Assembly (NCBI GenBank): GCA_036874045.1
Contig: JAZBRI010000010.1
Coordinates: 3,802,001-3,866,000, forward strand
DNA length: 64,000 nt
Source: Cymodocea nodosa
Taxonomy: Eukaryota; Streptophyta; Magnoliopsida; Alismatales; Cymodoceaceae
Direction of reading: 5' to 3'
In this document: positions 1-64,000 of the stretch, piece after piece
Position numbering within the stretch: the stretch's first letter is position 1
How the letters are laid out: every line of letters starts with the position of its first letter
Notes under the pieces: generated by a model
What the model was told of the DNA's origin: nothing
Seen by the model: the letters and a program-made list of their open reading frames with translations, nothing else
Databases searched by the model: none
Made by a program: the position numbers and the translations under genes

Positions 1-2030
1 AACCATAGTTGTTCAAATAAAAAGGAAAAATCAAAAGTTGTGTTTGGTTGGCTTAGTCTCCTTAGTTTGTTTATTAATTGAAGAATTACTAATTTTGTTG
101 TACTATATATATATTATGATTTATAAATTTTCATGTGTAGGATATTGTTATTTAATTTTGCAAGCTTAAGGATGGATTACTTAGACATTAGCTCACTTTT
201 TTTAGTTATCGTTTTTAGGTTTTCTGTTGAGCTATATGTGAAGTGTGAGTTAAAGAGCTCATACTAAAATTTTGTTGATAGGTTGCAAGACTTATTTTTT
301 ATTGAAAATGAATGTATGATCGTAAATTATTTTATAGTTGTGTAAATTTGTGTGCTGTGAAAGTGAGACAATATTTAGGATATTGATAATTTTGTGAATT
401 TTCCTTAGAATCAGGATTTGCAAAAGAAAAGTGATCTATTGGTCTTTCCTGTTAATTCAAATTTTTATTTATCCTGTTTATTTTCTTTTACAGATGATTT
501 AAGTTTATTTATTCTTTATTATTAAATTCATTATTTTAGTAAATATTGCCTAGTAAAATTAAAAAGTTTTTCTCCTCTTTTAATTTTTCGATATTTATCA
601 TTGTTTGGGGACGTGATCAAGGTGAGTTCACGAAAATTGCGAGATAACGTGCATCGTGGGTTTTTCGGTGACGTGCGGAGTCCTGCGAAGAGCAGTAGAG
701 AGGAGAGCATAGCGGCGGTGGCATACTAAAATTTTCTTTTGGCCGCTTCCTTAAACTTTATCCGTTTTTTTTATTATTCATTCATCATCATTTTTTGTTT
801 TCCATTTTTGTTTTTTTTTTTTTCTTATATTCATTTTTTGTCAATCATTCTTTTATTATTATTATTTACCATCAACGGTATCAAACAACAAATAAAATAA
901 ACAAAAACCAAGAATTAAAGAAAATTTAAGAAACAAGTCAAACTACTAGGTTAATTAATAATAATTTTTAAAATTTTAAAATTTAATTTAATTTTTTATT
1001 TTATATTTCATATTTTTATTTGTTTATTTTTATTTATTTATCTATTATTTTATTATTTTTTATAAACCATAGCTGCAAGTCGTTCGTTTTTTTAGTTGGA
1101 TTGGAACCTTTGATTCTCAATCTAGAATATTATTTGTCGTTTTATTATTATTATTATATATATATATATATTTTTTTTGTGTATATATATTATTTTATTT
1201 TATGATATTTATTTATTATTATTATTTTATTTTATTATTTATTTTTTTACATTGGAAATCCGAATTTTTCCGACTTTGGAATCAGAAAAACCAGGAATGG
1301 GTAGCTATTCACCGGAATTCCAGTGGACGGTACCAGAATTTTTTCTTTTATGCAATTAGTATTTTATAATTTTACATATGTATCTATATCTCTTTTCTAC
1401 TACTGATAAATATTTTTATGAAATTATTATATATATATAATTTTAATTAAGTTTTTAAAATATTTAATTTTAATTTTTTCTTTTAACTGATTTAATTTTT
1501 TAAAAAATTAATTAAAATTTATTTTTTTAATATAAAATATATATATATTAGTTTAAGAATATCCTAACATTATTAAGCCCAACTACAACCAAACAAAATT
1601 ACTATAAACCTACGAAGCTTTAATACGTTCGTACATAAATATCTTTTTTTATTTTCTTGATTGTCCTTTTTATTACCTGGTGTGAACTTCACGTAGACAT
1701 TATGTATATAATTTACAAGGCACTTACTCTTCCATTAATAGTAATATTATTATAAACACTTGCTTCTCTGTTGATTACTTAGAATATTCCACAGGCTATA
1801 ATATACTTGTATAATACAAATATAAATAAAATGATTATAAATTTTGTGACTTTTTATCCGCAAGCAACGTTAGAATTCAAATTCAAAATGTTTTGACATG
1901 CACGCGACAAATCGTAGGAATTGGACAAAGGAACTTTCATTGTGCACACGTGGGAAAAAAGAAAGTTGTGTGGGATGCATATCAAAGGCAAGGCATAAAT
2001 TAGCCTTGATTATTTTCGGTAAAAGTTCGA
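1..2030. other. AT-rich stretch without a recognisable gene
   Basis: Mostly AT-rich DNA with short TA and T runs (for example near 1157-1180). Open frames here are short and made of Phe, Ile and Tyr codons from low-complexity sequence, so I do not call them. A small GC-richer island at about 600-725 contains a good match to a plant 5' splice donor (AAGGTGAGT near 620), but I see no coding exon that I can support. Confidence 0.6.
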
Positions 2031-2037
2031 CTTTATT
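2031..2037 (-). terminator. Poly(A) signal candidate of the glycine-rich protein gene
   Basis: On the minus strand the sequence reads AATAAAG about 67 bases past the stop codon of the gene at 2104-2517. The position and motif fit a near-upstream polyadenylation element. The cleavage site itself cannot be read from sequence. Confidence 0.45.
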
Positions 2038-2103
2038 GTTCACCCATGCACATGCTTGACTTTAACAGAATGCAAGGGGACGTCCACCATAACGAAGATT
2101 AGA

Positions 2104-2517
2104 TCATGGACTACCGTGACCATCACCAGTACCACCACCAGTACCAGTGCCAAGACCCCCACCAAGACCCCCTCCACGACCGCCTCCGACCGAGCCACTG
2201 CCGCCAGGTCCTTCGAAATTGAAGGATGAACCAGCTCCAGCCCCAACTCCACCCCCGGTACCGGTTTCACTTGCTGCTCCTCCTCCACCTGCTCCTGCAG
2301 CGGTGCTGCTCGACGCACTTACGGGTCCAACGGATAGTCCCGCACCAAATCCAGTTCCCAGTCCTGACCCAACACCTATCACGTGGTTTCCACCACGTAC
2401 ACGTCCACCCCCCATGCCTCCACCAGCCGCGGTTCCGAGCAAGAGACGAGCGCCGGCAGTCGTGCCCACGCAGAGCAACGCTACGAACATAGAAAACATG
2501 ACCTTGTAGGATGCCAT
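2104..2517 (-). CDS. Secreted glycine-rich protein
   Basis: 137-residue protein. Residues 1 to about 22 form a classical signal peptide: a short basic N-terminus, a hydrophobic core (MFSMFVALLCVG) and a small-residue end (TTAGA). The rest is mainly Gly with Ala, Ser, Thr and Val in irregular GG, GxG and GAG runs, as in cell-wall or apoplastic glycine-rich proteins of plants. I see no RNA-binding or cold-shock domain and no Cys-rich tail, so it fits the simple structural class. The start has a good plant context (AGCATGGC) and lies about 80 bases after a long TATA run; an AATAAA follows the stop. The opposite strand also has a long Pro-rich frame over the same bases, but it has no signal peptide and no promoter. 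Substrate and partners are unknown; a wall-matrix role is inferred from the class. It is the only intact host gene in the window. Confidence 0.8.
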   Translation of the reverse strand: MASYKVMFSMFVALLCVGTTAGARLLLGTAAGGGMGGGRVRGGNHVIGVGSGLGTGFGAGLSVGPVSASSSTAAGAGGGGAASETGTGGGVGAGAGSSFNFEGPGGSGSVGGGRGGGLGGGLGTGTGGGTGDGHGSP

Positions 2518-2596
2518 GCTTGAATTGAAAGAAAAATGTGGTGGTGGTGGTGTTTAAGCAAAGCGAAGGGTGAGTTGGTAGTTCATGTGGAAGGTC

Positions 2597-2611
2597 ATAT
2601 ATATATATATA
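2597..2611 (-). promoter_or_regulatory. TATA box region of the glycine-rich protein gene
   Basis: An uninterrupted alternating AT run of 15 bases lies 80-94 bases upstream of the ATG at 2517, at a plausible distance for a core promoter with a short leader. Confidence 0.6.
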
Positions 2612-3249
2612 GCAATATCATCGTGCACTCCACCTTTCTAAGATAAATTAGTGGTTTCCACGACATATAATTTGAATTATTCCAATGTTTCAAATTAATT
2701 CTAGCATAAACAAGCATCAGCAAGTTATGGCTTCTCCCTATCCATGTGTTTATGGACATCCACCACCGTTAGTTTTGTTTATGGCCAAGCATTATTCGGT
2801 ATATACCAATAACATATAGCTGAATCTGTACACACGCATCATGTATAAAAAAATTAAAATTGAACTTCCAGATGATTGATTTTCACTTCAAATGTATCTT
2901 AACTTTTTTTTACTTTATTTCCCCTCTTACAACATTGTTTTGGTAAATATGACAATGAAACCTATTTGAACTGTAATTTACTTTATATGTATTCGTTGTC
3001 TAATAACAATTCTAACGAAAAAAATATTTTAGGTTATCAAAGTTATAAAAGAATGTGAAAAAAAGAGAGCTTGGCAACAAATATTTTCTTATATTGAATG
3101 CATTCATTTTATTCTTCTCAATAAATATTTTTTTATATTTTCACCGTGTTTTATGTACTTATTTATTTATTTGTTTTCAAACATTGAAGATGCGACAATC
3201 TACTTATTTTGATTTTTTAGTTCTTTACTTAATTAAATTATTCTAGTTT
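2612..3249. other. Intergenic, upstream of the glycine-rich protein gene
   Basis: Upstream flank of the minus-strand gene. I see no other gene. The frame at 3055-3246 is a low-complexity, Phe/Leu-rich run without features of a protein. Confidence 0.55.
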
Positions 3250-3611
3250 TTTGTAGAGAAGATTGGTTTACAATTTTGTCTTCAACCATCTTCCCTTTAT
3301 GAAATTTCTTTAGGTCTTACTCCAAATGGGTTGGATCTTTATTTCAATTACAAGCCAATTTTTGAGGTTTACTTGTGTGAATTGCAAGATCTTTGTGGAA
3401 ACCTTTGGCCTAGCATGATTGATCATCGAAAATTGAACTAGGGCATCAAAGGAATGTTTGTAGAAAAACACGAAAGTAAATTAATTCTTCCACACCTTTC
3501 ATGGGATGGGAGCAACCTACTTTTATACACTTATCTAGATCTAGGTGGATGAAAGATCTAGGATCTATATAAAGATGTAAAGGAAAACTAAACACAATAC
3601 AAAACTTACAC
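3250..3611 (-). repeat. Copia 3' LTR remnant (separate family)
   Basis: On the minus strand this begins TGTAAGTTTTGTATTG directly next to a purine tract, and holds a TATAAAAG box at about 3515-3525, as expected for the U3 of a copia LTR. The RT/RNase H relic that follows lies in the same orientation. The distal boundary near 3250 is a guess because no second LTR copy of this family is in the window. Confidence 0.45.
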
Positions 3612-4410
3612 TCCCCCTTAAACTAGGGCAAAGGGATTTTGTAAACCCAATTTACCCAAAAATTTGGAAAAGAAAGTAGTTTAGTAAAAATATCTATAAT
3701 TTGATGAATTGATCTTATAAACAAAAATTGTATGCCACCCACAAGGTACTTCTCCTAGATGAAGTGGCAATCAAGCTTTATATGCTTGGTGTGCCCATGA
3801 AAGATTGAGTTGCATGCAATGTGCAAAGTAATGGAATTGTCATAGTAAATAGAAGAAGGTTTAAGCTAAGGCACACCAAAACCAATGAATAGTGCTTGAA
3901 GCTAGGTGTCTTCCCTATAAAAGACAACACCTAGTATTCTACCTCTAGATTGACATAGATGTTGTGAGACACCAAAGAGTCTCTAAGGAAGATGCAATAA
4001 CCAAAAACCAAATGTCATGTGAGAGGACATTGTGCCCAATTTGCATCTAAATACACCCTTAAAATAGGAAGGTTCTTGGCACTAACAAAGATTCCACATC
4101 TTAGTGCTCCTTTCAAATATTTCAAGACATGAATAAGTTCTTGTAGATGTGATTGACAAGGAGACTACATGAATTGAATTGAGTAAGAAAAATCTAGCTT
4201 GGTGATTTATAAGTAGATGAGCTTCCCAATCATATGTTGATAAACTATAAGGTCTAGTATTATTGGATTGTTGGAATCAACCTAGAATTTTTCTACTATC
4301 TTCACATTGACTAGACAACATGCTAACAATCCTATTTTGTGTAAAAGGTCCAATGCATATTTTTCCTATGACAAGAATATGCCTGAGTTAGCATGAAAAA
4401 TCACAATTTA
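3612..4410 (-). pseudogene. Degraded Ty1/copia RT C-terminus and RNase H
   Basis: On the minus strand a TTTAAGGGGGAG polypurine tract (3612-3623) abuts the LTR. Upstream of it, translation with several stops gives the landmark string of copia elements: EKYALDLLHKIGLL, then IGKLIYL, SPCQSHLQELIHVLKYLKG, then the RNase H segments LDANWAQCPL, GYCIFLRDSLVS, a degraded EVEY and HTKHIKLDCHFI. This order matches the end of copia RT and the whole RNase H. Stops break the frame in at least five places, and the catalytic Glu segment is eroded. No gag, protease or integrase of this copy is visible. It is a dead fragment, clearly different from the SIRE-like family further right. Confidence 0.75.
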
Positions 4411-4489
4411 TGAGGATCATATGGACTTACCAAAGAAGGGTAAATGGTGAGTCTATTGGGTTATTTTAATTTTTGTTGTAAAAATGTTA

Positions 4490-5003
4490 TCTTGCAAGAA
4501 TGTGGAAAAAAGATATTTTGCAAAAGATAAGAAATAAAGCATGCATGAAGATCACACAATAATTTTTAGGTGATTCACTAACTTAGCTACTCCACCCCCA
4601 AAGATGCACCTTGGGCTTTACTATTACAGAAAACTTACAAACACTTGCTTTTCTATTGAAGTAAGGAACTAATGAAACTCGAACTTTCAAGTTGTAGCTC
4701 TAAACCAACAAGACACAAGCTTTGAGGTCAAAACTCTTAACCCACAAATCCTGAGTTTTGACTCACTAAGTACTTTTTAGGCTAAGCACAAACTTGAGTT
4801 TTGTTGCTTTTACAGGCTGAGCAGTAACATTTATAAGTGTTGTTTTTTCTAGGCTTAATAACAACCCTTATAAATGTTGTTTTTCAAGTTCAACAACAAC
4901 CTTGCACAAAACACTAACTTTGTGCACTCAAGACCTTAATCTTGAGTTAGTGAAATCTTACACTTCACTCTCTTCACTAAGGCCCTACCCTTGTGAAGGT
5001 GCA
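4490..5003. repeat. Fragment of a SIRE-like copia LTR
   Basis: Contains a block (about 4563-4625) resembling the LTR at 8205-8275: a TTTTTAGGTGATTCAC-like string, then a 'ctaCTCCACCCCCAA' string, then 'CACCTTGGGCTT'. It ends where the next LTR starts with TGTAGGA at 5004. It is probably a truncated LTR of a related family; both true ends are missing. Confidence 0.45.
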
Positions 5004-5700
5004 TGTAGGATCAAATGGCTACACAAGAGGAGGGTGAATTGTGTTTTTCAACATTTTCAATTATAATCGAAACTTCAAAATTAAAAACAAGTCAAGACAC
5101 TATTTTAATCAAATCATTTTATTCAAGATTTCAATTACAATATACAATTCAATTCTCCTCAGAAATTGTAGATGCAATTATATAATGATACTATATTTCA
5201 TCTAATCAATTTCATAACTACAAACAAAGAAAACTAATTTACAAAATTTAAAACATTTCTCCCTGCTTGAGATTTTTCTTCTTCTTCTTCTTCTACAAAT
5301 CTTCAATGACTAATATTTGACTTTCTCTACTTCACTGAATTTGTTTTCTTGTGATTCTTCAATTCTTTAGTGACATATATTTGACTTTCTCTTCTTCATC
5401 AAATTTTCTTCTATCTGATAGATTTTCCCTAAAGAGGTGTTTTGATATCTAAAAATATATTTCGTTTGGTGTGCAGGGATGATTGATTAACAAGAATTCT
5501 ATGCCTTTTATACTATATCTTTATTTCATACATATCCTTTACGTTTAACCACAATCAATTTTTCACTCTTCACGTCTTCTCTTTTTCTTTCATCAAAATA
5601 CACATGTTCTGACTCATGTTTTCCTCTCGAATTTTTGTTAATCATCAATCCTAGATCTCTAAAAAATTTCCTATAAAATAAACTCTCATCCAAAAATTTT
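5004..5700 (-). repeat. Copia LTR, family E, truncated copy 1
   Basis: Starts TGTAGGATCAAATGGCTACA with a nearby GAGGAGGGTGAAT block, similar to the start of SIRE-type LTRs. It matches the first 700 or so bases of the next repeat closely and stops inside a run of T where that copy begins. Orientation is inferred from the purine tract beyond copy 2. It contains a short (TTC)n run near 5275-5295. Confidence 0.6.
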
Positions 5701-7296
5701 TGTAGGATTGAATGGTTACACAAGAGAGGGGTGAATTGTGTTTTTCAACATATTTGAAAATAATTGAAACTTCAAAATTAAAAACAAGTCGAGACACTAT
5801 TTTAATCAAATCATTTTATTCAAAGTTTCAATTACAATATATAATTCAATTCTCCTCAGAAATTGTAGATGCAATTATATAACGATATTATGTTTCATCT
5901 AATCAATTTCATCACTACAAATAGAGAAAATTAATTTGCAAAATTTAAAACATTTCTCCCTGTTTGAGATTCTTCTTCTTCTTCTTCTTCTTCTTCTTCT
6001 TCTGCAATTCTTCAATGACAAATATCCTACTTTCTCTACTTCACCGAATTTGCTTTCTTCTATCTGATTCTTCAAATCTTCAGTGACATAAATCTGACTT
6101 TCTTTGCTTCACTGAATTTTCTTCCATTTGAGAGCTTTTCCCTAGAGAGGTGTTTTTGATCCTTGAAAATATTTTTCATTTGGTGTGCAGGGATGATTGA
6201 TCTACGAGAATTCTATGCCTTTTATACTGTATATTCACTTCATGCATATCCTCCACATTTAATCACTATCAGTTTTCCACTCTTCACGTCTTCTCTTTTT
6301 CCTTCATCAAAATACACACGTTCTAACCCACATTTTCCTTTCAAATTTTATTTAATCATCAATCATGGATCTTTGAAAAATTTCCTGCAAAATAAACTTT
6401 CTCATCCAAAATTTTTCATCAAGTGTAATAATAAGTTGTTGTGTTAATGTTAACTAAATGAGTAAAACAAGTAGATTTATAACTTAACGTATCTAACTCA
6501 ATGGGTTCAACATATGCCAAATCACATAATAAGTACTATAGCTAACTCAACGAACTAAGTTTGTGGTGTTACGCTAACTCAACAAACTAGCTTCATGGTG
6601 TTATAGTTAACTCAACGAACCAACTCCATTATGTTACTGATAACTCAATGAATCAGAAATAAACAAATGTTTTAAACACTAAAGTATTTACCACGTGCAA
6701 GAATAATAACTTTAAGTTTATAATGCTAACTTAACACGTTGCCTTAGTGTTCAATATAGTAACTCAATGCATGTAGTTATTGTAGTAATATTAACTTAAC
6801 GAGTTAAACATGTGCAACTCACATGATACAATATAACATTCCTAAACTTTAATTTCACCTCATGCACAATACTAACTTAACGAGTTCATCTCTTCCTTTT
6901 GCTTACTAACTTAATGAGTTCCCATGTGACCTATTTTAACCTTTAAGCCTATAACTCAATGAGCTCTCACGTGACATTTTTACAAATAACACACTAACTT
7001 AACAAGTTGTCTTTAACGTGCACTATACATGATACAGAAAATATAACTTTAAAACATATCATGCTTTACAATACAAACACACATTAACTTAACATTTAGT
7101 TAACTAAAAAGTTAGTATAACATAATGACTAGTTATTTAACTTAGTATAATCTCAGATCCATTACAAACAAGTATTTATATCAGTAAACTTTTTCTATAT
7201 TAATTTATGTTCTTAATTTACTTTCACAAACAATAATAATTGAGTAAATATGATTATATTCATTTAGCACACATCATCAAAACAAAATACTCAACA
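5701..7296 (-). repeat. Copia LTR, family E, copy 2
   Basis: Runs from TGTAGGATTGAATGG to ACTCAACA, the same start and end style as the SIRE-like LTRs at 8312-10005, and is followed by an eroded purine tract. The first 700 bases repeat 5004-5700; the rest has no counterpart in copy 1. Bases 6430-7150 hold a dense series of TAACTTAACGAGTT and TAACTCAACGAACT-type short palindromic units. A (TTC)n microsatellite lies at 5970-6002. Confidence 0.65.
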
Positions 7297-7603
7297 ATCT
7301 CCACATTTTTAATGATGACAGAACCATATTAAATCAATTATGAAATATGTTTAACTCAATGAAGCACTTCCATTAGGTTAAGTTTTAATTCAACAAACAA
7401 TTTTTGTTGACTTAATTTCACTTAAGCTTATGTCTATTGTTTGTGTAAAAAATCATCTCTCAAAAGTAAAAACTTTCAAAAAGAAATCAATAACCATAGA
7501 ATCATCTCCCCTTTTTAATATATGCATTTAAACTCATAAGCATCTCCCCCTTTTTGTCATTAAACAAAAAGATGATTGTATAGTATAAAAATCTGAGAGA
7601 CAC
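7297..7603 (-). mobile_element. 3' internal end of copia family E
   Basis: Directly after the LTR comes ATCTCCACATTTTT, aligned with the ATCTCCCCCTTTTT purine tract of the SIRE-like elements but mutated. Two further C-rich/T-rich blocks (CTCCCCTTTTT near 7506 and CTCCCCCTTTTTGTCATT near 7543) are typical of the 3' non-coding part of these elements. No coding sequence remains before family D sequence begins. Confidence 0.5.
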
Positions 7604-8052
7604 TATTTAGAATGAAAAAGTGCATATTATTAACGGTTAAATGATGGTTAATTGCATAATATTTAGCTTATCATATGAGAATTAAGCCATTATGTTATAA
7701 TTGCACTATTATATGCTTTAATTGAAGAATCTGCTTAATTTGGGGGAATTAATGTTAATTTAGTATATTTCTAAATTATCAGTAAGTTGCAAGTTGTGAA
7801 ATTCTTAAGTATCCGAATTTTCTGATATTTCAGACAGTTATGTTTAACATACCGAACATATTTGGATAGTTATGTTTAACAGACTGAACATGTATCGGAT
7901 AGTTATGCTTAAATTTCCGAACAGTTATGTTTTGAGAGAATATTTTATTATTTCCTGAAGTACACGTGTCGAAACCATAATGAATGACTTAAGTGAACTT
8001 TCAGTGAGTTATCTATAACTATCCGAAATTGTAGCTGGGCATTGGATAATTA
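7604..8052 (+). repeat. Athila-like LTR, family D, first 450 bases (plus strand)
   Basis: TTTAGAATGAAAAAGTGCA and the following 250 bases match the reverse complement of 61095 downwards almost base for base. The first dinucleotide has decayed from TG to TA. The fragment ends where the outer copia LTR begins at 8053. It carries several copies of a CGGATAGTTATG motif and an ACACGTGTCG block followed by ATGACTTAAG, also found in the copia LTRs. Confidence 0.7.
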
Positions 8053-8311
8053 TGTTAGGATCGATAGGCTCACTAGAGGGGGGGTGAATGGTGAAAATGT
8101 GTAGTTTCAAAATTCTTTTAATGTTGAATCGAATGATTCAACAGAAATGTAATAAGATGAAACTAATATAATGCAAATCAATAGAGATAAGAAACACGCA
8201 GCAAATTTTTTAGGTGGTTCACCAATTTGGCTAGTCCACCCCCAAGATTCACTTGGGCTTCACTAAGTGTTTCAACACTTACACATTTGCTTTAAGGTCA
8301 AAGCAAGAACC
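8053..8311 (-). repeat. Outer copia 3' LTR, left piece
   Basis: Begins TGTTAGGATCGATAGGCTCA and ends with GCAAGAACC. The sequence continues without loss at 18953 (AACTACATAGAAG...), as seen by comparison with the uninterrupted LTR at 8312-10005 around 8562. Confidence 0.85.
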
Positions 8312-10005
8312 TGTTAGGATCGATAGGCTCACTAGAGGGGTGAACGGTGAAAGTGTGTATTTTTAAAATTCTTTCAATGTTGAATCAAATAATTCAACAA
8401 AAAATGAAATGAGAAGAAACTGATATAATGCAAATTAACAGAGATAAGAAACACACAACAAATTTTTAGGTGGTTCACCAAATTAGCTAGTCCACCCCCA
8501 AGGTTCACTTGGGCTTCACTAAGTGTATCAACACTTACACACTTGCTTTTAGGTCAAAGCAAGAACCAACTACACAGAAGTTTTCAGGTAAAAACTTTAG
8601 TAAACCAACCTCTAGAGTTTTTAGGTTGAAACTTGAACCAACACTGTATGTAGCTTTCAGGTTGAAGCCACGAACCAACAGCTTTAAACCTTTAATGAGA
8701 GTTTTGGCACAAGAGCTTTTTCTGCAATAGATCTTCTAAATGTTCTTCACTGTTTGCAGACTTGAGTATGAGTGGCATTCGAGTGTAGCTCACTATATAT
8801 CTCTACCGTATATCCATTGTCTATATTTTGAATATATACTTGATATGTACAATGATCATATTATCCTCCAACGGATGTATTCTACTGTAATTGATTAGGA
8901 TCAAGTCCCAATACAGCAAGTGACCGTTCAGAAAAAATGTTTCAAGTCAACTTACCGATTTTCCTGTTCTTTCGGATAGTTAGCTATGCAACTCTCCAAA
9001 GAGTAACTGTAACTCACCGAAAGATCATTTATCCTTTATTGCCAGGTAGGATTCCAGAATATTTAAATGTGAGCTGTCATCCAATCGGATACTTATAATT
9101 GTAACTCACCGAACAGTTGTATACTTGACTCTATCAAATTTCGGAAGGTTATCCTGTAACTCACCAAAAGTCTTCAAGATTTTGGATAGTTATTTTTCTA
9201 ACTCTCCGAAAACTTATTTGAGCCACTGTCTAGAATTCTACACGTGGGAAATTCGATGACTTAAGTTTCGGATGGTTAAACTGTAACTCACTGAAACTCT
9301 TTTGAAATTTTGGATAGTTATCCTTCTAACTCTCTGAAAACCTATTTGAGCATCTGTCTGGATTTCTGCACGTGGGAAATTCACTAACTTAAGTTATCCT
9401 AACTCTCCGATTTTCCCATTTAAACTTTCAACTGCCGGCTTCCTCCATTTTGCACATGCGTAATAAAATGACTTAAGTTCCGAAAAGTTATGCCTGTAAC
9501 GTACCGAAAAACTCGAATAGTTATCTAACTCTCTGAAAAGAAAACTCGGATAGTTATCTAACTCTTCGACAAGTCTTTTAAGCTTCCGTTCTGTATTTCT
9601 ACACGTGGTTTATTGAATGACTTAACTTTCAGATAGTTATACCTGTAACTCTCCGAAAAGTCCTTTACGCTTCCGAATAGTTATCTCCTTAACTATCCGA
9701 TCATTCAATCCCTTTAATTGTCTGATTAAATAACTCTCCGAAGGCTTTGTAAAATCGGATAGTTATTCTTTTAACTGTCCGATAGCATTGCTGTTGCTTT
9801 AAACTTGCTCTTCGGATACTTAGACCTGTAATTGTCCAATTTTGCTGAATCTTCTTAATCTGTTCATCTAGAACCTTCTTGATCTTTTCATCTGCCTAGA
9901 AATAGTTCTAACAGCCTTCTGATCTAATGCAGTAAGACTTAACTATGAAATACAATATGTTTCCTCACATAGGTTTTGCATTATCAAAATACTTGGGTAC
10001 CAACA
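8312..10005 (-). repeat. Inner copia 3' LTR
   Basis: 1694 bases, TGTTAGGATCG to TACCAACA, close in sequence to 17252-18947. The part at about 8940-9840 is an array of imperfect palindromes of the form CGGATAGTTAT..TAACTCTCCGA, interspersed with CACGTG and ATGACTTAAGTT blocks. Confidence 0.9.
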
Positions 10006-10019
10006 ATCTCCCCCTTTTT
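10006..10019 (-). promoter_or_regulatory. Polypurine tract, inner copia
   Basis: Minus strand reads AAAAAGGGGGAGAT immediately before the 3' LTR, the start point for plus-strand DNA synthesis. Confidence 0.85.
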
Positions 10020-10389
10020 GATAATGACAAAAATCTTTACAATTATTTACATGTATTTCACTCCCTAGTGTATTTCTATACATTTAGTCACACAGAGAAA
10101 CATAAAATAGGAAATTAACACAACTATACTAACAATGAGGGATTCCTCCCCCTGACTTTGAGTAGACTTCTCCCCCTATCTGTGTGTTGAGTTTTTCTCT
10201 TTTAATTCTTGTTGGAAACACTGTGAGTGACCATATACTTGACAAATTTCCAAATCCTTCTCCTCCTTTTTGTCATTATATAGAAAGGTGAGGACTATAA
10301 AATTGATTTTCTGTAAAGCTGATATAGCCTGCATGAGTAGGTTAGCAGAAAAACAAGCTCCCATATTGTGAGCTTGATGAATAAAATAT

Positions 10390-11001
10390 TTAAAGATCTT
10401 GTAAAGAACATATTCCTAGATTTCGTCTAATATGATTAAAAGTTGATTCATTTAAAGGTTTGGTGAAAATATTTGCAAGTTGATTTTCTGTTGGCACAAA
10501 CTTAAGTGAAATGTTCCCTTTCTCCACATGATTTCTCAAAAAATGATGTCTGATCTCGATATGCTTGGCTCTAGAATTAAGTACTGTATTCTTAGATAGA
10601 CCGATTGCATTGCTGTTATCACAAAATATGATTGAATTCTGAATTTTCAGTCTATAATCTGCTAGAGTTTGCTGCATCCAAAGGATTTGTGCACAGCACA
10701 ATCCAACTGCAATATACTCGACTTCAGTAGTTGATAAAGCTATGCAATTTTGTTTCCTACTGAACCATGAGATTAAAGAACATCCAAGTAATTGACAAGT
10801 ACCACTGGTGCTTTTTCTATCAGATCTATTGCCTGCATAATCTGCATCACTATAGCCTGTTAAAATTAAACTACTGTCAGCTGAGTAGAATAATCCGAAA
10901 TCTTTTGTTCCTTGTAAATATCTAAAGATTCTTTTGACTGATTTCAAATGTGATTCCTTTGGTGATGCTTGAAATCTAGCACACAAGCATACACTAAACA
11001 T
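10390..11001 (-). pseudogene. Copia RNase H domain (inner element)
   Basis: 203 residues at the end of pol. They include the RT thumb end (SPKESHLKSVKRIFRYLQGT), then the RNase H landmarks SDADYAG, STTEVEYIA, ILWMQQTLADY, FCDNSNAI, RAKHIEIRHHFLR and the C-terminal NIFTKPLNESTFNHIRRNLG. The acidic residues of the active site are present. The segment is open for its full length but is cut from RT by a frameshift and stop near 11001-11015. The 370 bases between its stop and the purine tract hold no gene; I see no env-like ORF there. Confidence 0.85.
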
Positions 11002-11014
11002 AATATCTAGCCTG

Positions 11015-12246
11015 CTAGCTCAAAAGGTATAACAGGGATCCAATCATACCTTTATATTGCCTTTGATCCATTGCAACACTTGAATCATCCATTTCTATTT
11101 TAATGCTTGAGCTCATTGGAGTATTTGCAGATTTGATGTTTTCATAACCAAATTTCTTCAACATCTCTTTGCAGTATTTTTCTTGGTTGACAAAGATACC
11201 ATTATGCATTTGATGAATCTGTAATCCCAAGAAACACTTCAATTCTCCTATCATGCTCATTTCAAATTTATTTTTCATCAAATTCTGAAATTCATGACAG
11301 AGATCTTCTAAAGTGGCTCCAAAAACTATATCATTAACATATATCTGTACAATCAACATGTGCACATCAAAAGTTTTGATAAACAAAGTGTTGTCCACTT
11401 TGCCTATAGAAAAATTATTTTCAATTAAAAATCTTTTTAATTTCTCATACCAAGCTCTAGGTGCCTATTTCAAACCATATAAAGCCTTTCTCAGTTTGTA
11501 GACATGATCCGGCTTGAGTTCATCTTCAAATCTAGGAGGTTGTTTAACAAACACTTCTTCTTGAATTTCTCCATTTAAAAAGGCACTTTTCACATCCATT
11601 TGAAACAATCTTATCTTCATACTACTTGCAAAGGCAAGCAACATTCTGATAGCTTCAATCCTAGCTACAGGAGCAAATGTTTCTTCATAGTCAATACCTT
11701 CCTGCTGATTGTAGTCTTGTGCAACTAATCGAGCTTTATTTCTGAGAATGTTACCATCTTCATCTAATTTGTTTTTGAAAATCCATTTAGTTCCAATGAT
11801 GGATTTTCTTGTAGGTTTTTCTATTAGTTCCCACACATTGTTTTTCTGGAACTGATTTAATTCTTCCTGCATGGCCATTGTCCAGTAGGTATCCTTACAG
11901 GCTTCATCTACTGATTTTGGCTCTATTTCTAACACAAATGCACAAAAATTACAGATATCTTGTGCTTTGCTTCTGGTTTGTACTCCTTTGGATATATTTC
12001 CAATAATTTGTTCCTCGGGATGATCAGATCTAAACTTCCAACTGTTATGATTCTGATATCTAAGGTTGAGATTCTGGTCTAACACTTGTGAATTAGTATT
12101 CTACATGCTTTTATCATCTTCAAAGTCTTCATTTTCACTATCATCATTAATCTTCATCTTTTTGAAATTCTGGAACAGATCTTCATCAAACTGAACATTT
12201 ATACTTTCCTCCACTCTTCTATCTTCAGCAAAATATACTATGTAAG
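11015..12246 (-). pseudogene. Copia reverse transcriptase (inner element)
   Basis: Read on the minus strand: NNVWELIEKP, IIGTKWIFKNKLDEDG, RLVAQDYNQQEGIDYEETFAPVARI, DVKSAFLNGEIQEEVFVKQPP, YGLK stop APRAWY, then VQIYVNDIVFGAT and GELKCFLGLQI. This is the complete copia RT order. A TAG at 11465-11467 stands where the outer copy has CAG (Gln), and the catalytic YVDD is YVND, so this copy could not encode active enzyme. Upstream bases to 12246 hold the integrase-RT spacer, with the solo LTR inserted in it. Confidence 0.88.
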
Positions 12247-14421
12247 TGTAAAGTATCAATTTGTGCATTTTATATATGTTAATTCATGCATATTAAGGAT
12301 TATAAGTCATCATTATATATGTTCTTATGAAAGATTACATGAAAATCATATTTTAGAACTATGCATGTTTTATTAGTTAAATAGTCAATAATGCACAAAT
12401 TTATCCTTTATTAAATTAACACCTAGTCAATTAGTCCATGTGTAGATATAAGTAATTTATATATTGATTTCATGCATATCTTAAAAGAATTATCATTAAG
12501 ATATGAAATCAAATAATCCTCAATTGAGCAAGCAATATATTATGCACATTTCATTTTTGCTTTATAATTGTGTAGCAATTTATGTGTAATGTGCATATGC
12601 ATTTAATGTTACCTTTTGAGTTGTTGTAGGTGAGGACGTGGACCCTTGGATTAAATCATGGGAAATCAACAACTCATGGTCATCCAATTCAAACTCCAAA
12701 TCAATCCATCAATCAATCAATCAATGATTAAAGCTTGCCTAAATTAGAGGTCGCAAATTGGAAGGTGTTTGAAATATTTCCATAGATGGATGACAATGGA
12801 AAGTAAAAGAGGATGGTTGGCCAAAGGAAAGATCATCTCCTCTTTCTCCTCCATGCAAGGGCAAGAACTCCAACTCCAAATTTCGTCCATCTTCTTCCAC
12901 CCAAGATTTTGGAAGAGTTTTCCTCCAAGATTGGTGAGCTTAGGCGCCTTCCCCCTCATACTAGAAGACCTCCTTCTCTCCACTCCAAGTCGACATACGG
13001 AAGGACCTCCACGGGTGAAATCGGTGGTATTGGAGGCACGTGTGCAGCGTTGGAAGAGCTTGGGACGAGATCTTCAAGATGAGGTAATAGGAAGCATCAA
13101 AATTGAGAGGAAAGCCAACAAATCCGTATATCTTGGAAGTGGATTGAGGACGTGCAACCCATTTTCTCCAAAGTAAACATAGGCGGTTCCCCTTTGGACG
13201 TGATTTGCAAGTGGTGACATCCTTGTAGAGGAGCGGACAAAGTGGTTCATCATCAAATAGGGATCAAATGCTTGAAGAGAAGTGGATGAATTAAAGGTAA
13301 AAGAGAAGGGAGAGATCCTCATACTTGTAAACATATTTTCATATCAAATGTGTATGAGTATTTAGGTATTTTTAATTTATAAATGTATGCACATTTAGGA
13401 TCTTTGTTAAATCTTTATTTCTTTAATTTAAATAGTTGTTTTATATTAGATCTCATGGAATATAGTTGCTTCATGTGAATATGTGAATGTTATGCATAAA
13501 ACTAACTCTTAACCCTTGTGAATGCATGTATATCCTATTTGCTGTAAATTCCAATGCATGTTCTGTTTTGTTATATGTTGTACGACTTGATTTCTCTGAG
13601 TTATATGTCATGTTATAGCTTGTTTTGTAAGTAATTTAAGTGTACAATACGTATGTAGTGTTGTTGGAATTTTTTAGAATGCATTTTTTTGGTTTTTTGA
13701 TTTTTCTTTCGAAGGTAGCATCTACTCTGTTTTACTGGTCGAGTGACAGAAATTGTGCTCGACGCCTTCATGTTGCCTTGCTTTTGTGCGTTCCGAAATG
13801 TTTTCCTGTAAATTTTCCTGATTTGAGTTATCTTTCAAGGCGCGGTGATTTCGTGGTATTTCATGAATATTTGATTGAGTTATGATTTTTAAACCAACGA
13901 CGCATTTTTGGAAAGTTTTCAGAATCATTTTGCGCACTGTTTTTGTATCCGACTTTGGCAGCAACGTAGAGTGAATTAGTCTGAGAAATCATTGCCATTT
14001 TAAAGATAACTTGATGAACTTTCCAACCAATATTTTCTATGGATTTTTCAATGTCCAGGTTGGAAGGAAGAAGAGTTAGAATTCGGACTAATTTCTGTGA
14101 TTCCAGAAATGTGAACTTAAGATTTTCTTGAGTTTTCTAGCTATTAGCTCTAGGAATTAACAAGTTTTATGTTACATTTGAAATCTTTATTGCATTTTTG
14201 TAAATTGTAACTTAATTGCATGTAATTAGAGTTTTAATTGTGGATTTAATAGAATGGTTGTTTTATCAAACAATCAATTTAATAAAATTATTTAAGACAA
14301 ACACCTTGTGGATTCGACCCGTACTTGCACATGCTTATTACAATAGGCACCGTGCGCTTGCAGTTATAAATGTAAAATTTGCGCTTTTGCCTTTAATTTA
14401 ACAACACATAAAACCGTTACA
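12247..14421 (+). repeat. Solo LTR of an Athila-like gypsy element (subfamily B)
   Basis: 2175 bases from TGTAAAGTATC to CCGTTACA, flanked by GTAAG on both sides (12242-12246 and 14422-14426). The outer copia copy has the uninterrupted site (TCTGTAAGCTTTGC near 22709). Start and end match the family A LTRs, including the conserved 3' block CTTGTGGATTCGACCCGTAC near 14302, but the central 700 bases differ. No internal sequence remains, so it is the product of recombination between two LTRs. Short frames at 12769-13176 and 13640-13885 are not supported as genes. Confidence 0.88.
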
Positions 14422-14426
14422 GTAAG

Positions 14427-15087
14427 CTTTGCTTCTCGAGGAGTAACCAACAAGTATGGCAGGTTCAGACTTAGCATCAAACTTGTCTTTAGCATTTCCT
14501 GTATTTAAGACATAACATTTGCATCCAAATGTCTTAAAATAGCCCACATTTGGAGTTTTATCGAACCAAATTTCAAAGGGTGTCTTATTCAATATGGATC
14601 TAGTGTGAGTTCTGTTGGAAATGTGACAAGCTGTTCCTACAGCTTCTGCCTAGAGAAATTTAGGTAAATTCGTGGCACTTAACATAGTTCTAGCCATTTC
14701 ATGTAATGTCCTATTTTTTCTTTCCACAACTCCATTTTGAGCAGAAGTTCTAAGACAAGAGAATTCATACAAAATTCCAAATGAATTGCAGAGGTTTTCC
14801 AATTCATAGTTTTCAAATTCACCTCCATGATCACTTCTAATTTTCTTCACTCTTAGTTCCTTCTGATTCTGAACTCTTATGTAGAAATTCTTGAACTCAT
14901 TGCAATTTTCATTTTTATGTGTCAAAAATATTACCCAAGTTAATCTGGAGAAGTCATCAACAATAACAAAGGTATATTTTCGACCCCCAAGACTTGATAC
15001 TTGAAAAGGACCAAACAAATCTAGATGTAGCAGTTCTAATGGACTTTTGGTGGAAACAACACTTTTGCTGTGATGAGCAATTCTCTT
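14427..15087 (-). pseudogene. Copia integrase (inner element), split by the solo LTR
   Basis: Minus-strand segments read FGPFQVSSLGGRKYTFVIVDD, LTWVIFLTHKNE, KKIRSDHGGEFEN, FSCLRTSAQNGVVERKNRTL, then KFL stop AEAVGTACHISNRT and NKTPFEIWFDKTPNVGYFKT. The D, D and E of the integrase core are all visible (VDDFS, SDHGGEF, VVERKN). A TAG at 14650-14652 replaces the Trp usual at this position, and the same stop exists in the outer copy at 22942-22944. The C-terminus is broken by the insertion at 14421. Confidence 0.85.
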
Positions 15088-15648
15088 CTACTTCCCTAGG
15101 ATACACTCACTGCACACTCTATCCTTCTTAAAAGTGAGTTTAGGCAAACCCCTAACAAGATCACCCGTGGATAACTTTCTGATATTCTTCATGCTGAAGT
15201 GACCAAGTCTTCTATGCCACACCCAATCGTCTTCACCAGTTGCTACCAAACAAGAATTGCTTGCAGAATTTTCACATGGAAAGTTTAATGTATATATTGA
15301 GCAATTTCTAATACCAATAAACTTTGTTTCATTTGTGGCAGGATTAATAATGTAGCAGTTTTTAGCATTAAAAGAAACAGTATAGCCTTTATCACATAAT
15401 TGTCCTACACTTAACAAATTTTGTTTTAAACCATTTACATGCAAGACATTTTCAATTATACCATTTTCAGATGTAATATTTCCTATTGCAGTTATTTTAC
15501 ACTTTTCATTATTTCCAAACTTAACAGATCCTGAACTTAAGTTTTTAACTGAGTCAAGAAAGCTTTTCTTACCTGTCATGTGCTTTGAGCATCCACTATC
15601 CACAATCCATTTAGTTGAACGTGCTTGAAACTCCTTGTCACCCTGCAA
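15088..15648 (-). pseudogene. Copia protease and pre-integrase zinc domain (inner element)
   Basis: 186 residues without a stop. The aspartic protease motif is WIVDSGCSKHMTG at about residues 13-25. The GAG-pre-integrase domain follows with WVWHRRLGHFSMKNIRKL and the CSECILGK pair, giving the H..H..C..C zinc site. It starts in a frame shifted by one base against the gag frame that ends at 15650. The same shift is present in the outer copy, so it belongs to the family. Confidence 0.85.
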
Positions 15649-15649
15649 A

Positions 15650-17200
15650 TCATACTGAAATTAAAGCTTTTGGTACCCAAATCTTCTTGGGTCCAGAGGA
15701 GTTAGTCCTTAAAACATTAAATCTATTGCCTCTTGGCAGCCACATATGACCTGATCTTCGTTTGATGGCAAATACAGTGGTGCCATCTCTATAAGATCGA
15801 ATCACTCCACCACAATAAGGTATTTCCTGTGGTGTAGCATACCCTAGGCCATATTTATTCCCATTTGATTGTTGAGATCCTATTATTTTATTTAATCCTT
15901 TTTGTCCTTGAGTAAATTTACATACAGTATTTTTCAAATCTGATATAGTAGTTGATAGAATTTTATTTTCATCTTTTAATTTACAGTTATCACAACTATA
16001 CTTATCTAAATTTGATTTTAGATTCCTATTTTCAACTATAGTTGATTCTAATTCAGCAAATGAATTTTCTAAGCAATGATTTAATCTTTTAATTTCTTTC
16101 TTAAAATCTCTTCACTTCACATATAAATTATCTACAGTAGATAAAAGACTACTTATGTCTAGATTATCATGCTCATTTTCTAAACTAGAGGAAGTAGAGC
16201 ATACCTTTTGTGCTGCAAAACAAACAATTGCTGCAGCTTCTTCTTTAGACTTTGATGAACAACTTGAAGAGCTACTGTCATCCCACGTAGCTTTGAGAGC
16301 CATTTTCTTTTTGTCTTTCAATCTCTTCTTCTTATCTCCTTGATCCTCTTCTGTCTGAAATGGATAGAAGGTCTGTATGTGCCCTTGTCTTTTACATTTG
16401 AAACATGTAGGAACAATTCTTTTAGAGTAGCTGGGCTTATTCTTTTTCTTCATGAATTTTCTGAAATTTCTTGCCAGCAACATGATCTCATCATCATCTG
16501 AGCTGGGAACTTCTTCTGTAGATGGAAATACTATTTCCTTTTTCTTTTCAACTTTCTTTTCAATAGTTCCTTCTTGCTCTTTCTAGTCCTTCATCTGAGC
16601 TTTGTGGGCCAGAAGATTGCCCAACAATTCTTCAACTGTGTAATTGTTGAGATCCTTGGAATCTTGAATAGACGTGGACTTTTGTTTCCACTCAGCAGTT
16701 AAACTCCTTAGGATCTTATGTACCTGTTCACGTGAAGAGAACTCCTTTCCCAAGCATTTTAGATTGTTAATGATTTCAGTAAATCTAGAAAACATTTCAG
16801 TTATGTTTTCATTATCATTCATTTTAAACAGTTCTAGTTTTCTCAAAAGAATACTGATTTTTGTATCCTTAACTTGGCTTGTACCTTCATGAGTAACTTG
16901 AAGGATTTTCCAAGCCTCATGAGCAGATTTACATATAGATACTTTATTATATTGATCAATAGTTAGTGCACAATAAATAGCATTCAGCCCTCTAGCATCT
17001 AGCTGGATGATCTTCTCATCCTCCTCAGACCAGTTCGAAATATCACTGGTTGGAAGTGTAGTTCCAAGAACAATAGTCTTCTAGAGTTTAACATCTGAAC
17101 TCCTAAAGAAGCACTCCACTCTATTCTTCCAATAGTTATAATTGGAACCATCGAATAGAGGAGGTCTGTGGATGTTTTGTCCCTCAGCAAATTGAGGCAT
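15650..17200 (-). pseudogene. Copia Gag (inner element)
   Basis: The start at 17200 is the first ATG after the primer site and gives MPQFAEGQNIHRPPLFDGSN followed by YNYWKNRVECFF, the usual N-terminus of SIRE-type Gag. The capsid part continues through LRKLELFKMNDNENITEMFS and HKILRSLTAEW. The zinc knuckle reads CFKCKRQGHIQTFY, so its last Cys is lost. Acidic/Ser-rich and coiled regions follow (SSSSSCSSKSKEE; NHCLENSFAELE). Stops occur in the capsid part, at 16583-16585 (TAG), near 16112 and at the end. The TAG at 16583 is shared with both outer gag pieces. Confidence 0.82.
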
Positions 17201-17237
17201 AAATCTAGATGGTTAAATCTTATGAAGGATTAACCTT

Positions 17238-17249
17238 GCTCTGATACCA
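17238..17249 (-). promoter_or_regulatory. Primer-binding site, initiator tRNA-Met
   Basis: Minus strand TGGTATCAGAGC, the standard plant copia site, two bases after the 5' LTR end. Confidence 0.92.
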
Positions 17250-17251
17250 AT

Positions 17252-18947
17252 TGTTAGGATCGATAGGCTCACTAGAGGGGGGTGAATGGTGAAAGTGTGT
17301 ATTTTTAAAATTCTTTAAATGTTGAATCGAATAATTAAACAAAAAATGAAATGAGATGAAATTGATATAATGCAAATTAATAGAGATAAGAAACACACAG
17401 CAAATTTTTAGGTGTTTCACCAAATTGGCTAGTCCACACCTAAGGTTCACTTGGGCTTCACTAAGTGTATCAACACTTATACACTTGCTTTCAGGTCAAA
17501 GCAAGAACCAACTACATAGAAGTTTTCAGGTAAAAACTTCAGTAAACCAACCTCTAGAGTTTTTAGGTCGAAACTCAAACCAACATTGTATGTAGCTTTT
17601 AGGTTGAAGCCACGAACCAACAACTTTAAACCTTCAATGAGAGTTTTGGCATAAGAGCTTTTTCTGCAATGGATCTTCTGAATGTTCTTCATTGTTTGCA
17701 GACTTGAGTATGAGTGGAATTCGAGTGTACCTCACTGTATATCTCTACCATATATTTGTTGTCTGTATTTTGAATATATACTTGATATGTATAACAATCA
17801 TATTATCCTCCAACGGATGTATTCTACTGTACTTGATTAGGATCAAGTCCCAATACAGCAAGTGACCGTTCAAAAAAAACGTTTCAAGTCAACTTACCGA
17901 TTTTCCTGTTCTTTCGAATAGTTAGCTATGCAACTCTCTGAAGAGTAATTGTAACTCACCGAAAGATCACTTATCATTTACTTCCAGGTAGGATTCCAGA
18001 ATATTTAAATATGAGCTATCATCCAATCGGATACTTATAACTGTAACTCACTAAATAGTTGTATACTTGACTCTATCAAATTTCGGAAGGTTATCCTGTA
18101 ACTCACCGAAATTCTTTAAGATTTCGGATAGTTATTTTTCTAACTCTCCGAAAACTTATTTGAGCCACTGTCTGGAATTCTGCACGTGGGAAATTCGATG
18201 ACTTAAGTTTCGGATGGTTAAACTATAACTCACCGAAATTCTTTTAAAATTTTGGATAGTTATCCTTCTAACTCTTTGAAAACCTATTTGAGCATCTGTC
18301 TAGATTTCTGCACGTGGGAAATTCACTAACTTAAATTATCCTAACTCTCCGATTTTCCCATTTAAACTTTCAACTGTTGGCTTCCTCCATTTTGCACGTG
18401 CGTAATAAAATGACTTAAGTTTTGGAAAGTTATGCTTGTAACTTACCGAAAAACTCGAATAGTTATCTAACTCTCCGAAAAGAAAACTCGGATAGTTATC
18501 TAACTCTCCAACAAGTCTTTTAAGCTTCCATTCTGTATTTCTACACATGGTTTATTGAATGACTTAACTTTCGGATAGTTATACCTGTAACTCTCCGAAA
18601 AGTCTTTTACGCTTCCGGATAGTTATCTCCTTAACTATCCGATCATTCAATCCCTTTAACTATCTGATTAAATAACTCTCCGAAGGCTTTGTAAAATTGG
18701 ATAGTTATTCTTTTAACTGTCCGATAGCATTGCTGCTACTTTGAACTTGCTCTTCGGATACTTAGACCTGTAACTGTCCGATTTTGCTGAATCTTCTTGA
18801 TCTGTTCATCTGGAACCTTCTTGATCTTTTCATCTGCCTGAAAATAGTTCTAATAGCCTTCTGATCTAATGCAGTAAGACTTAACTATGAAATACAATAT
18901 GTTTCCTCACATAGGTTTTGCATTATCAAAATACTTGGATACTAATA
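17252..18947 (-). repeat. Inner copia 5' LTR
   Basis: 1696 bases, TGTTAGGATCG to ATACTAATA. The terminal CA of the other copies is TA here. The palindrome array at about 17880-18785 matches the 3' LTR unit for unit with scattered substitutions, so the two LTRs have diverged since insertion. Confidence 0.9.
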
Positions 18948-18952
18948 GAACC

Positions 18953-20471
18953 AACTACATAGAAGTTTTCAGGTCGAAACTTCAGTAAACCAACCTCTAG
19001 AGTTTTCAGGTCAAAACTCAAACCAACACTGTATGTAGCTTTCAGGTTGAAGCCACGAACCAACAACTTTAATCCTTCAACTAGAGTTCTAGCGCATAGA
19101 GCTTTTTTTGCAGTAGATCTTCTGAATATTCTTCACTGTTTGCAAACTTGAGTGTAATTGGAATTTGGAGTGTAGCTCACTGTATATCTCTCCCGTATAT
19201 CTGTTGTCTGTATTTTGAATATATACTTGATATGTACAACGATCATATTTTCCTCCAACGGATGTATTCTACTATACTTGATTAGGATCAAGTCTCAATA
19301 CGACAAGTGACCGTTCAGAAAATTATTTCAAGATATTTTACTGATTTTCCTATTCTTTCGGATTGTTAGCTATGCAACTCTTCGAAGAATATCTGTAACT
19401 CATCGACAGATCACTTAACCTTTACTGCTAGGTAGGATTCCAGAATATTTAAATGTGAGCTGTCATCCAATCGGATACTTATAACTGTAACTCACCGAAT
19501 AGTTATATACTTGTCGAATAGTTTGTCTCTGTCAACTTTCTGATTACTTTAATTTAGCACGTGCATAAAGGGTTGACTTAAGTTTCGGAAGGTTATTCCT
19601 GTAACTCACCAAAATACTTCAGGATTTCGGATAGTTATTTTTCTAACTCTCCGAAAACTTATTTGAGCCACTCTTTGGAATTCTGCACGTGGTAAATTCA
19701 ATGAATTAAGTTTCGGATGGTTAAACTGTAACTCACCGAAATTCTTTTGAAATCTCGGATAGTTATCTTTCTAACTCTCTGAAAACCCATTTGAGCATCT
19801 GTTTGGAATTCTACATGTGGGAAATTCACTAACTTAAGTTTCGGATAGTTAAACTGTAACTTACCAAAACTCACTTTGAAATTTCGGATAGTTATCTAAC
19901 TCTCCGATTTTCCCTTTTAAGCTTTCAACTGCCGGCTTCTCCATTTTGCACGTGCGTAATAAAATGACTTAAGTTACGGAAAGTTATGCCTCTAATTTAC
20001 CGAAAAACTCGAATAGTTATCTAACTCTCCGAAAAGAAAACTCGGATGGTTATCTAACTCTCCGACAAGTCCTTTAAGCTTCCGTTTGGTATTTTTGCAC
20101 GTGGTTTATTGAATGACTTAACTTTCAGATATTTATACCTGTAACTCTCCGAGAAGTCCTTTAAGCTTCCGGATAGTTAACTCCTTAACTATTTGATTAA
20201 ATAACTCTTCGAAGGCTTTGTAAAATTCGGATAGTTATCCTTCTAACTATCTAATAGTCTTGCTGCTTTTTACTCTTCGGATACTTGAACCTATAACTGT
20301 CCGATTTTGCTATATCTTGAAAGTATTTTCATTTCGAGCCTTCTCGATCTGTTCATCTGCTTGGAATTTGTTCTAACAGCCTTCTGATCTAAGGCAGTAC
20401 AGACTTAACTATGAAATACAATATATTTCCTCACATAGGTTTTGCATTATCAAAATACTTGGGTTCTAACA
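18953..20471 (-). repeat. Outer copia 3' LTR, right piece
   Basis: Continuation of 8053-8311 after the GAACC duplication, ending GGGTTCTAACA next to a purine tract. The joined LTR would be about 80 bases longer than the inner LTRs, because of an extra block near 19500-19590 (GTCGAATAGTTTGTC... to TTGACTTAAG) and altered palindrome units. Confidence 0.85.
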
Positions 20472-20485
20472 ATCTCCCCCTTTTT
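20472..20485 (-). promoter_or_regulatory. Polypurine tract, outer copia
   Basis: Minus strand AAAAAGGGGGAGAT next to the LTR end at 20471, identical to the inner element's tract. Confidence 0.85.
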
Positions 20486-20863
20486 GATAATGACGAAAAC
20501 CTTTACAATTATTTACATGTATTTCACTCCCTAGTGTATTTCTATACTTTGAGTTACCTAGAGAAGCATAAAACAGGAATTTATCAAAACTATACTGACG
20601 AGAAGGGATTCCTCCCCATGACTTTGAGCAGACTTCTCCCCCTATCTATGTGCTGAGTTTTTCTCTTTCAATTCTTGCTGGAAATACTATAAGTGACCAT
20701 ATACTTGACAAATTTCCAAATTCTTCTCCCCATTTTTGTCATTATATAAAAAGGTGAGGACTGTAAAATTGATTTTTTGTAAAACTGATATTGATTGTAT
20801 CCTGCATGAGTAGGTTAGTAGAAAACAAGCTCCCATATGGTGAGCTTGATGAAAGAAAAATAT

Positions 20864-22660
20864 TTAAAGATCTTGTAAAGTACATATTCCTAGATTTCGT
20901 CTAATATGATTAAAAGTTGATTCATTTAAATGTTTGGAGAAAATATCTGCAAGTTGATTTTCTATTGGCACAAACTTAAGTGAAATGTTCCCTTTCTCCA
21001 CATGATCTCTCAGAAAATGATGTTTGATCTCGATATGCTTGGCTCTAGAATGAAGTATTGTATTCTTAGATAAACTGATTGCACTGTTGTTATCACAAAA
21101 TATGATTGAATTCTAAATTTTCAGTTTGTAATCTGCTAGAGTTTGCTGCATCCAAAGGATTTGTGCACAACACAATCCAGCTGCAATATACTCAACTTTA
21201 GTAGTAGATAAAGCTATACAATTTTGTTTCCTACTAAACCATGAGATTAAAGAACATCCAAGTAATTGACAAGTACCACTAGTGCTTTTTCTATTAGATC
21301 TACTACTTGCATAATCTGCATCACTATAGCTTGTTAAAATCAAACTACTGTCAGTTGAGTACAATAATCTGAAATCTTTTGTTCTTGTAGATATCTGAAA
21401 ATCCTTTTGACTGATTTCAAATGTGATTCCTTTGGTGATGCTTGAAATCTAGCACACAAGCATACACTGAACATAATATCTGGCCTGCTAGCTGAAAGGT
21501 ATAACAGGGATCCAATCATACCTCTATATTGCCTTTGATCCACTACAACACTTGAATCATCCATTTCCATTTTAATGCTTGAACTCATTGGAGTATTTGC
21601 GTATTTGATGTTTTCATAACCAAATTTCTTCAACATCTCTTTGTAGTATTTTTCTTGGTTGACAAAGATACCATTATGCACTTGATGAATCTATAATCCC
21701 AAGAAAAACTTCAATTCTCCCATCATGGTCATTTCGAATTTATTTTTCATCAAATTCTGAAATTCATGACAAAGATCTTCTGAAGTGGCTCCAAAGACTA
21801 TATCATCAACATATATCTGTACAATCAACACATGCACATCAAAAGTTTTGATAAACAAAGTGCTGTCCACTTTGCCTATAGAAAAATTGTTTCTAGTTAA
21901 AAACTTTTTCAATTTCTCATACCATGCTCTAGGTGCCTGTTTGAGACCATAAAGAGCCTTTCTTAGTATGAAGACATGATTCGGCTTGAATTCATCTTCA
22001 AATCCAGGAGGTTGTTTGACAAACACTTCTTCCTGAATTTCTCCATTTAAGAAGGCACTTTTCACATCCATTTGAAACAATCTTATCTTCATACTACTTG
22101 CAAAAGCAAACAACATTCTGATAGCTTCAATTCTGGCTACGGGAGAAAAAGTTTCTTCATAGTCAATACCTTCTTGTTGATTGTAGCCTTGAGCAACTAA
22201 TCGAGCTTTATTTTTGAGAATATTACCTTCTTCATCTAATTTGTTTTTGAAAATCCATTTAGTTCCAATGATGGATTTTCCTGCAGGTTTTTCTACTAGT
22301 TCCCAAACATTGTTTTTCTGAAACTGATTTAATTCTTCCTACATAGCCATAGTCCAATAGGTATCCTTACATGCTTCATCTACTGATTTTGGCTCTATTT
22401 CTGACACAAATGCACAAAAATTGCAGATATCTTGTGCTTTGCTCCTAGTTTGTACCCCTTTAGATATATTTCCAATAATTTGTTCCACGGGATGATCAGA
22501 TCTAAACTTCCAACTATCAAGATTCTGAAATCTATTGTGGTGATTCTAGTTTGACACTTGTGATTTGAGGTTCTGCTTACAGTTATCATCTTCAAAGTAT
22601 TCATTTTCACTATCATATTTAATCTTCAAGTTTTTGAAATTCTGGATCAGATCTTCATCA
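20864..22660 (-). pseudogene. Copia RT and RNase H (outer element)
   Basis: RNase H pieces (SDADYASSRSNRKSTSGT, CIALSTTKVEYIAAG with Glu of EVEY preserved) and RT pieces (DVKSAFLNGEIQEEVFVKQPPGF, ALYGLKQAPRAWYEKLKKFL, VQIYVDDIVFGATSEDL) lie in the same order as in the inner copy. YVDD is intact here, unlike the inner copy. Frameshifts or stops separate the parts near 21113, 21365, 21685 and 22340, and the RNase H end is out of frame. The 22395-22616 stretch is the spacer before RT read in a shifted frame, not a separate protein. Confidence 0.83.
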
Positions 22661-23940
22661 AACTAAACATTTATACTTTCCTCCACTCTTCTATCTTTAG
22701 CAAAATATGCTCTGTAAGCTTTGCTTCTCGAGGAGTAACCAACAAGTATGACAGGTTCAGACTTAGCATCAAACTTGTCTTTAGCATTTCCTGTATTTAA
22801 GACAAAACATTTGCATCCAAATGTCTTAAAATACCCAACATTTGGAGTTTTATCGAACCAAATTTCAAAGGGTGTCTTATTCAATGTGGATCTAATGTGA
22901 GTTCTGTTGGAAATGTGACAAGTTGTTCCTACAGCTTCTGCCTAGAGAAATTTAGGTAGATCCGTGGCATTTAACATAGTTCTAGCCATTTCTTGTAATG
23001 TCCTATTTTTCCTTTCCACAACTCTATTTTAAGCAGGAGTTTTAGGATAAGAGAATTCATGCAGAATTCCAAATGAATTGCAGAGGTTTTCAAATTCATA
23101 GTTTTTAAATTCCCCTCCATGATCACTTCTAATTTTCTTCATTGTTAGTTCCTTCTAATTCTGAACTCTTATGCAGAAATTCCTGAACTCATTGTAAGTT
23201 TCATTTTTATGTGTCAAAAATATTACCCAAGTTAATTTGGAGAAATCATCAACAATAACAAAGGTATATTTTCGACCCCCAAGACTTGATACTTGAGAAG
23301 GACCAAACAAATCTAGATGTAGCAGTTCTAATGGCCTTTTGGTGGACACAACATTTTTGCTGTGAAGAGCAGTTCTCTTCTGCTTCCCTAGCATACACTC
23401 ACTACACACTCTATCCTTCTTAAAAGTGAGTTTAGGTAGACCCCTAACAAGATCACCTGTGGATAGCTTTCTGATATTCTTCATACTAATGCGACCAAGT
23501 CTTCTATGCCACACCCAATCGTCTTCACTAGTTGCTACCAAACAGGAATTGCTTGCAGAATTTTCACATGGAAAGTTTAATGTATATATTGAGCAATTTC
23601 TAATACCATTAAATTTTGTTTCATTTGTGGTAGGATCAATAATGTAGCAGTTTTTAGCATTAAAAGAAACAGTATAGCCTTTATCACATAATTGTCCTAC
23701 ACTTAACAAATTTTGTTTTAAACCATTTACATGCAAGACATTCTCAATTATACCATTTTCAGATGTAATATTTCCTATTGTAGTTATTTTACACTTTTCA
23801 TTATTTCCAAACTTAATAGATCCTGAACTTAAGTTTTTAACTGAGTCAAGAAAGCTTTTCTTACCTGTCATGTGCTTTGAGCATCCACTGTCCACAATCC
23901 ATTTAGTTGAATGTGCTTGAAACTCCTTGTCACCCTGCAA
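22661..23940 (-). pseudogene. Copia protease and integrase (outer element)
   Basis: Residues 1-261 from 23940 are open: protease WIVDSGCSKHMTG, the zinc domain WHRRLGRISMKN..CSECMLGK (second His changed to Arg against the inner copy), then the start of the integrase core LLHLDLFGPSQVSSLGG and VDDFSKLTW. The rest is broken near 23155, with a TAG at 22942-22944 shared with the inner copy, and ends with NKTPFEIWFDKTPNVGYFKT. No foreign LTR lies in this copy, so it shows the empty site of the solo LTR. Confidence 0.83.
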
Positions 23941-24880
23941 ATCATACTGAAATTAAAGCTTTTGGTACCCAAATCTTCTTGGGTGCAAAAGAGTTAGTCC
24001 TTAAAACATTAAATCTATTGCCTTTTGGCAGCCACATATGACTTGATCTTCGTTTGATGGCAAACACAGTGGTGTCATCTCTATAAGATCGAATCACTCC
24101 ACCACAATAAGGTATTTCCTGTGGTGTAGCATACCCTAGGCCATATTTATTCCCATTTGATCATTGAGATCCTATTATTTTATTTAATCCTTTTTGTCCT
24201 TGAGTAAATTTACATATAGTATCTTTCAAATCTGATATGGTAGTTAATAGATTTTTATTTTCATCTTTTAATTCATAGTTATCACAACTATACTTATCTA
24301 AATTTGATTTTAGATTTCCATCTTCAACTATAGTTGATTCTAATTCAGCAATTGAATTTTCTAAGCAATGATTTAATCTTTTAATTTCTTTCTTAAAATC
24401 TCTACACTTCACATATAAATTATCTACAGTAGATAGAAGACTGTTTATGTCTAAATCATCATGCTCATTTTCTGAACTAGAGGAAGTAGAGCATACCTCT
24501 TGTGCTGCAAAACAAACATTGGTTGCAGCTTCTTCAGAATCTGATGAACAACTTGAAGAACTATTGTCATCCCGCGTAGCTTTGAGAGCCATCTTCTTTT
24601 TGTCCATCAATCTCTTCTTCTTATCTCCTTGATCTTCTTCTGTCTGAAATGGACAGAAGGTCTGTATGTGCCCTTACCTTTTACATTTGAAATATGTAGG
24701 GACCATTCTTTTAGAAGAGCTGGACTTATTCTTTTTCTTCATAAACTTTTTAAAGTTCCTTGCCAACAACATGATCTCATCATCGTCTGAGCTTAGAACT
24801 TCCTCTGTGGATGGAAATGCCATTTCCTTTTTCTTTTCAGCTTTCTTTTCAACAACTCCTTCTTGCTCTTTCTAGTCCTT
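23941..24880 (-). pseudogene. Copia Gag C-terminal part (outer element)
   Basis: Minus-strand reading from 24880: KEQEG, DDDEIMLLARNFKKFMKKKN, a degraded knuckle (YFKCKR stop GHIQTFCPF, with the first Cys lost), MDKKKMALKATRDDNSSSS, and the coiled part NHCLENSIAELESTIVEDGN. It ends with KKIWVPKALISV stop, with the protease following in a frame shifted by one base. The N-terminal capsid half is absent because family A sequence begins at 24881. Confidence 0.8.
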
Positions 24881-25990
24881 TGTAAAATGTCAATTTGTGC
24901 ATTTTATATATGTTAATTCATGCATATTAAGGATTATAAGTCATCATTATATATGTTTTTATAAAGGATTACATGAAAATCATATTTTTAGACATATGCA
25001 TGAATTAGGGATTAAATAGTTGATAATGTACAAATTTATCCTTTATCAATTAAACACCTAGTCAATAGCCCTTGTATTAGACATAATTCTTATAATTCTT
25101 CAATGTATGACTTTATATACATTGTATGATTGCTAAATCAGTTAAATATGATGTTAAACTAAAGAACTTTAAGTAATTCATGTATGTACATGTGAAAAAG
25201 TTGTAGACCAAAACCATCCTAATTTGGCAACTTTCCATATATGGCAACTTATGCATGCATGTATACTATATTTGCATCATATGATTTATATTCAATGTAT
25301 ATGTGCATCCAACTTGGTTTTGAGTTTTATAGGTCAATAAATCATGAAATCAAGGTGGATTAAAGAGGAAAAAACGTGGGCCATTGGATGCAACTTATTG
25401 GAGCCCAAGCAACAAAAGCCTAAAGTATCTAAAGTGTTTGACCACTCAATTGTAGGCTATCTCCTTCTCTTCCAACACATTGCAGCCGGCAGTTCTAGCC
25501 ATTCCAGCATCTCCGTCCGGAAAGTCCCATCTTCCCCTTGTTCTTGAACAAGCTCCCTTCAAGAATGGTGAGCTTTGGCGTCTTCCACTCCTCCTAGAAG
25601 ACACCTTCTGTTCAATTCAGATGGCCATACGTTAGGATCTCCTTGGGCATTCATCTTGGTGGATTGGGAGGCTCGTGTGACTGATTTGGAGTGGAGCAAA
25701 AGGTTAGGATCTTCAGGGTTGAGTCATCGGAAGCACCATTCTTAGATGTGGAAGCCAAAGTTGTTGGTCTTGAAGGCAAGATCTTGAGGATGTGCACCAC
25801 TCTTCTTCAAGGCAACCTTAGAAGCTTCACTTGGACGTGCTACAGGGTGGTGACAGCCTAGTGGAGCATCGATTTCAAGGACTTTGGGGAGTCATTGCTT
25901 GAAGAAACGTGGAGGATTAAAAGGTATGATGGAAAGGAGAGATCCTCATACTAGTTTTCATGTTTTACAATTTTATATGTATGAGTATAG
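24881..25990 (+). repeat. Athila-like LTR, family A, first 1110 bases (copy b)
   Basis: Begins TGTAAAATGTCAATTTGTGC directly after copia gag sequence. It matches 26290-27399 nearly base for base, then breaks at TATAGTTTGAG into copia gag sequence. It is the left unit of a tandem duplication. The small frame at 25344-25547 recurs in all family A LTR copies simply because the LTRs are similar. Confidence 0.88.
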
Positions 25991-26289
25991 TTTGAGAGCC
26001 ATCTTCTTTTTGTCCATCAATCTCTTCTTCTTATCTCCTTGATCTTCTTCTGTCTGAAATGGACAGAAGGTCTGTATGTGCCCTTACCTTTACATTTGAA
26101 ATATGTAGGGCCCGTTCTTTTAGAAGAGCTGGACTTATTCTTTTTCTTCATAAACTTTCTAAAGTTCCTTGCCAACAACATGATCTCATCATCGTCTGAG
26201 CTTAGAACTTCCCCTGTGGATGGAAATGCCATTTCCTTTTTCTTTTCAGCTTTCTTTTCAACAGCTCCTTCTTGCTCTTTCTAGTCCTT
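25991..26289 (-). pseudogene. Duplicated fragment of outer copia gag
   Basis: Repeats 24581-24880 with few changes, including the shared TAG (26281-26283) and the DDDEIMLLARNFRKFMKKKN segment. It lies between a broken and a complete LTR of family A, which shows that gag fragment and LTR were duplicated together. Confidence 0.88.
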
Positions 26290-28442
26290 TGTAAAATGTC
26301 AATTTGCACATTTTATATATGTTAATTCATGCATATTAAGGATTATAAATCATCATTATATATGTTCTTATAAAGGATTACATGAAAATCATATTTTTAG
26401 ACATATGCATGAATTAGGGATTAAATAGTTGATAATGTACAAATTTATCCTTTATCAATTAAACACCTAGTCAATAGCCCTTGTATTAGACATAATTCTT
26501 ATAATTCTTCAATGTACGACTTTATATACATTGTATGATTGCTAAATCACTTAAATATGATGTTAAACTAAAGAACTTTAAGTAATTCATGTATGTACAT
26601 GTGAAAAAGTTGTAGACCAAAACCATCCTAATTTGGCAACTTTCCATATATGGCAACTCATGCATGCATGTATACTATATTTGCATCATATGATTTATAT
26701 TCAATGTATATGTGCATCCAACTTGGTTTTGAGTTTTATAGGTCAATAAATCATGAAATCAAGGTGGATTAAAGAGGAAAAAACGTGGGCCATTGGATGC
26801 AACTTATTGGAGCCCAAGCAACAAAAGCCTAAAGTATTTAAAGTGTTTGACCACTCAATTGTAGGCTATCTCCTTCTCTTCCAACACATTTCAGCCGGCA
26901 GTTCTAGCCATTCCAGCGTCTCCGTCCGGAAAGTCCCATCTTCCCCTTGATCTTGAACAAGCTCCCTTCAAGAATGGTGAGCTTTGGCGTCTTCCACTCC
27001 TCCTAGAAGACACCTTCTATTCAATTCAGATGGCCATACGTTAGGATCTCCTTGGGCATTCATCTTGGTGGATTGGGAGGCTCGTGTGACTGATTTGGAG
27101 TGGAGCAAAAGGTTAGGATCTTCAGGGTTGAGTCATCGGAAGCACCATTCTTAGATGTGGAAGCCAAAGTTGTGGGTCTTAGAGGCAAGATCTTGAGGAC
27201 GTGCACCACTCTTCTTCAAGGCAACCTTAGAAGCTTCACTTGGACGTGCTACAGGGTGGTGACAGCCCAGTGGAGCATCGATTTCAAGGGCTTTGGGGAG
27301 TCATTGCTTGAAGAAACTTGGAGGATTAAAAGGTATGATGGAAAGGAGAGATCCTCATACTAGTTTTCATGTTTTACAATTTTATATGTATGAGTATAGT
27401 TTGAGTATGTGGAAGGACGAAATTCTATGCATAAATCTTTGTTTCAAATGTTCTATATTAAAGATCACATACTGTTTTGATGTTAATTGATATAAGAATT
27501 GAGTTCATATCATATGTTTTGTGTGAATGATTATGATGGTGTAAATTGTGAAGGCAGTTTTCTGTTTCTTAGATGGCCAGAATGTTAGTAGCTTTTCTTC
27601 GAATTGTATGCACTTGTTTGTCATCTATAAATTCCGTTTTTTGTTTCATTTTGTAAGTATAATGAATGTAGAATATGTTTACAAAGTTTTAGAATTTTTT
27701 AGAATGTTTTTCGAAGATTTTCGATTTTATTTTGTGAAGGTATCAGTGGTTTTGAGTCTATGTCGAGTGCTAATTTTGAGCTCGACGCTTGTGCTATGCT
27801 TGCATCGTGTATCTTGTGGAATTTAGTTCTGTAAATTTTCCTTGTTAGCGTAACAGATCTACTTTCAAGGCGCGTGTATTTCGTAGCATTTCATGAAGAT
27901 TTGATAGAGATTTGATTTTTGCACCGAAGGTGCGTTTTTGGAAAGTTTCCATAACCGTCTGCGCCCCTTTCTTAAATAAGATATTGCCAGCGTTTTAGTT
28001 TGTTTTAATCCACAAAATTACTTCCATTTGAAAGATATTCTGAGGATCTTTTCAACAGTTATTTATTCTGTATTGTTAAATGTTCAAGTTGGAAGTTATT
28101 GGAGTTAAAAGTCGAGCATAAATTCTGTGATTTCTGGATTAATACTCATTGATTTCTTTAATTTCTTATCATAACTAATTGGATTTTGGGGTAATCATAT
28201 AAACCTTAATTACGTTATGAAATTTGTATATTAATATTAAGTAATTAGAGTTTAATTATGTGTTAGTTTAATGTGGATATTTAATCGGATAATCATTTTA
28301 ATAAAAATTATTTAAGACAAACTCCTTGTGGATTCGACCCGTACTTGCACATGCTTATTACAATGGGCACCGTGCGCTTGCGGTTATAAATGTAAAATTT
28401 ACACTTTTACCATTAATTTAACAACACATAAAAATGTTTACA
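26290..28442 (+). repeat. Athila-like LTR, family A, complete (copy c)
   Basis: 2153 bases, TGTAAAATGTC to AATGTTTACA. The 3' part holds the conserved block CTTGTGGATTCGACCCGTAC (28326) and GCGCTTGCGGTTATAAATG. Only AGTTTTT of the usual PBS-side spacer follows; the primer site itself is missing and inverted LTR sequence starts at 28457. Confidence 0.9.
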
Positions 28443-28456
28443 AGTTTTTTAAAATT

Positions 28457-29469
28457 GACTCCCCAAAGTCCTTGAAATCGATGCTCCACTAGGCTGTCAC
28501 CACCTATAGCACGTCCAAGTGAAGCTTCTAAGGTTGCCTTGAAGAAGAGTGGTGCACGTCCTCAAGATCTTGCCTCCAAGACCCACAACTTTGGCTTCCA
28601 CATCTAAGAATGGTGCTTTCGATGACTCAACCCTGAAGATCCTAACCTTTTGCTCCACTCCAAATCAATCACATGAGCCTCCCAATCCACCAAGATGAAC
28701 GCCCAAGGAGATCCTAACGTATGGCCGTCTGAATTGAAGAGAAGGTGTCTTCTAGGAGGAGTGGAAGACGCCAAAGCTCACCATTCTTGAAGGGAGCTTG
28801 TTCAAGATCAAGGGGAAGATGGGACTTTTCGGACAGAGATGCTTGAATGGCTGGAACTACCGGCTGCAATGTGTTGGAAGAGAAGGAGATAGCCTACAAT
28901 TGAGTGGTCAAACACTTTAAATACTTTAGGCTTTTGTTGCTTGGGCTCCAATAAGTTGCATTCAATGGCCCACGTTTTTTCCTCTTTAATACATCTTGAT
29001 TTCATGATTTATTGACCTATAAAACTCAAAACCAAGTTGGATGCACATATACATTGAATATAAATCATATGATGTAAATATAATATACATGCATGCATGA
29101 GTTGCCATATATGGAAAGTTGCTAAATTAGGAAGGTTTTGGTCCACAACTTTTTCACATGTGCATACATGAATTACTTAAAGTTCTTTAGTTTAACATCA
29201 TATTTAAGTGATTTGGCAATCATACAATGTATATAAAGTCATATATTGAAGAATTATAAAAATCATGTCTAAAACAAGGGCTATTGACTAGGTGTTTAAT
29301 TGAATAAAGGATAAATTTGTACATTATCAACTATTTAATCCCTAATTCATGCATATGTCTAAAAATATGATTTTCATGTAATCCTTTATAAGAAAATATA
29401 TAGTGATGACTTATAATCCTTAATATGCATGAATTAACATATATAAAATGCACAAATTGACATTTTACA
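28457..29469 (-). repeat. Athila-like LTR, family A, inverted 1013-base piece (copy d)
   Basis: Reverse complement of LTR bases 1-1013: it matches 26290-27302 in inverted order and ends at TACA next to CACCCCCATACCT, the purine tract of the minus strand. Together with copy c it forms a large inverted repeat with a spacer of about 1.15 kb. Confidence 0.88.
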
Positions 29470-30189
29470 CACCCCCATACCTAGTCTTTGCTAGTCCCTT
29501 AGCAAAGGAGTAAAGCTAAACAATGATAACACAAAGCCCATATAAAAGTACATTCATTAAAAACCAAAAACAAAAAAAACTAATAAATAAATAACAAAAA
29601 TAAAACTAACCTAGGCCACATTCGTTGGGATCACAACTACACTTAGCATGTGTAGCAAGCCTTTAAACCCCTAGGTCACCCTAGTGGTGGAGTTGTGTCT
29701 CCAAAGGGTTTTCAGCAGATATACCCACAAAATCCAAAACAAAACATAAAATAACACAATTAAAAGACAAAAACAACAAAAATATGCTCTTGGTTTCCTA
29801 AACATGGATAAAGTTGCTCTTAAGTAATCTTGACCTATTAGCTTCACCTTTATTCAATCACCTCTCACCTTTCTAGATTGGATTCAAATAATCATTCAAT
29901 TTCCATCCAAAGAAAGTAAAGTACTATATAAATAAGTATATGTAAAAATGGCCAAGACTAAGAAACAACCTACTCAACTCCCTCCAAGTTACCTAAGTAA
30001 TCCCAAAGGTCTATCCTTGAGTCCATTGTCCTTTTATTTTGACTGTTTTTTTTTTCTTTTCTTTTTTTCTCTCTTTTTATTATGTCCTACTCCAGCACCT
30101 TTTTACGCGACCACAATCCCTTACTTAGGGGAAAGTTGACTAGTTACTCAGTAGCTTTTGTAAGAACAAGTAATCAATCTCTCTTCTAC

Positions 30190-30220
<31 letters not shown>

Positions 30221-31783
30221 CTTTTTTTTTTCTCTCTTCCTAGCCCTTTACCCTTAAGAGTGCCTCCCACATCATTGTGTAGGAATGGGCAATTTTTCCT
30301 TAGCCTTTTTATTCTACCCTTCTCATAAGACAACCCCAAGGTATATTCCTAAGTTTTTACCTAAGTTTCCCTTCAAGAGGAGTGGTTCCTTTCTAGTCAA
30401 GGCCTCATGTAAGTGCAATACTACATATAAGCTCAAAAATATGGATGGTTTTCAATTTTATTCTTCTCCTCCCCTTAAGGTTCAAGGTTTCTTTCCTAAA
30501 GGATTCACTTTTAGGTCTCAATTATACCTAAAAGAATTCTATCCATTAGGGCCTATGAGCATTTATAAAACAAAATAAACAAGAAAAAGTATAAAATCGA
30601 AAAAAAATTGTCGTCAAATGCCTCCCCCCATACCTAAATTTTGCATTGTCCCCAATATAAAAGAAATCATTTAGGTAATAAGATAAAAAGCTTGAAGACG
30701 ACAAAAACAAAAGAAACAAACTATGACAAGTAAGAAAAGATTACACCCCCATACCTAGCATACAATCCATATACATTGTATAAATTTAAATTGCATTATT
30801 CCTAAAACATACAATGGAGATTGAGTAGTATGCTAAAGAAATAATGCTTAATATAAGTATCATTCAAATGCATCATATAGTAATAGGATTAAGAGTGCGT
30901 ACCTTGCTTGACGAAGAAAAGACTCAACTACAAAACTAATAAACATATCAAAATAGAAAAGAAAATATATATAAAGCACACAAACAACAAAATTAAATTA
31001 TTTATTTATAATAATTTTTTCTTTTTATTTTTTTTTAATAATTTATTATTATTATTATTAGTAGTAGTAGTAGTAGTACTAGTTATCTATAATGACATGC
31101 AAAACTAATTAAATGAGCAAACATAATTCATTCAAGTACTTAGGTCTTTAGTAATACTAGCAATTTGCAATATAATAAAAGAATTGAAAAGTAATCATTT
31201 TTAATTCCACTTAAGGCCTAATTTTCCTTAACTCATTCAATCACATGATCTTACTTTCATGCCACTATGATCAGTATAAAAACACCATGTATTTTATCAA
31301 CAAAACATCAACTTCATCCAAAGTTTTATCTTTAACAAGCAAACATAATATTCCAGAAATTAAACTGTGCTACTATAAATTCAAGATTTTCTACAAAAAT
31401 TCATACAACTTAGAAATTCACAATTAAATATTCTTCTGAAAGATAATTACTTTTATTTTCTAAGAAAAATTAGAGACAAAAATTTCCAAAATTGAAGTAT
31501 TGTCAAAATCAAGTGAAACTCAGATAACTCAGACTTCATAATCTGTAGAACATGTCATTTTAGAAAAATTCTCCAAAAATGTATACAAATCCAAATACAA
31601 CATATAATACCTTGTTTGAAAGATAAACTACTGTAGTTTCAAAGAAAAATTATAAAAATAATTTTTAACTCAACATTTAATTGCAGTTTTGATTTTACGT
31701 ATGCAAATAAAGAAAAATACCAGAAAAACTGCATCCATAGGGAGTTCGGAAGGTTAGGTGGCTAACCTTCCGGAAAGGAAAAA
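29470..31783 (-). mobile_element. Internal region of the coding-free family A derivative (minus strand)
   Basis: From the purine tract (29470-29482) inward the sequence is the 3' untranslated region, with AGGTATGGGGGG-type motifs, a pyrimidine-rich stretch (30040-30240) and a TTA/TAG-repeat junction at about 31020-31085. Then comes the second half of the leader up to the hairpin at 31747-31772. It is the reverse complement of about 44093-46369, including the same deletion junction. No element protein lies within it. Confidence 0.75.
31747..31772. repeat. Hairpin at the orientation switch
   Basis: CGGAAGGTTAG, loop GTGG, CTAACCTTCCG: an 11-base perfect stem. It lies 11 bases before the point where minus-oriented family A sequence changes to plus-oriented. 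Confidence 0.85.
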
Positions 31784-33060
31784 TATTTAATATCCTTTAA
31801 ATTGTTTTAGTTTTATTTGTTTTCTTGTTGAGATTGTTATTTTTCTTTGTTTGTTTGCAAAGAAATGGATACATGGATTGGCCGTTCTATGTGTTCAATT
31901 CTTTGTTATCTGAATTGCTTGTTACATGTTTAATTCAAGTTTATGATTTGGTGACAAGTAGCTTAATGGAGTAATGATAATCTTTGTGTACAAATTATTA
32001 AGACAGAATTTGTCTATCTGTAAATTTAAATTTTTTGATGTGCACGAGATTAGAACTCATTTTTATGATATTTTTCCTGAAATACTCAATTTCTGAGATT
32101 TCTTTTGAGTACTTATGCATAAAATTCTGAATTGTATGTTAAAAGATAAAAATCCTAGAAGACAGGGATATTTTGTAGATTTCTAAACAATTTTCTTCTA
32201 ATGATTTTTTGAAAAAAATCTATATATTTGAGTATTAAAAATTTAATTTAGTATTTTTTTTCAAAAACTAGAGGAAATTATCTTTCCAACAAATATTTAC
32301 ATGTATCATTTCGATTTATGTAAATTTCTATGTGATTTTTCTAAATTAAGGAGGTAAGTTGTTAATTTTGGGTTAAACAACTCGTTGAGTTAGTTAACTC
32401 AACGAGTTGTCTCTATCCAGAACTCGTTAACTTAACGAGTTGGTCCTTCATAGAACTCGTTTAGTTAGATAACTCAACGAGTTACTGCATCTAATTTTTT
32501 GGTGTAGAACAGTTTTATCATGTACTCTTATATTTGAAACTACAGTTATATGTTTGAATAAAAATTATTTTTGAAAATTTTATATGAAACTACAGTAGTT
32601 TATCTTTCAAAAAAGGTATTATATGTTGTATTTGGATTTGTATACATTTCTGGAGAATTTTTCTAAAATGACATGTTCTACAGATTACGAATTCTGAGTT
32701 ATCTGAGTTTTACATGATTTTGACAATACTTCAGTTTTGGAAATTTTTGTCTCTGATTTTTCTTAGAAACTAGAAGTAATTACCTTTCAAAAGAGTATTT
32801 ATTTGTGAATTTACATGCCATATGAATTTATGTAGAAAACTTTTAAGCCAAGGTAGTACAGTTTAGTTTCAGAAATTCCGTGACTACCTGTTTTAGATGA
32901 AACTCAGATTATATACAATGTTTGCGAGATATATGCTTTTCTGTTTGTATCTAGAATTTAGTGGCATGATAATAGAATAGTCACTGAATGAATCTACGAA
33001 AAATTAAGTTTCAAGTAAAAGAAAAAAAAATTGTTTATCAATTTCTCTATTATGTTGCAG
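31784..33060 (+). mobile_element. Leader of the pol-bearing family A copy
   Basis: Plus-strand sequence homologous to 42941 onward, starting abruptly at TTTAATATCCTTTAAATTG. It is non-coding and holds a set of palindromes at 32377-32480, where the derivative copy has a different palindrome class. It ends TATGTTGCAG just before ORF1, which resembles a 3' splice site. The primer site and 5' LTR in the proper orientation are missing, since the sequence to the left is inverted. Confidence 0.75.
32377..32480. repeat. Palindrome cluster, CGTTGAGTTA class
   Basis: The first unit is a perfect 16-base stem, ACAACTCGTTGAGTTA, with a 2-base loop and its complement (32377-32410). Two shorter units follow: AACTCGTTAACTTAACGAGTT at about 32431-32451 is itself nearly palindromic, and the next joins ACTCGTTTAGTTA with TAACTCAACGAGT. 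Confidence 0.88.
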
Positions 33061-33082
33061 ATTTGCTTAAATCACTTGAAGA

Positions 33083-33918
33083 TTGTGCTTGATTGAATAC
33101 ATTCGGTTTGTTCATTTAGCTAAAAATTTTCATGCCATTCTAGATAAATATTTAATTTATAATATGGATGAATTTAGTTTTAATTTGACACCTACATGTT
33201 CCAAATGCAAATTGAATAATCATGTTGATGCTGATTGCCCATTTTATATGCTAAATAGCAATGTAGGTGCATGTTCTAGTTCTAATGTTAGCCTATCTAT
33301 GCCAAATTTAAATTATAATGCTGATGTTTATGACACTAGTAGCTATAGTTGTGAAATTAAAATGGAAAAGTTTATAGGAAATATTCCTTATGCTGAATCT
33401 TCAATCAACTTAGCTAAGGCAATTGCTGAACTTAACACCTCTATGGATTTATTAAACTTAGCAAAAGCCTCTAGTGCCCCCATTTACATAGATGGTTATG
33501 AAAACATAGATTTAAGATCAACATCCTTGGTTGAGGATGAATCAATTGAAACTTATGTTGCTTTAAGGTTCGGGAGAGAGGTGAGCATTCCTAAAAAGGA
33601 AACTCCTTCTCTTGTACCAATGAGTGTTTCTACAGATGATTTAGGTTCATCCAATCAACTAAATAAAGAATCTGAAAATGAAATTTTATTGGGTGATAAA
33701 AAGGGTAAAGGTAAGTTATCCGAGGTAAGTATCCCTTTAGAAAGTCAACCTGCCTCTTTTCCCCATAGATTAAGAATATTGATCAGAATATTATGATGAG
33801 AGAAATCTTTGAACAGGTTAGTATTAACATTCCATTACTAGATGCAACAGAGTAAATACCTGCCTATGCCAAGTTTTTAAAGGAATTATGTACAAAGAAA
33901 CGAGCTAGGAAGACACCT
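33083..33918 (+). pseudogene. Family A ORF1: zinc-knuckle region ahead of protease
   Basis: Open for 237 residues from 33083, then frameshifted. A CCHC-like knuckle CSKCKLNNHVDADC is at about residues 40-53; its usual Gly before His is Asn. The remainder is polar and acidic with no retrotransposon capsid domain that I can see. After the shift near 33780 another frame reads EQVSINIPLLDATE stop IPAYAKFLKELC, which is the usual lead-in to the protease of Athila-like elements. In most elements Gag would sit here; in this one Gag lies after integrase. Function inferred: N-terminal part of Pol, or a reduced Gag tail. Confidence 0.65.
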
Positions 33919-34334
33919 ATGAAAGTGTGCTTAGCTAAATCCGTTAGTGCTTATTTCTGTCAAGACTTGCCTAAGAAGTTTAGTGATCCAGGTACTCCAA
34001 CCATCTCTTGTACAATTGGAGATACCAATTTTGATAGAGCATTGATAGATTTAGGAGTAGGAATAAATGTTATGTCATCTGGTGTTTATGTGAACCTAGG
34101 ACTTAATGGTATTCAACCCACTAAGGTTCTCATTCAACTAGCTGACCATTCTTTTAGAACTCCCTTAGGAGTTGTTGAAAACATATTGATTAAGATTAAA
34201 GATTTTGTCTATCCCATAGATTTTATTGTCTTAGAAAATCAACCTTCACTTGGTAGAAAGCAGAATGTACCTCTTATTTAGGAAGACCCTTCCTAGCCAC
34301 AGTAGATGCATACATAGGATGTAGAGATGGGTCT
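33919..34334 (+). pseudogene. Athila-like aspartic protease
   Basis: The segment DPGTPTISCTIGDTNFDRAL is followed by IDLGVGINVMSSGVYVNLGL, which aligns with the Athila-type protease site (usually DLGAS). Then come LADHSFRTPLGVVENILIKI and PIDFIVLE. The catalytic Asp is present; the residues after it are changed. A frameshift near 34275 moves the end (GRPFLATVDAYIGCRDGSM) into another frame. It would process the polyprotein in an active relative. Confidence 0.78.
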
Positions 34335-35447
34335 ATGCAAATAACATATGGTGATGCTAAGGTTGATTTAAATAATTTTAAATCTCACCCAGACGTTAAA
34401 ATTTTAGATAATGAAAATTTTAATGTGAGCTTATTAAGCATTATGGATGAAGGTGAGCGAGTAGAAAATTATAGTTTATCCGAAGATGAAGATTATCCAC
34501 CTATAGAATATGAGGTTGATCTAACACATATCCATGACTTAGATGATGACATTGGTGAGAGTGATAATATTTTTGAATTAAATTACATAGAGCCTTTAGA
34601 AAGACATCTAGGAGAGATTAAGAAACCATCTATTGTAGAACCACCTTCTCTTGAACTAAAACCCTTGCCTCAAGACCTTAAGTATGCCTATTTGGGAAAA
34701 GAGAACACCTTGCCAGTTATTTTGTCTTCCCATCTTTCTAGAGAACAAGAAGAGAAGTTGTTGGTAATTTTAAAAGAACATAAGGAGGCCATTGGTTGGA
34801 CCATGGCCGACATCAAAGGAATTGACCTTAGTTTATGTCAACATAGAATTCATTTGAATAATGACAGTACACCTTCTAGGGATCCACAGAGAAGATTAAA
34901 CCCAAACATAAAACATGTGGTTAGAAAAGAAATTATTAAGTGGTTAGATCATGACATCATTTATCCTATTTCTGATAGTCCTTGGGTTAGCCCTATTTAG
35001 GTTGTCCCAAAGAAATCTGGTATTACAGTTATAGAAAATAGCAATCATGAACTAGTCCCTACTAGAGTGCAAACAGGATGGCGAGTGTGTATTGATTATA
35101 GGAAACTAAATACCGCCACTAGGAAAGACCATTTTCCCTTGCCTTTTATGGATCAAATGTTAGAGAAGTTAGCTAGGAAAGAATATTATTGTTTCCTAGA
35201 TGGTTATTCTGGATGTAACCAAATTCCTTTAGCACCTTGTGACCAAGAGAAAACCACATTCACATGTCCTTTTGGTACTTTTGCATTCCGGCGCATGCCC
35301 TTTGGTTTGTGTAATGCTCCTGCAACTTTTCAAAGGTGTATGACTGGAATCTTTTCGGACATGATTGATAACTTCTTAGAGATTTTTATGGATGATTTCT
35401 CTATGTCAAGTTCTTCCCTTGATGTGTGCCTTAAGAACTTAAAATAG
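34335..35447 (+). pseudogene. Athila-like reverse transcriptase
   Basis: An acidic linker of about 100 residues comes first, then KPLPQDLKYAYLGKENTLPV, GWTMADIKGIDLSLCQHRI and DSPWVSPI before a TAG at 34998-35000 (the family usually has Gln). After it: WRVCIDYRKLNTATRKDHFP, FLDGYSGCNQIPLAP, TTFTCPFGTFAFRRMPFGLC and IFMDDFSMSSSS. The FMDD catalytic box is intact. RT continues into the next frame after TAG at 35445-35447. The order and wording are those of the Athila branch of Ty3/gypsy. Confidence 0.88.
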
Positions 35448-35474
35448 GTTTTAAAAAGATGTAGAGAGAAAAAT

Positions 35475-36290
35475 TTGGTTTTAAATTGGGAGAAATGCCA
35501 CTTCATGGTGCAACATGGAATTGTGTTGGGCCATGTTGTTTCTAAGAATGGGTTGGAAGTAGATAAGGCTAAAGTAGACTTGATAGCCAACCTACCACCC
35601 CCTAAATCTGTTAAGGATATAAGAGCTTTTTTGGGTCATGCTAGGTTCTATAGACGATTTATTAAGCTTTTTAGTAAGATTGCTTGTCCTTTAACTAGTT
35701 TATTATTAAAGGATCATAAGTTTGAATTCTCTAGAGAATGTCAAGATGCCTTTGATAAGCTTAAGGGAGTCCTCACCTCAGCCCCTATTGTGTATCCACC
35801 CGATTGGTCTCAACCATTTGAGTTAATGTGCGATGCATCAGATTATGCAATTGGTGCTGTGTTGGGGCAAAGAATTGATAAATTACCTAGGGTAATCTAT
35901 TATGCTACTAAAACTCTTAATGTAGTCCAATTGAACTATACAGTTACAGAGAAAGAATTTTTAGCTATAGTTTTTGCTCTTGAGAAGTTTAGATCTTATT
36001 TGCTAGGCTCTAAGGTTATCATTTTCACTAATCATTCTACCATTAAATATTTATTAGCTAAAAAAGATGCTAAGGCTAGATTAGTTAGATGGATTCTTCT
36101 CTTGCAAGAATTTGATATTGAGATAAAAGATAAGAAAGGATGTGAGAACGTAGTTGCCGACCACTTGTCTCGTATTGTCACGCCTCAAGCGGAGTTACCC
36201 ATTGATGAATCATTTCCTAATGAGCAGTTGATGGCTATAACTCCAATCCCTTGGTTTGCAGATATTGTGAATTATCTTGTGACAAAATGA
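35475..36290 (+). pseudogene. RT end and RNase H, Athila-like
   Basis: 271 residues open: [20 protein letters not shown] (RT palm end), [20 protein letters not shown] (thumb), then RNase [59 protein letters not shown] and [13 protein letters not shown]. The RNase H Asp of the usual TDHS motif is Asn (TNHS), so the nuclease site is damaged even where the frame is open. Confidence 0.87.
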
Positions 36291-37554
36291 CTACCTAGCA
36301 ATTGGTCAAGGTAAGATATTAAGAGATTTTTAGCTAGTGCCAAAGAATTTTATTGGGATGACCCCTATCTTTATAAGTTAGGCCCTGATTTGATTTTGAG
36401 GAGATGCATCCCAGATATGGAAATTCATAGTGTGCTATCTTTTTGTCATGACCAACCTGCTGGTGTTCATCTTAACCCTATTAAGACTGCAACTAAAGTT
36501 CTTCAATGTCGTTTTTTTTGGCCCACATTGCATAAAGATGCATACTTCTATGTTAAAAATTGTAGAGATCGTCAAAAAGTAGGAAGATTGACTAGAATAA
36601 ATATGATGTCGCTTACACCAATTATTGAAGTTGAAGTATTTGACGTGTGGGGTATTGATTTCATGGGACTCTTCCCTAATTTTGGAGGGTATTGGTATAT
36701 TCTATTAGCTATTGATTATGTGTCCAAATGGGTTGAAGCTATTCCCACACGAACTTGTGATTCTAAGGTAGTAATAAATTTTATTAAGAGCAACATTTTT
36801 GCTAGATTTGGCATTCCTAGAGCAATCATTAGTGATAGGGGAATGCACTTTAATAATAGAAGTTTTGAACTATTAATGAAAAAATTTGGAGTAAACCATA
36901 AAATGACAACCCCCTATCACCCACAAACCAATGGACAAGTAGAAAATGCCAATAAGCAAATTAAGCAAATTTTGGAAAAGATAGTTGGAAAGACAAGAAA
37001 AGATTGGGCAGAAAAGTTAGATGAGGCATTATGGGCTTATCGGACTGCTTTTAAGTCTATTTTAAATGTCTCCATATAGAGTAGTGTTTGGAAAGGCATG
37101 TCATTTACCAGTAGAGCTTGAGCATAAGGCAAGATGGGCTATTCAAAGACTCAACTTAGATTTAAAGGCTGCTGGTAAGAAAAGAAATTTTCAATTAACT
37201 GAATTAGAAGAAATACGAAGAGAGGCATATGAGAATTCATGGATAGCTAAAGAAAGGAGTAAAGTATTTCATGATAGCAAGTTCTTCCGTAAGAATTTTG
37301 AAGTAGGGCAGCAGGTATTGTTGTATAATTCTAGACTACATCTATTTCCTGGTAAGTTAAGGTCACAGTGGATAGGACCTTTTGTGGTAAAAAGTACGTT
37401 CCCTCATGGAGCAATGGAGATTGAAAACCCTAAGAGTGGGCAAGTTTCTAAGGTCAATGGCCACCGTTTAAAACCTTTCTTGCAACAAAGATTATTTGGC
37501 CATGGAGAGAATATTGTTTTAATCGATGCTGTCTATGCTGAATCTGATAATTAG
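36291..37554 (+). pseudogene. Integrase, Athila-like
   Basis: Zinc-binding domain: SFCHDQPAGVHLNPIKTATK, FFWPTLHKDAYFYVKNCRDR; the last Cys of the HHCC set is replaced by Arg. Core: VWGIDFMGLFPNFGGYWYIL (first Asp), IISDRGMHFNN (second Asp), TPYHPQTNGQVENANKQIKQ (Glu). A frameshift near 37070 leads to the C-terminal part [20 protein letters not shown] through [20 protein letters not shown], typical of Athila and Tat integrases. No chromodomain follows. Stops between 36288 and 36390 separate it from RNase H. Confidence 0.88.
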
Positions 37555-37756
37555 TGCTCTTTTGTTTTTCTTTTTATTAGTTTTAGATGTAATTACTCTT
37601 ATTTCTTTTTGTTGATTGTGTCATTATGTAAATCATGTTTTTCAATTATGTACTTACCTACCTAACATGCAGGTGTTGGGATCAGAGACTATTCCACTAT
37701 AAGTGTCACTTGTACTTTTTGTTATCAAAATATTTCTTTTGTGATATTGTTAGTGT

Positions 37757-39154
37757 ATGCAATCTTCTAAGTGGGTGAGAGATAGTGCATCTAGATTAAT
37801 TAGACAAACCCCTTTAGAAGAAGAAGTTAGTGTGTTAGAAGAGCTTGTAAGGATGGGAGACCATGGTAGAAACCAACAATTACTTTCTCTTGAGGACATT
37901 TGCTATCCTCAAATACATGACCATCCCTCTTGTCTTGTATTACTTCAAGTAGATGGACATAAATTTTAATTGCATATGAATTATGTCAATCAGTTGCCTA
38001 GATTTCATGGACTAGATAAGGAAGATGCATATGCATTTCTAAATGACTTTAATGATGCTTGCAACATGATTAATCTACCTGAAGTACCTGTGGATGCAAT
38101 AAAGTTGATATTTATTCCTTTCGCTCTTCAAGATGATGCAAAGCTATGGTTGAACACCCTTCCTGTTAATTCCATTTGTACTTGGACTGATTTTTGTGCT
38201 GTCTTTATTAAGAAATTTCATCCTTTGCATAAGACCATTCAAGCTAAGAATGCTATTCTAAACATTTGCCAACAAACCAACGAACCTTTATGGAAATATT
38301 TTGAACGTTTCAATAAACTAGTGGCAAAATGTCCTAATCATGGTCTACCTAAATCAAGACAGTGTCAAGTAATCTATGAAGGATTGGATTATCAAACCAA
38401 GTTGATGTTAGAATTTGTATGTCCTGGACGATTCATGAGATTAGATGAAGTCAGTGCATGGGATAGACTTGTGGACCTTGCTGAGAGAACAATGGAAATG
38501 GAAAGTTCATCAGATAGAACATTTGATAGAACTTTGGCAAGGGGAATGCACACAATAGACCCCATGGTAGGCATGGAAGCTAGGATGTCGTCCATGGTTA
38601 AAAAAGTAGAAGATCTGATTATAAGTCAACAAAAGGGAAAAGATAAAGTGATTGAAGTCAAGTGTATAGCATGTGGAATTCCTGGGCACATAATGGAAGA
38701 ATGCCCTACTATGCAAGGACAACAGTTTGAGGAAGTCAATGCCATTGGTATGGGACAAAGGTCATTCCAACCGTCATCACACTATACCCCAGGATGGAGA
38801 AACCATCCCAATTTTTCGTGGCGACAACTGGAAGCACCTGGAAACCGTACTGAGCATCATGGACCCACTTAGCCAAATTTAAGTGATAGAATGTCTGCTT
38901 TGGAGAAAAGATTCACTAAAATGGAGAAAGGGATTCAATCCCTAATTCAAGATAGCGGACAAGTAAATACCATTTTAGCTAGCCATGACCAAATCATTAA
39001 GGGATTAGAAGCAAAGTTTGATAGGTTGTCTACTTCATCTAGAGGTAGAGCATGGGGAGAATTACCAAGTAACACTGTACCAAATCCCCACTTGCCAAGT
39101 GTGCATTTGACACAAGGAGTGACTTCAGGAACTAACCCTTCACCATCTACATGA
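37757..39154 (+). pseudogene. Family A Gag, located downstream of integrase
   Basis: 466 codons in one frame with only two stops (TAA 37967-37969, where the minus-strand copy has CAA, and TAG 38870-38872). The capsid domain is clear: LPRFHGLDKEDAYAFLNDFN, AIKLIFIPFALQDDAKLWLN, FIKKFHPLHKTIQAKNAILN, WKYFERFNKLVAKCPNHGLP. A CCHC knuckle CIACGIPGHIMEEC lies near residue 310. The tail (FTKMEKGIQSLIQDSGQ, then RGRAWGELPSNTVPNP) resembles the end of Athila Gag. The ORF begins 200 bases after the integrase stop, behind ACCTAACATGCAG, an acceptor-like site. No capsid domain is found upstream of pol. Placement after pol is unusual; a second copy (52231-53628) has the same 3' neighbours. Confidence 0.85.
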
Positions 39155-40725
39155 GTAGATATATATAAAAGAAAAAACAAAAACAAAAACAAAAACAAAA
39201 ATTTCTTTTTGTTAATATTTTTATTCTTAATCGCATGCTATATTTCTGTTTATATAAATTTCTTTTCTGTTTTGATATGTTTGTTAGTTTTGTAGTTATT
39301 ATTTTTCTTCATCAAGCAAGGTACGCACTCTTCACCTTATTTTTGTATGATGCATTTGAATGATACATGTATTGAACATTATTTCTTCAACATACTACTC
39401 AATCTCCATTGTATGTTTTAGGAATAATACAATTTAAATTTACACATGTGCATATGGATTACATGCTAGGTATGGGCGTGTAATCTGTCCTTGCTTGTCA
39501 TTGTTTGTTTCTTTTATTTTTGTCATCTTCATGCTTTTTATCTTACTACCTAATTGATTTCTTTTACATTGGGGACAAAGCAAAACTTAGGTATGGGGGG
39601 GAGGCATTTGACGACAGTTTTTTTTCAATTTTGTACTTTTTCTTGTTTATTTTGTTTTATAAATGCTCATAGGCCCTAATGGATAGAGTTCTTTTAGGTA
39701 TAATTGAGTTATAAAGGTGAATACTTTAGGAAAGAAACCTTGAACCTTAAGGGGAGGAGAAGAATAAAATTGAAAACCATCCATATTTTTGAGCTTATAT
39801 GTAGTATTGCACTTACATGAGGCCTTGACTAGGAAAGAACCACTCCTCTTGAAGGGAAACTTAGGTAAAAACATAGGAATATACCTTGGGGTTGTCCTAT
39901 GAGAAGGGTAGAATAAAACGGCTAAGGTAAAATTGCCCGTTCCTACACAATAATGTGGGAGGCACTCTTAAGGGTAGAGAGCTACAATGAGAGAGAAAAG
40001 AAAAAGAAAAAAAAAAAGAATAAGAGAGATTGATTACTTGTTCTTACAAAAGCTACTGAGTAACCGGTCAACTTTCCCCTAAGTAAGGGATTGTGGTCAT
40101 GTAAAAAGGTGCTGGAGTAGGAGATAATAAAAAAGAGAGAAAAAAAAAAATTGAAAAAAAAGAGAGTCAAAATAAAAGGATAATGGACTCAAGGATAGAC
40201 CTATGGGATTACCTAGGTAACTTGGAGGGAGTTGAGTAGGTTATTTGTTAGTCTTGGCCAATTTCACATACACTTATTTATATAGTACTTTACTTTCTTA
40301 GGATGGAAATTGACTAATTATTTGAATCCAATCTAGAAAGGTGAGGGGTGATTGAATAAAGGTGAAGCTAATAGGTCAAGACTACTTAAGAGCAACTTTA
40401 TCCATGTTTAGGAAACCAAGAGCATGTTTTTGTTGTTTTTTGTCTTTCATTTGTGTTGTTTCATGTTTTGTTTTGGATTTTGTGGATATATATGCTGAAA
40501 ACCCTCTGGAGACAAAACTCCACCACTAGGGTGACCTAGGGGTTTAAAGGCTTGCTACACATGCTAAGTGTAGTCGTGATCCCTATGAAAGTGGCCTAGG
40601 TTAGTTTTATATTGTTATTTATTTATTAGTTTGTTTGTTTTTGGTTTTTAATGAATGTACTTTTATATGGGCTTTGTGTTATCATTGTTTAGCTTTAGTC
40701 CTTTGCTAAGGAACTAGCAAAGACT
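39155..40725 (+). other. Family A 3' untranslated region
   Basis: Non-coding on the plus strand. It begins with (CAAAAA)n at 39176-39200 and contains three copies of a TAGGTATGGG-type motif (39467-39480, 39589-39602, 40726-40738), a purine-rich section (39985-40170) and conserved stretches found in every family A copy. An antisense frame at 39647-39874 is listed separately. Confidence 0.75.
39647..39874 (-). other. Conserved antisense ORF in the family A 3' region (uncertain)
   Basis: 75-residue frame antisense to the element: FLPKFPFKRSGSFLVKASCK ... MDGFQFYSSPPLKVQGFFPK ... LYPLGPMSIYKTK. Homologous frames are open at 30285-30578 (97 residues) and broken by one stop in the copy at 51480-51745; the copy at 45242-45480 is also recognisable. 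Antisense ORFs between pol and the 3' LTR are known in the Tat branch. Here it may be chance conservation between young copies. Confidence 0.3.
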
Positions 40726-40738
40726 AGGTATGGGGGTG
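40726..40738 (+). promoter_or_regulatory. Polypurine tract, family A
   Basis: AGGTATGGGGGTG directly precedes the LTR start at 40739. Confidence 0.8.
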
Positions 40739-42875
40739 TGTAAAATGTCAATTTGTGCATTTTATATATGTTAATTCATGCATATTAAGGATTATAAGTC
40801 ATCATTATATATGTTCTTATAAATGATTACATGAAAATCATATTTTTAGACATACGCATGAATTAGGGATTAAATAGTTGATAATGTACAAATTTATCCT
40901 TTATCAATTAAACACCTAGTCAATAGCCATTGTATTAGACATAATTCTTATAATTCTTCAATGTATGACTTTATATACATTGTATGATTGCTAAATCACT
41001 TAAATATGATGTTAAACTAAAGATCTTTAAGTAATTCATGTATGTACATGTGAAAAAGTGGTAGACCAAAACTTTCCTAATTTGGCAACTTTCCATATAT
41101 GGCAACTCATGCATGCATGTATGCTATATTTGCATCATATGATTTATATTCAATGTATATGTGCATCCAACTTGGTTTTGAGTTTTATAGGTCAATAAAT
41201 CATGAAATCAAGGTGGATTAAAGAGGAAAAAAATGTGGGCCATTGGATGCAACTTATTGGAGCCCAAGCAACAAAAGCCTAAAGTATCTAAAGTGTTTGA
41301 CCACTCAATTGTAGGCTATCTCCTTCTCTTCCAACACATTGCAGCCGACAGTTCCAGCCATTCCAGCATCTCCGTCCGGAAAGTCCCATCTTCCCCTTGA
41401 TCTTGAACAAGCTCCCTTCAAGAATGGTGAGCTTTGGCGTCTTCCACTCCTCCTAGAATACACCTCTTCAATTCAGACGGCCATACGTTAGGATCTCCTT
41501 GGGCGTTCATCTTGGTGGATTGGGAGGCTCATGTGACTGATTTGGAGTGGAGCAAAAGGTTAGGATCTTTAGGGTTGAGTCATCGGAAGCACCATTCTTA
41601 GATGTGGAAGCCAAAGTTGTGGGTCTTGGAGGTAAGATCTTGAGGACGTGCACCACTCTTCTTCAAGGCAACCTTAGAAGCTTCACTTGGACGTGCTACA
41701 GGTGGTGACAGCCCTATGGAGCATCGATTTTAAGGACTTTGGGGAGTCATTGCTTGAAGAAACGTGGATGATTAAAAGGTATGCTGGAAAGGAGAGATCC
41801 TCATACTAGTTTTCATGTTTTACAATTTTATATGTATGAGTATAGTTTGAGTATGTGGAAGGACGAAATTCTATGCATAAATCTTTGTTTCAAATGTTCT
41901 ATATTAAATATCACATACTGTTTTGATGTTAATTGATATCAGGATTGAGTTCATATTATATGTTTAGTGTGAATGAATGTGATGATGTGAATTGTGAAGG
42001 CAGTTTTCCGTTCTTAGATGGCCAGATTGTTAGTAGTTTTTCTTTGAATTGTATCTACTTGTTTGTCATCTATAAATTCCGTTTTTTGTTTCGTTTTGTA
42101 AGTATAATGAATGTAGAATAAGTTTACAAAGTTTTAGAATTTTTTAGAATGTTTTCCGAAGATTTTCGATTTTATTTTTTGAAGGTATCAGCGGTTTTGA
42201 GTCTCTGTCGAGTGCTAATTTTGAGCTCGACGCCTGTGCTGTGCTTGCATCTTGTATTTTTTGGAATTCAGTTCTGTAAATTTTCCTTGTTTGTGTAATG
42301 GATCTACTTTCAAGGCGCTCTTATTTCGTAACATTTCATGAAGATTTGACGGAGATTTAATTTTTTACCGAAGGTGTGTTTTTGGAAAGTTTCCATAACC
42401 ATCTGCGCCCCTTTCTTAAATATGATATTGCCAGCGTTTTAATTTGTGTTAATACACAAAATCAATGCCATTTGAAAGATATTCCGAGGATCTTTCCAAC
42501 CCTTATTTATTCTGGATTTTTTAACGTTCAAATTGGAAGTTATTGGAGTTAAAATTTGAGCATAAATTCTGTGATTTCGAGATTAATACTCATTGATTTC
42601 TTTAATATCTTATCATAACTAATTGGATTTTGGGGTAATCTTATAAACTTTAATTGTGTTACGAAATTTGTATATTAATATTAAGTAATTAGAGTTTAAT
42701 TATATGTGGATATTTAATTGGATAATCATTTTAATAAAAATTATTTAAGACAAACTCCTTGTAGATTGGACCCGTACTTGCACATGCTTATTACAATGGG
42801 CACCATGCGCTTGCGGTTATAAATGTAAAATTTACGCTTTTACCGTTAATTTAACAACACATAAGAGCGTTTATA
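40739..42875 (+). repeat. Athila-like LTR, family A, complete (copy e), shared by two internal regions
   Basis: 2137 bases, TGTAAAATGTC to GCGTTTATA (other copies end TTTACA). Its left flank is the purine tract of the pol-bearing copy and its right flank is a primer-binding site, so it serves as 3' LTR of one unit and 5' LTR of the next. Confidence 0.9.
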
Positions 42876-42881
42876 AGTTTT

Positions 42882-42898
42882 TAGCGCCGTTGTCGGGG
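42882..42898 (+). promoter_or_regulatory. Primer-binding site, tRNA-Asp type
   Basis: TAGCGCCGTTGTCGGGG differs at two positions from the complement of the plant tRNA-Asp 3' end (TGGCGCCGTTGCCGGGG), the site used by Athila-like elements. Confidence 0.82.
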
Positions 42899-43523
42899 AG
42901 TTTTGGTGCTTTAAAATGATTTATTAGATGATTTGCAAGATTTAATATCCTTTAAATTGTTTTAGTTTTATTTGTTTTCTTGTTGAGTTATTATTTTTCT
43001 TTGTTTGTTTGCAAAGAAATGGATACATGGATTGGCCATTCTATGTGTTTAATTCTTTGTTATCTGAATTGCTTGTTACATGTTTGATTAAAGTATATAA
43101 GTGGTAACAAGTAGCTTAATAGAGTAATGATAATCTTTGTGTACAAAATATTAAGACAAAATCTGTCTGTATGGAATTTTAAATTTTTTGATGTGTACGA
43201 GATTAGAACTCATTTTTATGATATTTTTCCTAAAATACTCGGTTTCTGAAATTTCTTTTGAGTACTTATGCATAAAATTTTGATTAGTATGTTAAAAGAT
43301 AAAAATCTTAGAAAACAGGGATGTTTTATAGAATTCTAGATAGGTTTCTGCTAACGAATTTTGAAAATATGATATTATGAAAGTATTTAAAATTTAATTC
43401 AATGATTTTTTCCAGAAACTAGATGAAATTATATTTCTAACGAGTATTTATATGCTTCATTTGGATTTATATAAATTTCTGTGTGATTTTTTAAAGTTGG
43501 CATATCAGATTTAACCAACATTA

Positions 43524-43645
43524 TGAAAATCGGATAGTTATGGGCATAACTATCTAATTGTACAGTAAAATTGGATAGTTACATCCATAACTATCTGATT
43601 AAACAGTAAAATCGGATAGTTATTTTCGCTGATATTTTTCGGATG
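43524..43645. repeat. Palindrome cluster, CGGATAGTTAT class
   Basis: Units such as CGGATAGTTATG, GG, CATAACTATCT are repeated three times with short spacers containing TACAGTAAAAT. The cluster occupies the place that holds CGTTGAGTTA units in the pol-bearing copy (32377-32480). Confidence 0.82.
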
Positions 43646-44000
43646 GTTATTTTCTGGTGCAGAATAGTTTTATCTGAACTCTTATATTTGAAACTGAAGA
43701 TACATATTTGAATAAAACTTATTTTTGAAATTTTTCCATGAAACTACACGAGTTTACCTTTCCAACAATGTATTTTATGTTATATTTGGACTTATATACA
43801 TTTCTGGGGAATTTTTCAAAGATGACATGTTCTATAGATTACGAATTTGTGTTGTTTGAGGTTTTACATGATTTTGATAATACTTTAGTTTTGGAAATTT
43901 TTATCTTTGATTTTTTATAAAAACTAGAAGTAATTACCTTTCAGACAAGTATTTAATTGTAAATTTTGGAGCTGTATAATTCTCTGAAATTTTTTTTGCC

Positions 44001-44125
44001 ATTTCGGAAGGTTAGGTAGTTAACCTTCCGAAATCTTCATATTCTACTATTTTTCGGAAGGTTAACAGTTAACCTTCCGAAAATTTTTCCTTTCCGGAAG
44101 GTTAGGTGGCTAACCTTTCGAACTC
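44001..44125. repeat. Palindrome cluster, CGGAAGGTTA class
   Basis: Three stems: TTTCGGAAGGTTA with its complement (44001-44032); a 16-base perfect stem TTTTCGGAAGGTTAAC around a single base (44050-44082); and CCGGAAGGTTAG with a partial complement (44093-44120). Confidence 0.88.
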
Positions 44126-46369
44126 CCTATGGGTGCAGTTTTTTCTAGTATTTCTCTTTATCTGCATGCTTATAATCGAAACTGCAATTAAATGTTCAAA
44201 ATTATTTTTGTAATTTTTCCTTGAAACTACAGTAGTAGTCTATCTTTCAAACAAGGTATTATACGTTGTATTTGGATTTGTATACATTTCTAGGGAATTT
44301 TTCTAAAATGACATGTTTGTAGATTACGAATTCTGAGTTATCTGAGTTTCACCCGATTTTGACAACACTTCAGTTTTGGGAATTTGTCTCTAATTTGTCT
44401 TAGAAAGTATAAGTAATTACCTTTCAGAAGAGTATTTATCTGTGAATTTACAAGCTATATGAATTTTTGTAGAAATGTTTTTAGCCAAGGTAGCATAGTT
44501 TAATTTCTGAAATCTTGTGTGTGCTTGTTGTATTTAAAACTTTGGATGAAGTTGATGTTTTGTTGATAAAATACATTGTGTTTTTTATGATGATCATAAT
44601 GGCATGAATGTAGATCATGTGATTGAATGAGTTAAGGAAAATTAGGCCTTAAGTAGAATTAAAAATGATTGCTTTCAATTCTTTTATTACAAATTGCTAG
44701 TATTACTAAAGACCTAAGTGCTTGAATTAATTATGTTTGCTCATTTAATCAATTTTGCATGTCATTATGGATAAATAGTCATAGTAATAATAATAGTAAT
44801 AAAATAAAAAATAATTATTATTATAAAAAAAATATAATTTTGTTGTTTGTGTGCTTTATATATATTTTCTTTTTTGTTTTGATATGTTTATTAGTTTTGT
44901 AGTTGAGTCTTTTCTTCATCAAGCAAGGTATGCACTCTTAATCCTATTACTATATGATGCATTTGAATGATACTTATATTAAACATTATTTCTTTAGCAT
45001 ACTACTCAATCTCCATTGAATGTTTTAGGAATAATGCAATTTAAATTTATATAGTGCATATGGATTGCATGCTAGGTATGGGGGTGTAATCTTTTCTTGC
45101 TTGTCATAGTTTGTTTCTTTTGTTTTTGTCGTCTTCATGCTTTTTATCTTATTACCTAAATGATTTCTTTTACATTGGGGACAATGCAAGATTTAGGTAT
45201 AGGGGGGAGGCATTTGATAATAGTTTTTTTTCGATTTTGTACTTTTTCTTGTTTATTTTGTTTTATAAATGCTCATATGCCCTAATGGATATAGTTCTTT
45301 TAGGTATAATTGAGACCTAAAAGTGAATCCTTTAGGAAAGAAACCTTGAACCTTAAGGGGAGGAGAAGAATAAAATTCAAAACCATCCATATTTTTGAGC
45401 TTATATGTAGTATTGCACTTACATAGGGCCTTGACTAGGAAGGAACCACTCCTCTTGAAGGAAAACTTAGGTAAAAACTTAGAAATATACCTTGGGGTTG
45501 TCCTATGAGAAGGGTAGAATAAAACGGCTAAGGTAAAATTGCTCGTTCCTATACAATGATGTGGGAGGTACTCTTAGGGGTAGAGGGCTAGGAAGAAAAA
45601 AAAAAAAAAAAAACATGAAAAAAGAAAAAAGAAAAGAAAAAATAGAAGAGAGATTGATTACTTGTTCTTACAAAAGCTACCGAGTAACCGGTTAACTTTC
45701 CCCTAAGTAAGGGATTGTGGTCACGTAAAAAGGTGCTGGAGTAAGAGGTAATCTAAAAAAAGAGAGAGAAAAAAGAAGAAGAAGAGAGAGAGTCAAAATA
45801 AAAGGACAATGGACTCAAGGATACACCTTTGGGATTACTTAAGTAACTTGGAGGGAGTTGAGTAGGTTATTTCTTAGTCTTGGCCAATTTCACATACACC
45901 TATTTATATAGTACTTTACTTTACTTTCTTAGGATGGAAATTGAATGATTATTTGAATCCAATCCAGAAAGGTGAGAGGTGATTGAATAAAGGTGAAGCT
46001 AATAGGTCAAGACTACTTAAGAGCAACTTTATCCATGTTTAGGAAACCAAGAGCATATTTTTGTTGTTTTTATCTTTTAATTGTATTGTTTTATGTTATG
46101 TTTTGGATTTTGTGGGTATATCTACTGAAAACCCTCTAGAGACACAACTCCACCACTAGGGTGACCTAGGGGTTTAAAGGCTTGCTACACATGCTAAGTG
46201 TAGTCGTGATCCCTACGAAAGTGGCCTAGGTTAGTTTTATTTTTGTTATTTATTTATTAGTTTGTTTGTTTTTGGTTTTTAATGAATGTACTTTTATATG
46301 GGCTTTGTGTTATCATTGTTTAGCTTTAGTCCTTTGCTAAGGGACTAGCAAAGACTAGGTATGGGGGTG

Positions 46370-48397
46370 TGTAAAATGTCAATTTGTGCATTTTATATAT
46401 GTTAATTCATGCATATTAAGGATTATAAGTCATCATTATATATGTTCTTATAAAGGATTACATGAAAATCATATTTTTAGACATATGCATGAATTAGGGA
46501 TTAAATAGTTGATAATGTACAAATTTATCCTTTATCAATTAAACACCTAGTCAATAGCCCTTGTATTAGACATAATTCTTATAATTCTTCAATGTATGAC
46601 TTTATATACATTGTATGATTGCTAAATCACTTAAATATGATGTTAAACTAAAGAACTTTAAGTAATTCATGTATGTACATGTGAAAAAGTTGTAGACCAA
46701 AACCTTCCTAATTTGGCAACTTTCCATATATGGCAACTCATGCATGCATGTATACTATATTTGCATCATATGATTTATATTCAATGTATATGTGCATCCA
46801 ACTTGGTTTTGAGTTTTATAGGTCAATAAATCATGAAATCAAGGTGGATTAAAGAGGAAAAAACGTGTGCCATTGGATGCAACTTATTGGAGCCCAAGCA
46901 ACAAAAGCCTAAAGTATTTAAAGTGTTTGACCACTCAATTCTAGGCTATCTCCTCCTCTTCCAACACATTGCAGCCAGCGGTTCTAGCCATTCCAGCATC
47001 TTCATCTGGAAAGTCCCATCTTCCCCTTGATCTTGAACAAGCTCCCTTCAAGAATGGTGAGCTTTGGCGTCTTCCACTCCTCCTAGAAGACACCTTCTCT
47101 TCAATTCAGATGGCCATACGTTAGGATCTCCTTGGGCGTTCATCTTGGTTGATTGGGAGGCTCGTGTGACTGATTTGGAGTGGAGCAAAAGGTTAGTATC
47201 TTCAGGGTTGAGTCATCAGAAGCACCATTCTTAGATGTGGAAGCCAAAGTTGTGGGTCTTCGAGGCAAGATCTTGAGGACATGCACCACTCTTCTTCAAG
47301 GCAACCTTAGAAGTTCCACTTGGACGTGCTATAGGTGGTGACAGCCCTGTGGAGCATCGATTTCAAGGATTTTGGGGAGTCATTGCTTGAAGAAACGTGG
47401 AGGATTAAAAGGTATGATTGAAAGGAGAGATCCTCAGACTAGTTTTCATGTTTTACAATTTTATATGTATGAGTATAGTTTGAGTATGTGGAAGAACGAA
47501 ATTCTATGCATAAATCTTTGTTTCAAATGTTCTAAATTAAATATTATATATATTTTTGATGTTAATTGATATAAGAATTGAGTTCATAACATATGTTTCG
47601 TGTGAATGATTATGATGGTGTAAATTGTGAAGGTAGTTTTCCGTTTCTTAGATGGCTAGAATGTTAGTAGCTTTTCTTCGAATTGTATGCACGTGTTTGT
47701 CATTTGAAAATTCTTTTTTTTGTTTCATTTTGTAATTATAATGAGTGTAGAACAATTTTACAAAGTTTTAGAATTTTTTAGAATGTTTTTTGAGGCTTTT
47801 CGATTTTATTTTGTGAAGGTATCAGCAGTTTTGAGTCTCTGTTGAGTGCTAGTTCTGAGCTCGACGCCTGTGCTGTGCTTGCATCGTGTAGTTTGTGGAA
47901 TTCAGATCTGTAAATTTTCCTTGTTAGTATAACAGATCTACTTTCAAGGCGCGCTTATTTTGTAGCATTTCATGAAGATTTGATAGAGGTTTGATTTTTG
48001 CACCGAAGGTGTGTTTTTGGAAAGTTTCCATAACTGTCTGCGCCCCTTTCTTAAATAAGATATTGCCAGCGTTTTAATTTGTGTTAATCCACAAAATCAC
48101 TACCATTTGAAAGATATTCCAAGGATCTTTCCAACCGTTATTTATTCTAGATTTTTAAACATTCAAGTTGGAAGTTATTGGAGTTAAAAGTCAAGCATAA
48201 ATTCTGTGATTTTCAGATTAATACTCATTGATTTCTTTAATATCTTATCATAACTAATTGGATTTTGGGGTAATCTTATAAACCTTAATTGTGTTACGAA
48301 ATTTGTATATTAATATTAAGTAATTAGAGTTTAATTATATGTGGATATTTAATTAGATAATCATTTTAATAAAAATTATTTAAGACAAACTCCTTGT
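46370..48397 (+). repeat. Athila-like LTR, family A, 3'-truncated (copy f)
   Basis: Starts TGTAAAATGTC after a purine tract and follows the other copies until ACTCCTTGT, where they continue GGATTCGACC but this one passes into RNase H sequence. About 120 bases of the LTR end are missing. Confidence 0.85.
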
Positions 48398-48470
48398 CAA
48401 TTACATCATGTCATATGCTATGCTAGTAAAACTTTGAATGAAGCTCAAGTAAATTATACTACCACAAATT
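48398..48470 (+). pseudogene. Short gypsy RNase H fragment
   Basis: Plus-strand translation gives VICYASKTLNEAQVNYTT, the strand before the RNase H Glu in Athila-like elements (compare [18 protein letters not shown] at 35892). It is under 80 bases long and joined on both sides to unrelated sequence, so it is a filler fragment from rearrangement. Confidence 0.65.
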
Positions 48471-48885
48471 ATACCATCATGTCATCTATGACAATTACAT
48501 CTTCTTTTTGTTGTAGGAGCTTAGTGGCAACATAATAGCTATCTCCTAACTCTATGATTCTCTCTATATTCCTCATGGACTCTTCTATAGAACTACTACT
48601 AACATGAGAGCAATCACAAACATCATTTCTTTCATCAATATGAGATTTATGCATATCAAAATCGTAAGAAAATTCACCATCATGCAAGACGTCATATTCA
48701 TCACTAACATGAGTTGTTTCTTCTATTGGTTGAATTTTTATATTAAATAACTTGTTGGTACATATGCTTTCATCATGACCTTTTACATGGCAATAAGAAC
48801 AAGCACTTTCAGATAAAAAATCATTTATAAACTTAAAAGGATCATCATGATGAAAATTTGACATACTTGTAAGAAATTTAAGCAA
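48469..48885 (-). pseudogene. ORF1 of Athila-like family C: zinc-knuckle protein
   Basis: 138 residues open on the minus strand, starting about 105 bases after a primer site. A CCHC knuckle CSYCHVKGHDESIC is at about residues 30-43, followed by an acidic region (DEYDVLHDGEFSYDFDMHKS) and EESMRNIERIIELGDSYYVA. There is no capsid domain. The layout, with a knuckle ORF first and no Gag ahead of it, mirrors family A ORF1 at 33083, though the sequences are only distantly alike. It ends at a breakpoint near 48470, so pol is absent. Confidence 0.6.
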
Positions 48886-48990
48886 TAAAATTCACAATTA
48901 AGCACAAGAAAGATATGTTTATGAAAATTTATCAAACAACCAACTAAGAACTTCAAATATGGTAAAAATAAACTAAGCCAAATTGCCAAT

Positions 48991-49007
48991 CCCTGGCAAC
49001 GACGCCA
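48991..49007 (-). promoter_or_regulatory. Primer-binding site, tRNA-Asp type (family C)
   Basis: Minus strand TGGCGTCGTTGCCAGGG, close to the complement of plant tRNA-Asp, six bases from the LTR end. Confidence 0.82.
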
Positions 49008-49013
49008 AAAACT

Positions 49014-50550
49014 TGTTGAGCTATATTTTTAGCTCAAGCTTTACTGCAAGTGCACAGTTCTTTTGGTGTACATGGCAAATACAGGTCATTCTTCCACAAG
49101 GATTGTGTTTATGACTTAATCAACTATTACTCAACTTGTTCTTCAAGCTCTTAGGTATACTTTAGTAAATTAATGACATGTGAATGTAGAATAATCAAAA
49201 TTAACACAAGCTCACAAATCATGCAGTTTCAAGGCAATGTATTGTGGAAAATGGTGATGTGAATCAATTTCTTTACTTATAAATCTATCAACTCATTCAA
49301 TTATAACATGCACACAAGTTCCACGTGATTTCAGAAGTGATATCAATGCATCAATATTGAGGAAAGAAAAATAAAACAAGAAGGTTCAATAGACTATACT
49401 ACTCTATTCAAATTTATACTAAATGCATGCAACTATGCTATTTGCTAATCTAGCTAAACTATACTATACTACTTGCATTAGAAATTCTTTTTGGAGATTA
49501 ATTAGGACAAAATGTGATCTATATAAGATATAACAAACTCAATTAACTACTGAAATTAAAATTAACAACTAGATATAAGTGATAGGTTCTTCATTCAAAT
49601 GAACATCAACACTTATTTTCTTCTTCTTTCAATTCACACCTTCTTCTCAAATGCGCCAAGCCACCATTGATGAGTGTCATTCACTCGTGTGAAAGCCTCA
49701 CCAACAGCCCCAACAATACACGTGAATAGAGGATGCAAATTAGAAGTTGAAAAGAAGAATTAAACATTCATATACATTCATTGAACTCTATCTAGCTAAG
49801 AAGACATATAATTGAGATGTTCACCACCATTTCTCATCAATTCTTCCTTCTATACAAGAAAATAATAAACTCTAAGAGTTGTCACTACCTTAGGAGCTTC
49901 TTATCTTCTTCTCTAGAGCTTTGAATTCAATGGAACTTGGCAGCAAATCCACCTCCAAGCTTGGACGTCTTCTCCTTAGCCCTTGGAATGGTGAATAGCA
50001 TGAATGGATGGTCTCTCTTTGGAAGCACAAGCTTCACCTCCAAGCTTCTTCTCCTCCTTCTTTCTCTCGTTGGAAACACCAAGTTGTTGGCTGAAATTCC
50101 TCTCCCCTTGTATTTATGTTGTTTTGTCTTCTCTCTCTTTGATGTGGCACCTTGGTTTTATCACCAAGCCAATAAGATGCCATAGATCTAGGAGGGCCAA
50201 TAAGGTGTTGGCATGTCCTCTTCTTTAAAGTTTAGTCCACCAACTTTTGATTCTTTACATCTTCTTTGGTCTTTTGCATTAAGCTCCTCCCATATATATG
50301 TTACCTACAATTAATGGAAGTTGAACTCCAAGAGACGTTAGCTAACATAGGACATGCAAAATAAATCAATGTGTTCCATGTAAAATTATATCCAATGGGG
50401 GATGCATGTGTTAATTAAATTTCTATATTGCACTATATTTCAAGACTTATATTACCCATAATTAATATCATTTATCCACCATAGATATATAATATCATGC
50501 AAAATTACTTATAAAATTCATTAAAAATGGGCAAAATTAAAGCTTGAACA
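49014..50550 (-). repeat. Athila-like LTR, family C (5' LTR)
   Basis: TGTTGAGC to GCTTGAACA in plus reading, next to the primer site. It has the Athila LTR-end block in variant form (CAAGTGCACAG ... ACAGGTCATTCTTCCACAAGG at about 49048-49103). The outer end is placed by the TG..CA rule and by where family A sequence resumes. Small frames at 49937-50228 have no support as genes. Confidence 0.65.
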
Positions 50551-50627
50551 AACATATATAATGATGACTTATAATCCTTAATATGCATGAATTAACATAT
50601 ATAAAATGCACAAATTGACATTTTACA
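50551..50627 (-). repeat. Athila-like LTR, family A, first 76 bases (copy g)
   Basis: ACATATATAATGATGAC to CATTTTACA matches the start of the family A LTR on the minus strand and is followed by CACCCCCATACCT, the purine tract. The rest of this 3' LTR is gone, replaced by the family C LTR. Confidence 0.82.
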
Positions 50628-52230
50628 CACCCCCATACCTAGTCTTTGCTTGTCCCTTAGCAAAGGACTAAAGCTAAACAATGATAACACAAAGCCCATA
50701 TAAAAGTACATTCATTAAAAACCAAAAACAAACAAACTAATAAATAAATAACAAAAATAAAACTAACCTAGGCCACTTTCGTAGGGATCACGACTACACT
50801 TAGCATGTGTAGCAAGCCTTTAAACCCCTAGGTCACCCTAGTGGTGGAGTTGTGTCTCTAGAGGGTTTTCAGTAGATATACCCACAAAATCCAAAACATA
50901 ACATAAAACAATACAATTAAAAGATAAAAACAACAAAAATATGCTCTTGGTTTCCTAAACATGGATAAAGTTGCTCTTAAGTAGTCTTGACCTATTAGCT
51001 TCACCTTTATTCAATCACCTCTCACCTTTCTAGATTGGATTCAAATAATCATTCAATTTCCATCCTAAGAAAGTAAAGTACTATATAAATAGGTGTATGT
51101 GAAATTGGCCAAGACTAAGAAATAACCTACTCAACTCTCTCCAAGTTACCTAGGTAATCCCAAAGGTCTATCCTTGAGTCTATTATCCTTTTATTTTGAC
51201 TCTCTCTTTTTTCATTTTTTTTTCTCTCTCTATTATTACCTCCTACTCCAGCACCTTTTTATGCGACCACAATCCCTTACTTAGGGGAAAGTTGACTAGT
51301 TACTCAGTAGCTTTTCTAAGAACAAGTAATCAATCTCTCCTACTTTTTCTTTTCTCTTCTTTTTTTTCTTTTTTTTTTCTTTTTTCTTGTTTTTTTTTTT
51401 CCTCTCCCTAGCCTTCTACCCTTAAGAGTGCCTCCTACATCATTGTGTAGGAATGGGCAATTTTACCTTAGCCTTTTTATTCTACCCTTCTCATAGGACA
51501 ACCCCAAGGTATATTCCTAAGTTTTTACCTAAGTTTCCCTTCAAGAGGAGTGGTTCCTTCCTAGTCAAGGCCTCATGTAAGTGCAATACTACATAAAAGC
51601 TCAAAAATATGGATGGTTTTCAATTTTATTCTTCTCCTCCCCTTAAGGTTCAAGGTTTCTTTCCTAAAGGATTCACTTTTAGGTCTCAATTATACCTAAA
51701 AGAACTCTATCCATTAGGGCCTATGAGCATTTATAAAACAAAATAAACAAGAAAAAGTACAAAATTGAAAAAAAACTATCGTCAAATGCCTCCCCCCCAT
51801 ACCTAAATTTTGCATTGTCCCCAATGTAAAAGAAATCATTTAGGTAATAAGATAAAAAGCATGAAGACGACAAAAACAAAAGAAATAAACTATGACAAGC
51901 AAGGACAGATTACATGCCCATACCTAGCATGTAATCCATATGCACATGTGTAAATTTAAATTGTATTATTCCTAAAACATACAATGGAGATTGAGTAGTA
52001 TGTTGAAGAAATAATGTTCAATACATGTATCATTCAAATGCATCATATAGAAATAAGGTGAAGAGTGCGTACCTTGCTTGATGAAGAAAAAAATAACTAC
52101 AAAACTAACAAACATATCAAAACAGAAAAGAAATTTATATAAACAGAACTATAGCATGCGATTAAGAATAAATGTATTAATAAAAAGAAATTTTTGTTTT
52201 TGTTTTTTATTATTATTTATATATATCTAC
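50628..52230 (-). other. Family A 3' untranslated region, second copy
   Basis: Reverse-complement match to 39155-40738, with the same three TAGGTATGGG-type motifs (as CCCATACCTA at 50633, 51798 and 51919) and the same pyrimidine-rich stretch (51200-51410). Confidence 0.78.
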
Positions 52231-53628
52231 TCATGCAGATGGTGAAGGGTTAGTTCCTGAAGTCTCTCCTTGTGTCAAATGCACACCTGCCAAGCGGGGA
52301 TTTGGTATAGTGTTACTTGGTAATTCTCCCCGTGCTCTACCTCCAGATGAAGTAGACAACCTATCAAACTTTGCTTCTAATCCCTTAATGATTTGGTCAT
52401 GGCTAGCTAAAATGAGATTTACTTGTCCGCTAACTTGAATTAGGGATTGAATCCCTTTCTCCATTTTAGTGAATGTTTTCTCTAAAGTGGACATTCTATC
52501 ACTTAAATTTGGCTAAGTGGGTCCATGATGCTCAGTGCGGTTTCTAGGTGCTTCCAATTGTTGCCACGAAAAATTGGGATGGTTTCTCCATCCCGGGGTA
52601 TAGTGTGATGACGGTTGGAATGATCTTTGTCCCATACCAATGGTATTGACTTCCTCAAACTATTGTCCTTGCATTGCATGGCATTCTTCCATTATGTGCC
52701 CAGGAATTCCACATGCTATACACTTGACTTCAATCACTTTATCTTTTCCCTTTTGTTGACTTATAATCAGATCTTCTACTTTTTTAACCATGGATGACAT
52801 CCTAGCTTCCATGCCTACCATGGGGTCTATTGTGTGCATTCCCCTTGCCAAAGTTCTGTCAAATATTCTATCTGATGAACTTTCCATTTCCATTGTTCTC
52901 TCAGCAAGGTCCACAAGTCTATCCCATGCACTGACTTCATCTAATCTCATGAATCGTCTAGGACATACAGATTCTAACATCAACTTGGTCTAATAATCCA
53001 ATCCTTCATAGATTACTTGACACTGTCTTGATTTAGGTAGACCATGATTTGGACATCTTGCCACTAATCTATTGAAACGTTCAAAATATTTCCAAAAGGG
53101 TTCATTGGTTTGCTAGCAGATGTTTAGAATAGCATTCTTAGCTTGAATGGTCTTATGCAAAGGATGAAATTTCTTAATAAAGACAGCACAAAAATTAGTC
53201 CAAGTACAAATGGAATTAACAGGAAGGGTGTTCAACCATAGCTTTGCCTCATCTCGAAGAGCGAAAGGAATAAATCTCAACTTTATTGCATCCACAAGTA
53301 CTTCAGGTTGATTAATCATGTTGTAAACATCATTAAAGTCATTTAGAAATGCATATGCATCTTCCTTATCTAGTCCATGAAATCTAGGCAACTGATTGAC
53401 ATAATTCATATGCAATTGAAATTTATGTCCATCTACTTGAGGTAATACAAGACAAGAGAGATGGTCATGTATTTGAGGATAGCAGATGTCCTCAAAAGAA
53501 GGTAATTGTTGGTTTCTACCTTGGTCTCCCATCCTTACAAGCTCTTCTAACACACTAACTTCTTCTTCTAAAGGGGTTTGTCTAATTAATCTAGATGCAC
53601 TATCTCTCACCCACTTAGAAGATTGCAT
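52231..53628 (-). pseudogene. Family A Gag, second copy
   Basis: About 93 percent like the plus-strand Gag by eye over all 466 codons: SSKWVRDSASRLIRQTPLEE, LPRFHGLDKEDAYAFLNDFN, CIACGIPGHIMEEC, GELPSNTIPNP. Stops stand at 53113-53115, 52990-52992, 52660-52662 (all TAG) and before the last segment. Three of these positions are Gln codons in the other copy, and the last stop is shared. On its 5' side 170 bases match the region after integrase in the other copy, then an LTR fragment follows instead of pol. Confidence 0.85.
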
Positions 53629-53800
53629 ACACTAACAATATCACAAAAGAAATATTTTGATAACAAAAAGTACAAATGACACTTACAATGGAATAGTCTC
53701 TGATCCCAATACCTACATGTTAGATAGGTAAGTACATAATTGAAAAAACAAGATTTACATAATGACAAAATCAACAAAAAGAAATAAGAGTAATTACATC

Positions 53801-54414
53801 TAAAACAACTATTTAAATTAAAGAAATAAAGATTTAACAAAGATCCTAAACGTGCATACATTTATAAATTAAAAATACCTAAATACTCATACACATTTGA
53901 TATGAAAATATGTTTACAAGTATGAGGATCTCTCCCTTCTCTTTTACCTTTAATTCATCCACTTCTCTTCAAGCATTTGATCCCTATTTGATGATGAACC
54001 ACTTTGTCCGCTCCTCTACAAGGTTGTCACCACTTGCAAATCACGTCTAAAGGGGAACCGCCTATGTTTGCTTTGGAGAAAATGGGTTGCACGTCGTCAA
54101 TCCACTTCCAAGATATACAGATTTGTTGGCTTTCCTCTCAATTTTGATGCTTCCTATTACCTCATCTTGAAGATCACGTCCCAAGCTCTTCCAATGCTGC
54201 ACATGTGCCTCCAATACCATCGATTTCACTCGTGGAGGTCCTTCCGTATGTCGTCTTGGAGTAGAGTGAAGGAGGTCTTCTAGTATGAGGGGGAAGGCGC
54301 CTAAGCTCACCAATCTTGGAGGAAAACTCTTCCAAAATCTTGGGTGGAAGAGGATGGACGAAAGTTGGAGTTGGAGTTCTTGCCCTTGCGTGGAGGAGAA
54401 AGAGGAGATATTGT
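53801..54414 (-). repeat. Internal fragment of subfamily B LTR
   Basis: Reverse complement of about 12833-13455 of the solo LTR, for example GAGATCCTCATACTTGTAAA. It is joined to Gag upstream sequence at a shared AGTTGTTTTA, which suggests a microhomology joint. The other end passes into a short poly(A)-rich filler at 54430-54490. Confidence 0.78.
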
Positions 54415-55604
54415 TAGGGTATCCAACAACTAACATGCAAGGAAAAAAAAAATTATATATTGTTTTCATATTAAAAAAAAAAAAAAAACTGTCGTCAAAT
54501 GTCTCCCCCCATACCTAAATCTTGCATTGTCCTCAATGTAAAAGAAAGTATTTAGGCAATAAGATAAAAAGCATGAAGACGAAAAAAATAAAAGAAACAA
54601 ACTATGACAAGCAAGGAAAGATTACACCCCCATACCTAGCATGTAATCCATATGCACATGTGTAAATTTAAATTGTATTATTCCTAAAACATACAATGGA
54701 GATTGAGTAGTATGCTAAAGAAATAATGTTCAATATATGTATCATTCAAATGCATCATAAAAAAATAAGGTTAAGAGTGCATACCTTGCTTGATGAAGAA
54801 AAGTAATAAACTACAAAACTAATAAACATGTCAAAATAGAAAGGAAAATATATATAAAGCACACAAACAACAAAAATAAAATTTTTTTTATAATAATTTA
54901 TTATTATTTTTTTTAAAATATTTTTTATTATATTATTATTATTATTACTAGTTATCGATAATGATAAGCACAATTGATTAAATGAGCAACCATAATTAAT
55001 TCAAGCAGTTAAGTTTTTGGTAATACTAGTAGTTTGCAATACAATAAAAGAATTGAAAACCAATCATTTTTAATTCCACTTAAGACCGCATTTTCCTTAA
55101 CTCATTAAATTACAAGATCCTACATTCATGCCACTATGATCAGCATAAAACACAATGTATTTTATCAATAAAACATCAAATTCATCCAAAGTTTAAATAT
55201 AATAAGCACACACAAAATTTTACAAATTAAATTGTGCTACTATTACTTCAAGATTTTCTACGGAAATTCATACAACTTAGAAATTCACACAATATTCATC
55301 TAAAAGGTAATTACTTCTAGTTTCTACAAAAAATCAGAGACAAAAATTGCCAAAACTGAAGTATTGTCAAAATCATGTGAAACTCAGATAACTCAGAATT
55401 CGTAATCTGCAGAACATGTCATTTTAGAAAAATTCTCCAGAAATGTATACAAATCCAAATACAATGTATAGTACCTTGTTTGAAAGATAAACTCCTATAG
55501 TTTCATAGAAAATTTACAAAATAATTTTTAAATCAATATTTAATTGCATTTTTGATTATAAGTATGCAGATAAAGAGAAATACCAGAAAAACTGCATCCA
55601 TATG

Positions 55605-55770
55605 GAGTTTGGAAGGTTAGCCACCTAACCTTCCGGAAAGGAAAAATTTTCAGAAGGTTAACTGTTAACCTTCCAAAGAGCAGTAAAACATGAAGATTTC
55701 AGAAGGTGAACTGCCTAACCTTCCGAAATGGCAAAAAAATTTTCGGAAGGTTAGAGGGAAACCTTCCGAT
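55605..55770. repeat. Palindrome cluster, CGGAAGGTTA class, minus-strand copy
   Basis: Four units of GGAAGGTTA..TAACCTTCC form, such as GAAGGTTAACTGTTAACCTTC (about 55652-55672), match those at 44001-44125 in reverse order; a fourth at about 55743 (TTCGGAAGGTTAGAGGGAAA) is partly eroded. Confidence 0.82.
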
Positions 55771-56159
55771 TTGGCTGAAAGCTTAATCTCTCAATTTGAA
55801 AAAATCACACAGAAATTTATACAACTCCAAAATTCACAAATAAATACTTTTCTGAAAGCTAATTACTTGTAGTTTTTATAAAAAATTAGAGATAAAAATT
55901 TCCAAAACTGAATTATTATCAAAATCATGTAAAACCTTAGACAACTCAAATCCATAATCTACAGAATACATCATATTAGAAAACTTCCCCAGAAATATAT
56001 ACAAATCCAAATACAATATATAATACCTTGTTGGAAAGGTAAACTCGTGTAGTTTCATGAAAAAAATTCAAAAATAAGTTTTATTCAAATATGTATCTGC
56101 AGTTTCAAATATAAGAATTCAGATAAAACTGTTCTACACCAGAAAATAACCATCCGAAA

Positions 56160-56275
56160 AATATCAGCGAAAATAACTATCCGATTTTACTGTTCAATCG
56201 AATAGTTATGGGTGTAACTATCCGATTTTACTGTACAATCAGATAGTTATGCCCATAACTATCCGATTTTCATAA
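56160..56275. repeat. Palindrome cluster, CGGATAGTTAT class, minus-strand copy
   Basis: Three units such as CGAATAGTTATGGGTGTAAC and CAGATAGTTATGCCCATAAC followed by TATCCG. It has the same class and place as 43524-43645. Confidence 0.82.
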
Positions 56276-56890
56276 TGTTTGTTAAATCTGATATGCTAAC
56301 TTTAAAAAATCACACATAAATTTATATAAATCCGAATGAAGCATATAAATACTCGTTGGAAAGATAATTTCATCTAGTTTCTTGAAAAAATCACTGAATT
56401 AAATTTTAAATACTTTCATAATATCATATTTTCAAAATTCATTAGCAGAAACCTATCCAGAATTCTGTAAAACTTCCCTGTTTTCTAAGATTTTTATCTT
56501 TTAACATACTAATCAGAATTTTATACATAAGTACTCAAAAGAAATCTCAGAAACCGAGTATTTCAGGAAAAATATCATAAAAATGAGTTCTAATCTCGTG
56601 CACATCAAAAAATTTAAATTTCAGACAGATTTTGTCTTAATAATTTGTATACAAAGATTATCATTACTCTATTAAGCTACTTGTTACCACTTATATAATT
56701 TAATCAAACATGTAACAAGCAATTCAGATAACAAAGAATTAAACAAATAGAACGGCCAATCCATATCCATTTCTTTGCAAACAAACAAAGAAAAATAATA
56801 ACTCAACAAGAAAACAAATAAAACTAAAACAATTTAAAGGATATTAAATCTTGCAAATCATCTAATAAATCATTTTAAAGCATCAAAACT

Positions 56891-56907
56891 CCCTGGCAAC
56901 GGTGCCA
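56891..56907 (-). promoter_or_regulatory. Primer-binding site, tRNA-Asp type (family A, minus)
   Basis: Minus strand TGGCACCGTTGCCAGGG, six bases inside the LTR end at 56914. Confidence 0.85.
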
Positions 56908-56913
56908 AAAACT

Positions 56914-59063
56914 TGTAAACGCTTTTATGTGTTGTTAAATTAATGGCAAAAGCATAAATTTACATTTATAACCGCAAGCGCATGGTGCCCATTGTAATAA
57001 GCATGTGCAAGTATGGGTCGAATCCACAAGGAGTTTGTCTTAAATAATTTTTATTAAAATAATTATCTGATTAAATATCCACATTAAACTAATTCATAAT
57101 TAAACTCTAATTACTTAATATTAATATACAAATTTCGTAACACAATTAAGGTTTACAAGATTATCCCAAAATCCAATTAGTTATGATAAGATATTAAAGA
57201 AATCAATGAGTATTAATCCGGAAATCACATAATTTATACTCGACTTTTAACTCTAATAACTTCTAACTTGAATGTTTAAAAATTCAAAATAAATAACGGT
57301 TGGAAAGATCCTCAAAATATCTTTCAAATGGAAGTGATTTCGTTGATTAACACAAATTAAAACGCTGGCAATATCTTATTTAAGAAAGGGGCGCAGACGG
57401 TTATGGAAACTTTCCAAAAACGCACCTTCAGTCAAAAAATCGTATCTCCGTCAAATCTTCATGAAATGCTACGAAATAAATGCGCTTTGAAACTAGATCC
57501 GTTACACTAACAAGGAAAATTTACAGAATTGAATTCCACAAAATACAGGACGCAAACACAGCACAGGCGTCGAGCTCAAAATTAGCACTCGACAGAGACT
57601 CGAAACTACTGATACCTTGAAAAAATAAAATCGAAAATCTTCGGAAAACATTCTAAAAAATTCTAAAACTTTGTAAACTTATTCTACATTCATTATACTT
57701 ACAAAATGAAACAAAAAATGGAATTTATAAATGACGAACAAATAGATACAATTCGAAGAAAAACTACTAACAATCTGGCCATCTAAGAACGGAAAACTGC
57801 CTTCACAATTCACATCATCACATTCATTCGCACTAAACATATAATATGAACTCAATCCTGATATCAATTAACATCAAAACAGTATGTGATCTTTAATATA
57901 GAACATTTGAAACAAAGATTTATGCATAGAATTTCGTCCTTCCACATACTCAAACTATACTCATACATATAAAATTGTAAAACATGAAAACTAGTATGAG
58001 GATCTCTCCTTTCCATCATACCTTTTAATCCTCCATGTTTCTTCAAGCAATGACTCCCCAAAGTCCTTGAAATTGATGCTCCAAAGGGCTATCACCACCT
58101 GTAGCACGTCCAAGTTAAACTTCTAAGATTGCCTTGAAGAAGAATGGTGCACGTCCTCAAGATGTTGCCTCCAATACCCACAACTTTGGCTTCCACATCT
58201 AAGAATGGAGCTTCCGATGACTCAACCCTGAAGAACCTAACCTTTTGCTCCACTCCAAATCAGTCACACGAGCCTCCCAATCCACCAAGATGAACGCCCA
58301 AGGAGATCCTAACGTATGGCCGTCTGAATTGAAGAGAAGGTGTATTCTAGGAGGAGTGGAAGACGCCAAAGCTCACCATTCTTGAAGGGAGCTTGTTCAA
58401 GATCAAGGGGAAGATGGGACTTTCCGGATGAAGATGCTGGAATGGCTGGAACCGCCGGCTACAATGTGTTGGAAGAGGAGGAGATAGCCTAGAATTGAGT
58501 GGTCAAACACTTTAAATACTCTAGGCTTTTGTTGCTTGGGCTCCAATAAGTTACATCCAATGGCCTGCGTTTTTTCCTCTTTAATCCACCTTGATTTCAT
58601 GATTTATTGACCTATAAAACTCAAAACCAAGTTGGATGCACATATAAATTGAATATAAATCATATGATGCAAATATAGTATACATGCATGCATGAGTTGC
58701 CATATATGGAAAGTTGCCAAATTAGGAAGGTTTTGGTCTACAACTTTTTCACATGTACATACATGAATTACTTAAAGTTCTTTAGTTTAACATTATATTT
58801 AAGTGATTTTGCAATCATACAATGTATATAAAGTCATACATTGAAGAATTATAAGAATTATGTCTAATACAAGGGCTATTGACTAGGTGTTTAATTGATA
58901 AAGGATAAATTTGTACATTATCAACTATTTAATCCCTAATTCATGCATATGTCAAAAAATATGATTTTCATGTAATCTTTCATAAGAACATATATAATGA
59001 TGACTTATAATCCTTAACATGCATGAATTAACATATATAAAATGCACAAATTGATACTTTACA
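56914..59063 (-). repeat. Athila-like LTR, family A, complete (copy i), shared
   Basis: 2150 bases. In minus reading it runs from TGTAAAGTATC to GCGTTTACA. One side faces a primer site and the other a purine tract with 84 bases of 3' region, so like copy e it lies between two internal regions. Its first bases match subfamily B. Confidence 0.9.
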
Positions 59064-59147
59064 CACCCCCATACCTAGTCTTTGCTAGTCCCTTAGCAAA
59101 GGACTAAAGCTAAACAATTGTAACACAAAGCCCATATAAAAGCACAT
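59064..59147 (-). mobile_element. Purine tract and 3' region remnant of a further family A unit
   Basis: CACCCCCATACCTAGTCTTT and the next 65 bases match the family A 3' region, then stop at CACAT where the family D LTR starts. Confidence 0.82.
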
Positions 59148-61095
59148 TGTTCGTGTTTTCCCAACACTACACTAGAAAAACTTGGATTTGTTACTTCTAT
59201 TTTTACTTAGTTAATTTATCTTTATGCCTATTCTTTCTTTTAGAAGTAAACAAACAACCTTTAATACAATTTAGATATTAATTCCAATTTGTACTTTAAC
59301 AGCAAGTGCACAATGTCTATTGTATCAGTGTGCAAGTACAGGTCGATCCCACAGGGAATTGCTGACGAATTTAAGAAATGTTTGATTATGAACAATTCAA
59401 ATTTATATTCAATAAGCACTCCGTTGAGTTATAGTTAACTCAACGGACTAAGTTCGTTGAGTTATGGATAACTCAACGGACTATCCTTGTGGACTTAAGT
59501 TAACTCCACGAGCCTGTCTCTTCTTTATAATACTGCTAATTACAGAGGAATTCGGCCAACCATTGGGCGATTCCACAGATTGTAAATAACATCAATTAAG
59601 CTTTTTAATGCTAGTTAACATTGGATTTATCATTATGCAATACTAACATTCAGATGATTCAAACAGTAACCATTAAAATCTTTAAGTTGTTTTGTATGAA
59701 CCAATTTCAATAAACTGTAAAATTAAAACTAACATAAAACAATCATAAAACTGATACAGATAACATTAATCACGATACAACACCAACAATACAACACTCA
59801 CATACAACATAAAAACAAAGATAAATTGTTTTTGGTATTTTTTATTTTGATGTGATGGGCAAAAGATGAGATGTAAAGTAATTTCACTTGATAGTAAATA
59901 CTTCCGACACTACTTGCAACGCGATTACACCACTGAAAATTAAACCACTTACAATTCTGTCTCTTCTCTCTATAGAATCGCGAGTCCAGAATTGCAAGAT
60001 GATCTCCTCTTCAGCATACAGGCATCAACCCGAAGCCAAGGCAAAAAGCTTTATGATCTCCTGAAATATGAGTCGGCACTTGGTGAAAATGTCTTCCCTT
60101 CCCGCGACGCGATCACTCCTCATAGTGGGTGTCAGGCACTGTGTTTGGCTCGGAATCGACCCGACATCAGGCAAGTATCTTCACAGACCTCCGATGATTG
60201 GTGATTATGGTGGTGATACGATGGTTGGTGTGATACTTTGGAGAATCGCCGATACTGTCTGCAGAAAGCTCGGTGCTCCTCCTCTATATACATTGGCCGT
60301 CCATCGATCACACTTTCTTCTTTTTTTCTTCTTTTCTTTTATATTTCTTTAGTGGTAACTACTTCTGCTTGAATGGTCGGTTGGATTTCCTTCCTTCATA
60401 TCAACGGCGATGATTTCTTTCTCCCTACGCGATTGAATTCCTACGTGATACGTGCAAACGTGGTTTTTCCTTCCAACTGTCTGTTCCTACAACCGCTACA
60501 GTGGCATTTTGGAAAATAACTATAAAATACATGCAATAAAGAAATAAGCCGCTAACCTAACGCGTTACCTTAGTGTATATTCATGTAACTCAACGCGTGT
60601 AGTTATACTAACTTAACGAGTTAAACATGTGCATCTCACATGATATTCTAAAGCATTTAAATTCAACACGTGCATAAAATACATGCAATAAAGAAATAAG
60701 CCGCTAACATAACACGTTACTTTAGTGTATATTCATGTAACTCAACGCGTACAGTTATGCTAACTTAACGAGTTATAACTTAAGTAAATCTACCAGATCT
60801 CGACACGTGTCAGCAGTAGTTTAAATATAAAACAACATTTCGGAGAGTTACAGGTATAACTATCCGATGCTCAGATGCATTTTCGGATACTTAAGAATTT
60901 CACAGCCTGCAACTTAACGACAGTTCATAAATGTACTAAATTAACATTAATTCCCCAAAATTAAGCAGATTCTTCAATTAAAGCATATAACAGTGCAATT
61001 ATAACATAATAACTTAATTCTCATATAATAAGCTAAATATTATGCAATTAACCATCATTTAACCGTTAATAATATGCACTTTTTCATTCTAAACA
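59148..61095 (-). repeat. Athila-like LTR, family D (3' LTR)
   Basis: In plus reading TGTTCGTGTTTTC to TTCTAAACA, 1948 bases, with a purine tract beyond 61095. The LTR-end block CAAGTACAGGTCGATCCCAC (59334) is the family-wide Athila feature. It holds CGTTGAGTTA-class palindromes at 59421-59520 and a 152-base tandem duplication (60522-60673 and 60674 to about 60775). Overlapping frames at 59992-60352 are not supported as genes. The left flank is family A 3' sequence, so element D appears inserted there. Confidence 0.78.
59421..59520. repeat. Palindrome cluster, CGTTGAGTTA class, in LTR D
   Basis: TCCGTTGAGTTA, loop TAGT, TAACTCAACGGA (59421-59448), then CGTTGAGTTAT, GG, ATAACTCAACG, then a weaker GACTTAAGTTAACTCCACG unit. 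Confidence 0.85.
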
Positions 61096-62828
61096 CTTCC
61101 CCCATACCTAAATTTTGCTAGTCCCTTAGCAAACTAAGATTTAATTAATTGGTCTTTCAAAAAGTGCTAGAATTAATTCTCCCCTTTTTTTTTCTTCTGT
61201 TTAGCATAAACATATATTCTGTATGTTTCAGTAATCAACCTACAAAGATATTTAGAATATATGTAAATTACATAAAAAATATATCATCTTCATATAGGTG
61301 TTAATTATATTATCGTTTGTTCTTCTTTTCATCATCTGTAATCCTGAATTTTCCAATAAGTTTTTCCAGAAGAAATTTCAACAACATACAAATTAAAGTA
61401 CAATCCAATTCAATCTGATTAAGACAAGTAGAATAAAGAATTGTATTTCCATTAAACAACTTCAAAAGTCAATTCCAGATTCATATTTCAGCAATTCTAG
61501 ATAACAGAAAATATACTCGATTCATAAGATATCTGTATTTCACAAAACACTTGTATCTTTTCAGAACAGTATATGTTTTTTTTCTTTTTTCTTTTCTTTT
61601 TTTTGTGTACTTTAAAAGTTAATTTGACAAGCTTGAATCATGTAAGAGCTTTCTAATGTACCCATGTAACGAGCTTTCAATCAACAATCCTAGATCTGAT
61701 CAAGATCTTAGGTTGCCAGATTTTCAGAGTCCTTTTTCAGGTCAACAATCCTTACATACCTATCTGTTCAAGTACAAAATGCTCATGATCAAACAAGTCA
61801 ATAAACTCTCAAGGTTTTTTTTTTTTTTTTCTAAAAATAAATGCACACACAAAACAAAGCATTAATCACATACTCTATATGCATGTATTTCATTAATACA
61901 GATGCAGTAAAACACCAATCTCATATAATCCTGCTTCTGTCATTTACTAAAGATATGAATCCATAACAATAAGTTCATACTTTATCTGTAGTTTAATAAG
62001 ATCAACACAAAAATCATTCTACAAGTTCAATCAGTCAAAGTAAATGTATCTTTCATCATATGTGTTTCATTTAATCTAGAATTCACATCTCAGCTCCTTC
62101 AAGATTTCAGATAATTTTCTGATTAAGCATTAAATATTCTGATTTCATTTTAAAATTGTGAAACTGTTAAACTCATGAAATTCAGAAAAATCATAAGATA
62201 CTATATCTAGATTTACATAAATAATAAATTCTATAGCATCTTCTATAGCCTTCTAAATATAACATTCAAGCAGTTTATAAAAATTTTACAGTCTCAATTA
62301 TCGGATAGTTACAGCAAGTTCATAAAAATTTTCAATTTCCTCAAAACTTTGCAGTACCATTTTAATTCCTTTAATTAACAAACTTACATGGCTGTTACTT
62401 TAATTACCTCCCCCACATACCTACATTTTGCATTGTCATCAATGTAAAAGATTTGACAATAAGTACAGTAATTGTAGCAGGCATGAATAAAGTTTTGTTT
62501 GATTTAACATTCAGGATAAGTAATTGGTTACATACCTTGTTCCATTTGTATCTCTTTCTGCATATTCCGATTTTTGATTCTAAAAAAACTTTTCATTCCT
62601 AGATAAACACAGAATATAAAACAAAATAACATTTAATAGGTATTAATAAATCAGTGTCTTGTGTGGAACCTAGGCTTCTATGCCTTTGGTGGCTCACAAG
62701 CAAGCCAGTTGGTTTCCCAGAATAGATACCAACAAACTGGATTGATATTTTGTTTTGTTTGTTTGTTTCTTTTTAAAAAAAAATAAATAAATGCAGAATA
62801 CACAACATTAAACACACAAAATCACAGC
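61096..62828 (-). mobile_element. 3' internal region of element D
   Basis: Starts with the purine tract CTTCCCCCATACCTAAATTT and contains a second motif, CCTCCCCCACATACCTACAT at about 62406, followed by TTGCATTGTCATCAATGTAA. That order matches the family A 3' region (30625-30660). Poly(T/C) runs lie at 61568-61602 and 61815-61830. It is non-coding; homology to family A can be followed to about 62550. Confidence 0.6.
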
Positions 62829-63969
62829 TTAAGAACATGATTGAAAAGTAGAAACAAATGGAATAAATGTATCAGTCCAAGCAAACTTTTTAGGCATAGT
62901 TCTTCTTGCTATTAATTCTGTTTTAATGCAGTTCTTGGTCCTTTTTAATTTGTAAACATGCAATATATTATAAATTCCAAATACGAGTGTATTACCATTA
63001 ATGATATGTAATGTAGAAAGGGATCCTTTTTGGTTCCAAGGTAATGTAGCAGTTTCTATTTCTACATATATTTTAATATATTCCTCTTCCCACTTCCATT
63101 CATTCATGTCTTCCATAATCCATATTTGAAATTTCATCAGTTCATCCCACCATCTTATCAGACATAAAGTAGGATCATCTTTTTCATTATACCACATTCC
63201 TATTTGAATTTTATTAAATTTTTCAGATGGTGGTTTAGCTATTTCACTCGGTATAGGTAAAATTTCTGTATAATCATCATAATTGTCTATGCTCATTATG
63301 TATAAATCAGATCTATATGCTATTGATATCTCCGTGACTAAAAAAATATAACCATCAAGTATGACATGTGTTTGGTTAATTAATGATTTCTGTCCTAGAT
63401 ATATTATAATGTTTTCATTCCAAGATCTGTTTAGAAATTTATACACACTTAAGCGTAAATCTTCACCCCAATTTCCTGTAGGTCTCCAATAATATAATTT
63501 TTCAGGAATTGCAGAATTTTTATTGGAAAATATTAAAGCTGACCCACAATTTTCAGTTGGTGCTTCAAATATATTAGGTCTTCCTATATTACATTCTTCT
63601 CCTGTTATAGGATTTCTTATCAAAATCTAAGGTAATGATAAACTTGCATACCTTAGTCTCGTCTTGTATATGATTAATCCTTCATCTATTCCCATAATAT
63701 GACTCATTCCTTCTAATGCATTAGTTGGAATTCCAGTAGTTTCTTCCATAGCCAGATATTCATGGGTATTTGAACTACGATTAAATGACCTCCATATGAA
63801 TCCATCTCTAATCTTAGTCATTTTTTGCAGCTTGTAGTCCCTGAAAATATTCTTCTTCAATACAGTCTTTAATTTCCTTTGATACACAACACATCCTGCA
63901 TAGATCTTTAGCTGACAAGTTACTTAGTATTTCCCTTTGTGCATCCAACGGTAATTGCATTAATTCCAT
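62829..63969 (-). pseudogene. F-box protein gene, broken
   Basis: The F-box lies at the N-terminus from the ATG at 63969 (a second in-frame ATG is at 63960): MELMQLPLDAQREILSNLSA then KDLCRMCCVSKEIKDCIEEE. The LPxD..REIL, the KDL and the C-V-S-K pattern are diagnostic. Near residue 48 an A6 run (63821-63826) shifts the frame; the next frame carries IRDGFIWRSFNRSSNTHEYL and then an in-frame TAG at 63627-63629, followed by LIRNPITGEECNIGRPNIFE and about 250 more residues with a HVYKL segment, like an F-box-associated C-terminal domain. Full length of about 380 residues fits the family. Such proteins link substrates to SKP1-cullin ubiquitin ligases. It is probably a pseudogene, though an A6 sequencing error could explain the shift but not the stop. 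Confidence 0.75.
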
Positions 63970-64000
63970 TTGTCGATTTTGTAAAATAAAAACAAAAATT

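Follow-up and report, generated by a model that had tools for sequence, protein, structure and literature searches.

Gag encoded behind Pol in a diversified Ty3/gypsy lineage of Cymodocea nodosa

The canonical gene order of Ty3/gypsy elements (Metaviridae) is gag followed by pol, and LTR retrotransposons and retroviruses are regarded as invariably gag-first, since this order ties the production of Pol to that of Gag. Foamy viruses (Spumaretrovirinae), which are considered below, are related to the elements of this study only as distant reverse-transcribing elements. Among plant elements, Diaspora possesses a single continuous gag-pol ORF of 1892 codons, and Calypso and Diaspora have a tRNA-Asp primer site approximately 5 bp past the LTR (PMC1142308). 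An additional RNase H domain would mark Tat rather than Athila elements (PMC6317226). In Bagy2, SIRE, and Retand, an additional ORF lies downstream of pol and ahead of the 3' LTR, and splicing was reported for Bagy2 (PMC7264820); such extra ORFs are env-like, TRP28, or of unknown type, and none is described as the gag of its element in the accessible portions of the sources (PMC7264820, PMC6317226, PMC11963269). In foamy viruses, Pol is made from its own start without a Gag-Pol fusion, and RNA brings Pol into the particle (PMC6669543). A large survey of plant elements always removed, among others, elements with an unexpected domain order as likely mispredictions (PMC6317226), so lineages of the kind described here may have been filtered out. 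No description of a Gag-behind-Pol order was found in the PMC literature at the level of titles and beginnings of abstracts, a collection that lacks most subscription journals.

The analyzed window is a stretch of 64,000 nucleotides of the C. nodosa genome (contig JAZBRI010000010.1, positions 3,802,001 to 3,866,000). The initial annotation had placed a full Gag gene with capsid domain and zinc knuckle behind the integrase (IN) of a plus-strand element, as the last gene before the 3' region and the LTR. A Pfam domain scan combined with motifs returned exactly this sequence of domains, CCHC-PR-RT-RH-IN-Gag-LTR (PR, protease; RT, reverse transcriptase; RH, RNase H; Table 1). The Gag match to PF03732 spans positions 37970-38869 (E 4e-19), with a CCHC knuckle at 38663-38704 and the WRNHPNFS motif at 38795-38818, and IN terminates at a TAG codon at 37552. 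Downstream, the purine tract GGTATGGGGGTG directly adjoins the TG that opens the 3' LTR at 40739, as had been proposed. The claim that no capsid domain precedes pol was likewise borne out: ORF1 has a CCHC knuckle (33197-33238) and an LRSGK-like tail, whereas the Pfam scan gave no match in it and hence no recognizable capsid; a protein search with ORF1 returned zero matches. The same scan detected no second RNase H domain in the window copy, in which IN follows RNase H after approximately 25 nt.

Table 1. Features of the window copy and of the second Gag copy
Feature	Positions	Strand	Remarks
5' LTR (TG...CA)	26290..28442	+	94.9% identical to 3' LTR
Inverted piece derived from a coding-less relative, lying between leader and 5' LTR	28441..31787	-	
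5' leader, untranslated	31782..33163	+	matches leaders of L039, L041, and coding-less copies
Donor-like GAGGTAAGT in leader	32351..32359	+	kept in 3/3 family A copies examined
ORF1, Pol N-terminal part from its own ATG	33164..33796	+	homologues found
Protease	33856..34278	+	PF13650, E 7e-4 (under Pfam cut-off); IPAYAKFLK and ALIDLGV motifs
PR-RT linker and reverse transcriptase, two pieces separated by a stop	34257..35447	+	PF00078 (3e-20)
RNase H	35448..36290	+	PF17917, PF17919; RT_RNaseH 2e-34
Integrase, frame broken in window copy	36315..37554	+	PF17921, PF00665 (rve 3e-16)
IN-Gag spacer, non-coding	37555..37756	+	acceptor-like TGCAG ending at 37672
Gag ORF (capsid, CCHC, WRNHPNFS, coiled tail)	37757..39154	+	PF03732
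3' region, polypurine tract at end	39155..40738	+	
3' LTR	40739..42875	+	doubles as 5' LTR of adjoining coding-less copy
Second Gag copy, same flanks	52231..53628	-	
Microhomology junction, B-type LTR interior to Gag 5' flank	53798..53806	-	deletion or template-switch scar

The window as a whole is a nest of rearranged copies. The plus-strand copy is dead, its frame being broken between ORF1 and PR, between PR and RT, and within IN, with stops besides, and its primer binding site was lost in the inverted piece. Two in-frame stops in its Gag correspond to sense codons in most of the 30 copies compared, namely CAA at 37967 (27/30) and CAA or CAG at 38870 (26/30). The minus-strand Gag copy had been reported to share the 5' flank and the 3' region of the plus copy; indeed, it is 94% identical to it over 37580-40815. 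It has three stops absent from the plus copy and one stop common to both, and its Gag 5' flank abuts the interior of a related, B-type LTR via a short microhomology.

The order recurs throughout family A, to which the window copy belongs. A 700-nt probe spanning the IN/Gag junction was near full length in all 40 scored matches (of 192 candidates, on 19 contigs), the window included, at 94-100% identity, and IN preceded Gag at 30/30 junction loci, again with the window. The linkage of Gag to the 3' region is almost certainly no private rearrangement, as the initial annotation had argued from the minus-strand copy, and five further subfamilies agree. Two more members of family A have LTRs at both ends and Pol followed by Gag (C6 and C19, with the sequence covered from LTR to IN and from Gag to LTR, and the middle read in L010 and L012), both arranged as LTR-leader-Pol-Gag-3' region-LTR. 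C19 has a 5-bp target duplication (GTTAA), LTRs 96.8% identical, and primer-site-like and purine tracts, whereas C6 has LTRs 97.1% identical with an unclean 3' LTR end, and a target duplication was looked for in it and not seen.

The five further subfamilies (B-F), whose Gag proteins are 39-76% identical to that of the window, have the same order. Counting the loci where Gag was found on an element of intact order, Pol preceded Gag in subfamilies B and C (4/4 loci), D (1 locus), E (1 locus), and F (2/2 loci, one of them with a Pol frame of 1454 codons lacking a capsid). LTRs were mapped in families A and E; in E one precedes Pol and the other follows Gag, with 97% identity over 1023 nt. We considered whether the E locus, with Gag 3.8 kb behind IN, represents two adjacent elements and rejected this, since no LTR-sized repeat lies between the two genes and the LTRs flank both. 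Subfamily E also has an extra ORF positioned ahead of Gag. A CCHC match was looked for in the Pol N-terminus of subfamily D, and none was found; likewise, no Gag was seen in the examined parts of one relative, L048.

Gag matches were also paired with IN matches by coordinate. Among the 133 Gag matches listed, 77 have a same-strand IN nearby, the nearest one always on the 5' side: in 76 cases it lies within 8 kb (66 of these at a distance of 700-1100 nt), and in one further case IN comes first and overlaps Gag by 9 nt. The nearest IN lay behind Gag in none of the 133, and 56 were unpaired. Probing with two canonical gag-PR sequences produced matches in two halves (114 listed for P0002, 59 for P0009). 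Among the matches listed for both probes and in the Gag-IN pairing, no intact member has Gag ahead of PR. The one apparent canonical copy, L055, turned out to be a rearrangement scar, as the 270 nt that separate its Gag from its Pol contain an inverted fragment of the family A LTR (~250 nt, 88-90%), its Pol is truncated at the start and lacks the CCHC, and its flank bears inverted pieces of E. A private rearrangement, or a nested insertion of a foreign gag into one copy that was amplified afterwards, might be suspected from such a scar and from the rearranged state of the window. This explanation has a negligible probability, however, given that six subfamilies share the order, with Gag identity down to ~39% and dS mostly saturated; since the order is common to the subfamilies, Gag does not represent an insertion derived from a different element. 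On sequence grounds, we regard the described anatomy and the lineage-wide Pol-then-Gag order as practically certain.

Of the Ty3/gypsy hallmarks, the pol order PR-RT-RH-IN is present, as are the TG...CA LTR pair, the purine tract, and, in C19, the target duplication; gag does not lie upstream of pol. The family A copies have a TGGC..CGTTGCC-type site ~6 nt past the LTR, a candidate primer site for tRNA-Asp; this string was absent from seven loci scanned in other families. The likeness to Athila-type elements is one of Gag and PR-upstream motifs and suggests a relationship to them. Further similarity to Athila, Calypso, and Diaspora is seen in the PR-RT-RH-IN order with no second RNase H found, the CX2CX4HX4C knuckle of Gag, the long LTRs and leader, and, in family A, a putative primer site shortly after the LTR (PMC1142308). 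The continuous gag-pol ORF of Diaspora (PMC1142308) contrasts with the separate gag ORF behind pol observed here. Searches of viral contigs with Gag and with a Gag profile gave no relatives.

Athila relatives carry env-like ORFs at the position taken here by Gag (PMC7264820), which raises the question of whether this Gag is a second, env-like specialized one, a further capsid being hidden in the leader or ORF1. We consider this very improbable: upstream of Pol, nothing similar to Gag is present in the window or in the examined 5' sequence of B-F, a Pfam scan of ORF1 pieces from families A and C gave no match, and the extra ORF of subfamily E precedes Gag.

Within family A, the N/S ratio in the Gag frame was not clearly different from that in control frames, and therefore a between-family comparison was used. 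For A versus L044 of family B, the sole between-family Gag pair unsaturated for dS (dS ~1; rows with infinite dS were ignored), dN/dS was 0.14 for the Gag capsid region (GagCA) and 0.12 for IN, indicating purifying selection. Stops in Gag are nonetheless carried by many copies; among 30 copies, five stop variants are common to at least three copies and 23 occur in single copies, and the shared ones suggest that Gag-defective copies may have proliferated. They would fit a downstream Gag that is dispensable in partly parasitic elements supplied with capsids in trans by canonical gag-pol elements, and non-autonomous Athila families do exist in Arabidopsis (PMC2410132). That explanation appears improbable to us in view of the selection on Gag, which is similar to that on IN, the preservation of both ends of the Gag frame (ATG at 37757 and TGA at 39152-39154, each in 29/30 copies), and the lack of an intact contiguous canonical gag-PR among the matches listed for the two probes.

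No Gag-Pol fusion is apparent at the sequence level: the stop after IN is present in 30/30 junction copies, and a separate Gag frame ending in TGA follows in 29/30. Pol is very likely made without fusion to Gag. For Gag itself, the initial annotation had pointed to acceptor-like sites compatible with a spliced RNA. Both sites exist, TTGCAG ahead of ORF1 (AG ending at 33060) and ATGCAG ahead of Gag (AG ending at 37672, kept in 26/30 copies), whereas weight-based acceptor scores in the spacer were no higher than those of the shuffled spacer sequence. The donor-like GAGGTAAGT, a motif picked after being seen, occurs twice in the whole window, a count equaled in 6/100 shuffles. The best leader donors in the four families scored reached 7.8 in A, 6.9 in F, 4.3 in B, and 2.2 in C. 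With these candidate donor and acceptor sites, we give splicing of the Gag mRNA an even chance. The order could also be combined with an unspliced Gag, expressed from an internal promoter in 3' pol or from the full-length RNA through internal or re-initiated translation. This has a substantial but lesser chance of being correct; it agrees with the unexceptional acceptor candidates, with the lack of an equally strong donor in the leaders of B and C, and with the internal promoter that foamy viruses have near their 3' end (PMC6669543). On the other hand, a perfect donor-like site is kept in all three A copies examined, and the 31 and 35 ATGs in the leaders make plain scanning unlikely.

Overall, these elements probably constitute an old Athila-like lineage in which gag was divided and relocated to a position behind pol, with Pol having its own ATG and knuckle and Gag being expressed via a separate mRNA. 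In the proposed scheme, they form a Ty3/gypsy clade akin to Athila-type elements, multi-copy and diversified, in which the ancestral gag-pro-pol frame was split. The capsid, the nucleocapsid knuckle, and the coiled tail would have become the separate Gag ORF behind IN, whereas the final segment of the former gag (LRSGK...YAKFLK), headed by its own CCHC, would have been kept before the protease as the Pol N-terminus. Pol would be translated from its own ATG and enter particles without a Gag-Pol fusion, its N-terminal CCHC binding genomic RNA or Gag, much as foamy-virus Pol is linked to Gag through RNA. Gag would come from an mRNA of its own, for which splicing is the favored route, with the donor in the leader and the acceptor in the IN-Gag spacer, and splicing would then set the Gag:Pol ratio. 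The similarity to foamy viruses thus lies in an own-start Pol, the absence of fusion, and entry via RNA (PMC6669543), features that we infer for the present elements. In foamy viruses, however, it is Pol that depends on a spliced RNA, and the order is gag-pol-env, whereas here Gag is the downstream gene.

If the clade dropped the Gag-Pol fusion, the retroviral scheme would be inverted, with Pol as the 5' gene and Gag as the subgenomic one. The full version of this proposal, in which at least six subfamilies make 5' Pol from genomic RNA, package it via its own knuckle, and use a spliced subgenomic RNA for Gag, the probable starting point being one duplication of gag with complementary losses, falls a little short of an even chance. 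A diversified clade of opposite order suggests that Gag-Pol coupling is dispensable and offers a natural system in which to ask how a Pol unfused to Gag would be dosed and packaged.

With respect to its origin, we tentatively suggest that the order goes back to a single event, in which gag was partially duplicated and complementary losses ensued. In Gag relatives elsewhere, the capsid and the protease side belong to one protein, and the motifs united there are divided here between Pol (CCHC-LRSGK-YAKFLK-DLG) and Gag (CCHC-WRNHPNFS). In the Gag tree, one group (100/99) unites nine rows whose Gag lies behind IN with P0001 and P0007 (clade members from outside the one genome in which gene order was read, placed by Gag alone), and seven canonical rows fall outside it.

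The IN-then-Gag order of the plus-strand copy in the window (contig C10; genome 374.6 Mb, 28 contigs) is, as its genomic copies show, that of the whole of family A, to which that copy belongs. A 700-nt probe covering the integrase (IN) end, the spacer and the Gag start matched in all 40 candidates scored (of 192; the window is one), at 94-100% identity over essentially full length and spread over 19 contigs. IN is followed by the Gag N-terminal part and capsid in all 30 junction loci (window counted), and RNase H (RH) is seen ahead of IN in 28 of them, L011 and L038 being the exceptions. All 30 loci have the IN stop codon. Some 200 nt further on, the ATG of Gag is present in 29, and the terminal TGA of Gag likewise in 29; Gag is cut short in L014. 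Two copies, on contigs C6 and C19, were fetched with flanks as one stretch with LTR, leader, ORF1, protease (PR), reverse transcriptase (RT), RH and IN and another with Gag, 3' region and LTR, the segment between being covered by L010 and L012. For the C19 copy, a target duplication of 5 bp (GTTAA) was identified, and its LTR identity is 96.8%; the LTRs of the C6 copy are 97.1% identical, and its 3' end is not clean-cut. At a plant substitution rate of ~1.3e-8 per site and year, these identities would correspond to ages of about the order of a million years. The initial annotation had placed Gag 3' of IN in the window copy, had held its linkage to the 3' region not to be private, and had proposed the reading of intact copies with both LTRs genome-wide as a check; the C6 and C19 copies both read Pol then Gag, in agreement with the 30 junction loci.

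No description of a Gag-behind-pol order was found in the open literature searched, as judged by titles and abstract openings. The main plant survey (PMC6317226) states that elements with unexpected domain order were removed in every case.

The window copy contains, 3' of the leader, a CCHC ORF, PR, RT, RH, IN, Gag, the 3' region, a purine tract and the LTR. It is left without a primer site by an inverted piece between the 5' LTR and the leader. Judging by its frame breaks (ORF1/PR, PR/RT and within IN) and two in-frame Gag stops, both minority variants among the 30 family A loci, this copy is dead. A minus-strand Gag copy had been cited as evidence that the Gag linkage is general. It does match the plus copy (94%) in Gag, in the 3' region and over ~170 nt on the 5' side of Gag; further upstream, a short microhomology joins it to sequence from inside a related LTR, so that this copy by itself is no proof of linkage to pol.

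Features of the window copy and its surroundings (window coordinates)
Feature	Position	Strand	Remark
5' LTR	26290-28442	+	94.9% identical to 3' LTR
3' LTR	40739-42875	+	94.9% identical to 5' LTR
Inverted piece of coding-less relative	28441-31787	-	between 5' LTR and leader
Coding-less copy	40739-48397
Coding-less copy	59063-54481	-
Tandem duplication, 1409 bp	24581-27405		98%; copia flank and start of 5' LTR
Inverted pair, 530 nt	45917-46446 / 50551-51080		reported 100% complementary
Head-to-tail duplication, ~716 bp	5004-6416		85% alike
Solo LTR	12247-14421		B-type family, within copia copy

The three coding-less (LARD-like) copies, counting the inverted piece, consist of nothing but LTR, leader and 3' region; the longest ceases to resemble the plus copy near the Pol ATG (33164) and does so again from 39249, 95 nt past the Gag stop. 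Since several such copies have similar ends, they may be mobile non-autonomous partners.

Canonical organization was searched for with two relatives from elsewhere. P0002 is a single chain that includes both the Gag C-terminal part and the part upstream of PR; it gave at least 114 matches (8608 candidates), each covering either the Gag half (end at or before residue 260) or the PR half (start at or after 194); WRNHPNFS and YAKFLK occurred together in none of the 114 listed. P0009, a Humulus protein of 782 aa with capsid and PR in one chain, gave at least 59 matches (11590 candidates), each to one half only (16-443 or 359-702). Among those listed, one C14 locus (L055) has both halves adjacent in canonical order. 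It was rejected as a canonical copy and is a rearrangement scar, because an inverted A-type LTR fragment parts Gag from a truncated Pol. An intact member with Gag ahead of PR, the case named beforehand as contrary, is thus missing among the matches listed for both probes.

The same order extends to further subfamilies. A genome-wide capsid search, in which 131 of 6261 candidates were scored, gave at least 133 matches, falling into identity steps of 83-100, 62-75 and 55-61%. Pol precedes Gag in all four loci from the two lower steps (families B and C, L043-L046), the 5' part of pol being not found within the fetched stretches of L044 and L046, and also in family D (L049, capsid 40.5% identical). 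In a sixth family, F (L053, L054; capsid ~41% identical), L053 has a single open frame of 1454 codons with CCHC-PR-RT-RH-IN and no recognizable capsid, followed by a separate Gag. In family E (L047 and L050), Gag is 38.8% identical and lies ~3.8 kb behind IN. An extra ORF between them (L050:688-1446, +), weakly like PF20167 Transposase_32 (E 3e-4, below cut-off), places Gag there behind an env-position ORF; no LTR-sized repeat was seen in a scan of the IN-Gag interval. Sequence lying ahead of family E Pol (from L047 position 469) is found again 3' of Gag (from L057 position 2976) with 97% identity over 1023 nt, up to the fetched end, and this element is thus bounded by LTRs too. The relative L048 (IN identity 65%) is neutral as to the order: its fetched stretches contain no Gag, and the next 4 kb (L052) hold ORFs copia-like by eye.

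Each of the at least 133 Gag matches was paired with the nearest same-strand IN among at least 149 IN matches listed. For 76 of the 133 listed, IN lies within 8 kb on the 5' side (66 at 700-1100 nt); one more overlaps IN by 9 nt, IN first, and 56 have no partner among the IN matches listed. The nearest IN was behind Gag for none of the 133.

Between family A and L044 (family B), dN/dS is 0.14 for capsid and 0.12 for IN (dS ~1.0 and ~0.8), and the former value indicates that Gag has been kept as a protein between two families both having it behind pol. For the remaining between-family Gag pairs dS is saturated, and within family A the selection test is uninformative. The 30 family A copies contain five Gag stop variants each present in three or more copies and 23 seen once. 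Some recent copies may therefore have multiplied with a broken Gag, and the sharing of stop variants raises the odds of a parasitic element with a dispensable downstream Gag, which we nevertheless consider quite improbable.

In relatives from elsewhere, capsid, CCHC, WRNHPNFS, LRSGK, YAKFLK and DLGAS occur in this order in one protein, within each protein's reach and pattern match, and P0009 and P0011 have PR itself in the same chain. In the C. nodosa elements, where patterns match, the downstream Gag carries CCHC and WRNHPNFS, whereas Pol retains LRSGK, YAKFLK and DLG behind a second CCHC, which was seen in families A, B, C, E and F; its pattern was not found in D. In L043, L045 and the F copies, 112-121 residues separate the Pol CCHC from LRSGK, versus 150 in P0002 and 173 in P0006, a difference that would fit, without proving, a gag duplication followed by complementary losses. 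In a 28-row Gag tree (midpoint root; family E represented by about a third of columns), nine downstream-order rows group on a long branch with P0001 and P0007, which have no order label (support 100/99). Seven canonical rows, labelled by LRSGK, YAKFLK or PR after Gag within the same chain, and ten unlabelled rows fall outside. Membership in Athila would rest on the absence of a second RNase H and on PR-side and Gag likeness to what we take to be that lineage.

Gag and Pol are separate frames with Pol first. Elements usually dose Pol by fusing it to Gag through readthrough or a frameshift, and this route is therefore unavailable in its usual form. Translation of Pol would then have to begin at an ATG of its own, and Pol would have to reach the particle without Gag fusion, its N-terminal CCHC being the obvious candidate for entry by analogy with foamy viruses. 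In those viruses, according to PMC6669543, Pol is made from a separate start and is linked to Gag by pregenomic RNA. Direct scanning to Pol or Gag seems unlikely, given 31 and 35 leader ATGs in the two copies counted. Production of the Gag mRNA by splicing is our first guess, at roughly an even chance, with an internal promoter or internal initiation ranked next. The donor-like GAGGTAAGT (32351-32359) is present in 3/3 family A leaders, where base composition would predict ~0.005 occurrences each. This motif was picked after being seen; it occurs twice in the window, a count reached in 6/100 shuffles of the window. Best leader donor scores are 7.8 (A), 6.9 (F), 4.3 (B) and 2.2 (C). Of 30 copies, 26 retain the AG at 37671-37672, and acceptor scores in the spacer were not above those of the shuffled spacer. 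The second exact GAGGTAAGT, inside ORF1 (33722-33730), is kept in 3/3 copies examined.

Several of the top-ranking PF00078 matches are located no more than ~30 kb from the end of a contig (C7, C8, C10, C18, C21 and C22), and in L003 the telomere-like unit CCCTAAA occurs 28 times; these may be non-LTR elements clustered near telomeres. Within the window, the copies surrounding the 530-nt inverted pair are mostly 90-97% alike, and the pair is read as a recent conversion or duplication. The solo LTR has a 5-bp duplication (GTAAG), and its empty site is visible in a second copia copy at ~22714.
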